Assembly (NCBI GenBank): GCA_035528375.1
Contig: DATKYS010000058.1
Span: 1-42,503 of the forward strand
Reading direction: 5' to 3'
DNA from: a bacterium
Lineage (GTDB): Bacteria; RBG-13-66-14
Length of the DNA stretch: 42,503 nt
Shown: positions 1 to 42,503 of the stretch, one piece after another
Layout: each line of letters starts with the position of its first letter
Position numbering within the stretch: the first letter of the stretch is position 1
Translations under genes and position numbers: made by a program
The notes under the pieces: generated by a model
Databases searched by the model: none
Told to the model about the DNA's origin: nothing
What the model saw: only the letters and a program-made list of their open reading frames with translations

Positions 1-1
1 C

Positions 2-238
2 GGCGAGACGACGATCAACTTCTCGCTGCCGTCGGACTCGCACGTCCGTCTGGCGGTTTACGACCTGTCGGGCCGTCTGATCACGACGCTGGTTGACGAC
101 ACACTGACGGCCGGCCGTCACACGCTCGGCTGGGACGGCACCGCCTCCCGCGGGACGAGCGTGCAGAGCGGCGTTTACTTCTACAAACTCGATACCGAAA
201 CCGACAGCGCAACCCGGCGACTGGTCCTCGTTCGCTGA
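2..238 (+). CDS. C-terminal fragment of an exported protein with a FlgD-like/T9SS-type sorting domain
   Basis: An open frame enters from the left edge and ends with TGA at 236-238, leaving 78 residues. It reads as the last part of a FlgD-Ig-like or type IX-type C-terminal domain: a segment with LAVYDLSGRLITTLV, then GRHTLGWDGT, then SGVYFYKLDTE, and a final short strand ending LVLVR. In the Bacteroidetes/FCB world such domains sit at the end of secreted or surface proteins and serve as sorting signals or structural caps. The M28-like protein at 3653-5866 ends with a related domain. The function of the missing N-terminal part cannot be told. A terminator-like hairpin follows 18 bases after the stop. 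Confidence 0.75.
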   Translation, partial: GETTINFSLPSDSHVRLAVYDLSGRLITTLVDDTLTAGRHTLGWDGTASRGTSVQSGVYFYKLDTETDSATRRLVLVR

Positions 239-256
239 GGGTAAAGGCGCGACGAC

Positions 257-290
257 GAAAGGGGCCGGCGACGGTCCCTTTCTTCACGGA
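257..290 (+). terminator. Terminator-like hairpin after the first gene
   Basis: GAAAGGG (257-263) pairs with CCCTTTC (276-282). Inside are a G-T wobble pair and CCG/CGG closed by a GCGA tetraloop, giving an 11-bp stem. The sequence after it is pyrimidine-rich (TTC) rather than a clean T run, so efficiency is uncertain. It separates the truncated first gene from the aldehyde dehydrogenase. Confidence 0.55.
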
Positions 291-309
291 GGGGCAAAAA
301 TCGTATAAT
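281..309 (+). promoter_or_regulatory. Candidate promoter of the aldehyde dehydrogenase gene
   Basis: A perfect TATAAT lies at 304-309. The hexamer 17 bases upstream (281-286, TCTTCA) is only a weak match to a sigma-70 -35 box. The start codon at 338 is about 22 bases past the expected transcription start, leaving room for the GGGAGG Shine-Dalgarno sequence. The -35 region overlaps the 3' arm of the hairpin at 257-282. Confidence 0.5.
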
Positions 310-337
310 CGAAGCTGGTCGGTACGAGGGAGGCTTC

Positions 338-1780
338 ATGGAACCCGCAAAAATCTACGTCGCCGGTGAATGGACGCCGGGAAAGGCGGAACCCATCGCC
401 GTCACCAACCCCTACACGGGGGAGGAGCCGGTGCGACCGGTGCGGGTCGCGCTGGTCGGCGCCGCGTCGGCGGACCAGGTGGGGGCGGCCTGCCGGGCGG
501 CTAAGACCGCCTTCGCGGAGTACGGCCGCTGGCCGGCCTACCGGAGGGCCGAGGTGGTGGCCGGTCTCCGCGACGCCGTCCGGGGACGGAAAGAGGAATT
601 GGCCCAAATTCTCGTCGCCCAGTGCGGCAAACCGGTCACCCTGGCGCGGGCCGAGGTGGAGCGCTGCCTCGAGACGCTGACCCTGGCCGCCGAGTGCCCC
701 CGCTGGATGTCCGGTCACGAGGTGCCGCTGGACTCCTCGCCCGTGGGTCGGGGGATGCTCGGGCTGGTCCGTCGGATTCCCCTCGGGCCGATAGCCGCCA
801 TCACCCCGTTCAATTTCCCGCTGAACCTCACCGCGCACAAATTGGGCCCCGCCCTGGCCGTTGGCTGCACGGTGGTGCACAAGCCGGCCTCGGCCACGCC
901 GCTGGACGCCTTCGTGCTGGCGGAGATTCTGGACGGCCTGGGCCTGCCACCCGGAACGTACAACCTGGTCCCGGGCCGGGGCGCCGAGGTGGGGGAGCCG
1001 CTCTGCGCGTCCAAGGAGCTGCGGGCGATAACCTTCACCGGTTCGGGCGACGTCGGGCGCTGGCTCACCACCCGGGCGGGGATGAAGAAGCTGACCGTGG
1101 AGCTCGGCTCCACCGCCGCGGCCATCGTCGCCGCCGACGCCGACCTGGAATTCGCCGTCCCGCGGCTGGTCCGGGGCGCCTTCGGTTTCGCCGGCCAAAG
1201 CTGCATCAGCCTCCAGCGCGCCTTCGTCGAGCGGGGGATTTTCGACGACTTCTGCGACCGCTTCGTCGCGGAGACGGAGACGCTGGGCGTGGGCGACCCG
1301 GCGAGGGAAGACGTGCTGGTGGGGCCGATGATTTCCGCCGCCGAGGCGGACCGGGCCTTTGCGTGGATCGAGGAGGCCAGGGCGGGCGGAGCGATGGTGC
1401 TCACCGGAGGGACGCGCGAGGGGAACGTCATCCGACCTACGGTCCTCGCCGGCGTGCGGCTGGAGATGAAGGTCGTCGAGCGGGAGGTTTTCGCCCCCGT
1501 GGTGAGCCTGGTGCCCTACGACACGCTCGACGAGGCCATCGCCTGGACGAACCGGAACGACTACGGCCTGAACCTGTCCATTTTCACTAAAAACCTGGAC
1601 GCGGCGCTGCGGGCGGCGGAGGAGCTGGAGGCCGGCGCGGTGCTCGTCAACGAGTCGCCCACCTGGCGCGCCGACATCATGCCCTACGGCGGCGTCAAGG
1701 GCTCCGGGATGGGCCGGGAGGGGACACGCTACGTTTTCGAGGAGCTCACCGAGCCCAAGCTCATCGCCTTCCGTAGATAA
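338..1780 (+). CDS. NAD(P)-dependent aldehyde dehydrogenase
   Basis: 480 residues, the normal size for the ALDH superfamily, which oxidises aldehydes to acids with NAD(P)+ in the cytoplasm. Visible family features are the coenzyme-fold segment ITPFNFPLNL with the HKPAS lysine motif, the FTGSGDVG turn, the general-base glutamate E255 in VELGS, and the catalytic cysteine C289 in GQSCISLQ. The C-terminal part (MPYGGVKGSGMGREG) is also typical. The ATG is preceded by GGGAGG at a good distance. The overall pattern is closest to the lactaldehyde/glyceraldehyde-3-phosphate/semialdehyde branch, but the true substrate cannot be read from sequence. It stands alone between a terminator and a repeat cluster, so context gives no pathway. 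Confidence 0.93.
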   Translation: MEPAKIYVAGEWTPGKAEPIAVTNPYTGEEPVRPVRVALVGAASADQVGAACRAAKTAFAEYGRWPAYRRAEVVAGLRDAVRGRKEELAQILVAQCGKPVTLARAEVERCLETLTLAAECPRWMSGHEVPLDSSPVGRGMLGLVRRIPLGPIAAITPFNFPLNLTAHKLGPALAVGCTVVHKPASATPLDAFVLAEILDGLGLPPGTYNLVPGRGAEVGEPLCASKELRAITFTGSGDVGRWLTTRAGMKKLTVELGSTAAAIVAADADLEFAVPRLVRGAFGFAGQSCISLQRAFVERGIFDDFCDRFVAETETLGVGDPAREDVLVGPMISAAEADRAFAWIEEARAGGAMVLTGGTREGNVIRPTVLAGVRLEMKVVEREVFAPVVSLVPYDTLDEAIAWTNRNDYGLNLSIFTKNLDAALRAAEELEAGAVLVNESPTWRADIMPYGGVKGSGMGREGTRYVFEELTEPKLIAFRR

Positions 1781-1784
1781 AAGA

Positions 1785-2180
1785 ACGGCTTCCCTCTCCC
1801 CGTGGGAGAGGGATAAAGGGTGAGGGCTACCTTATATAACACACGGCGGCCCGCAGAGGGGCCGCCCTACACATTTCGTTGGCTGGGTGGGGGTTGAATA
1901 TCGGGCGGGTGTGGACACCCGCCCCTACGTCTAAGCGCCGCGAACCCGATCCGTAGGGGCGACCGGTAGGACGAGTCCTCCACGGTCGCCCACGGGCCGA
2001 CCTAAACGGCGCGCCGTCGGTCGGCCCCTACGTCGGCGCAAAGACGCACGGACCGGGGTGAGGGCTGCCGCATATCCCCTCTCCCTTTTAGGGAGCGGCA
2101 CGCCGACGGGCTAGGGTGAGGGTCGGGGCCTGGAACGTAGAGAACGCGGCGGCCCGCTCCAGGGACCGCCCTACGTTGAA
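1785..2180. repeat. Intergenic cluster of nested inverted repeats (REP/MITE-like)
   Basis: No gene is visible between the ALDH and gatB, which converge here. The stretch is a series of strong dyads. They are: CCCTCTCCC/GGGAGAGGG (1792-1812) followed by GGGTGAGGGCTACCTTA; GGCGGCCC/GGGCCGCC (1845-1866); GGGCGGGTGT/ACACCCGCCC (1903-1924); GGGCGACCG/CGGTCGCCC (1957-1991); and GGGCCGACC/GGTCGGCCC (1994-2027), which encloses the 12-bp palindrome ACGGCGCGCCGT. A decayed copy of the first dyad lies around 2074-2125, and another GCGGCCCGC/GGGACCGCC pair near 2148-2170. The first unit recurs at 9578-9619. These look like short non-autonomous palindromic elements, and they may also serve as two-way transcription stops for the convergent genes. 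Confidence 0.7.
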
Positions 2181-2202
2181 CACGAACCCTGGTGTATCAT
2201 CC

Positions 2203-3642
2203 CTACTCGACCAGCAGCCGCTCCACCAGCTCGTTGACCAGGCCGGGGTCGGCCTTGCCCCGCGTGACCTTCATCACCTGCCCCACGAAGAATTTCGCCA
2301 ACTGCACCTTGCCCGCCCGGTACGCCTCGCGCTCGGCGGGGTGCTCGGCGATGACCCGTCGGACCGCCTCCTCGATGCTGTCCTCGTCGGAAATTTGCCC
2401 CAGGCCGTGCTTTTCCAAGAGCTCCGCCGGCGAGCCCTCGCCCCTGTACGCCCGTCCCAGGACCTCCTTTGCCGCCTTCCCGCTGAGCTTCCCGCCCTCG
2501 ACCAATTCGATGAGCTCGGCGAGTTGGTCGGACGGCAGGGGGCAGTCGCCGAAGCCGCGGCCCTCCTCCTTCGAGAGCGCCGCAAGGTCGCCGTTGACCC
2601 AGTTGGCGGCCGCTTTTACGGGAACGTCGGCCGCGACGACCGCCTCGAAGTAGCGCAACCGGTTCCGCTCCGCCACCAGCACCCAGGCGTCATAACCCGA
2701 GAGACCGGCGGCGTGCAGACGCTCGCGCGCCCGCTGGGGCAGCTCGGGCAGATTCTCCCGTATCTCCTCCACCCACTCCCGCGGAATTTTTAAGGGCGGG
2801 ATGTCCGGCTCGGGGAAGTAGCGATAATCCATCGCCTCCTCCTTCACCCGGCCGGGCAGCGTCGTCCCCTCGCGGTCGTCCCAGTGCCGCGTCTCCTGAA
2901 TCACCTTCCCCCCCGAGGCCAGAATCCCCGTCTGCCGCTCGAACTCGTACTCCAGCGCCGCCTTGACCGCCTTGAACGAGTTCAGGTTCTTCACCTCGAC
3001 CTTGGTCCCCAGCTTCTTCGAACCCGCCGGCGCCACGGAGATGTTGGTGTCCACCCGCAGCGAGCCCTCCTCCATGCTGCACGAGGAGACGTCCAGGTAC
3101 TCCAGGGTGTTCTTCAGCGCCAGGAGGTAGGCGTGGGCGATCTCGGGAGTGGGGATGCAGGGCTCGGTGACGATTTCCATGAGCGGCACCCCGGAGCGGT
3201 TGAAGTCAATCAGGGTGTCGCCCTTGGAATCGTGGACGGCCTTGGCGGTGTCCTCCTCCACGTGCACCCGGCTGATTTTGACGACCGCATCGGCCTCTTC
3301 GCCGTAGCGCTCGGCGGGGAAGCGGAGCTCGCCCGCGCGCCCGACGGGCACCGGGTGCTGGCTTATCTGAAAACCCTTGGGCAGGTCGGGGTAGAAGTAG
3401 TTCTTCCGGTCGAAGTGGGTTTTTTCGGCAATCTCGCAGCCCAGGGCCAGGGCCACGCGGACGGCCTTCTCGAACACGCCGCGGTTGGGGACGGGGAGCG
3501 CGCCGGGCTGGCCGGTGCAGACCGGGCAGACGACCGTGTTGGGCTCGGCGCCGAAGACGACGGCGCAGCCGCAGTACGCCTTGCTCGCGGTGTCCAGCTG
3601 AAGGTGAACCTCGAAGGCGATGGTGGGCCGGTAATCAGTCAC
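2203..3642 (-). CDS. gatB: Aspartyl/glutamyl-tRNA(Asn/Gln) amidotransferase subunit B
   Basis: 479 residues, full length for GatB. This subunit of the GatCAB complex binds misacylated Glu-tRNA(Gln) or Asp-tRNA(Asn), activates the side-chain carboxylate with ATP and amidates it using ammonia from GatA. The N-terminal cradle begins with the diagnostic EVHLQL segment. The zinc-type cysteines are C24/C26 and C39/C42 (YCGC ... CPVC), followed by TGQPGALPVPN. The segments SCSMEEGSLRVDTNIS and EVKNLNSFKAV are also characteristic, and a YqeY-like tail fills roughly 330-478. gatA and gatC are not in this window. It is the last gene of a tight minus-strand run, starting 10 bases after the M28-like gene, and it ends at the repeat cluster. 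Confidence 0.97.
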   Translation of the reverse strand: MTDYRPTIAFEVHLQLDTASKAYCGCAVVFGAEPNTVVCPVCTGQPGALPVPNRGVFEKAVRVALALGCEIAEKTHFDRKNYFYPDLPKGFQISQHPVPVGRAGELRFPAERYGEEADAVVKISRVHVEEDTAKAVHDSKGDTLIDFNRSGVPLMEIVTEPCIPTPEIAHAYLLALKNTLEYLDVSSCSMEEGSLRVDTNISVAPAGSKKLGTKVEVKNLNSFKAVKAALEYEFERQTGILASGGKVIQETRHWDDREGTTLPGRVKEEAMDYRYFPEPDIPPLKIPREWVEEIRENLPELPQRARERLHAAGLSGYDAWVLVAERNRLRYFEAVVAADVPVKAAANWVNGDLAALSKEEGRGFGDCPLPSDQLAELIELVEGGKLSGKAAKEVLGRAYRGEGSPAELLEKHGLGQISDEDSIEEAVRRVIAEHPAEREAYRAGKVQLAKFFVGQVMKVTRGKADPGLVNELVERLLVE

Positions 3643-3652
3643 GCGAGCCTCT

Positions 3653-5866
3653 TTAGGGAATCACCGCCAGCTTGCCCACGGCGTCGCCGCGCGGACCCTG
3701 GGCGTAATAAATGTACACGCCGCCCGCCAGGGGGACGCCGCTGGAATTGGTCGCGTCCCAGGTGTGCCGCCAGGTGGCCAGGCCGTCCTCGACGTAGGGC
3801 CCCTCGTCGGCCGTCCCCTCGTAGACCAGCGAACCCGAAATATCGTACACCCGAATCAGCCCGCCGGCCGGCATCCCGGCGAAGGTGAGCGTCGTGTGCC
3901 CCCGCCCGGGCCGGAAGGGATTGGGGAAAACGTAGGGGTCGCGGGGCTCCAGGGCCACCTCGTCGGCGAAGAGCGCCTCGGCGGCGGCGAAGGCCGTGGC
4001 GAGCCGGGCGGCGTGTAGCATCTGACCCGGGCTCAGGGTGTCGCGGGTGTCGTGGACGGTGCCGATGTTGTAGTTCCGCTCGTCCTCCTCGGGATAGTAC
4101 TCGCCGAGGAGCACCGCCAGAAAGCCGGCGTCCCAGAAGGCGCCGTGGTCGTGCCCGAAATCGAAGCCGTTGGTCGTGCGGTAGAGGGTGAGTCCGGGGA
4201 CGTAGTCGTGCGCGTAGCCGTAGACGGCGTCCGTCAGCTCCTCTCCCGGGACGTTGCCGGTCAGGAGGAGGTCCCGGTTCGCGTCGTTGGCGTAGCCCAC
4301 CGCCTCCAGGTCGAGAATCGCCCGGCATTCGAAGCCGGGGTTTTTCGCTAAAAACCTGCGACCGCCGGACTGGCCCAAATCCCCCCCCGAATAGCGGGTG
4401 GCGGTGAAGAGAAAGCCCAGGTTACGCCCGGTCTCCAGGGCGCCCAGCACCTTCGCGGCGACGAGCGCCGCCGCCGTCCCCGAGCCGTTGGCGTCGGCCC
4501 CCGGCGCGTCGAACCACGGATTTTCCGAGGCGCAGTCGTACGGGGCGATTATCAGCGGGCCGGGCTCCGCCGAAGCGCCGGTCTTGAAGGCGTAGATGTT
4601 CACCGCCGGCGGCAGGCCCAGTTCGGCGATTCCGTTGTACCAACCAATCCCGCCGTCGTCGGTGCGCTCGAAGGCGCCGTAGCCCGCGGCGAACCAGCGT
4701 TCGGGGTCCACGACCGTCAGTGCGGTCCGGTGCCCCCAGTCGGGCTCGTCGGACGGCTCGCGCAGGTATCCCCACACATCGCCCCCGTCGTCGGTCGAGA
4801 GCACACAGCCCCCGTAACCCACCGCCACGGCGTTCGTCACCGACAGCGCCTCGACATCGCCCAGGTACTCGTAATCCGGTCCGTCGAAGCTGTGGACGGT
4901 TTCCCAATTGGCTCCGCCGTCGGTCGTTCTGAAAATCGTCTCGTAGTCGTTCCCCACGGCGAAACCGGTGTCGGCGTCGGCGAAGGACAGGTTGACGACG
5001 AGCGGGCCGACGGCCGACCAGAGCTCCCAGGTCTCCCCGCCGTCCGTGGTCCGGGAGATGCAGCTCCGATACGGCGAGCCGGTCGTCCCGCCGCAGAGCC
5101 AGCCCGTATCCTCGTCGAGGAAGAACATCCCGAAGCAGGTGGCGCCGGCCGGGAAGCCGTGGGCCAGATAATTCCAGCTCGCGCCGCCGTCCGTGCTCTT
5201 CAGGGCCGCCATCCCGTCGGGGGTGTAGCCGGCGACGTAGATCACGCCGGCCGACGGCCGTTCGAGGGCGGTGACGGTCAAGGAGCCCTCGCCGGGAAGC
5301 TCGAAGGCCGTCCAGGTCGCCCCGCCGTTGGCACTCGTGAGAAAGGTCCCCGAGGAACCGGCCGCGGAGACCTTCGACGGGTCGTCGGCGGCGTAGGCCA
5401 CCTCGTAGAGGCTCGATGGATCGGACCCGTCGTCCCGGCGCGTCCAGACGACGCCACCGTCGGAGGATGTGTAGATGAGCCCGGCCTGCCCCACGGCGCA
5501 CAGGTCCTCCCCAGCGGAATCCGCGTCGGAGAAGACCAGCGTGGTGAAGAAGGAATCCTCGGTCACCCCGTAGCCCCAGGCGAGCAGGGAGGCGGTCAGC
5601 GAGGCGCCGGTGTCGAAGCAACCCTCGGTTGGGGTGAAGCGGGTATCCTCGGCGAGGACGAGGTCGAGGGCGTCCTCGACATCCCCGGCGTTTACGAGGT
5701 CCACCAGCGCCGCCACCTCGTCGGAGTAGGGCGCCGGCGAGTAATCCTGGGCGGCGGGGGACGGAGGGCCCGAAATCGGCGGGATGAGCTCGCCGTGGGG
5801 TGAGACGACCGCCTGACCGGCGGCGAGATTGGCAAGAGCGATGGATAAAAGCGTCAGTCCACGCAA
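3653..5866 (-). CDS. Exported BNR/YCF48-like propeller protein with a degenerate M28 peptidase domain and FlgD-like C-terminus
   Basis: 737 residues from a TTG start that opens a short signal peptide (hydrophobic to about residue 18). Residues of about 90-400 hold repeated STDGGATW-type segments (SSDGGVVWTR, STDGGASWNY, TTDGGETWEL), the signature of BNR/YCF48-like propellers. About 410-640 matches M28 aminopeptidases: PYDCASE (D444), a glycine-rich GADANGSG, LDLEAVG, and VHDTRDT (H605). The usual first zinc histidine (HxD) reads P-Y-D, and the EE pair that supplies the general base and a metal ligand is absent (TATRYSGGDLG), so catalysis is doubtful. The last 90 residues (PNPFRPGRG ... LAGGVYIYYAQG) are a FlgD-like sorting domain. 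It lies 11 bases after recJ and 10 before gatB. Likely an envelope binding protein; exact role unknown. Confidence 0.82.
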   Translation of the reverse strand: MRGLTLLSIALANLAAGQAVVSPHGELIPPISGPPSPAAQDYSPAPYSDEVAALVDLVNAGDVEDALDLVLAEDTRFTPTEGCFDTGASLTASLLAWGYGVTEDSFFTTLVFSDADSAGEDLCAVGQAGLIYTSSDGGVVWTRRDDGSDPSSLYEVAYAADDPSKVSAAGSSGTFLTSANGGATWTAFELPGEGSLTVTALERPSAGVIYVAGYTPDGMAALKSTDGGASWNYLAHGFPAGATCFGMFFLDEDTGWLCGGTTGSPYRSCISRTTDGGETWELWSAVGPLVVNLSFADADTGFAVGNDYETIFRTTDGGANWETVHSFDGPDYEYLGDVEALSVTNAVAVGYGGCVLSTDDGGDVWGYLREPSDEPDWGHRTALTVVDPERWFAAGYGAFERTDDGGIGWYNGIAELGLPPAVNIYAFKTGASAEPGPLIIAPYDCASENPWFDAPGADANGSGTAAALVAAKVLGALETGRNLGFLFTATRYSGGDLGQSGGRRFLAKNPGFECRAILDLEAVGYANDANRDLLLTGNVPGEELTDAVYGYAHDYVPGLTLYRTTNGFDFGHDHGAFWDAGFLAVLLGEYYPEEDERNYNIGTVHDTRDTLSPGQMLHAARLATAFAAAEALFADEVALEPRDPYVFPNPFRPGRGHTTLTFAGMPAGGLIRVYDISGSLVYEGTADEGPYVEDGLATWRHTWDATNSSGVPLAGGVYIYYAQGPRGDAVGKLAVIP

Positions 5867-5877
5867 GAAAGGCCGTC

Positions 5878-8295
5878 CTAGCCGACGGTGCTACAGATGT
5901 TCAACAGGAGCTGGAGGAGTTCTTGGCCCTCGAGCTCCATCTGCTGGCGGAAGAAGCGGCGCCCCTCGGTCCCGAAACGCACCAGGCGCTGGTAGGTGAA
6001 GCTCTTGGTGAGGTCCCGCCGGTCCTGCACCGACACCAATTCGTAGCTGCCGTTCCGGCGGGTCAGGAGCCCCAGATCCAAGAATATGCTCAGGGCCAGC
6101 CGGGCCTCTCCCCGGGTCAGCCACCGGCCGCTCAGTTGGACGATGATGTCGTCGTTGAAGGGCCCGTCCTTGGGCAGGTCGCGGTATATCTCCGCCAGAC
6201 GCACTCGGTCCAGCGCCTTGCGGTGCCACTCCTTGAGGTCGTGCCGCTCGTAGAGGAGGACCACGTGCAGGTTCCGGACGATCCGACCCAGCTCCCGCAA
6301 CAGAATCGCGTCGTAGTGATTGTCGAAAGGATCGCAGACACAGGCCCACGCCTCGGGGAGGGCCTTGAATCCGCCGATGGTCAGGGTCTCCCAGAAGAGG
6401 TAGTGCCGGTCGTCGAAGTCGGTGGGGACGGTGGCGGGGAGATACCCGTGCAGGGCGAGGAAGCGCTGGATGGTCCTGCGGCGGTTCGAACCGGCGTAGA
6501 TGACCGTCGGCCCCGCGGCCACCATCTCCAAGAGGTCGTCCGTGACCCCCGAATCGCGACGGTCGTCCACGGACACACAGGAGAGATCGCCCTCCACACG
6601 CTCCTCCAGGTCGAAATCCAGCACCCTGAGCTGGATGTTGGAGCCGGCATGGAAGGTGTTGCGCTCCAGGTGGTAGGCGATGTCGAAGGGACGGGCGCGG
6701 GGCAGGTAACTGGCCAGATCGGCCCGCCCGAAGGCGATGGCCTCCAACGACGCGCCGTCCTGGGTGAGAACGAGCTTGAGGTGGTTCTTCCCCACGACCC
6801 GGGGCTCGTCGGCCAGCATGACCCCACCGGCGTGGAACACCGGCTCGGGGTTGCCGATGCCGTACGGATCGAGCCTCTCAATCTCCCACAGGAGCTGCTC
6901 GTTGATGGCGGTCAGGCGGAGCTCGGCGTCAATCTCGAGGAGCGGGTGGGGAGCGATGGGCTTGCGCCGGGCGATTTCGTTGATCCGTCGCCGGAGCTCC
7001 GGCAGGTTGGGAAACTTTATACGGACACCGGCGGCGTGGAGGTGGCCGCCGTAATCCTCGATGACGTCGGCGCACTCGTCCAGGGCGCCGATGACGTCGA
7101 AATCGCCGTACCCCCGGGCCGAGCCGCGGCCCAGCTCGCCGAAGACCAGCGCCGGGCGGGCGAAACGGTCGGCCAGCCGGGCGGCGACTATCCCCACCAC
7201 ACCCGGGTGCCAGTCGTTGCTCCCCACGACGATGACCGGCACCTCCTCGAAGGCGATGTCGTCCTCGGCCAGGGCCATGGCCTCCCGGGTCGTCTCGGAC
7301 TCGATCAACCGCCGCTGGCGATTGAGCGACTCCACGCGCATCGCCAGCCGGTAGGCCTCGTCGGCGTCCTCGGAGAGCAGGAGCTCCACCCCGACCTCGG
7401 CGGTGGCGATGCGACCGGCGGCGTTGAGACGGGGGGCCAGAACGTAGGAGAGTTGCTTCGCCCCGATCCGCCTCCCCCCCAGTCCGGCCGAGTCTATGAG
7501 CGCGGCCAGCCCCAGGCGGGGGATGCTGTTCATCCGAGCCAGTCCGGCCACCACCAGGGCGCGGTTCTCATCCACCAGGGGCGAGACGTCGGCCACCGTT
7601 CCCAGCGCGACGAGGTCCAGGTAATCCTCGGGATCCGGCCCCCGACCGAGGGTCCTGGACAGGGCGCTGATGACCTTGTAGACGGTCCCCACTCCGGCCA
7701 GGCCGGAGAAGGGGTAACCGGACCCGCCGACGTTGCCGTTGATGATGGCCAGGGCATCGGGCAGCTTCTCGTCGGGGAGGTGGTGGTCGGTGATGATGAG
7801 GTCCAGCCCCAGCTCTCGGGCTTGCCGGGCGGCTTCGTGGGCGGTGACCCCGCAGTCGTTCGTCACGAGGAGACCGTACCCGGCGGCCTTCGTCTCGGCC
7901 ACCACCTTGGGGGAAAGGTCGTACCCCTGGGTCAGCCGGTTGGGGACCATGTGGCCGACGCGGGCGCCGATGCGGCTGAGGAAGTCCACCAGCGCCACCG
8001 TGCCCGTGATGCCGTCCACGTCATAGTCCCCGAAAACGAAGATGCCCTCGCCGTCATCCACCGCCCGGGTGATCCGGTTGACCACCGTCTCCATATGGAG
8101 GAACTTGAACGGGTCGTGGTGGACGGCGCCGTAGAGGAAGGAGAAGGCCTCGGCGGGATTGCTCATGCCGCGGTTGAGGAGCACCTGGGCCGTGACCGAG
8201 TGGATGAGGAGCTCGCGGCAGATGCGGTGCCGACCCCGCCAATCGGGGGGCGACGCCCGCCACTCGAAACGCTTCGCTCCTCCAATGCCCACCAT
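5878..8295 (-). CDS. recJ: Single-stranded-DNA-specific 5'-3' exonuclease RecJ
   Basis: 805 residues. RecJ degrades single-stranded DNA 5' to 3' in recombination and mismatch repair. The DHH-phosphoesterase core is clear: DYDVDG at 90-95 (motif I) and TDHHLPDE with DHH at 170-172, further acidic and glycine motifs, and LAPRLNAAGRI. This is followed by the DHHA1-type segment around GSNDWHPGVVGIVAARL and GYGDFDVIGAL...DYGGHLHAAG, then an OB-like region to about 560. A C-terminal extension (about 570-805) resembles the helicase-like tail of long Firmicutes-type RecJ rather than the shorter proteobacterial enzyme. The start chosen is ATG; the next codon is GTG. It sits 43 bases after the small membrane protein gene and 11 before the M28-like gene. 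Confidence 0.95.
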   Translation of the reverse strand: MVGIGGAKRFEWRASPPDWRGRHRICRELLIHSVTAQVLLNRGMSNPAEAFSFLYGAVHHDPFKFLHMETVVNRITRAVDDGEGIFVFGDYDVDGITGTVALVDFLSRIGARVGHMVPNRLTQGYDLSPKVVAETKAAGYGLLVTNDCGVTAHEAARQARELGLDLIITDHHLPDEKLPDALAIINGNVGGSGYPFSGLAGVGTVYKVISALSRTLGRGPDPEDYLDLVALGTVADVSPLVDENRALVVAGLARMNSIPRLGLAALIDSAGLGGRRIGAKQLSYVLAPRLNAAGRIATAEVGVELLLSEDADEAYRLAMRVESLNRQRRLIESETTREAMALAEDDIAFEEVPVIVVGSNDWHPGVVGIVAARLADRFARPALVFGELGRGSARGYGDFDVIGALDECADVIEDYGGHLHAAGVRIKFPNLPELRRRINEIARRKPIAPHPLLEIDAELRLTAINEQLLWEIERLDPYGIGNPEPVFHAGGVMLADEPRVVGKNHLKLVLTQDGASLEAIAFGRADLASYLPRARPFDIAYHLERNTFHAGSNIQLRVLDFDLEERVEGDLSCVSVDDRRDSGVTDDLLEMVAAGPTVIYAGSNRRRTIQRFLALHGYLPATVPTDFDDRHYLFWETLTIGGFKALPEAWACVCDPFDNHYDAILLRELGRIVRNLHVVLLYERHDLKEWHRKALDRVRLAEIYRDLPKDGPFNDDIIVQLSGRWLTRGEARLALSIFLDLGLLTRRNGSYELVSVQDRRDLTKSFTYQRLVRFGTEGRRFFRQQMELEGQELLQLLLNICSTVG

Positions 8296-8338
8296 GTTCG
8301 GCTCTTTCCGGTCCCGCTCCGCCGGGGAACGGGGGAGA

Positions 8339-8818
8339 TCAACCCAGAACGTCCCGGTGGTCCAACGGGGGACGGTAGGGTTTCACGTACCGCTTGACGA
8401 AGGCCAGCACCTGGTCTCGGTTCGTGCCTTTCGGATTTTCTTCGTCGTTGGCCGGCCCGAACCAGAGGTTCACGCCGCGCCAGGGGTCCAGCCGGCTCGG
8501 CCGATGGCCCGGGGTCAGCATCACCCCGAAGCGGTCGGCGTAGTAGCAGCGGAAGTGGCTCCAGGGCCGCTTGAAGCGGAAAAAGAGCCGGCGCCAGACC
8601 AGGCCCTCGCCGTCGAAGGAGTAGCTCGAGGGCAGGAAAAACCCGTTGAGGACGAAGAAGATGACCGCTCCGCCGACAATCCCCACCGTCGGACCGCCGG
8701 CGTAGTAGATGAGGAAGACGACCACCAGGCTCAGGACCGCGATCCCGGCCAGGGCCCGCCAGGGGTACAGCGCCGGGGGGTACACCCACCAGGACAGCTC
8801 GTTCTCCGCGTCGGACAT
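8339..8818 (-). CDS. Small two-helix membrane protein of unknown function
   Basis: 159 residues, not recognised as a named family. Two hydrophobic segments (about 21-40 and 43-62) form a membrane hairpin. They are followed by a cytoplasmic or periplasmic stretch rich in aromatic and basic residues (SYSFDGEGLVWRRLFF, then RFKRPWSHFRCYYADRFG) that could fold like a bacterial PH-like (bPH) domain, a pattern often seen after such hairpins. This is inference from layout only. AAGGAT lies at a good distance before the ATG. The gene begins 3 bases after rph ends, so the two are almost certainly co-transcribed and perhaps translationally coupled. Confidence 0.75.
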   Translation of the reverse strand: MSDAENELSWWVYPPALYPWRALAGIAVLSLVVVFLIYYAGGPTVGIVGGAVIFFVLNGFFLPSSYSFDGEGLVWRRLFFRFKRPWSHFRCYYADRFGVMLTPGHRPSRLDPWRGVNLWFGPANDEENPKGTNRDQVLAFVKRYVKPYRPPLDHRDVLG

Positions 8819-8821
8819 CGG

Positions 8822-9541
8822 TTATCCTTGCAGGGTCTTACGCTGGAGCTCCACCAGCTCGTTGATCCCCTTGGTGGCCAGATCGAGCAGGCGTTCGAGG
8901 CAGGCGCGGTCGAAGGGCTTGCCCTCGGCGGTGGCCTGAACCTCGATCAGGTTCCCGGCGCCGGTCATCACCACGTTGGCGTCCACGTCGGCGGCCACGT
9001 CCTCGCGGTAGCAGAGGTCCAGAAGCTCGTCCCCGGCCACGACCCCCACGCTCACCGCGGCCACGTGGTCGCTGATGGGCAGGGCGCCCGTCTCCTCGCC
9101 GCCGCCGAGCCAGACCAGCGCGTCGTGCAGGGCCAGCCAACTGCCTGTTATCGCCGCGGTACGGGTGCCGCCGTCGGCGGTGAGCACGTCGCAGTCTATG
9201 GTGACGGTGCGCTCGCCCAGCTTCTCGAGCCTGGTCACCGACCGGAGGCTGCGCCCGATCAGGCGGCCGATTTCCAGGGAGCGTCCGCTGGGACGGCCGT
9301 AGCTCTCCCGCTTACTCCGCTGACCGGTGGAACGGGGGAGCATGGCGTACTCGGCGGTTATCCAGCCTTTGCCCGCGCCCTTGAGCCAGGTCGGGACGCC
9401 CTGCTCCACCGTGGCGGTGCAGACCACGCGGGTGCCGCCGAACTCGACGAGGACGGAGCCCTCGGCGTGCTCGATGTAGTTGCGGGTGAACTTGACGGGC
9501 CGGAGCTCGTCGGCCTTGCGGTTATCGAAACGTACAGACAC
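8822..9541 (-). CDS. rph: Ribonuclease PH
   Basis: 239 residues, the usual length. RNase PH is a phosphorolytic 3'-5' exoribonuclease that trims tRNA precursors and other RNAs, working as a ring hexamer. Diagnostic segments are [17 protein letters not shown] near the N-terminus, [17 protein letters not shown] with the phosphate-site arginines, [15 protein letters not shown], and [18 protein letters not shown]. The ATG has AAGGAG two bases upstream. It is the first gene of the run rph - membrane protein - recJ - M28-like - gatB, and its upstream region holds a repeat element rather than an obvious promoter. Confidence 0.97.
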
Positions 9542-9577
9542 ATGACTCCTTACGTTCCCTCCCCCCTGATTTCTTCC

Positions 9578-9660
9578 CCCTCTCCCTGTGGGAGAGGGGA
9601 TGGGGGTGAGGGCTACCTTATTTCCCCTCCCCCCTCTGGGGGAGGGCTAGGGAGGGGGGC
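9578..9660. repeat. Copy of the CCCTCTCCC palindromic repeat plus a second related dyad
   Basis: CCCTCTCCC/GGGAGAGGG with a 3-base loop (9578-9598) is followed by GGGTGAGGGCTACCTTA (9603-9619), matching the unit at 1792-1834. A second dyad, CCCTCCCCC/GGGGGAGGG, follows at about 9627-9646 with the tail GGCTAGGGAGGGG. The whole space between rph and the CsgG/PD40 gene is filled by these elements. Confidence 0.7.
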
Positions 9661-10947
9661 CTACTCCACCGGGCACCAGTCGGGATACATGTCGCTGATT
9701 TCGTTATGTGTTAACTGGGTCTGGTTGCGCCCGTCGGCGTCCATCACGAAGATTTCATAGTCCCCGTCGCGGTAGGAGGCAAAGGCGATGCGGCGGCCGT
9801 CCGGACTCCAGGCGGGATATTCGTCCCAATCATCGTTAAAGGTCAACTGGGTCTGGTTGTTCCCGTCAGCGTCCATCACGAAGATTTCTTCGTCCCTGTC
9901 GCGGTCGGAGCAGAAGGCGATGCGGCGGCCGTCCGGACTCCAGGCGGGCCAGAAGTCATCGCTGTCGTTGTCGGTCAACTGGGTCTGGTTGCCCCCGTCG
10001 GCGTCCATCACAAAGATCTCATTGTCCCCGTCGCGGCTAGAAGTAAAGGCGATGCGGCGGCCGTCGGGACTCCAGGCGGGAAAACAGTCATGACAGGTGT
10101 TGTTGGTCAAATTGGTCTGGTTGCGCCCGTCGGCGTCCATCACGAAGATTTCATAGTCCCCGTCGCGGTCGGAGAAAAAGGCGATGCGGCCCGCGCCGGA
10201 GGAACCGGCAACCGGCGATATACTGACCAGTTTTACAAGCCGCACCTTGTCCCCGACGACCACCGAAAACGCACCCTCCAGGACCGCCTCGGAGAGCTCA
10301 TCGGCCAGCACCTTGGTGATTTTCGCCTCGCCCAGTTCCTCGACGTCGCGGCCGAGGAACATGCCGGTCTCGGGGTGATAAAACTCTTCGCCCAACCGCA
10401 CCAGGTACACCATGTCGTTCACGCTGATGTCTTCCTGGCTTCCGAGATCGGTTTTAATGGTGTTTCCCGAAACCGAAACCACGGTGCCCTCTACCGAAAT
10501 GGTTCCGGACAACTGGACGGCCAGTGAATCAGCCACCGTCAACAGGCCCTCCAAATTACCCGATTTCTCGGCAAGCGACTGCTCCACCCGGCCCGAATAG
10601 ACATCCACCACCCTCACGCTGACGACATAGGACCCGCCCACCTGCGCGACTTGTCCCACGATCACCTTCTGGGCGCCCGCCAGTTGACCCACCTTAACGA
10701 AGCACTCCGTCGTCGTGCAGCCGGAAAGCGCCAGCCCCTGCTCTTCCATCAGGGCCTCCAGGCGCTCCCGCTCGACGACCTCGAAGCGGTGCGTGTTGAT
10801 GAGCGCATTCAGGAAGCTGACCGAAACGCCGGAGGCCACGGACTCGCTCACCCCGCTGGGCTCGATGCCCATGAAGGCGATTTTTACCTTGGGCGCGGCC
10901 AGGGCGGTGGAGGCTATCAGAAGGCAAATAACGGCATTTTTACGCAT
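9661..10947 (-). CDS. Exported CsgG-like protein with C-terminal PD40 (TolB-type) repeats
   Basis: 428 residues with a signal peptide (MRKNAVICLLIASTALA). Residues of about 20-150 resemble the CsgG/FlgO/LpoB-type domain: KVKIAFMGIEP, then NTHRFEVVERERLEALMEEQ, then GAQKVIVGQVAQVGGSYVVSVRVVDVYSG split by a short linker, a fold found in periplasmic and outer-membrane accessory proteins. A linker of about 100 residues follows. From about 255 to the end are four PD40 blades of the form SPDGRRIAF ... DREIFVMDADG, which suggest a partial propeller. GGGG lies 5-8 bases before the ATG. It is the last gene of the minus-strand group that begins with rng, 85 bases after the PilX-like gene. The ligand is unknown. 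Confidence 0.83.
   Translation of the reverse strand: MRKNAVICLLIASTALAAPKVKIAFMGIEPSGVSESVASGVSVSFLNALINTHRFEVVERERLEALMEEQGLALSGCTTTECFVKVGQLAGAQKVIVGQVAQVGGSYVVSVRVVDVYSGRVEQSLAEKSGNLEGLLTVADSLAVQLSGTISVEGTVVSVSGNTIKTDLGSQEDISVNDMVYLVRLGEEFYHPETGMFLGRDVEELGEAKITKVLADELSEAVLEGAFSVVVGDKVRLVKLVSISPVAGSSGAGRIAFFSDRDGDYEIFVMDADGRNQTNLTNNTCHDCFPAWSPDGRRIAFTSSRDGDNEIFVMDADGGNQTQLTDNDSDDFWPAWSPDGRRIAFCSDRDRDEEIFVMDADGNNQTQLTFNDDWDEYPAWSPDGRRIAFASYRDGDYEIFVMDADGRNQTQLTHNEISDMYPDWCPVE
9707..10190. repeat. Four near-identical 132-bp tandem repeats inside the PD40 gene
   Basis: The string GCGATGCGGC recurs at 9785, 9917, 10049 and 10181, exactly 132 bases apart, and the surrounding 100 or so bases are almost the same in each copy. 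Each unit encodes 44 residues, one propeller blade (EIFVMDADG ... QLT ... WSPDGRRIAF). The fourth copy in + coordinates is cut off after the shared GCGATGCGG. The DNA identity points to recent duplication or ongoing gene conversion. Confidence 0.88.
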
Positions 10948-11032
10948 GGTATCCCCTCATGTCCGAGGTATCAGCTTTAACTTATTCCCCTTGGTCGAGC
11001 ACGGAAACCGCTTCGCCACCGCGGAGCCGAGC

Positions 11033-12823
11033 TTACTCCGTCACCCGCTGCCAGGCGGTGATGCGCGCGCCGGTGAGCGGGAACGGCAGCCGTTGCGATT
11101 CGAGCCGCCGGTCGTAGGTCAGCCGGATGAAAGGCGGGGTGTAGGCCTCGGCGGTGAGCCAGGCGATTTGACCCTCCTTGGGCGGTGAGCCGAGCGGGGC
11201 CATGACGGCCGTGCGGAGGTGAATCCAGGCGCCTTCGAGGTTGATTTCCGCCGCGGGCCCCCAGGCTTCTAAAAGCGGCAGGGCCGCCGGAGGAGCCGTC
11301 CCCTCGCCGCCGGCGAAACCCGCCTCGGACACAACCGGCTGGCCGTCCACCAGAACCGCCACCACGCGCAGGGGCGTGGGCACGCGCCGCTCGACGGGGA
11401 GTGCCGAGTTTTCGTCCTTCCAGTTCTCCGACAGGAGCCAGATTCTACCCAGGGGGGCGACGAGCTCCAGCAGGCGGGGCGCCTCGACGTTGACGTCGCC
11501 CTGGAGGTAGAGGTCGCCGGAACACAGAAGGGCCAGGTCGGCGGGAAGGCCTCGCGCGCCCTTCAGGCGGCAGTCGCCGCCCACGTAGAGGATGCCGTTG
11601 GCGGGCCAGAGGGAATCTTTCAAATCGCCGTCGCCGTTGGGATCGGCCAGCCTGGCGAGGTCCAGCTCCAGGAGGTCCGTGTTCCCGCCCGTCGCGGGAT
11701 TGAGAAAGGTCTTCCGCTCCACCGCGGCCAGCGGCTCGGCGTAGTACGCCCCGTCGGCGTCGAGGCAGGTCACCACGGCGCCGTCGGTGAAGATGGCGTA
11801 GGCGGCCTGGGGCCGGAGGTAGTCCATGTCGGCCAAAAACGGCGGCTGGAAGCTGCCGATGCCCATGAATCCGTCGCGCACCGCCCCCGCGAATAGCTCC
11901 TGGCAGCCGGTGATGCCGTTGGTCGGGTCGTTGTCGTAGAAGGCAAAACCCTCGTTCTCCGCCACGTGCTCCGAATCGAAGGGGGGGTCGGTGAACCACT
12001 CCACCTCGCGGAAGCCCGACTCCTCCTTCTCATCGGGGACGACCACCAGGACCTCGCCCAGGAGCCCCTCCCGCCCCCAGGAGTCGCGCAGGCGGAGGAG
12101 CTTGGCCGCCGAGGTGACCTCCTGGCCGTCCAGACGCACTTTGGTCCCCTCGGGCATGAGGCTGAGGTCGCCGTTGGCGTGGACCGCGCCGTCCACGTAC
12201 CAGGTCGCCCTGCCGGCCAGGGCGAGCTCCGAGGCCGAGAAGAGGACGTACTGTTCGAGGGGCTGGGTGCGCCCGGTGACCCGCAGCCGCCGCGTGATGG
12301 GATTCCCCGTCGGGTAGAGGGTGGCCTCGACCTGGATGGTGAAGCTCAACCGATCGGGGTCGTTGTAGTAGGCGATGACCCGGAGCTCCTCCGGCACCCC
12401 TGCGCTGGAGAGTGAGCTCCAGCCGGCCCCGGGATACCAGCGCCAGACGTAGGCCCCGTCGTCCAGGTTCCGTTCGAGACTTTCCTTCGCGCCGGGACCG
12501 TCTATGACCGCCACCACCTCGCCGGTGAGCGGGCTGGTGATCTGGGGGACCAGGGGGGTGTCCTCGTTGACGACCAGCCGGCCGTCGGCGTCCAGGGCGT
12601 GGGTGGACCGGCCGTCGAAGCGGGTGGCGGCCAGCTCGCGGAACACCAGGTTCCAGCCGGATTCGGCCAGCGCCTCACACTGGACGGCCAGGCGCGCGTC
12701 CTCGGCGGAAACGATCTCGTAGTTCGCCAGGGCCAGAAGAAGCGCGGCGAAAGTCGAGAGCACCGCCAGGACGATCAACGCCATGGCCAGCGCCACTCCT
12801 CTCTCGTCGCCGCCTCTACGCAC
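11033..12823 (-). CDS. PilX-like type IV pilus-associated protein
   Basis: 596 residues from a GTG start. The N-terminus is pilin-like: a short charged stretch (RRGGDERG), then a single long hydrophobic helix (VALAMALIVLAVLSTFAALLL) and ANYEIVSAEDARLA. This is the pattern of PilX N-domain proteins, minor components of type IV pili or type II secretion pseudopili. The rest is a large beta-rich exported domain with acidic loops resembling calcium-binding sites (DPNGDGDLKD near 400). It overlaps the DUF1284 gene by 8 bp, so the two are translationally linked. Much longer than classical PilX, so it may be a surface or tip protein; other pilus genes are not in this window. Confidence 0.78.
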   Translation of the reverse strand: MRRGGDERGVALAMALIVLAVLSTFAALLLALANYEIVSAEDARLAVQCEALAESGWNLVFRELAATRFDGRSTHALDADGRLVVNEDTPLVPQITSPLTGEVVAVIDGPGAKESLERNLDDGAYVWRWYPGAGWSSLSSAGVPEELRVIAYYNDPDRLSFTIQVEATLYPTGNPITRRLRVTGRTQPLEQYVLFSASELALAGRATWYVDGAVHANGDLSLMPEGTKVRLDGQEVTSAAKLLRLRDSWGREGLLGEVLVVVPDEKEESGFREVEWFTDPPFDSEHVAENEGFAFYDNDPTNGITGCQELFAGAVRDGFMGIGSFQPPFLADMDYLRPQAAYAIFTDGAVVTCLDADGAYYAEPLAAVERKTFLNPATGGNTDLLELDLARLADPNGDGDLKDSLWPANGILYVGGDCRLKGARGLPADLALLCSGDLYLQGDVNVEAPRLLELVAPLGRIWLLSENWKDENSALPVERRVPTPLRVVAVLVDGQPVVSEAGFAGGEGTAPPAALPLLEAWGPAAEINLEGAWIHLRTAVMAPLGSPPKEGQIAWLTAEAYTPPFIRLTYDRRLESQRLPFPLTGARITAWQRVTE

Positions 12824-13280
12824 GGGGTCCTCCGCCGTGGGTCGGTTTTTCAGGGAAAAGCTCCCTCAGCCGGATTGCGATAACCCGCGGGCAGTCCATC
12901 CGGGGCAGCCATGAACAACCGCCGCAGACCTCGTAGCCCCGCTCGGCGCTATAGGCGTCCTTCAGCGATTGGAGCAGATCCGCCGCCCGGTGACGCCCCG
13001 GGGAAACTCCCAGAAGGGCGGAGGCGGCGTGATCGAGCCCGTCCACGCCGGAATCCGGAGCGAGGGAAACGCACTCCTCCTTCATCTCCGGGCATCCGTC
13101 GCAGAGGTCGTCCGGCCCGCGAACCAGCTCGATCACCGTGCCGTCAGCCAGGAGGGCGCGCTGGAGATCCCGCGTCTTCTCCACGAACTCCGGTGAGTAC
13201 CCCTCGCCCTGAAAGGCCACAAGGCACAGCAGGTGGTGCGGGCGCAGACGGATGACGCCGGCGGTCGGCGGACGGCTCAC
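12816..13280 (-). CDS. DUF1284 family cysteine-rich protein
   Basis: 154 residues starting at GTG, two bases after the rng stop codon. The same frame stays open upstream to 13601, but that part runs through rng and is not needed. The family signature is visible: IRLRPHHLLCLVAFQGEGYS near the N-terminus, then cysteines in CDGCPEMKEEC and CGGCSW ... DC. The histidine pair and cysteine clusters suggest metal or Fe-S binding, though no activity is established for DUF1284. Position between rng and the PilX-like gene, with a 2-base gap on one side and an 8-bp overlap on the other, makes it a clear operon member. Confidence 0.88.
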   Translation of the reverse strand: MSRPPTAGVIRLRPHHLLCLVAFQGEGYSPEFVEKTRDLQRALLADGTVIELVRGPDDLCDGCPEMKEECVSLAPDSGVDGLDHAASALLGVSPGRHRAADLLQSLKDAYSAERGYEVCGGCSWLPRMDCPRVIAIRLRELFPEKPTHGGGPRA

Positions 13281-13282
13281 GG

Positions 13283-14848
13283 TCAGCTCTTCTTCCGGAC
13301 ATGTCGGCGCCTGCCCCGCGACCGCCGCGGCTTCTTCGCGTCGTCCACCCCTTTGACCGTCAGCTCGTCGAAGGGCTGGAGCGGATTCGCCTGCATGGAA
13401 ATCTCCCGTCCGAACTCCTCCTGCAGACGGTCGAGGACGGCGGGGTGCCGGGTCTTGAGAATCTGTACGACGTTGGGGTTGCAGACGAGCTGGACGGTGG
13501 ATTCCCCGGCCTGGCAGAGCGCCCGCCGGAGGGTGTTCTCCACGTGCAGGGCCAGGGACGTATCGGAGAGCACGAGCCCGGTGCCCCCACAGCACGGGCA
13601 TCGGCCGGTCATCTGGGCCGTGACGCTGCGCCGGACCCGTTTCCGGGTCATCTCGACCAACCCCAGGTCGCTCATCCGCCGCACGCGGGTCTTTGACCGG
13701 TCCTTCTGCAGGGCCTGGCTGAGGCGCTTGACCACCTCGTCGCGATGCCCCTGGACCTCCATATCAATGAAATCTATGATGATGATGCCGCCGATGTCCC
13801 GGAGGCGGAGCTGGCGGGGTATCTCCACCGCCGCCTCCAGGTTGGTCTCGAAGACCGTCCGCTCCAGGTCCGTTTTGCCGACGTTCTTGCCGGTGTTGAC
13901 GTCTATGGAGGTCAGCGCCTCGGTCTGCTCTATGACGATGTAGCCGCCGCACTTGAGCCAAATCCGCCGCTGGAGCATGCGTTCCAGCTCACGCTCGACG
14001 CCGTAGGCCTCGAGGAGGGGGTAGCGGCCCGAGTAGAGTTCGATGCGGGTGGAGAGTTTCGGGGCGGTGCGGCGGGCGAAGTTCCGGATGCGGTTGTAGA
14101 GCTCCCGATCGTCTATGACGAGGGAGTCCACCTCTTCGGATAGGACGTCCCGGATGATGGAAAACACCAGCCCCAGGTCGTCGTAGACCAGGGCCGGTGC
14201 TTCGGTTTTTTTCGCCTTGCGGACTATCTCCCGGGAGAGCCGGCTCAGGTAGCCCATCTCGGCGCGGATGGCCGTCTTGGAGGAGCCCTCGCCGACGGTG
14301 CGGACGATGAACCCGGTGTCGCCCGCGCGCAGGTTCTTCACCAGTTTGCGCAGGCGGTTGCGCTCGGAGGCCGAGGCTATTTTCCGGCTGACGCCCACGT
14401 GATCGGCGTAGGGCATCAGCACCAGGTAGCGTCCGGCGATGGTGATGTTGGCGGTGGCCCGGGGACCCTTCTTCCCGATGGGCTCCTTGGTTATCTGGAC
14501 GAGAATCTCCTGGCTCCGGGAGAGGAGCTTCTCGATGGGCGGAACCTCGCGCCGACGGCCCCGCCGGTGGTCAATCAGGTTGTCGTAATCCTCGTCCAGG
14601 AAGGCGCCGATGTCCTGCGCGTCGGTGACCAGATCTTCGGCGTGGAGGAAGGCGTTGCGATCGAGCCCGATGTCAATGAAGGCCGCCTGCAGTCCCGGGA
14701 GAACCTCGCTAACACGTCCTTTGTATATGTTCCCGACGATGTGACGAGCATCGGCGGATTCGGTCATTATCTCCACCAAATCCTCGTCCTCGAGCGTGGC
14801 CACCCGAGTCTCGAGGGGGGAGACGCTGACCAAGATTTCTTTTTTCAA
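13283..14848 (-). CDS. rng: Ribonuclease G/E family endoribonuclease
   Basis: 521 residues from a TTG start, with GAGG 7-10 bases upstream. RNase E/G enzymes cut single-stranded AU-rich RNA and mature rRNA and mRNA. An S1-like RNA-binding region (GNIYKGRVSEVLPGLQAAFI) occupies about 38-125, followed by the 5'-sensor region. The magnesium aspartates are D316 in SIDVNTGK and D359 in IIDFIDM; their spacing of 43 equals that of E. coli D303 and D346. The zinc-link CPCC is at 417-420, again at the expected offset. No long C-terminal scaffold of the RNase E type is present, so it is the short RNase G form. First gene of its operon, behind a promoter and long leader. Confidence 0.96.
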   Translation of the reverse strand: MKKEILVSVSPLETRVATLEDEDLVEIMTESADARHIVGNIYKGRVSEVLPGLQAAFIDIGLDRNAFLHAEDLVTDAQDIGAFLDEDYDNLIDHRRGRRREVPPIEKLLSRSQEILVQITKEPIGKKGPRATANITIAGRYLVLMPYADHVGVSRKIASASERNRLRKLVKNLRAGDTGFIVRTVGEGSSKTAIRAEMGYLSRLSREIVRKAKKTEAPALVYDDLGLVFSIIRDVLSEEVDSLVIDDRELYNRIRNFARRTAPKLSTRIELYSGRYPLLEAYGVERELERMLQRRIWLKCGGYIVIEQTEALTSIDVNTGKNVGKTDLERTVFETNLEAAVEIPRQLRLRDIGGIIIIDFIDMEVQGHRDEVVKRLSQALQKDRSKTRVRRMSDLGLVEMTRKRVRRSVTAQMTGRCPCCGGTGLVLSDTSLALHVENTLRRALCQAGESTVQLVCNPNVVQILKTRHPAVLDRLQEEFGREISMQANPLQPFDELTVKGVDDAKKPRRSRGRRRHVRKKS

Positions 14849-15055
14849 CCAAAACCTCGTGCTTTATAGCTGGGCGAACCGAGGCAGGCCGTACTGTGAC
14901 CGATCGGGGAGCCGAGCGCCCCGGCGGACACAAAAGCGAGGTTCCGACGACGAGACGACGGAACCCCCTGTGGTTCGGGTGGACGGCTAATCTGGAGCCG
15001 TTGGCCTGCATAATCGGTTCACAAAAGGGTAAAAAGGGTTAAACCGCTAACTTAC
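14849..15055 (-). promoter_or_regulatory. About 200-nt 5' leader of rng
   Basis: Between the predicted transcription start (about 15055) and the TTG start of rng lie roughly 200 bases with no convincing reading frame. A 6-bp stem (GTTCCG/CGGAAC, 14941-14964) and AU-rich stretches near 15025-15050 are visible. In E. coli the rne leader mediates autoregulation by RNase E; a similar role here is only an inference. Confidence 0.4.
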
Positions 15056-15061
15056 GGGTAT

Positions 15062-15091
15062 AGTATAACAGAAGAACCCCCTAAAAGTCAA
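15062..15091 (-). promoter_or_regulatory. Strong sigma-70-type promoter for rng
   Basis: On the minus strand TTGACT (15086-15091) and TATACT (15062-15067) are separated by 18 bases. Both hexamers differ from the consensus by one base. It points toward rng and lies just beyond the terminator of pckA. Confidence 0.7.
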
Positions 15092-15214
15092 CGTGTTGTG
15101 CAAATTTATCTCCGCAAGGCGGGGCCTTACTCCCCTTCGGGGGCATCCTCGGGACGGTCGTCTCCGGTCGGTCCGTCGGTATCGAAACGAAGCCGGACCG
15201 CCGCCGGTTCCCGG

Positions 15215-15246
15215 CAAAAAAACGGCCGCCCTCGGGGACGGCCGCC
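15215..15246 (-). terminator. Rho-independent terminator of the PEP carboxykinase gene
   Basis: Read on the minus strand, CGGCCG pairs with CGGCCG, with an inner CCC/GGG (a single bulged T), and the stem is followed directly by a run of seven T. It lies about 45 bases after the pckA stop codon. The interval 14849-15288 thus contains the rng leader and promoter, this terminator and a palindrome, with no gene. Confidence 0.85.
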
Positions 15247-15252
15247 TGAAGG

Positions 15253-15272
15253 CAAGGGGTTTAAACCCCTTG
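15253..15272. repeat. 20-bp perfect palindrome, CAAGGGG family
   Basis: CAAGGGGTTTAAACCCCTTG is a perfect palindrome between the pckA stop codon and its terminator. A relative with the same CAAGGGG/CCCCTTG arms lies at 20901-20920. It could be a mobile palindromic element or a transcript 3'-end structure. Confidence 0.6.
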
Positions 15273-15288
15273 TCTCATTATGCGAAAG

Positions 15289-17076
15289 CTAGCTGTAAGC
15301 GGCGCAAACGGCGCGGACGATCACGGGGTCCACGTCGTACTTCACCAAAAACTCGCGCCGCTCCCGCAGCATCATCTCCACCCAGGCCCGGTACTCGTCC
15401 ATCCGCCCGGCCTTGGAGAAGAAGAGGACGGGATTTAATATCTCCACGGGAACCTTCGCCAGGAGCGCGGCGTTGGCGGGGTCGTCCACGTCCACAATCT
15501 CGTAGCCGAAGTCGGGGTCCTTCTTCCAGACGATTCCGCCCGAAAGCATGGCCTCGAGCATGGCGGAGGAATGGGGGATCTTCACCTTCAGCGCCTTCCC
15601 GGCCTTGACGTCCAGGGCGTCGCCGCCGACCCAGCCCGTGTTCATGGCCCAGCACACCACTCCGGGCATCGTGGCCACCAGCTCGGCGAAGCGCTTCGGC
15701 TGGAGCCCGTTCTGCTGGGGGAAGAAGGGCTGGGTGAATGGGCTGCGGGTCCGGCCGCGCTCCTTGCCGGCCGCCGAGGTCTTGGTCGTCTCGCCGAGCA
15801 TGAAGTAACCGCCGGCCTGTTCCGGGCTGACGAAGCGGATGATACCCGGGTAGGCCGCGTCGGGACCCTCGTCGCGGTTGAGGATGCCCATGTACTTGAG
15901 GGGCGGGATTTTATGCAGGTCGGCCGCGTTCTTTATCGCCTTCATCGGGATGATCGAGCGGCCGTTCTGCGTCCAGACGAGGAAATCCCAACCGTCGGCG
16001 GGGGTGTCGTACTGGTCCACCACCTCGTCTATTTGGACCTCGCCGCGGACGAACTTCTCCACGTTCCCGACGGGGGCCTTCGTGGCGATGAGGATGTCTC
16101 GGTATCGTTCGACCTCCTCCACGGTCAGGCGCTGTTTGCCGAAATCGAAGGTGCCCTCGGGATTTACGTAGATGTTCTCCGTCCAGGAGGTGGGGTCCAC
16201 CGTACCGGTGTAGATGACGGGCTCGGCCTCCTCGGTCAGCCCGTAGGTTTTGGCGAAGCAGCCGTTCTCGGTGATGGATATCTCGCCCCCGGGCCACAGG
16301 GTCACCATGTCGTCCTGGATGGGCTGGGTCAGCTCGCCCTGCTTGGAGAAGGTGGTGGTGGTCTTCCCGGTGCCGGAGAGGCCGAGGATGGCCATGGTAA
16401 CGGTCTTTCCGCCGATGGTCACCGCCTTGGCCCCGGCGTGGAGGGTCAGGCCGCCGCGCTGGTAGGTGTACTCGTTGAGCATGCGCAGGGCGCCCTTCTT
16501 GCTCTCACCGAAGTAATCCGCCCCGATGACGTAGGTGGTCCAGTTGTCCAGGTCCACGAGCATGGCCTGGCCGCCGGGCATCCCCTTCGCCTCCAGAGCC
16601 GGCGTCATGACCAGGCGGAAAGAGGGCTTGAAGGGCCGGGCGAGCTGCTCACCAGTCTCCACCATCTCCCGGGGGAAAGACAGAATCTGCTGCATGGCGG
16701 CGACGTTCGTTATGTCCAGGGTGTAGAGCCACTGTACGCCGACGGCGCGCGGGCCGAGACCTTCGTAGCCCTGTATGTCAATCAGTGTCCCCTTCTCCTC
16801 GACGTACTTCTCGACGCTCTCGATCAGGCAGGTGGCGGATTCGGGGTCAATGGTCTTCCCCGAGTAGCGACCGGCGTCGGACTCGACGGCGACGATGTAG
16901 GTGTACGGAGCCTTGCGGGCCTTGTTGAAGGTAATCTTGTTCAGGCTTCCGTAGGCGGTCTTCATCACCGCCGGGGTGTGCTCCAGGGCCAGCTGTCGGA
17001 GTTTATCCTGAGTCGGGTTGGTGATGTAGGTCACCTTGAAGGGGTGCAGCTCATCCATGGTAATGCGTGGACTCAT
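15289..17076 (-). CDS. pckA: Divergent ATP-type phosphoenolpyruvate carboxykinase
   Basis: 595 residues, longer than the usual 520-550. PEP carboxykinase interconverts oxaloacetate plus ATP with PEP plus CO2 and ADP, the first step of gluconeogenesis. The ATP-type P-loop GLSGTGKTTTT has its lysine at 238, followed by QDDMVTLW (kinase-2-like) and ENGCFAKTYGLTEEAEPVIY, which matches the family's GGCYAK region. GETTKTSAAGKERG also fits the ATP-type pattern. The N-terminal block that usually reads TGRSPKDK appears here as YSGKTIDPES, so the substrate-binding arginine is not in its normal setting. GGAG precedes the ATG. The gene is alone, divergent from the methyltransferase, with its own terminator. 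Confidence 0.88.
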   Translation of the reverse strand: MSPRITMDELHPFKVTYITNPTQDKLRQLALEHTPAVMKTAYGSLNKITFNKARKAPYTYIVAVESDAGRYSGKTIDPESATCLIESVEKYVEEKGTLIDIQGYEGLGPRAVGVQWLYTLDITNVAAMQQILSFPREMVETGEQLARPFKPSFRLVMTPALEAKGMPGGQAMLVDLDNWTTYVIGADYFGESKKGALRMLNEYTYQRGGLTLHAGAKAVTIGGKTVTMAILGLSGTGKTTTTFSKQGELTQPIQDDMVTLWPGGEISITENGCFAKTYGLTEEAEPVIYTGTVDPTSWTENIYVNPEGTFDFGKQRLTVEEVERYRDILIATKAPVGNVEKFVRGEVQIDEVVDQYDTPADGWDFLVWTQNGRSIIPMKAIKNAADLHKIPPLKYMGILNRDEGPDAAYPGIIRFVSPEQAGGYFMLGETTKTSAAGKERGRTRSPFTQPFFPQQNGLQPKRFAELVATMPGVVCWAMNTGWVGGDALDVKAGKALKVKIPHSSAMLEAMLSGGIVWKKDPDFGYEIVDVDDPANAALLAKVPVEILNPVLFFSKAGRMDEYRAWVEMMLRERREFLVKYDVDPVIVRAVCAAYS

Positions 17077-17118
17077 GATTGCTCCGTAGGTTCAGGTCTT
17101 CACCAAAGACCGGTGCTC

Positions 17119-17134
17119 GTGAAATAAATTTCAC
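17119..17134. promoter_or_regulatory. Candidate operator palindrome between pckA and the methyltransferase
   Basis: GTGAAAT and ATTTCAC form perfect 7-bp arms around two bases in the 143-bp divergent spacer, about 43 bases before the pckA start. The AT-rich composition stands out from the GC-rich surroundings. It looks like a binding site for a dimeric regulator, but no matching regulator is in the window. Confidence 0.4.
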
Positions 17135-17219
17135 TACAAAGCGAACATTGGGAATACTAACATATCCCCCAAAACCTTCCAAGCCCGTCCCTGTGCTAAG
17201 ATGGGGTGGGAGGGAACCC

Positions 17220-18266
17220 GTGCTGACACCGTCCGAAAAGCTTCTCGTGGAAGAGCTGGGCGATCCCGGGGAAACGAAGCGAAGCGAGTTAAGCCCCGGC
17301 AAAAGGACCCTGGCCTGGGATTTGGGCTCCGCCGAGCTGGTGGCCGACCTCAGACGCCCATCCCGGGAGCTCGTCGTCGTGGAGGACGGGCTGGGTGCTG
17401 TCCGTGACCTGCCACCCGGGGAGGCACTCCACGCGTGCTTCCCGCCCGACCGCCCGTTCGCGCTCATCACTCTCCGGGGGGATCGGGACCGGGAGCGGGG
17501 CAGGGCGCGAATAGCCTGGTCGGCGAACCATCTGGACCGGGACGGGGTGCTCCTCGTCGTCGGGGAGAAGGGGGGCGGGATCGAGGGTTACCGACGGCAC
17601 CTCGAAGGGCGCTTCGGGCGAGTCGGCGCGGTCTCGCGTTACCACTGCCGCCTGTGGCGCTGCGCGGAACCTCGGGGAGGCGAACCTCCCGACACCGAAC
17701 CCCGGCCCGCGTACGAGGTCCCCGACCTGGGAGTCGTCCATTCCCTCCCCGGCGTCTTCGCCTGGCGCGCCCTGGACGGGGGAACGGAGGCCCTGCTCGA
17801 GTCCCTCCCGGAACGGTGGGAGGGGAAGAAGGTCCTCGATCTGGGCTGCGGGAACGGGGTGCTCGCCCTGCACGGGGCGGTGAAAGGCGCGGGAAGAGTC
17901 ACCGCCCTGGACTCGTCGGCCCTCGCCCTGGCCTGTGCGAGAGCCACCCTGGCGGGATTCCGAAACGAAGCGAAGCGAGTAATACCCCTGCAAAACGCGG
18001 AGGTCATCGCCGCCGAGGCGGGCGACGAACTGAACGGCCTCTACGACGCCGTCCTCTGCAACCCGCCCTTCCACCACCGGTCGGGGCACGCCCTCAGCCA
18101 GATCGGGAAATTCGTCGGGGCCGCGGCGGGCGCGCTCCGTGAGGGGGGGAATCTCTGGATGGTGCTGCGGCGCGAGCTCCCCGCGGAAAAACTGCTGGGG
18201 GACCGATTCAGGGACCGGACCCTGTCGCTGCGCGGCGGCTACCTCGTCTGCCGGGTGGTGAAGTAG
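17220..18266 (+). CDS. RsmC/RlmG-like class I SAM-dependent methyltransferase
   Basis: 348 residues from GTG at 17220, which has GGAGG at good spacing; the same frame is open back to 17079 but without a better start. The C-terminal half is a class I methyltransferase: KKVLDLGCGNGVLALHGA binds S-adenosylmethionine, TALDSSALAL is the acidic motif, and CNPPFHH is the N-P-P-F motif of amino-methylating enzymes. With a poorly conserved N-terminal half this is the layout of RsmC and RlmG, which methylate guanine N2 in rRNA. Two copies of the dispersed GAAACGAAGCG repeat lie within the frame (residues about 18-29 and 248-259). It converges on and overlaps the Fe-S gene by 59 bases. Confidence 0.85.
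   Translation: MLTPSEKLLVEELGDPGETKRSELSPGKRTLAWDLGSAELVADLRRPSRELVVVEDGLGAVRDLPPGEALHACFPPDRPFALITLRGDRDRERGRARIAWSANHLDRDGVLLVVGEKGGGIEGYRRHLEGRFGRVGAVSRYHCRLWRCAEPRGGEPPDTEPRPAYEVPDLGVVHSLPGVFAWRALDGGTEALLESLPERWEGKKVLDLGCGNGVLALHGAVKGAGRVTALDSSALALACARATLAGFRNEAKRVIPLQNAEVIAAEAGDELNGLYDAVLCNPPFHHRSGHALSQIGKFVGAAAGALREGGNLWMVLRRELPAEKLLGDRFRDRTLSLRGGYLVCRVVK
17271..17304 (+). repeat. Dispersed GAAACGAAGCG repeat, copy in the methyltransferase N-terminus
   Basis: The core GAAACGAAGCGAAGCGAG is followed by TTAAGCCCCGGCAAAA. In the gene's frame it reads ETKRSELSPGK. Intergenic copies have TAA where this one has TTA, and TAA would be an in-frame stop here. Confidence 0.75.
17961..17995 (+). 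repeat. Dispersed GAAACGAAGCG repeat, copy inside the methyltransferase domain
   Basis: CGAAACGAAGCGAAGCGAGT is followed by AATACCCCTGCAAAA. It is read in a different frame from the first copy (RNEAKRVIPLQN), between the acidic motif and the NPPF motif of the enzyme. The distal dyad is not preserved in this copy. Confidence 0.75.
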
Positions 18267-19572
18267 AGCGGGCGAGGGATTCGGCGACCAGCTCCCCCAA
18301 CAGGGCCACCCGGAGGTCGGCTCCACGCCGAGTCAACGCGGCCTCGATCTGCATCGCGCAGCCGGGGCACGAGGTGACGACGACCCCGGCGCCGGTGGAG
18401 AGGATGTTTTCCACCTTGCGCTCCCCGATCCGCGCCGCGGTCTCGGGGAATTTGGCGAAGTAGCTCCCCGCCCCCCCGCAGCATACGTCCCGCTCGGGCA
18501 GTTCGACGTAATCCCCGAGCCGGCGCAGAATCCCCTCGGCCAGATCCAACTTTAAATAACGCGCCAGGTGGCACGGCTGGTGGTATGTAACCCGCAGCGA
18601 GGGGTCGCGTACGAGGGACAGGTCGTCCAGACGGCTGACGAGGAGTTCCTCGAGGGTCAGGGTGTCGGCGAGCGGGCCGGTGTAATGGCCGCGGAGGAAG
18701 CTGGCGCAGGAGGCGCATGCGGTGACGACGCCGTCGAGGGGAGGACCGGCGAAGGCGGCGACGTTGGCCTCAACGAGCGCCGCAGATGTCCGGCGGTCGC
18801 CGTTTCCCCAGGCGGGCAGGCCGCAGCACGCTTGGTTCTTCGGGGCGACGAGGGTGAGACCCAAAACCTCGGCCAGCTCGACCACCGCCTCACCGGTGGC
18901 GGGGTAAGCCAGGTCCACGGCGCAGCCCACGAAGAAGCCGAAACGGGGCGCTCCCGGACCGGCGTCGTGGAGCACCTCGCCGCGGTCGAGACCGAAGGGG
19001 CGGCGGGCCAGCGTCGGCGGCACGAGACGGGGCGAGAGCCCGGCCAGGGGTAGTAGAAAGCGGTAAACGCCGGACAGGGCGCGCTGGGTGCGCTGGGAAG
19101 GCGACAGGTTTTCCCCGGAACGCCGACGGAACGGGCCGAAAAAACCGGCCCCCAGGGCCTGCAGGCGCCCCACCGCCGAGGCGACGGACGCCAGGAGTGC
19201 CCGCCGGGGGAGCATGTAACGCAGGATTAAAATGCTCAAAAAACCGCGGCCCCGCCGACCGGCGATGCGCTCCCGGGCGGCGAAGACGAGCTCCTGCACC
19301 CGCGTCCCCTGGGGACAGCTCTCCACGCACATCCGGCAACCCAAGCAGTCGGCAATGAGCTTCGCCAGGTCGGCGTCGTAGGCCAGCTCCCCGGCCTCGG
19401 CGGCGGCCAGGAGCTTCAGCTTCCCCCGGGCCGAGCTGGCCTCGGAGCCCTCCGCGGCGAAGACGGGGCAGACGGCGCGGCACTTCCCGCAGGCCACGCA
19501 GCGCTCTAGCTCCCGGGCGAATCCGTCGGTGTCAGTCGAGCCCAACTTCGTCCCCCGTCGCTGTAGAACCAC
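18208..19572 (-). CDS. GlcF/LutA-like Fe-S oxidoreductase with two CCG domains
   Basis: 454 residues if it starts at GTG 19572; TTG at 19545 has a better-placed GGGGGA and gives 445. Near the N-terminus are two ferredoxin-type clusters, CVACGKCRAVCP and CLGCRMCVESCP. Two cysteine-rich CCG domains follow (CCGLPAWGNGD ... CASC and CCGGAGSY ... CPGC). This is the architecture of glycolate/lactate oxidase Fe-S subunits and relatives of heterodisulfide reductase HdrD, which pass electrons from a flavoprotein. No flavoprotein partner is adjacent. The frame starts inside the end of the DUF2229 gene, so the two are coupled. Its 3' end overlaps the methyltransferase gene on the other strand by 59 bases. 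Confidence 0.88.
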   Translation of the reverse strand: MVLQRRGTKLGSTDTDGFARELERCVACGKCRAVCPVFAAEGSEASSARGKLKLLAAAEAGELAYDADLAKLIADCLGCRMCVESCPQGTRVQELVFAARERIAGRRGRGFLSILILRYMLPRRALLASVASAVGRLQALGAGFFGPFRRRSGENLSPSQRTQRALSGVYRFLLPLAGLSPRLVPPTLARRPFGLDRGEVLHDAGPGAPRFGFFVGCAVDLAYPATGEAVVELAEVLGLTLVAPKNQACCGLPAWGNGDRRTSAALVEANVAAFAGPPLDGVVTACASCASFLRGHYTGPLADTLTLEELLVSRLDDLSLVRDPSLRVTYHQPCHLARYLKLDLAEGILRRLGDYVELPERDVCCGGAGSYFAKFPETAARIGERKVENILSTGAGVVVTSCPGCAMQIEAALTRRGADLRVALLGELVAESLARSTSPPGRRGSRRAATGSGP

Positions 19573-20839
19573 TCCCGCGCCGTTCCAGCATATCGCAGAA
19601 CGCCTCGATGCGGGTGAGGATGCCCGCCTCGCCCGACTGCTCGTCCACCTGGAGGATCATCAGGGGAACCCCCGCCTTCTTCGCCTCCATCTCCAGCGTC
19701 TTGCCCACGAAGGCGTCGGGGCCGCAGGTGGCGCTGGTCACGTGCACCAGTCCCACGGTGGGCGCCCCCGCCCGCTTCCCCCGGCTCCTCGCCAGCAGTT
19801 GACCCAGGAACCCCCGCCGAGTCAGCCGCTCCCCGGCGGCCTGCTCCGCCGTGGCCCCGTAATGGATGAGGTAGAGCGCCGCGTCGGCGACGATGTTGGA
19901 GAAATACCAGAAGAAGGGCCGCTCCTTGTGGAGGGCGCCCAGGACCAGGGAGCGTTTGTCCCGCCAGAGCCGCCAGGGGGTCCAGACGTCGTAGCCCCGC
20001 TCCGCGAATCGCTTGACCACCCCCGCCCCCAGGTAGGGATCGAAGAGGAGGTAGGGGTAGCCGACCACGGCCAGAACGCCCCTCCCGCCGACGGGCGGTG
20101 AAGGCGGCTCTCCATCTTTGTCCAGGGCGCGCAGCGCCTCGTCGGGCGCCAGACCCAGCCCCAGCAGCTTTTCGTACCGACGCTGGAAACGCAGCGCCCT
20201 GCGGTAAACGCGGTAGAGATGGACGTAGCTGAAGTACTTGAGGCGGCGGAGCTGGTTCGCCACGCGGTAGAGGGTGGCGAAGCGGCGGGTGAGGTCCACG
20301 TTGATGTCAATGAGGACGGGGTTATCTTCAGGGAGGCTCGCGTCGGGCTGTCCGCGCCGGACGATGGGCAGCTCGCGTACGCCGTCGGGGGGCGGGGGTT
20401 GGGTGAGCCTGAGACGGCGGCGGATCAACCGGCGGGCCCGCGCCCCGGGACCGAGCTGCTCCACGGTCTCCAGCCCCATCGTGTTCCGGACGATGTCGGG
20501 CAGACCGATGAATTTCGGGCAGAAGGATTCGCGGTAGGCCCGGCCCTGGTGCTTCAGCCGCCTGACCTTGACCAGCCGGGGGAGGTGTATCGCGTCGCAC
20601 CCGCCGAGGAGGGAGTGCACGTGACCGTGGAAGACCTTGATCGGGATGCAGGCGTCGGTGACGGTGTAGATCGTACCGGCGTCCAGGACGGCGCGGTTGG
20701 TGGGCGTGCTGAGCTTAATCTCGAAACCGAGGCCGTCGAGGAGCTCGCGCACCAGGGGGTAATAGACGAAGTAGTCCAGGGCGCGGGGCACGCCGATGGT
20801 GAGGCGGGGGGTGCGGTCGGAGTTTACGGAATCGTTCAT
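19532..20839 (-). CDS. DUF2229/2-hydroxyacyl-CoA dehydratase-related protein
   Basis: 435 residues from ATG at 20839, just before RLTIGVPRALDYFVYYP. ATG 20860 and TTG 20887 are in frame upstream. That opening, with GFEIKLSTPTNRAVLDAG and DACIPIKVFHGHVHSLL, is the DUF2229 pattern found beside or fused to activators of 2-hydroxyacyl-CoA dehydratases. Later segments (VDLTRRFATLYRV..., VVGYPYLLFDPYLG, VTSATCGPDAFVG, LMILQVDEQSGEAGILTRIEAF split here) match the BcrC/BadD/HgdB-like domain, with conserved cysteines for an Fe-S cluster. No activase with an actin-like fold is in the window. It is coupled to the downstream Fe-S oxidoreductase, suggesting a shared redox task. Substrate unknown. Confidence 0.83.
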   Translation of the reverse strand: MNDSVNSDRTPRLTIGVPRALDYFVYYPLVRELLDGLGFEIKLSTPTNRAVLDAGTIYTVTDACIPIKVFHGHVHSLLGGCDAIHLPRLVKVRRLKHQGRAYRESFCPKFIGLPDIVRNTMGLETVEQLGPGARARRLIRRRLRLTQPPPPDGVRELPIVRRGQPDASLPEDNPVLIDINVDLTRRFATLYRVANQLRRLKYFSYVHLYRVYRRALRFQRRYEKLLGLGLAPDEALRALDKDGEPPSPPVGGRGVLAVVGYPYLLFDPYLGAGVVKRFAERGYDVWTPWRLWRDKRSLVLGALHKERPFFWYFSNIVADAALYLIHYGATAEQAAGERLTRRGFLGQLLARSRGKRAGAPTVGLVHVTSATCGPDAFVGKTLEMEAKKAGVPLMILQVDEQSGEAGILTRIEAFCDMLERRGSGSTATGDEVGLD

Positions 20840-20900
20840 CGCAGTCGTCGCGGCCCCCATGATACAAAGGGCGACTCCTTTGGTCAAGATTCAATGGAGA

Positions 20901-20920
20901 CAAGGGGCACAAGCCCCTTG
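20901..20920. terminator. CAAGGGGC hairpin between the outer-membrane protein gene and the DUF2229 gene
   Basis: CAAGGGGC and GCCCCTTG form a perfect 8-bp stem with a 4-base loop. There is no T run on either side, so it is either a weak terminator or a copy of the CAAGGGG palindrome family also seen at 15253-15272. Confidence 0.45.
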
Positions 20921-20959
20921 CCCAACCTCTTAAGGATCGCCATCGAGAGGGACCGGTTG

Positions 20960-21610
20960 CTAGAAGAGGAACCCGAACCCCAGACCGGTGCACAGCACCA
21001 TCGGCGTGGCCAGGAAATCATGCTCGACCGGTTCGAATCCCGGCTCGTCAACGTTGAAGGTGTAGGTGCCGCTGGCGTGGAGGCGGTAGTGGACGAAGGG
21101 TTCCAGGTAAAAAACCTTGCCGAAGACGAACTGGCAGCCGACGCCGACCCCCACGGCCGGGGCCAGGGAGCGGGTGTAGCCCGGCGCGTTGTCGAAGTCG
21201 GTGTAGTTGAAGGAAATGCCCAGGTCCACGTGACCGTAGGGTCGGATGTTCCCCCTGATGAAGTAGCCGTTCAAGCCGACCGCTACTGATCCCTCGCCGA
21301 TGGTGAGGTCGTAATGCGGCAGCTCCTCGCCGAGGTCGTTGGAGGCCCCCGCGGTGGCAAAGTGGAAGTTCAACCCGATCGTCAGTTCCAGGTAATCGGA
21401 GAAACCGACCCCGCCCTCCATGGCCGCGTAGACGCTGGTCGAGTACTCAGGGCTCGCGACGTTCTCGAACGATTGCGGGTAGGGCTCGGTGAGGGCGATG
21501 GGATAGGCGGCGCGGAAACCGAAACGACCGTAACCCCTCTTCCCGGAAAAATCGGCCGAAAACGAGGCGACGAGGGCGACGAAGAGGAGCACCACCACCG
21601 TTGGCTTCAT
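20960..21610 (-). CDS. Outer-membrane beta-barrel protein
   Basis: 216 residues from ATG at 21610, chosen because GGGAGG lies 5 bases upstream and the signal peptide (KPTVVVLLFVALVASFS) begins there; the frame is open further upstream to 21700. The mature part alternates polar and hydrophobic residues in short strands (YGRFGFRAAYPIAL, YLELTIGLNFHF, VAVGLNGYFIRGNIRPYGH split between strands) with glycine and aromatic residues, and it ends LGFGFLF with a C-terminal phenylalanine, the usual signal for outer-membrane insertion. It is about the size of an 8-stranded barrel. No specific family is recognised. It is divergent from the giant TPR-CHAT gene. Confidence 0.8.
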   Translation of the reverse strand: MKPTVVVLLFVALVASFSADFSGKRGYGRFGFRAAYPIALTEPYPQSFENVASPEYSTSVYAAMEGGVGFSDYLELTIGLNFHFATAGASNDLGEELPHYDLTIGEGSVAVGLNGYFIRGNIRPYGHVDLGISFNYTDFDNAPGYTRSLAPAVGVGVGCQFVFGKVFYLEPFVHYRLHASGTYTFNVDEPGFEPVEHDFLATPMVLCTGLGFGFLF

Positions 21611-21700
21611 CTCAACCTCCCAGGGTGTTCGCCCACCTGCGTGGAACAGTGACTTAAAGAAAACGCATCGCCTTACGGGACAACGTCCTCCTTCACTCAA

Positions 21701-21729
21701 ATGGTAGCACCTCCGCGGTCCTTTGGCAA
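21701..21729 (-). promoter_or_regulatory. Candidate promoter of the outer-membrane protein gene
   Basis: On the minus strand TTGCCA (21724-21729) and TACCAT (21701-21706) are 17 bases apart, about 90 bases before the start codon. Spacing is ideal; the -10 box is moderate. Confidence 0.4.
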
Positions 21730-21772
21730 GGCGCCGCCCCGTCGAATGCTACCCAACGCGACGGACGGCGTG

Positions 21773-21778
21773 TATAAT
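21773..21778 (+). promoter_or_regulatory. Candidate -10 box of the TPR-CHAT operon
   Basis: A perfect TATAAT lies about 70 bases before the chosen start codon at 21851. No good -35 hexamer is found 16-18 bases upstream, so this rests on the -10 element alone. Confidence 0.35.
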
Positions 21779-21850
21779 CCTGGTGAGAAAAGCCCGTACC
21801 GTGTATCTGCGACGGCGTTCCGAGGCGGCCAAGCCGTAACCCGTACTTTC

Positions 21851-24800
21851 ATGCCGCGTCTCCATCCGCTCATCTGCGCATTTCTCCTGGCCCTCCTCGC
21901 GCCGGCCGCCCGAGGTGACGCCCCCGAGGCGGAGGAGCCCGAGACGTTCCCCCTGCCCGAGCCGGTTCAAATCACCACCCAATTTTCCTTCGAGTCTTCC
22001 CCGGCGGTCAACCGCGGGGACAACCGGCTCGCCTTCGTCTCCGATTCGAGCGGGAACTCGGACATCTGGCTCATGGACCTGGAGAGCCGCGGGCTCACCC
22101 AGCTCACGACCAACACCGCCGACGATTACAACCCGGTCTGGTCGCCCGACGGAACGAAAATCTACTTCACCAGCACCCGCGACGACCCCGAGGGCGAGAT
22201 TTACTGCTACAGCATCGAGCTGGGCTTCACCACGCGGCTGACGAACCACCTGGGCCGTGATGAGACCCCCGTACCCACACCCGACGAGAACTACATCTAC
22301 TTCACCCGGTCGGAGCCCGCCGACTACCGGCCCCCTCCCGGGGCGGTGGACGCCGAATGGGAACCGTCACCGAACCTGGCCAACGTCTACCGGGTGGAGC
22401 GGACGGGCGAGGGGCTCCAGCGCATCACCGAGGCGGGCGGCGCCAACCCGACCCTCTCCCCCGACGGGTCCTGGCTGTGCTACATCGTCCCCGGAGTGGG
22501 CGGCAGCACCCTGGAGGCCAGGCGGCTCTCGGACGGCGTTCGGAGAACCCTGGTGTCCGAGGCGGGGGTCATGGTCCGGCCGCGTTGGAGACCCGAGGGT
22601 ATCCTCTTCACCCGCTTCGCCCTGGACACGAACTCCGACGGCGTGGTGGACACCCTGGACAACGCCCAGCTCTGCTTTTTGGAAGCGGAGCCGCTGCGGC
22701 GCATCCTCGAGGGCGGGTTGCCCGGCGCCGCCGCGGCCGACCGTCTGAGACCCGGGCAGGCGGTCTACCGCCGCCTCACCACGGGCGCCAACTGGGACGG
22801 CTTCGCCGACACAGACGGCGTTCTCGTCTACTTCAGCTCCGACCGCTCCACCAACGGCGACATCTGGAGTATGCCGCTCGCGCTTCCCGAGCTGCCGAAA
22901 AACCCCTCCACCGCCCTGCGTCTGGCGCGGGGAGTCGTCGAGGACCCCATCGCCCGACTTTTGGCCTTCACCCTTTTCGTGGACACCTACTACCGCCAGG
23001 AGGACCTGGCCGCCCGGGCCCAGCTCGAGCTCGCCTCCGACATGGAGAACCTCGGCTGGAGCCGACAGGCCGGGATCGAGCGCGCGGGAGTGGTCGGCCG
23101 CTGGCCGGGAGGCATCACCGCCGGGGCGGCGAGCGTGCTGTCCAAGCTCCAGCAGGAGTGGCTCGGGGCCATCTACTTCGACCAGCTTCCCGCGGCTTAC
23201 CGGTACGTGGACGAGGGCCGGACGGTGGAGGAGCTGACCCCCGATCTCCTGGCCCGCGCGCGGGACCTGGCGGCGGAAACCGTGGAGTACGTTCCAGAGG
23301 TCGCCTGCGGCAGCCTCGTCCTGGCCGGGGACGTCCTCTACCGGGTGGGCAGGGTGGGGGAGGCGCTGGAGAGCTACGACACGGCCGCTCGTATCGGCTC
23401 CGATTTCAGTCTGCGCGCCGAGGCGGACTTCAAGGCGGCCCGCTCCCTGGAGCGGATGGGTCGCCACGATGAGGCCCGGGACCGTTACCTCTACGTCCTC
23501 ACGAACTACCCCGCCGAGAAGAGGTGGCAGAACCTGACCCAGCGCGATCTGGTGAACCTCACCGTGGGCAACATGCGGGACGTGGAGCGGATAGTGGCCC
23601 TGGAGAAGATGACCCGCGATTTCGCCGACTACCCCGAGCTGGCCGGCTACGCCCAGGGCCAAATCGGCGACGAGCTCAGGCGGATGGGCCAGGAGGAAGA
23701 GACCCTGGTCGCTTACCGCGAGGTGCTGAAGGGTTACCCGCGGGCGAGTTTCCTCGTGGTGAGCGTTCTTTTCAAGATAGCCGAAGTGGAAAAGGAGCTC
23801 GGACGCCCCGAGGAGGCCGCGACGGCCCTCGAGCGCATCGTGGGTTCCTACGGCGAGCTTTCGGGGGGGTTGGAATCCATCCGCGCCTCCCAGACCCTCC
23901 GCCGGCTCCTGTTGGAGGAAGCGGACGGTTATCGGCAGCGCAACGACCTCCAGCGCGCCGAGGCGCTCATCCGCCGCGCCATGAACTTCGATTACTCCAA
24001 CGACCGGGTCCACCACGCCCTGGTAAAACTCTACTGCGAGGACATGGGTAAGCGGGGCGACATCGTACGGGAGTACCGGGACCGCCTCCGGGACCATCCC
24101 GACGACCCCATCGCCCGTTACGCCCTCGGGCTGGCCCTGACCTACCCCTCCACCGGCCCGGGGAGCGGGATCAACTACGGGGAGCTGTACGAGGCGGAGG
24201 ACGAGCTCCACCGGGCGGTGAACCTCCGCTTCGTTTTTCCGGCCGCCTGGTTCACCCTGGGCTGGATCGAGCTCGAACGCGCCGTCAGGGAGAGGGGGGA
24301 TGACAACGAGCAGGAGGCCGGCGATCTTCTGGAGCATGCGCTGGATTACCTGAGCCTCGCCCGCGCCCAGAACGACGAGGCGGAGTACCCGGACTTCGAG
24401 GCCGACATCGAGCTGCTCCTCGGCAACGCCAGCTACCTGTTGTACAACTTCGGCCCGGCCTACGAGCACTACCAGAGGCGCGAGGAGCTGATGACCGAGC
24501 CCCGCGGGGCGGAGGTGGAAGCGCGCTACCACTTCAACGCCGGCCGCTGCGCCCGCCACACCGAGAACTACCCCGAGGCGGTCCGGCACTACGGGACCGC
24601 CCGGGACATCTTCGCCGAGATGGGCAACGACGTGGGCGTCCTCATGTGCACCGACGGCCAGGCCCTGGTCTATTTCGAACAGGAAGCCTACGACAAGGCG
24701 CTGACTTGCTTCATCCAATCCGCCGACCTTTACGGCCGGGTGGCCCAGAGGGAGGAGGCCGCCGCCGCCGATCTGCCGGACATCGGCGACCGCACCCGCG

Positions 24801-27800
24801 CCGCCGAGAGGGCCCTGGCCGCCCGCGCCAAGCGCTCCTACGCTCTTCGAAACATCGGCATCTGCTACTACTTCCTCCAGCTCTACGCCGACGCCCTCGA
24901 CTACTTCCAGCAGACGCTCGACGTCCTGGAGCAGCTCGGCCGGGCCCGGTACTCGACCGCCGGCAGCGGTCTGTTGGACTTCTCCTTCAGCGCGGGCCTG
25001 GTGGGCGATTCCTCGGAGGCGGCCAGGGGGTTCGACCTCGCCGGCGAGAAGGAGCTCATCTACACCTTCGCGGCCAAGTGCCATTCCCGCCGGGGGGACT
25101 ACCGCGCGGCCATCGCCTGCTACGAAGAGCGCCTGGCCCTCTTCGAGGAGACCTCCGGCGAGAAGAACGAGGAGGTGGCCTCCGCCGAGAGGGGGAGAAT
25201 CTTCAACCGGATCGGTTACCTCTCCTACAAGCTGGGCGACCTGGCCGAAGCGGCGAAGAACTACCTCGCCTCCATGAAGGCGTGCCTCGCGGGCGGCGCG
25301 TACCGGGGCGCGCTCGTGGCACTCTCCAACCTGGCGGAAATCGCCATGAACATCGCCGACCGGGTGCGCATGGAGGGGACACCCGTCGAGGAGCTGTTCC
25401 CCGATTGGGGGACGGACGGAGCGACGGGCGACCTCCACGGCATCGCCGCCGAGGTCCAGAGGGCGCTCGAGGAGTACGCCCCCAAACTTTACAGCGTGGC
25501 GGACCCGAAGCTCGGGGCGCGCATCGCCAACGCCCGCGGGCTCCTCCGTCTGTACCTCGCGGGCGACGACGAGACCCCGGTCGAGCGGTACGAACGCATA
25601 AGAAAGGCCGAAGCCGCCTTCTTCACCGCTCAGAGCGCCTACGAAACCCTGGGGGACGCCGCCGGTGCGGTGGCCTGTGAGCACAACCGGGGGGTGGCGC
25701 TGGTGCGGCTCGGCTTCGCCGAGGCGGAGAACCTCCTGCAGCGGGCGCGGGACCGGGCGAACCTCTTCGCCCTGGACCGGCTGTCCTGGCGGGCGAGCCG
25801 TTCCCTGGCCGAGCTCTACATCTCGCGCGGGGAACCCGGCCGGGCCAAGGTTTACCTGGAACAGGCCCTGGAAACGGTGGAGCGGGAAATCGGCCAGAAA
25901 ACCCAAACCGTGCCCCTCTCGGTGACCTTCGCCGAGATCCGCGACCTCTACGAGAAGATGGTGGTCCTGTCGGCCGACGCGGGGGCCGTCGAGGACGCGC
26001 TCCGCCTGGTTGACCGCGAACAGCAGGCGTACCTGGCAAGTATCTTCGCCGACCGGGAGCTCGAGCTGGCCAGCGAGATGGACAAGCTGTTCCTGGGCGA
26101 CGAGCTCTTCACCCAGGAGCGGATTTCCGACCTCAGCGACCGCATCTCCGCCGAAAGCCTCTCCGCGGACCCCGCGGTTACCGGGGAGCTCGATGAGCTG
26201 CGGCGGCAACTGGTGGACGAGCGGCTCCACTACCGTGAGATAGTCGAGGAGCAGCACGGTCGGAAACCCATCCTGACGGCCCTGGTGGGGGTTTATCCCA
26301 CCGGGCTCACGGAGGCTGAAGAGGTGCTGCGCGGGGGCGAGATTTTACTCACCTACTTCTTCGCCGGCGACGGCCTCTACGCCTGGCTCCTGGACTCCGA
26401 CGGCGTGCGGCAGTCGCGGATCGGGCTGAGCCGGGCGACGGCCCGGGAGCTGGTGGACCGGGCGGACGCCGGGGACGCAAGCGCCCTCGACGAGCTGGGG
26501 CACTTCCTCTTCTCCCCGTACGCGGGAGAGATAGGCGGGGCCCGGACCGTTTACATCGCGCCGGACGGCGTGCTCTGGCGCGTTCCCTGGCCCGCCCTTC
26601 CCGCGGGGGACGGCCGGCCCCTCGTCGAGACGACGCCGGTGGCGGTCGTGGCCTCCTTCTCCGAACTGACCTACTGCTACGAGGCCCGGAACGCGAGCTA
26701 CTCGAAACCGATGTTCTTCGTGGGCCGGGTCGGCGTTCCGGATTCGGCCCGCCAGGCCGCCCGGGAGCGAAGCGCGGAGGTTTCCGGCGACCTGGCCCCC
26801 TCCGACATCACCGAGTCGGAACTGGTGGAATCCATCACCTCGAAGGGCCACTTGGACATGACGGTGCCCCTCGAGTTCTCGGGCGGCGATCCGCTCTCCT
26901 TCGGTTTCCGCCTCTCCGAGGCACAATCCGGCCGCCTCGCCCGCCGGGACCAGGGGCTCCTGAACTTCAACGCCCTGTTGGGCAACACCCTCGACATCAA
27001 CGTCGTGAGCCTCAACGACACCGGAAACCGGATCGAGCTGGGTCCCGGCCTCGGGAGCGGTCTGGCCGTCCTTTGCCGATGCTTCACCTACGCCGGGGTG
27101 CCCAGCCTCATCTTCTCCCCCAACACGGCCGCCGACGGGGCGCGGAACCTCTTCGCGGATGCCTTCGCGCGCCGGCGGTTGAGCGAGCCGCCGGCCGAGG
27201 CGGTACGTCTGGCCCAGCTCGAGGTGCGGGAGAAGTACCCATCCGCGACGGACTGGGCCGGGGCGATGCTCCTGGGGTTCGCCGGGTTCTCCGACGCCGA
27301 GGCGCGTACCTTCGCCGAGGAGCAGTTCTCGAACACGGTCCGCTCGGCCCTGGCCTACCAGGGGGAGGGGGATTTCGAGACCGCCCTGTACCAGTTCCTC
27401 AAGGCCGCGGGGATGGCGGAGCGCCTGGGTGACGACGAGAAGAAGCTGCAGCTCTGGGGAGCCGCCGTCAGCGCCGCGCGCGATTCGGGGAAGCTGAATC
27501 TGGCGCTGGAGTACCAGGTGAAGCTCCTGGAGGCCGCCGGTGACCCGGTCTCCCGCGCCAAGGCCTACCGGCGTCTGAGCGCCCTGAAGGCGGAGGCCGG
27601 CGACCTGGACGCGGCGCTGGAGGCCAACGACGATTACCTGAGCGCCCTGGGCGAGTTGGGCGGGCCCGAGGTCGCCGCCCTGACCGACCCCTACCTCTCC
27701 GGCCACCTCGACCGCGCCCGCCTGCTGGTGCGCCTGTACCGCTTCGAGAATGCGGCGGAGGAGTACGACCTGGCCGCCGACCTGGCCGTGGGGGTCGAGC

Positions 27801-30163
27801 GCGAGGCGACGCGGGCCCAGGTAACGCTCGAGCTGGGGAACCTCTACCAGGCCAACCTGGACGATCAGGAGCGGGCCGAGGGCTACGCCGAGCTCAGCCG
27901 GCTGACCTTCGCCTCCCTGGGCGACCCGGTGGGTGAGGCGAGGGCCCTGGCGCTCCTGGGCTTCATCGCCACGGAGAAGGGCGACGTCTCCGCCGCCAGG
28001 GCGTACCACACCGAGGGCCTGGCCAAGGCGGAGAGGTACCCCGGCGAGCCCGACGCTCCAACGGCGCGTCTGGACAACCTCTTCGGCCTGGCCAAGGCGT
28101 ACTGGAAGGACCGGTCCTTCAAGGAATCCCTGGAGATAAGCCGAAAGGTTCTCGCGGAGCTGGGGGAGGACGGGCCGCCCGGCCTCATCGCCCGTTTCCT
28201 GGGCAGCGAGGCGCTGTCGCTCTTGGGGATGCGCCGGACCGACGAGGCGCTCACCGCGGCGACGACCGCCCTGGAGAGGGCCGTAGCCTCCGGCGACGCC
28301 CAGGAAACGGCCGCCGCCCACTCCAATCTGGGGCTCGTGTACCGTCTCAGCGGCCGCCTGGGCATCGCCCGCGTCCACTTCGAGGAGGCACTGGCCGAGG
28401 ACCAGCGGATAGGCTACTCCCAGGGAGTGTCGAACGACCTGCGGCACCTGGCCGCCGTCGCCGAGCTCGAGGGGAAGACCGCCGAGGCCGTCGCCTTCCA
28501 CGAGCGCTACCTGGCGGATGCGGACCTGACGAACCCGAGGACGATTTTGGGCTACTGCGACGTGGCTCGCCTGGTCCTCCCCGACGACCCCGCGAAGGCG
28601 GCCGACTGCCTGAATCGGGCCCGGAGGGGGGCGGTCGTCACCGGGCGGCCCGACCTCCTCTGGCGGATCCACCACCAGCTCAGCCGTCTGGCCGCCCACG
28701 GGGGAGACCGTCCGACGGCGCTGGCCGAGTTCAATCTGGCCCTGGACATCGTGCGGCAGGCCGCGCCCGAATCGCCACTCGCCGCCGCCCATCAGGGCAT
28801 CTTCGTCGGGCCCAAGCAGCTCTTCACCCACGGCATCGGGCTCGCCCTCGAGACCGGGGATTACGACCGGAGCCTCGAGCTGGAGGAAATCTGCCGCTCC
28901 GTCGTCGGCGAACGGACCCTGTTGGCGGCGGACATCCCCTGGCAAGACCCGGAGCTCGGGCGGGCCCTGGCCCGGTATACCGAGCTGTCCCGGCAGATTT
29001 CCCTCCTCCTCGGGGCGGAGAGCGACGCGGGGCCGGCCGGGGCGCTGGCGGAAGAGGAAAGGCTGGTCGGGGAGATAATCGAGCGCCGGCCCGCCTTCGC
29101 CGGGGTCGTCGGGAAAACGGCGACGGCGGAGGAAATCATCCGGGGCGTCGGCGACCGTCGGGTAGCCCTGGTCTATCACCTGGACGGTGACCGCCTCTGG
29201 AGCTGGCTGGTGGACGGCGACGGGGTCAGGGTCGTCGAGAGGCCGGCACAGGCCGCCCGGAGCTCCGCCCGGGAGCTGACCACCCTCTTCACCTCCCGCG
29301 GCGACCAGACCCGTTTCGACGAGCTCGCAGCCGCCCTGGCCGCCGAGGTCATCGGTCCCTGGGCCGACGTGCTCGACGCGGCGGACGTGGACGAGCTGTT
29401 GATCATCCCCGACGGCGAGCTCGCCTACGTGCCCTTCGCCGTCCTGCCCTTCGGGAGCGGCTGCCTGCTGGACCGCTTCTCGCTGGCCTACGCCCCGAGC
29501 TTCACCGCCTGGCTCTCGCCCGTAAACGACGCCTACGGCGAGCTGCCGCTGGTCAGCTTCGCCAACCCGACCACGGGAAACCCCCGGGACGACCTTCCCT
29601 TCGCCGAGAAGGAAGCGGAGAGCATCGCCGGCCTGTTCCCCGGCGGACCGGCCCCGTTCACCGGCCAGGCCGCCCTGGAGAGCCGCTACGACGAGCTGGC
29701 CGGTCGGGCCCGTCGGCTGCACCTGGCCACCCACACCCGGCTCGTGCCGGGCGACCCGCTCTCATCCGCCCTTTTGCTGACTCCGGCGGAGGGGGAGGAC
29801 GGTGCGACACCCGCGAACGATGACGGCCTGCTCACCGTGAGGGAGATTCTCGCCCTGCCCCTGGAATGCGAGCTTGCGGTCCTCTCGGCCTGCGAGACGG
29901 CGGTGCCCGAGGGGGCCGACGGTCTGGAGTTCCTTTCTCTGGCGCGGGCCTTTCTCTTCGCCGGGGCGGACGCCGTGGCCGCCACCTTCTGGCGTACTTC
30001 GGACATCGCCACCGCCATCACCGTCCGCAACCTCTTCCTGGGCCTCGCCGACGGGCTCCCGCCCGCCGAAGCGCTCCGGCTGGCCCAGCTCTCGACTCGG
30101 GAGAATTTTGCCAGCCCGGCGTACTGGGGCGGTTTCGGCGTCTTCACCCACGCCTCGCCATGA
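21851..30163 (+). CDS. Giant exported PD40-TPR protein with a dead and an intact CHAT protease domain
   Basis: 2,770 residues from ATG at 21851, chosen because a signal peptide starts there (LHPLICAFLLALLAPAARG); the frame is open back to 21701. Residues of about 48-350 are a TolB/PD40-type propeller (SGNSDIWLMDLES, WSPDGTKIYFTS). About 380-1470 is a long array of TPR-like helical repeats. About 1470-1815 is a first CHAT (caspase-like, HetF-associated) domain whose catalytic pair is lost: the HLATH-type histidine is T1671 (HLDMTV) and the LSACET cysteine is N1722 (SLNDTG). About 1820-2400 is more TPR. About 2430-2770 is a second CHAT domain with an intact pair, H2628 in HLATHT and C2681 in LSACET. 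The solenoid plus dead and live protease order recalls separase. Targets unknown; probably periplasmic or surface-located. Confidence 0.92.
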   Translation: MPRLHPLICAFLLALLAPAARGDAPEAEEPETFPLPEPVQITTQFSFESSPAVNRGDNRLAFVSDSSGNSDIWLMDLESRGLTQLTTNTADDYNPVWSPDGTKIYFTSTRDDPEGEIYCYSIELGFTTRLTNHLGRDETPVPTPDENYIYFTRSEPADYRPPPGAVDAEWEPSPNLANVYRVERTGEGLQRITEAGGANPTLSPDGSWLCYIVPGVGGSTLEARRLSDGVRRTLVSEAGVMVRPRWRPEGILFTRFALDTNSDGVVDTLDNAQLCFLEAEPLRRILEGGLPGAAAADRLRPGQAVYRRLTTGANWDGFADTDGVLVYFSSDRSTNGDIWSMPLALPELPKNPSTALRLARGVVEDPIARLLAFTLFVDTYYRQEDLAARAQLELASDMENLGWSRQAGIERAGVVGRWPGGITAGAASVLSKLQQEWLGAIYFDQLPAAYRYVDEGRTVEELTPDLLARARDLAAETVEYVPEVACGSLVLAGDVLYRVGRVGEALESYDTAARIGSDFSLRAEADFKAARSLERMGRHDEARDRYLYVLTNYPAEKRWQNLTQRDLVNLTVGNMRDVERIVALEKMTRDFADYPELAGYAQGQIGDELRRMGQEEETLVAYREVLKGYPRASFLVVSVLFKIAEVEKELGRPEEAATALERIVGSYGELSGGLESIRASQTLRRLLLEEADGYRQRNDLQRAEALIRRAMNFDYSNDRVHHALVKLYCEDMGKRGDIVREYRDRLRDHPDDPIARYALGLALTYPSTGPGSGINYGELYEAEDELHRAVNLRFVFPAAWFTLGWIELERAVRERGDDNEQEAGDLLEHALDYLSLARAQNDEAEYPDFEADIELLLGNASYLLYNFGPAYEHYQRREELMTEPRGAEVEARYHFNAGRCARHTENYPEAVRHYGTARDIFAEMGNDVGVLMCTDGQALVYFEQEAYDKALTCFIQSADLYGRVAQREEAAAADLPDIGDRTRAAERALAARAKRSYALRNIGICYYFLQLYADALDYFQQTLDVLEQLGRARYSTAGSGLLDFSFSAGLVGDSSEAARGFDLAGEKELIYTFAAKCHSRRGDYRAAIACYEERLALFEETSGEKNEEVASAERGRIFNRIGYLSYKLGDLAEAAKNYLASMKACLAGGAYRGALVALSNLAEIAMNIADRVRMEGTPVEELFPDWGTDGATGDLHGIAAEVQRALEEYAPKLYSVADPKLGARIANARGLLRLYLAGDDETPVERYERIRKAEAAFFTAQSAYETLGDAAGAVACEHNRGVALVRLGFAEAENLLQRARDRANLFALDRLSWRASRSLAELYISRGEPGRAKVYLEQALETVEREIGQKTQTVPLSVTFAEIRDLYEKMVVLSADAGAVEDALRLVDREQQAYLASIFADRELELASEMDKLFLGDELFTQERISDLSDRISAESLSADPAVTGELDELRRQLVDERLHYREIVEEQHGRKPILTALVGVYPTGLTEAEEVLRGGEILLTYFFAGDGLYAWLLDSDGVRQSRIGLSRATARELVDRADAGDASALDELGHFLFSPYAGEIGGARTVYIAPDGVLWRVPWPALPAGDGRPLVETTPVAVVASFSELTYCYEARNASYSKPMFFVGRVGVPDSARQAARERSAEVSGDLAPSDITESELVESITSKGHLDMTVPLEFSGGDPLSFGFRLSEAQSGRLARRDQGLLNFNALLGNTLDINVVSLNDTGNRIELGPGLGSGLAVLCRCFTYAGVPSLIFSPNTAADGARNLFADAFARRRLSEPPAEAVRLAQLEVREKYPSATDWAGAMLLGFAGFSDAEARTFAEEQFSNTVRSALAYQGEGDFETALYQFLKAAGMAERLGDDEKKLQLWGAAVSAARDSGKLNLALEYQVKLLEAAGDPVSRAKAYRRLSALKAEAGDLDAALEANDDYLSALGELGGPEVAALTDPYLSGHLDRARLLVRLYRFENAAEEYDLAADLAVGVEREATRAQVTLELGNLYQANLDDQERAEGYAELSRLTFASLGDPVGEARALALLGFIATEKGDVSAARAYHTEGLAKAERYPGEPDAPTARLDNLFGLAKAYWKDRSFKESLEISRKVLAELGEDGPPGLIARFLGSEALSLLGMRRTDEALTAATTALERAVASGDAQETAAAHSNLGLVYRLSGRLGIARVHFEEALAEDQRIGYSQGVSNDLRHLAAVAELEGKTAEAVAFHERYLADADLTNPRTILGYCDVARLVLPDDPAKAADCLNRARRGAVVTGRPDLLWRIHHQLSRLAAHGGDRPTALAEFNLALDIVRQAAPESPLAAAHQGIFVGPKQLFTHGIGLALETGDYDRSLELEEICRSVVGERTLLAADIPWQDPELGRALARYTELSRQISLLLGAESDAGPAGALAEEERLVGEIIERRPAFAGVVGKTATAEEIIRGVGDRRVALVYHLDGDRLWSWLVDGDGVRVVERPAQAARSSARELTTLFTSRGDQTRFDELAAALAAEVIGPWADVLDAADVDELLIIPDGELAYVPFAVLPFGSGCLLDRFSLAYAPSFTAWLSPVNDAYGELPLVSFANPTTGNPRDDLPFAEKEAESIAGLFPGGPAPFTGQAALESRYDELAGRARRLHLATHTRLVPGDPLSSALLLTPAEGEDGATPANDDGLLTVREILALPLECELAVLSACETAVPEGADGLEFLSLARAFLFAGADAVAATFWRTSDIATAITVRNLFLGLADGLPPAEALRLAQLSTRENFASPAYWGGFGVFTHASP

Positions 30164-30792
30164 AAAAGATCACCTTACTCGCGGTTCTCTTTATCGTCGT
30201 CTGCGCCTCCGCCCGGCCCGAGTACGCGGACCGGGAGCGCAAGGACTGCGTTTACTGCCACCTCGATCCCAGGGGCGGCGGCCCGCGCAACGAGCGCGGC
30301 CTCTACTACGCGGCCCACGGCCACAGTCTCGCGGGGTGGGTCGAGGCGGGGCGCGAGGTCCCGCAGCCCCCGGTGACCGCCTCGCCCCTGTGGCTCCTCA
30401 AGAGCTGCCTGACCGTCCTGACCCTCCTGGCGGCGCTCACCGCGTACGTCCTCATCTACTCCTCCCGCCCGGCGACCAGGCGGGACCCGGATAAGGGCGC
30501 GAAACTGCGCCGCAGGCATAGAATCTTCGGCTGGACGACCCTGGCCCTCTACCTCCTGTTGACCGTCATCTGCCTCGCGGCCCACGGCATCCGCGGCAAC
30601 ACGGACCGGGTGGTGCTGCACTCGGTGGTCGGCTTCGTCGGGCTGGCGCTCTGCGCCGCCAAGGTGCTCATCGTCGAGAAGCGTTGGAAGCTGTGGCGGG
30701 TCTGCCACATCGTGGGCGGCGCGCTGTTGGTCGTGAATCTCGTCATGTTCGCCACCGGCGCCTGGTGGTATCTCATCGGTCGCTTCTTTTAA
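30160..30792 (+). CDS. Membrane cytochrome: c-type heme motif fused to a b561-like four-helix domain
   Basis: 210 residues; its ATG overlaps the stop of the TPR-CHAT gene (ATGA). A signal sequence (ITLLAVLFIVVCASA) leads to a heme-c attachment site CVYCH at 30-34 with H34 as ligand, on the outer face. One hydrophobic helix (about 72-92) follows, then a region with three or four more helices carrying histidines at 120, 142, 154 and 183 (AAHG, LHSVVG, CHIVGG). These are placed as in b561-type cytochromes, where pairs of histidines hold two b hemes across the membrane. It could carry electrons across the membrane between c heme and a quinone or another donor. The translational overlap suggests it acts with the CHAT protein. 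Confidence 0.78.
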   Translation: MKKITLLAVLFIVVCASARPEYADRERKDCVYCHLDPRGGGPRNERGLYYAAHGHSLAGWVEAGREVPQPPVTASPLWLLKSCLTVLTLLAALTAYVLIYSSRPATRRDPDKGAKLRRRHRIFGWTTLALYLLLTVICLAAHGIRGNTDRVVLHSVVGFVGLALCAAKVLIVEKRWKLWRVCHIVGGALLVVNLVMFATGAWWYLIGRFF

Positions 30793-30802
30793 AGGGATTG
30801 AT

Positions 30803-32008
30803 ATGCTCACCCACAAGCTTCTATTTATCATGGTGTTGGCGGCATCGCTCACCTCCGCCGAGCTCGACCGGCCCCGGTACGTCTGGTCGGAACTCTACGA
30901 GCCGGGCATCGAAATCGTCGGCGAGGGTTACGAGCTCCAATGGATGCCGTGGACCGACGCCGCCGTCCTGGAGCGGCACGGCCGGACCTTCGAGCTGGCG
31001 ATGGACGAGTACGGCCTTCTCCTGGGATGCCTCGACGGCTACATCTACTTCGGCCGACGGGGGGACGAGACGGACCCGACCGATCTGCGTATCCGGCGCA
31101 TGCACCTGGACGACGCCGACATGGGCTTCTTCGTGGACATGTATGAACTGACCGTCCCTTCGTACTACTCGGACTTCGCCCTGTCGCCGGAGGGGGACCG
31201 GCTCGCCGTGGCCGTCGGCGGCGACGAGCACCGGGTGGACGTAACCGTCTACGGCCTGGGGCGGGAGTGCGAGGTCCTCCAGGAGCGGACCTTCCCCGTG
31301 GAGACGAACCAGATCCGGGTCAGCGTCCACCTGCTCGAGTGGTCCGACGACGGGGAGTCCCTCTACCTGAACTTCCACCCCCACTCCCCGGCCTCGGACG
31401 AGTTCCTCGACCTGCAGCCGCTCCTGCGCTGGAATCTGGTGACCGACACGGTGACCGAGGTGCTGGGCGAGGTCGGGTGGATCCTCCCCGTCGCCGGACG
31501 GGACGGGCGGACGGTCGTTCTGGCCGAGGAGATGGTTGCCGCACCGGCCTCCTGGACCATGCCCTGGGGCTGCCACCCGGGTTTCCCGCCCTGGGGACTG
31601 GCCCGGTGGCAGGAGCTGGACCTGGCCACGGGGAAGCTGACCCCGATTATCTCCACCGATCCCCCCGGTGCCGAACGGCTGTTCGACGGCGACCTCCAAA
31701 CCGCGTGGCAGGGGAAAGTCGTCACCGTGGACCTGGGTCGGCCGCTGCCCCTCGACGGATTTTTGGTCGTCGGCGGTTACGACGAGGGCGGGGAGACCAC
31801 ACCGGGGGACACGGTAACCTGGGATACCTGGTTCGAGCTGGAGCCCCACGAGAGCCCCTACGAGTTGCGGGGGAGCACCGAGCGCATCCCCGTGGACGGC
31901 GTGGTGGAGACCGTGGAGCTCACCTGCTTTTCCAACGACCCGGAGCGGGAGGAGCAGGCGGTCACGGCGGAGCTAATACCACTCTTCGCCTTCTGGCCGG
32001 TGCCCTGA
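30803..32008 (+). CDS. Exported propeller-like protein with a C-terminal discoidin/NADase-glycan-binding-like domain
   Basis: 401 residues with a signal peptide (THKLLFIMVLAASLTSA), ATG preceded by GGGATTG. The N-terminal two-thirds has repeated beta segments typical of WD40/PD40-like propellers (YYSDFALSPEGDRLAVAVGG, HLLEWSDDGESLYLNF). From about 285 on the sequence RLFDGDLQTAWQGKVVTVDLG resembles discoidin or NADase-type glycan-binding domains, where a DGD..TAW motif starts a jelly-roll. I do not recognise a named family. It starts 10 bases after the cytochrome gene, so the three genes 21851-32008 appear to be one operon of exported proteins, and a promoter for alaS follows at once. Confidence 0.72.
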   Translation: MLTHKLLFIMVLAASLTSAELDRPRYVWSELYEPGIEIVGEGYELQWMPWTDAAVLERHGRTFELAMDEYGLLLGCLDGYIYFGRRGDETDPTDLRIRRMHLDDADMGFFVDMYELTVPSYYSDFALSPEGDRLAVAVGGDEHRVDVTVYGLGRECEVLQERTFPVETNQIRVSVHLLEWSDDGESLYLNFHPHSPASDEFLDLQPLLRWNLVTDTVTEVLGEVGWILPVAGRDGRTVVLAEEMVAAPASWTMPWGCHPGFPPWGLARWQELDLATGKLTPIISTDPPGAERLFDGDLQTAWQGKVVTVDLGRPLPLDGFLVVGGYDEGGETTPGDTVTWDTWFELEPHESPYELRGSTERIPVDGVVETVELTCFSNDPEREEQAVTAELIPLFAFWPVP

Positions 32009-32032
32009 TTCGACCGACCCGACCGTGGACGC

Positions 32033-32061
32033 TTGGCCCCCCGTCGGTGGCCTGTTATAAT
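32033..32061 (+). promoter_or_regulatory. Promoter of alaS
   Basis: TTGGCC (32033-32038) and TATAAT (32056-32061) with a 17-base spacer, about 37 bases before the alaS start codon. It marks the end of the TPR-CHAT operon and the start of a new unit. Confidence 0.72.
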
Positions 32062-32098
32062 CGCCCCGTTGACGCGCACCCCCATCGAACGGGTAAAA

Positions 32099-34713
<2,615 letters not shown>

Positions 34714-34714
<1 letters not shown>

Positions 34715-35247
34715 TGCCCAACGTCATCCGACCGGAGGACATCCTCCCCTACCCCTGGCGGGCCGGGAGGGTGCTCATCCGGATACTCGGGGCGCTCTGC
34801 CTGGGCGGCGGTATAGTGACCGCCCTTTCCCTCACCTTCCTGCCCGAACTGGCCTGGTTCGACCGTCCGCCCCTGGAGCTCTCGACCTGGCTCTACGCGA
34901 TGTACGGCCTGTGGAGCCTGAATTTGTGTCTCGCCGGGGCGGGCCTGGTCCTCGTGAAGGGATGGGGACGCTGGCTCGGGGCCTCGGCGGGGCTTTTCAT
35001 CACCGCGGCGAGCGTGTACCCCCTGGCGTACAACTCACTGGCCGGCCTGAAGGATTGGGGGTGGGCCGCGGCGGCCATCGCCGGAATCCTCCTGGCCTAC
35101 TCCCTCCTCATGCCGCTGCGCCCGGCCTTCGCCCCGCTCCCCCGAAGCGAACCGAGCGAAGCGAGCTACGCCCCCGGCGAACCGGGTAACGCCCCGGCGA
35201 AACGAAAATCCCCCCGGAGCCGTATCCTCAAGGACGGCCCAGGTTGA
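34714..35247 (+). CDS. Four-helix membrane protein of unknown function with a repeat-derived tail
   Basis: 177 residues, ATG overlapping the alaS stop (TGATG). Four hydrophobic segments lie at about 22-44, 60-80, 90-106 and 113-133. The last 40 residues are hydrophilic and come from one or two copies of the dispersed GAAGCGA repeat (RSEPSEASYAPGEPGN and APAKRKS), so the C-terminus may have been extended by repeat insertion. No family is recognised. The promoter of the next gene begins within its last codons. Confidence 0.75.
35143..35208 (+). repeat. Dispersed GAAACGAAGCG repeat, diverged tandem copies at a gene's 3' end
   Basis: CGAAGCGAACCGAGCGAAGC and GAGCTACGCCCCCGGCGAA form one copy, followed by a partial second with GTAACGCCCCGGCGAAACG. 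Both keep the GCC..GGC dyad. They are translated as the tail of the membrane protein at 34714-35247. Confidence 0.65.
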
Positions 35248-35273
35248 CTCCGAACCGGGGGGGTGACTATACT
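35244..35273 (+). promoter_or_regulatory. Promoter of the TPR/BamD-like gene pair
   Basis: TTGACT (35244-35249) and TATACT (35268-35273) with an 18-base spacer, about 30 bases before the GTG start of the TPR gene. This is the same hexamer pair as at the rng promoter. Confidence 0.68.
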
Positions 35274-35303
35274 GGCGGAAAAACACCACCCAAGGGGGTA
35301 GCG

Positions 35304-36050
35304 GTGTCTCCGGAACATAACAGGGTCGCCAACGCCCGCCACCTCTTCGAGCGGGGCATGTACGCCGAGGCGCTCAACGAGCTGCGGATGGCGGTCGGGG
35401 AGGGCAAGGAGTACCCCGACGTATACAACCTGATGGGTCTCTGCAACTCGATGCGTTCCGACTACAAGGTCGCCGTGAGCTACTACCAGAAGGCTCTGGA
35501 GCTGAACCCGGCCTACGAGGAGGCGCGGCTCAACCTCCTGATCACCCTCTCCGACCTGGGCAAGTACAAGGAGGCCGACGCCGAGCTCACCGCCATGCTC
35601 GCCTCGACGAAGATCCGGTCCGACGAGCTCAGCCCCGCCATCAAGGCCCGTCTGGCCGAAGGCTACCGCGAGCTGGCCGCCCTCGAGCTGGAGATGGGCC
35701 GCATCGAGCAGGCCGAGAGGTTGATCAACGAGGCGGTGGAGCTGGCGCCGTCCTTTGTTGACCTGCTGGTCTTTCGGGGTAAAATCCTCCGCCGGGGCGG
35801 ACGGCTGTCCGAGGCCGAGGAGGTCCTGGAGAGGGCCATCACCATCAACCCCAACTACCAGAACGGTCAGCTCGAGCTCGGCCTGGTGCATTTCCAACAG
35901 GGAGCCTACGACACCGCCAAGGGGCACCTCCAGAAGGCCCGTGAGCTCTCCAAGGGAACCAGCCGCGAGGCGGAGCTCTACATGTCCTTTTTGAAAACGA
36001 AGCGAAGCGAGTTACGCCCAGGCGAAAAGAAGACTGAGGAGAAGAAGTAA
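35304..36050 (+). CDS. TPR-repeat protein
   Basis: 248 residues from GTG at 35304, with GGGGGT at the right distance; the frame is open from TTG 35244, but that codon lies in the promoter. At least five TPR-like helix pairs are visible (ARHLFERGMYAEALNELRMA, VYNLMGLCNSMRSDYKVAVS, NPAYEEARLNLLITLSDLGK, INPNYQNGQLELGLVHFQQG). No signal peptide, so probably cytoplasmic and a scaffold for protein contacts. The last dozen residues (KTKRSELRPGEKK) come from a dispersed repeat copy. The BamD-like gene follows after 3 bases. Confidence 0.85.
   Translation: MSPEHNRVANARHLFERGMYAEALNELRMAVGEGKEYPDVYNLMGLCNSMRSDYKVAVSYYQKALELNPAYEEARLNLLITLSDLGKYKEADAELTAMLASTKIRSDELSPAIKARLAEGYRELAALELEMGRIEQAERLINEAVELAPSFVDLLVFRGKILRRGGRLSEAEEVLERAITINPNYQNGQLELGLVHFQQGAYDTAKGHLQKARELSKGTSREAELYMSFLKTKRSELRPGEKKTEEKK
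35992..36028 (+). repeat. Dispersed GAAACGAAGCG repeat, copy at the 3' end of the TPR gene
   Basis: GAAAACGAAGCGAAGCGAG then TTACGCCCAGGCGAAAA. It reads KTKRSELRPGEK in the gene's frame. As in the methyltransferase copy read in this frame, TTA replaces the TAA that would stop translation. Confidence 0.75.
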
Positions 36051-36053
36051 ACG

Positions 36054-36821
36054 TTGAAGGCGGCACTCATCGTCCCGGTCATCGCACTATTGCTTTGCGG
36101 CTGCGCCGTAGAGCTGCCGGATCTCTACTCGCTCACCGCCGTGAAGTGGTTCGAGCTGGGAAAGGGCTACTACGATAAAGAGGAATGGGAAGCGGCGCGG
36201 GGGTGCTTCGAGAACGTGTTGATAGTTTACCCCTCCTCTACGTACGCCGGCGAATCCCAGTTCTACCTGGGCATGGCATACTACGGAGAGGGGCTGTACC
36301 TGGAGGCGCAGGCGATTCTCGAGGACATGGCCTCCAGCTACCCCAACTCGTCCTACACCGACAACGCCCGCTACAACATCGGACGGTGCTACTTCAAGCG
36401 CGCGCCCGACTACCAGCGTGACACGGAGCTCATCAAGGCGGCCATCGGCGAATACCGCCGCACGCTCAAGCTCTTTCCCGGATCGGAGCTGATCCCCCAG
36501 ATAGAGGATGCGATCCGGGAGGCCGAGGAGCTGGAGGCCCGCAAGCTGGACTACATCGTATACGTGTACCGCCGGATGGATCACCCGCGGTCCGTGATTC
36601 TCTACACCGACATGCTCCTGGGCGCCTACCCCGACTCCGCGTACGCGCCGCAGAACCTGTGGCGCCGCGGGGAGGCACTCCTGGAGCTGGGTTACGCGGA
36701 CGATGCCCGGAGCGATTTCGAGCGGATTCTGGAGGAGTACCCGGACGACGAGTACGCCGCGGACGCCCGCGAGAGCTTGAACACGATGGGCCCTCTCGCC
36801 GGGAACCCGGACGGCGGCTAG
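36054..36821 (+). CDS. BamD-like outer-membrane assembly lipoprotein
   Basis: 255 residues from a TTG start. The N-terminus is a lipoprotein signal (KAALIVPVIALLLCGC) with the lipid-bearing cysteine probably C17. Then come TPR-type repeats in the BamD/YfiO manner: WFELGKGYYDKEEWEAARGC, VYPSSTYAGESQFYLGMAYY, SYPNSSYTDNARYNIGRCYF, and a last pair around PDSAYAPQNLWRRGEALLEL. BamD works with BamA in folding beta-barrels into the outer membrane. It might equally be a CpoB/YbgF-like periplasmic TPR protein, but the lipobox and the PxSxYA motifs favour BamD. It lies 3 bases after the TPR gene and is followed by a strong terminator. Confidence 0.85.
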   Translation: MKAALIVPVIALLLCGCAVELPDLYSLTAVKWFELGKGYYDKEEWEAARGCFENVLIVYPSSTYAGESQFYLGMAYYGEGLYLEAQAILEDMASSYPNSSYTDNARYNIGRCYFKRAPDYQRDTELIKAAIGEYRRTLKLFPGSELIPQIEDAIREAEELEARKLDYIVYVYRRMDHPRSVILYTDMLLGAYPDSAYAPQNLWRRGEALLELGYADDARSDFERILEEYPDDEYAADARESLNTMGPLAGNPDGG

Positions 36822-36843
36822 ACGGGGCGGATCACTCAAGCGC

Positions 36844-36866
36844 AAACCGGCTTCGGCCGGTTTTTT
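36844..36866 (+). terminator. Rho-independent terminator after the BamD-like gene
   Basis: AACCGGC and GCCGGTT form a 7-bp stem with a TTCG tetraloop (36845-36862), followed by a T run. It is 23 bases after the stop codon. Confidence 0.9.
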
Positions 36867-36972
36867 CACGCCTTCCCCCATTGCGGGGCGGCCCCCGACG
36901 TTTACCGCGATGGGGGGCATCGTTGTGGTAAAATCCTACCGCTCGTCCCTTTCCACCCGCGGCGGTCGAAGA

Positions 36973-37566
36973 ATGGACACACCCGGGAAATACGCCCTCT
37001 TCGGCGGCAGCTACGATCCGGTGCACCTGGGCCACCTGCTCCTGGCGACCTTCGCCCGCGAGCGGCTGGACCTGGACCGGGTGTACTTCATCCCCGCCGC
37101 CCGGGGACCCCACCGCGACCGCCCCCCGAAAGCCGCGGAATCCCACCGTCTCGCCATGCTCCGGCTGGCACTCGAGGGGGAGCCGGCCTTCTTCACCGAC
37201 GACATCGAGCTCCGGCGGGGCGGCGTCTCCTACACCCTGGACACGGTCCTGCGATTCCGGGAGATGCTCGGGGGGGAACCGGTCATTCTGGTGGGCGCCG
37301 ACAACCTGAACGATCTGGGCACCTGGCACCGGGTGGACGAGCTGGTCCGGCTCGCCCGCTTCGCCTACGCGCCAAGGCCCGGGAGCGTAATCACGCCCGA
37401 AAGGCTTCCCCCCGGGACCCGGGCGTCGGAGATCCCCATGCCCCCCTTCGGCGTGTCCTCGACGCTGGTGCGCCAAAGAGCCGCGGCGGGGCTCAGCTTA
37501 CGGTGGCTCGTCCCCGACCCGGTGGCCCGTTACATCGGGGAGAAGGGTCTCTACCGCGAGGGCTGA
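36973..37566 (+). CDS. nadD: Nicotinate-nucleotide adenylyltransferase
   Basis: 197 residues from ATG at 36973; the frame is open upstream to 36910, but family members begin just before the nucleotide-binding motif. NadD makes deamido-NAD from nicotinate mononucleotide and ATP. FGGSYDPVHLGHL near the start is the GxFDPxHxGH signature, IPAARGPHRD follows, VGADNLNDLGTWHR matches the central motif, and GVSSTLVRQRAAAGLSLRWL is the ISSTxIR region, ending VARYIGEKGLY. A TAAAAT at 36929-36934 could be the -10 box, without a clear -35. A cluster of dispersed repeats starts right after the stop codon. Confidence 0.95.
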   Translation: MDTPGKYALFGGSYDPVHLGHLLLATFARERLDLDRVYFIPAARGPHRDRPPKAAESHRLAMLRLALEGEPAFFTDDIELRRGGVSYTLDTVLRFREMLGGEPVILVGADNLNDLGTWHRVDELVRLARFAYAPRPGSVITPERLPPGTRASEIPMPPFGVSSTLVRQRAAAGLSLRWLVPDPVARYIGEKGLYREG

Positions 37567-37631
37567 CGAAACGAAGCGAAGCGGAGTAACGCCCCGGCGA
37601 AACGAAGCGAAGCGAGTAGTGCCTTGGCAAA
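37567..37631 (+). repeat. Two tandem copies of the dispersed GAAACGAAGCG repeat after nadD
   Basis: The first copy reads CGAAACGAAGCGAAGCGGAG then TAACGCCCCGGCGAAA. The second overlaps its end with CGAAACGAAGCGAAGCGAG then TAGTGCCTTGGCAAA. The dyads differ but each keeps paired arms (CGCC/GGCG and TGCC/GGCA). The second supplies a -35-like TTGGCA. Confidence 0.8.
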
Positions 37632-37652
37632 TCCGGGAGGGAGTTTTATAAT
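37624..37652 (+). promoter_or_regulatory. Promoter of the REC-GGDDF response regulator gene
   Basis: TTGGCA (37624-37629) and a perfect TATAAT (37647-37652) with a 17-base spacer. The -35 hexamer lies inside the second dispersed repeat copy. The transcript would carry a further repeat copy in its 5' leader of about 90 bases. Confidence 0.68.
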
Positions 37653-37670
37653 GGCCCTCTCATTCGCGCA

Positions 37671-37703
37671 AAACGAGACGAAGCGAGTAATGCTTTAGCG
37701 AAT
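37671..37703 (+). repeat. Dispersed GAAACGAAGCG repeat, copy in the response-regulator leader
   Basis: AAACGAGACGAAGCGAG then TAATGCTTTAGCGAATC. The core is slightly changed but the dyad GCT/AGC is kept by paired changes relative to GCC/GGC. Confidence 0.65.
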
Positions 37704-37748
37704 CACCGCCTGCTCAGCCGTAATCGTCAGTTTTTCAAAGGGTGAAGC

Positions 37749-38717
37749 ATGTCCACACGGGTGATGGTCGTTGACGATGACCCCGACATCCGCTCGATAG
37801 TCAAAACCGTATTCGAGGGCGATAACTACACGGTCAAGACCTGCCCCTCGGGCGAGGAGGCCCTGGAGCAGGTCAAGGTCTTCAACCCGGAGCTCATCGT
37901 CCTGGACGTGATGATGCCGGGGATGGACGGCTACCAGGTGTGCTCCGAGCTGAAGAAGGACTTCGAAACCGCCCACATCCCGGTGATTCTACTGACGGCC
38001 AAGCAGGACATCATAGACCTCGAGCGGGGCGTCGAGCACTCCATAGACGATTACATCGCCAAGCCCTTCTCCCAGCGGGAGCTCCTGGCCCGGGCGAAGA
38101 TGGTCCTGTCGCGCACGCGCTACCAGCTCGGCTGCAACCCGCTGACGGGCCTGCCGGGAAACCTGGAGATAGAGCACCGGCTCAAGGAGGTCATCCGCTC
38201 CGGCAAACCCTACTCCCTCTTCTACGCGGATATAGACCGGTTTAAAAGCTTCAACGACTACTACGGCTACGCCCGCGGCGATTCCATCATCCGCCTCCTC
38301 ACGCACTGCCTCGTCCAGGCCACCCGGGTGCTGGGCAAACCGAAGGACTTCGTCGGTCACATCGGCGGCGACGACTTCATGATGCTCTGCTATCACCAGG
38401 ACGCGGAGAAGCTGGCGAACCGGGTCATCGAGCTCTTCGGCGAAGGCGTGGGTGACTACTTCGACGAGACCGACCTGAAGCGGGATTACTACGAGATAAC
38501 GGACCGCACCGGTTGCCTGCGGCGGTATCCCGCAACGCTCACCCTGACCGTCGTGCTGGTGTCGAGCGAGAAGCGTCGCTTCGCCAACACCGCCGAGATT
38601 ACCGACATCGTCACCGAACTGAAGAAGTTCGGCAAGGGCAAACCGGGCAACATCGTGGTCCACGAGCGCCGGGGAAGTACGGAAGGCGACGCCGCGGCCC
38701 GGAAGGGCGAGTGTTAA
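37749..38717 (+). CDS. Response regulator with REC and variant GGDEF (GGDDF) domains
   Basis: 322 residues. REC domain at 1-120: DDD near the N-terminus, phospho-acceptor D53 in IVLDVMMPG, the LLTAK threonine and the conserved lysine in AKPF. A GGDEF-like domain fills about 130-300: NPLTGLPGN, YADIDRFKSFNDYYGYARGD, and GGDDF at 206-210 where active cyclases have GG[D/E]EF. The D for E change at the metal/catalytic position makes diguanylate cyclase activity uncertain, so it may bind GTP or c-di-GMP instead. No upstream RxxD inhibitory site is obvious. First of three response-regulator genes in a row; no histidine kinase is nearby. Confidence 0.9.
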   Translation: MSTRVMVVDDDPDIRSIVKTVFEGDNYTVKTCPSGEEALEQVKVFNPELIVLDVMMPGMDGYQVCSELKKDFETAHIPVILLTAKQDIIDLERGVEHSIDDYIAKPFSQRELLARAKMVLSRTRYQLGCNPLTGLPGNLEIEHRLKEVIRSGKPYSLFYADIDRFKSFNDYYGYARGDSIIRLLTHCLVQATRVLGKPKDFVGHIGGDDFMMLCYHQDAEKLANRVIELFGEGVGDYFDETDLKRDYYEITDRTGCLRRYPATLTLTVVLVSSEKRRFANTAEITDIVTELKKFGKGKPGNIVVHERRGSTEGDAAARKGEC

Positions 38718-38721
38718 GGGG

Positions 38722-38750
38722 TTGCGCGGGAACGGGTGGCGGTGTATTAT
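38722..38750 (+). promoter_or_regulatory. Candidate promoter of the single-domain response regulators
   Basis: TTGCGC (38722-38727) and TATTAT (38745-38750) are 17 bases apart, just after the REC-GGDDF gene. The leader to the start at 38939 is about 180 bases and holds two dispersed repeat copies. Confidence 0.55.
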
Positions 38751-38828
38751 GCACCGGTACGGTAGGAATTAAACCGGCCACGCGACGGTGCAACCGTAAC
38801 CCTTGAACCAGCGGGGCCCAAGCCTCCT

Positions 38829-38917
38829 GGAAACGAAGCGAAGCGGTTAACGCCCCGGCGTACCTGCGACGCGGCGCAGCCGTAAACGAAGCGAAACGAG
38901 TAACACTCCTGCGTAAT
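38829..38917 (+). repeat. Two dispersed GAAACGAAGCG repeat copies before the second response regulator
   Basis: The first (38829-38862) reads GGAAACGAAGCGAAGCGG then TTAACGCCCCGGCG. The second (38883-38917) reads TAAACGAAGCGAAACGAG then TAACACTCCTGCGTAA and lacks the dyad. They are 20 bases apart in the same orientation. Confidence 0.75.
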
Positions 38918-38938
38918 GTAAAGGATGGGGCAGGGTCC

Positions 38939-39331
38939 ATGTCGAAGATAATGATCGTGGACGACGAGCGGCACATCGTCGAAACGCTCTGTCTGGCCTT
39001 CGAGAAACGGGGTTACCAGGTCGTGGGCGTGTCCGACGCGACGCTGTGCGTCCCCCTCGCCGACCGGGAAAAACCCGACGTCATCATCCTCGATGTCATG
39101 ATGCCCGGGATGGACGGCTACGAGGTGCTCAACCGTCTGGGCGAGGACGACCGGGTGTCGCGCATCCCGGTGATCGTCCTCACCGCGAAGCCCGACGAGA
39201 TTTACCGACGCATCAGCGAGGGAATAGGCGCCAAACTGCATCTGACCAAACCCTTCAAACCGTACGCGGTGGTCGAGCAGGTGGAGCGCATACTCGACGA
39301 GCGCAAGGGTGTCCCGACGGCCCAGCCGTGA
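38939..39331 (+). CDS. Single-domain response regulator
   Basis: 130 residues, one REC domain and no output domain. DDE follows IMIV at the N-terminus, the phospho-acceptor is D52 in ILDVMMPGMDG, LTAKPD gives the conserved threonine, and LTKPFKP the lysine. Such proteins pass phosphate in relays or act by direct binding, as CheY and Spo0F do. The opening IMIVDDERHIVETL is identical to that of the next gene, so the two are recent paralogues. The nearest sensor kinase is outside the window. Confidence 0.92.
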   Translation: MSKIMIVDDERHIVETLCLAFEKRGYQVVGVSDATLCVPLADREKPDVIILDVMMPGMDGYEVLNRLGEDDRVSRIPVIVLTAKPDEIYRRISEGIGAKLHLTKPFKPYAVVEQVERILDERKGVPTAQP

Positions 39332-39380
39332 ACCATGAGGCGGGCACGGGCGTTCGGTGATGTGCCGGAGAGGAGTCCGC

Positions 39381-39764
39381 ATGGCCCGGATCATGATCGT
39401 GGACGACGAGCGGCACATCGTCGAGACGCTGGGGCTCGCCTTCAAGAGCCGGGGGCATGACACTATCTCCCTCTCCGACCCCGCCACCGTCCTGAGCGCG
39501 GCGATGAGGGAGCGACCCGACGCCATCATCCTGGACCTCCTCATGCCGGGCATAGACGGCTACAAACTGTACCACGACCTGATGGCCGACGAGCTTTTGT
39601 CTTCGACCCCCGTCGCCATAATTACGGGTCACTCGGGACCGCTCTACGAGAGAATCAGCCGGGAGATAGGCATCGCGCTGCACCTGACCAAGCCCTTCAA
39701 TCCCCTCGATGTGGTCAAACGCATCGAGAAGCTGATAGCTCCGGGTCCCGGGGGTACACCCTAA
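39381..39764 (+). CDS. Single-domain response regulator, paralogue of the previous gene
   Basis: 127 residues from ATG at 39381, with GGAG and AGGAG upstream; the frame is open from 39357. REC features are all present: DDE, phospho-acceptor D52 in ILDLLMPGIDG, the ITGH threonine and LTKPFNP lysine. It shares the first 14 residues after MAR with its neighbour and LHLTKPF near the end, pointing to tandem duplication. The 49-base gap and same strand suggest co-transcription. It lies 51 bases before a membrane transporter gene, which it might regulate through a relay, but that is speculation. Confidence 0.92.
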   Translation: MARIMIVDDERHIVETLGLAFKSRGHDTISLSDPATVLSAAMRERPDAIILDLLMPGIDGYKLYHDLMADELLSSTPVAIITGHSGPLYERISREIGIALHLTKPFNPLDVVKRIEKLIAPGPGGTP

Positions 39765-39815
39765 CCGATTGCAGAGCTCATCCGGGCGGCTTAAACAACC
39801 TGCGCTGGAGCTTTC

Positions 39816-41588
39816 TTGGCCCACGAGATTGTCGGCATCCTGAGCCTTCTCGTTTTCGTCTTCACCGTCCTGGGTCCGCTGATCATGGTGGGCGGACGAA
39901 GGCTGATCCCGCTTCCGCTTCAGACCCTGCTGGTCGCCGGCGCGCTGGTGAACATCGTCCTGACCGTCCTGGCGATCTGGCTGGACGGCGGGTCCCTCAA
40001 CGAGATGCTCTCCCTGGGCTCGGCGGTGGGGTCCAACGTCATCCTCCTGCCCATCATGGCCATGGCCGGCGGCTTCCTGGTCGCCGGTGCTTTGGAGGGC
40101 TCGGGGGGCTTCGCCGCGCTGCGCGTCGTCATCAACAAGATGCGCGGCACCCCCCTGGGCATGGCGGGCACCCTGGTCTTCATCGCCCAGTTCTCCACCA
40201 TTTTCGCCATGCCCTGCGGGCGGATTCAGGCGGCGGCGCTCCTGCCCGTCATCATCACCCTCGGCCCCGAGGGCGTGCGACTGATCACGAAGAAACAGAT
40301 GGTGGTCCTGGTCACGGCACTGGCGGTCAACGCCGCGGCCAGTTGCGGACCCAGCCAGATCGGCGGCATCGGACAGATCGGCGAGGGCTTCCTCCAGCAG
40401 CTCGGATTCCTGACCAGCTCCCAGGAGTTCGGGATAATGATCGGCACCGCCTTCACCGCGCTCTTCATCAGCCTCTTCGTCACCCGGTTCGACATGGAGG
40501 AGAAGATACGGCTCACAGAGGGCCGGCAGCTCGCCCAGAGCCTGGGCGCCGCTTCGACCTCCGACGCCACCCTGGCCCAGACGCACGACGAGGAGGTCAT
40601 CGCCCGGAAGTTCAAGGCGCCCCTCGTCGGTTACATCTCCCTGGTCATCTTCCTGGTGGCCCTCATAGGGGCGGTCTTCGGGCTCTTCGGCAAGACCCCG
40701 ATCACCACCACCCTCCTGGTGGCCACGGTCGTCATCATGCTCATCGCCCGGCTCTCCATCCGCCAGGTCATCGCCGGGATCATCCTCCACCCCATCACCG
40801 CCCTGGTGGCCGGGTTTTTGATGGCCGGCTCGCTGGTGGTCTCGGGCGGGTTCAAGTCGCTGAGCCAGGTGCTCGTCTGGCTGTCGGAGTTCAAGGTCGC
40901 CGGGGTCGGTCTGGGCGTGGCGGGCATGATAGCCCTCTTCGTCCAGATCGAGACCATCATGCCCATGCCCTGCGGGCGGATTCTGGCGGCGGCGCTCCTG
41001 CCCATTGTGGTGGCCATGGGGCCGGCCACCGGCTGGATGCCCAACGCCTCGGGTCTTCTCACCTACAACCAACTGGCCATCGTGCTGGCCGCCTTCATCG
41101 TCAACGCGGCGGCGAGCTGCGGCCCCAGTCCCATCGGCGGCATCGGCACCATCTCCGAGGGGATGGTGCGCTCCGAGATAGGATACCTGCGCAACGCCCA
41201 GAGCTACGGCATCATGGCGGCCATGACCCCTCTGGCGGCGCTGGTGATGCGCTTCTGGGTGCTCGCCCACAACCCCTTCTCCCTGGAGAACCTGCTCATC
41301 TTCTTCGGCCTCCTAGCCGGGATAATCGTGTTCAATCTGGGGATGATCAAGTTCATCAATCCCGCCACGTTCAAGAAGCGGCGCACGCCGACCCAGGAGA
41401 AGGAGAAGAACTTAGCCACCTGGATCACGTTCCTGTTGGGCGGCGCCGTCTCGGGCATGGTCATCACCTTCGCGCTGTTCTGGCCCGACCAGGCCTCGGG
41501 CTTCGTCAGCTCCGGACCCTTCTTCGTGTACCTCTTGCAGGGGGCCGTCGGCGGGACCATCGCCGGAGCCCTGCTCCTCTTGACCTAG
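39816..41588 (+). CDS. Polytopic membrane transporter with internal duplication
   Basis: 590 residues from a TTG start with GGAG 6-9 bases upstream. About a dozen hydrophobic segments. The two halves are clearly related: MPCGRIQAAALLPVIITLGP (from 132) against MPCGRILAAALLPIVVAMGP (from 384), and NAAASCGPSQIGGIGQIGEG (from 172) against NAAASCGPSPIGGIGTISEG (from 430). A two-fold repeat with small-residue hairpins in the middle of each half is typical of ion-transporter-superfamily carriers for organic anions or sodium exchange, but I cannot assign a named family or substrate. A separate C-terminal hairpin domain (from W536) resembles the small protein encoded next. Confidence 0.83.
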   Translation: MAHEIVGILSLLVFVFTVLGPLIMVGGRRLIPLPLQTLLVAGALVNIVLTVLAIWLDGGSLNEMLSLGSAVGSNVILLPIMAMAGGFLVAGALEGSGGFAALRVVINKMRGTPLGMAGTLVFIAQFSTIFAMPCGRIQAAALLPVIITLGPEGVRLITKKQMVVLVTALAVNAAASCGPSQIGGIGQIGEGFLQQLGFLTSSQEFGIMIGTAFTALFISLFVTRFDMEEKIRLTEGRQLAQSLGAASTSDATLAQTHDEEVIARKFKAPLVGYISLVIFLVALIGAVFGLFGKTPITTTLLVATVVIMLIARLSIRQVIAGIILHPITALVAGFLMAGSLVVSGGFKSLSQVLVWLSEFKVAGVGLGVAGMIALFVQIETIMPMPCGRILAAALLPIVVAMGPATGWMPNASGLLTYNQLAIVLAAFIVNAAASCGPSPIGGIGTISEGMVRSEIGYLRNAQSYGIMAAMTPLAALVMRFWVLAHNPFSLENLLIFFGLLAGIIVFNLGMIKFINPATFKKRRTPTQEKEKNLATWITFLLGGAVSGMVITFALFWPDQASGFVSSGPFFVYLLQGAVGGTIAGALLLLT

Positions 41589-41593
41589 GGGGG

Positions 41594-41755
41594 ATGCTGC
41601 AAGCCGGCGTTTTACTGACCTGGATCTCCTTTCTGCTGGGCGGCGCTTTCTCCGGGGCGGTGATCGCCTATGCCCTGGATTTCCGCACGCGAAAGGGCCT
41701 CCTGCAGGGGGCCCTGGGCGGGATCATCGCGGCGATTCTGTACATGATAACCTGA
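41594..41755 (+). CDS. 53-residue membrane protein resembling the C-terminus of the preceding transporter
   Basis: ATG at 41594 follows GGGGG and lies 5 bases after the transporter stop codon. Two hydrophobic helices (LLTWISFLLGGAFSGAVIAY and LLQGALGGIIAAILYMI) align well with the transporter's last 55 residues (WITFLLGGAVSGMVITFALF ... YLLQGAVGGTIAGALLLL). It is therefore a free-standing copy of that domain, probably a small subunit or a duplicated helix hairpin. Good start signal, tight spacing and clear homology make it real despite its size. Confidence 0.78.
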   Translation: MLQAGVLLTWISFLLGGAFSGAVIAYALDFRTRKGLLQGALGGIIAAILYMIT

Positions 41756-41846
41756 CCTCCCCCCGGTCCACCGAACCGCTCACCCGCGGAAGGCGCGGCC
41801 GCACATATCCGGCGAAGTTCCCGGGCGGCGCAGCCAGAGCTCGAAA

Positions 41847-42491
41847 ATGGCGAAAAAGAATAACAAAGACGAGCGGATCGTTTACGGTCCACCCCGCGAC
41901 GAGATCGAGGTTCTGCCCGGCGTCCGGCGCTACCAGTTCATCTCCAAGTCCCAGCACCGGATGCTCACCAAGAACCTCAACCGCATCGCCATGGTCATCA
42001 TCGGCCTCAGCCTATCCATCGTCATCTTCAAGGCGATTTTCTCGGGCACCGGCTACTCGGTTTACTGCCTGGAGGATCGCAGCTGCATGAGGGTGCTCTC
42101 CCAGCCCGAGGGGGAGAACTGCCCCGAGTACATCTACCCGGTGGAAATGGTCGTCGCGTCGCGGACGGCCGACTACGCGCGGTTTATCCGCCAGGGCGGG
42201 CTGCGCTGCACACAGTGCGGCAACTGCACCAAGTGGTGCATTTTGGAGATAAACATCCCCGAGGTGGCGGCCCGGATGCAGGAGCTGACCCTGGAAGCCC
42301 TGGCCGAGGGCAAGATTGACGCCGGGCTCGTCCTCAACGAGGGCTTCGTGGACCCGCAGAGCCTGGAGCCGCTGACCGACGCGGCCGCCCTCGCCCGCTA
42401 CTCTAAACCGGGCTACGAGAAAGTGCTCGCGCTCTACAACGAGATGAAGGCCATCATCAGGGAGAGGGAGGTGAGCGTTGCCGTCCGCTAG
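41847..42491 (+). CDS. Membrane-anchored protein with one [4Fe-4S] motif
   Basis: 214 residues. A basic, soluble N-terminus is followed by one transmembrane helix at about 44-66 (IAMVIIGLSLSIVIFKAIFS). C121, C124, C127 and C131 form CxxCxxCxxxC (RCTQCGNCTKWC), a ferredoxin-type site for a single cluster, with a helical tail. The lack of proline after the last cysteine and the single cluster set it apart from ordinary ferredoxins; it is reminiscent of HdrC/GlpC-like electron-transfer pieces. Two more cysteines around 75-80 and one near 92 lie on the outer side of the helix. Position between a transporter and another gene start suggests a membrane redox complex. Function unknown. Confidence 0.75.
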   Translation: MAKKNNKDERIVYGPPRDEIEVLPGVRRYQFISKSQHRMLTKNLNRIAMVIIGLSLSIVIFKAIFSGTGYSVYCLEDRSCMRVLSQPEGENCPEYIYPVEMVVASRTADYARFIRQGGLRCTQCGNCTKWCILEINIPEVAARMQELTLEALAEGKIDAGLVLNEGFVDPQSLEPLTDAAALARYSKPGYEKVLALYNEMKAIIREREVSVAVR

Positions 42492-42503
42492 GGTAACCAC
42501 GGC
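42479..42503 (+). CDS. Possible start of the next gene (cut by the window edge)
   Basis: TTG at 42479 is preceded by GGGAGGTGA, an excellent ribosome binding site, and overlaps the end of the Fe-S protein gene by 13 bases. Only eight codons are visible (LPSARVTT), so no product can be named; coupling to the Fe-S protein is likely. Confidence 0.45.

Follow-up and report, generated by a model that had tools for sequence, protein, structure and literature searches.

Near the end of a 42,503-nucleotide stretch of DNA (hereafter the window) from an uncultured bacterium of Candidatus Coatesbacteria lies an ORF that starts with TTG, is preceded by GGAG, and encodes a transporter-like membrane protein (Table 1). 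An earlier note on this DNA named response regulators and an Fe-S membrane protein as its neighbors. These are present: a response regulator-GGDEF protein and two further response regulators, together with a transmembrane protein that has Fe-S motifs. Absent from that note is a 53-amino acid ORF between the transporter gene and the Fe-S gene, whose product resembles the C terminus of the transporter (46.6% over 58 columns, E 5e-12). The contig ends after the Fe-S gene, and the respiratory gene context described below, also absent from the earlier note, lies mostly beyond the window.

Table 1. Features at the transporter locus, in window positions.
Feature	Position	Strand	Remarks
Response regulator-GGDEF protein	37749..38717	+	Upstream; seen only beside family-f1 transporters
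Response regulator	38939..39331	+	Upstream of transporter
Response regulator	39357..39764	+	Directly upstream of transporter
IT-fold transporter-like protein, 590 aa	39816..41588	+	ORF; fold from predicted models; 14 homologues
Motif 1 copy 1, MPCGRIQAAALLP, residues 132-144	40209..40247	+	Predicted hairpin tip; C134 and R136 invariant
Motif 2 copy 1, NAAASCGPSQIGGIGQIGEG, residues 172-191	40329..40388	+	Predicted broken helix; C177 and E190 invariant
Motif 1 copy 2, MPCGRILAAALLP, residues 384-396	40965..41003	+	Predicted hairpin tip; C386 and R388 invariant
Motif 2 copy 2, NAAASCGPSPIGGIGTISEG, residues 430-449	41103..41162	+	Predicted broken helix; C435 and E448 invariant
C-terminal two-helix glycine-rich module, residues 533-590	41412..41585	+	Helices 533-555 and 569-589 in model; outside IT core
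53-aa two-helix membrane protein, paralogue of transporter C terminus	41594..41755	+	Profile/phmmer matches; alignment A4
Membrane-anchored Fe-S protein, family A3	41847..42491	+	Weak Fer4 matches; invariant cysteines

Several other ORFs in the window deserve mention. One at 21851-30163 (+) encodes a 2770-residue protein with a PD40 beta-propeller, many TPRs, and a C-terminal CHAT domain. Another at 15289-17076 (-) encodes a PEP carboxykinase-like protein that matches PF01293 in two stretches, the best being residues 18-319 of 595, so that the best family stretch covers just part of the protein. Two more, at 11033-12823 (-; 596 amino acids) and 30803-32008 (+; 401 amino acids), have no Pfam match at E 1e-5.

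Internal duplication and predicted fold

The earlier note reported two motifs that each occur twice, 252 to 258 residues apart, and took them to indicate a duplicated fold. The first, MPCGRIxAAALLP, starts at residue 132 and again at 384, a spacing of 252, and the second, NAAASCGPSxIGGIGxIxEG, at residue 172 and again at 430, a spacing of 258. The duplication spans almost all of each half: the N- and C-terminal halves align with 122 bits (E 2e-38, 36% identity over 242 columns), and their local score of 354 compares with a maximum of 106 among 500 locally shuffled controls. Judged from these alignments, the duplication that the earlier note had supposed is far beyond chance. It is detectable in all 14 homologous sequences that we aligned (alignment A2), whose halves score 75.5-123 bits against each other, whereas the halves of 29 PF03600-type transporters reach at most 53.5 bits. 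This yardstick was drawn from 30 loci (L065-L094), all from the matches of one Pfam family, and omits L084 because no suitable ORF was read there. The NAAASC and PCGR sequences common to both halves raised the idea of concerted evolution in family f1, which was rejected: of 91 scored columns, agreement was restricted to the f1 halves in 4 and to the other halves in 6.

Pfam yields only CitMHS (PF03600) for the window protein, with 18.8 bits against a gathering cut-off of 31.9 (E 0.00096), and two homologues match the same family weakly (28.6 and 25.9 bits). CitMHS is thus the best Pfam match, yet the new family is without its D-N/S-N hairpin motif. Rnf-Nqr (PF02508) is absent from the Pfam matches of the window protein at E up to 1, no NCBIfam cut-off is reached, and a sequence search of the PDB with this protein found no match. 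A profile comparison by hhalign with 29 CitMHS-family members gives E 1.1e-4 over residues 5-365, with a probability of only 56%.

AlphaFold2 models, each built on 14 related sequences, were obtained for the window protein (pLDDT 62.7, pTM 0.65) and for its orthologue L050 (pLDDT 74.0, pTM 0.79). Both show the inverted repeat with one hairpin and one broken helix per half that characterizes the IT fold, in agreement with the hairpin motif that the earlier note assigned to each half. In VIA-align comparisons the L050 model matches NaS1 (Z 21.5, rmsd 3.7, 409 aligned residues), NaDC3 with succinate (Z 20.7, rmsd 4.2, 415 aligned), Pho90 (Z 18.4), LaINDY, AtDiT1, and ArsB (Z 16.2 each), and VcINDY (Z 14.1). 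Scores are lower for TRAP transporters (12-13), YdaH (10.4), and MtrF (9.1), and fall to at most 8.2 for nucleoside transporters and 5.8 for unrelated folds. Ranks 1-39 among the matches listed are all IT-superfamily structures or a MleN model, and they include the C4-dicarboxylate carriers VcINDY, NaDC, DiT, and LaINDY. The model of the window protein likewise matches IT-superfamily structures; beyond approximately residue 490 it has extra helices outside the IT core. A viral structure library gave a single weak IT-like match, to the DUF401 protein of Ralstonia phage RP12 (E 3.8e-3).

The predicted structures therefore clearly assign the window protein to the IT superfamily, of which DASS/SLC13, Pho90, and ArsB lie closest to it. 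The earlier note had described a transporter with no obvious family, and listed the IT superfamily among those worth checking. Its duplicated transporter fold stands, as does the lack of a named family above cut-off; what has changed is that a superfamily can be assigned, whereas a known family and substrate cannot. No description of such a family was found within the limited set of papers searched.

The earlier note saw a cysteine in each motif, which is accurate and understated. The window protein has no cysteines besides these four, and none of the four varies among the 14 homologues; each half has two, at pseudo-symmetric positions. The complete set of invariant pseudo-symmetric pairs is C134/C386, R136/R388, N172/N430, S176/S434, C177/C435, S180/S438, and E190/E448. 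In both predicted models the copies of motif 1 fall at the re-entrant hairpin tips and those of motif 2 at the broken helices. In L050 numbering, C126 lies between helices 107-122 and 127-139, C170 follows helix 152-168, C361 precedes helix 362-375, and C404 follows helix 386-402. The hairpin tips read [PS]C[GS]R in all 14 homologues and have lost both SNT motifs, the presence of which at both tips marks the Na+ symporters of DASS/SLC13. R136 and R388 each lie two residues past a tip cysteine. In a profile alignment with 29 IT members R136 aligns with the Asn of the hairpin motif, and C134 falls two residues earlier; an alignment gap nearby limits this equivalence to within a residue or two. 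The sole invariant Asp, D250, is in the linker, and none is found in the hairpin or broken-helix motifs of the 14 homologues.

These positions can be compared with those of better known carriers. According to available parts of the VcINDY report, the Na1 clamshell consists of one hairpin tip and loop L5ab and the Na2 clamshell of their symmetry mates, with SNT motifs at the tips and the substrate between the clamshells (PMC9098524). The exchanger LaINDY carries Arg159 and His392 at the Na1 and Na2 sites, and the accessible text proposes these residues as Na+ surrogates (PMC7553777). The new family may resemble such exchangers in placing an Arg near the Na1-type site; no conserved His is found near the second hairpin tip among the 14 aligned homologues. 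In general, DASS/SLC13 proteins (VcINDY, LaINDY, NaDC1/3, NaCT, NaS1, and DiT) and Pho90 share the predicted fold over ~410 residues (Z 11-21) and the inverted repeat, with motifs at hairpin tips and broken helices. However, identity is only 9-14%, and the four invariant cysteines, the extra C-terminal helices, and the separate paralogue gene set the family apart. ArsB shares the IT fold, has also lost SNT, and lacks a Na+ site; its own site is described, in the portion of that work at hand, as Asn plus other polar residues rather than cysteine (PMC13381914), and its gene context is different. No cysteine in a DASS or ArsB binding site is described in the available portions of these three papers (PMC7553777, PMC9098524, PMC13381914).

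Distribution and gene neighborhood

Three loci bearing the name Candidatus Coatesbacteria match with best-segment identities of 93, 86, and 77%, so that the window's genome lies near this group. Of 14 genomes from the window's phylum, 10 have a full-length homologue, as do 4 of 7 from a second small phylum. A broad sample gave full-length matches in 12 of 386 genomes, and a sample around genome G327 gave them in 5 of 385, in both cases all within the two phyla. Marginal fragment matches in G118 (E 8e-4) and G370 (E 2e-4; matched again in the second sample) were left uncounted. A tblastn search of 72,556 plasmid records detected no homologue of the window protein. The family is so far found only in Candidatus Coatesbacteria and this one other phylum. 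With one genome per species from just two small phyla, the co-occurrence counts given below reflect few independent events.

In one genome, G012, the transporter gene is split and repeated at scaffold gaps (L046 ~9041 and L052 ~6772), probably reflecting either faulty assembly or a second copy that has diverged. A 97-amino acid fragment at 894.8 kb was considered as a paralogue and rejected: it breaks off at a run of N, and 267 bp of it match the start of the copy at 475 kb with 92.9% identity, a copy that is itself preceded by a run of N. We excluded this fragment from all counts.

The short paralogue of the transporter C terminus (~50 amino acids) and the Fe-S protein A3 are each found in 13 of the 14 transporter genomes, G012 being the one in which they were not found, and also in G013. 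The paralogue gene directly adjoins the transporter in 9 of 14 cases, and in G388 it begins another contig. In the broad sample, A3 is found in 12 of 386 genomes. G013 (78% complete) keeps the paralogue together with the Fe-S set (L051:9838-10646), and neither the transporter nor C6, a protein described below, was found there. This retention hints that the 50-amino acid protein serves the Fe-S complex by itself.

Neighborhoods were read in loci L041-L052, L099, L101-L104, and L109-L114, and the names of neighbors rest on Pfam and NCBIfam matches that are mostly below equivalog cut-offs. The QrcC-like protein scores 200.8 against a cut-off of 200 for DsrO; other Qrc-like, NapH-like, and TfrA/FrdAB-like neighbors fall below theirs. 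In the second phylum the gene order, complete in L048 and L050, is NHL-repeat protein, C6, transporter, 50-amino acid paralogue, Fe-S transmembrane protein, membrane polyferredoxin, QrcC-like, NrfD, QrcB-like, multiheme cytochrome, C8, FrdB-like, and FrdA-like. Here C6 has one transmembrane segment and a CxxC domain, and C8 is HdrC-like with two 4Fe-4S sites and a transmembrane helix. In G002, from the window's genus, the transporter is followed by the 50-amino acid gene, the Fe-S protein, an FMN_bind polyferredoxin, at least two short ORFs around runs of N, and then C8, FrdB-like, and FrdA-like genes. The window's own genome, G000, has these last three genes on another contig; beyond them come two further ORFs and then two that were taken for cytochrome b-type proteins from their N-terminal sequence. 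In family f3 the transporter comes after a fumarase-beta-type gene, an NHL gene, and C6, with the 50-amino acid gene and Fe-S set ~7-12 kb further on. The fumarase/tartrate dehydratase beta-type gene opens the run in all three f3 loci, of which the L043 copy was scanned (PF05683, 201 bits; NF005310, 258 against a cut-off of 238).

The FrdA-like flavoprotein retains its catalytic motifs (QYHPTG, LITE, EPRD, LHY, and HGxNR) in all four aligned copies. Every one of the 14 transporter genomes has a close orthologue (in pieces in G003, G004, and G388), compared with 2 of 7 others, namely G005 (70% complete) and G013; the remaining five have only distant matches of at most 231 bits. In f3 and f5 the gene is located elsewhere in the genome. 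All 14 transporter genomes have C8, as against 1 of 7 others (Fisher 1.3e-4, ignoring phylogeny). The C6 gene immediately precedes the transporter gene in 7 of 14 loci, and its CxxC is invariant in eight of eight aligned copies, the eighth being near the G012 fragment. Family f1 has only distant C6 copies elsewhere, in G000-G005 but not G006.

Some of these neighbors have features of their own. C6 (L043:9312-9668 and relatives, alignment A5) matches no Pfam family above cut-off. FrdA-like proteins of the window's genus (L041:14525-16333 and L109:5353-7164) carry an N-terminal helix-hairpin-helix insertion (PF12836, scanned in L041) that the second-phylum copies lack. Among seven copies of the membrane polyferredoxin viewed, those of Coatesbacteria (L041, L042, L044, and L051) have a SGAT/TGAT flavinylation-type motif, and those of the second phylum (L047, L048, and L050) are without it.

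QrcB/QrcC/NrfD-like, FMN_bind polyferredoxin, and TfrA-like neighbors are held in common with QrcABCD, flavinylated NapH-like, and TfrA/FrdAB systems, although the second-phylum polyferredoxin departs from the flavinylated NapH-like systems in its missing motif. The characterized representatives of these systems are not known to include an IT-fold protein.

Possible functions

We consider the chances evenly balanced that the window protein is a Na+-independent C4-dicarboxylate exchanger of the IT superfamily, representing a new DASS-like family that serves fumarate respiration. It would be an elevator-type secondary transporter with two inverted repeats and an extra C-terminal two-helix module. 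The tips and helix breaks of both halves might surround one central, nearly symmetric site, in which R136 and R388 would replace Na+ ions, as proposed for Arg159 and His392 of LaINDY, and so make exchange independent of Na+. The substrate would most likely be a C4-dicarboxylate, with fumarate or malate entering and succinate leaving, and exchange would feed the FrdAB-like enzyme and the respiratory complex encoded alongside. The invariant cysteines would lie along this site, acting either as ligands or as a redox switch. The fold, the Arg that would stand in for cations, the preserved FrdA-like motifs, and the fumarase gene together favor this proposal. Against it, four invariant cysteines are not needed for a dicarboxylate site and are left unexplained by such an exchanger. 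Sequence comparison also gives no family-level match and indicates that both SNT motifs are gone. Moreover, the fumarase gene is adjacent in f3 only, the FrdA-like gene can lie apart from the transporter (f3 and f5) or occur without it (G005 and G013), the co-occurrence comes from two phyla, and the Qrc-like complex and multiheme cytochromes suit other donors and acceptors equally.

An electron carrier is less likely than a fumarate/succinate exchanger. We think it unlikely that the protein is a redox subunit whose four cysteines hold an Fe-S cluster or a single metal on the pseudo-twofold axis in the membrane. Like the 2Fe-2S center between NqrD and NqrE, this site would link FrdB/HdrC-like Fe-S proteins of the cytoplasm electronically with the FMN-type polyferredoxin and periplasmic Fe-S partners. 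The proposal gains from the number, invariance, and symmetry of the cysteines, and from surrounding genes that encode Fe-S, FMN-binding, and multiheme proteins. The parallel with NqrD and NqrE (or RnfA and RnfE) is strikingly close: the excerpted report describes these as homologous, with 37% identity and two conserved cysteines each that bind a 2Fe-2S cluster at the twofold axis, and with FMN and Fe-S partners (PMC9325719), and the halves of the new protein are 36-41% identical. However, NqrD and NqrE are separate subunits, neither a sequence nor a fold match to them was seen, and a cluster in the IT-fold protein is only putative. Rnf/Nqr structures do not appear among the 50 matches listed per structure search (Foldseek and VIA-align) for either model, although this excludes nothing. 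R136/R388 and E190/E448 would be unusual near a buried cluster, and an elevator fold carries a mobile site. In addition, true Rnf-Nqr subunits (PF02508) are encoded elsewhere in 9 of the 14 transporter genomes and are missing from 5. The two were considered as mutually exclusive, which these nine genomes contradict, so the IT-fold protein does not simply replace Rnf. Slightly more doubtful is the bolder proposal that an elevator-transporter fold has turned into a redox protein. Each of its two nearly symmetric halves would give two cysteines, one at a hairpin tip and one at a broken helix, to an intramembrane Fe-S cluster, and the protein would conduct electrons across the membrane for a new respiratory complex, perhaps with coupling to ions, in convergence with NqrD/NqrE and RnfA/RnfE.

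Less probable again is an ion-translocating module (an H+ or Na+ antiporter of the NhaD/CitMHS sort) on a respiratory complex and driven by electron flow, with the C-terminal module and its 50-amino acid paralogue as docking pieces. The weak CitMHS match, the tight linkage to respiratory genes, and the near-constant presence of the paralogue, beside Fe-S genes even in G013, are consistent with such a module. However, R136 and R388 would occupy the former cation sites, the hairpin and broken-helix motifs offer no invariant Asp, and G012 has the transporter, with neither A3 nor the paralogue found there.

The least likely candidate is a carrier in which the cysteines would bind a thiophilic metal, a metalloid, or a sulfur species such as a thiosulfate- or persulfide-like anion, beside a respiratory complex that uses sulfur or metal compounds. 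It would fit the cysteines at the presumed site, the adjacent CxxC protein C6, the Qrc/DsrO/Ttr-like neighbors, and a fold shared with sulfate carriers such as NaS1 and with the arsenite pump ArsB, but no gene for metal resistance or a sulfur-specific enzyme was identified nearby, and the fumarase and FrdA-like neighbors point elsewhere. According to the accessible part of its report, ArsB uses polar side chains to bind As(OH)3 and has Asn111 and Asn337 where the SNT motifs would be (PMC13381914), and therefore a thiophilic cargo appears to need no cysteine in the IT fold, which counts against such a carrier.

If the window protein is a carrier, such as the C4-dicarboxylate exchanger preferred here, the IT superfamily would include a family that builds both of its cation/substrate sites anew, with Cys-x-Arg instead of Ser-Asn-Thr. 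Its halves are unusually symmetric, and it would be linked to fumarate respiration and occur only in phyla of which little is known. If instead the cysteines bind a cluster, then a transporter fold can become an electron carrier, and this family would represent a second origin of the NqrD/NqrE design.
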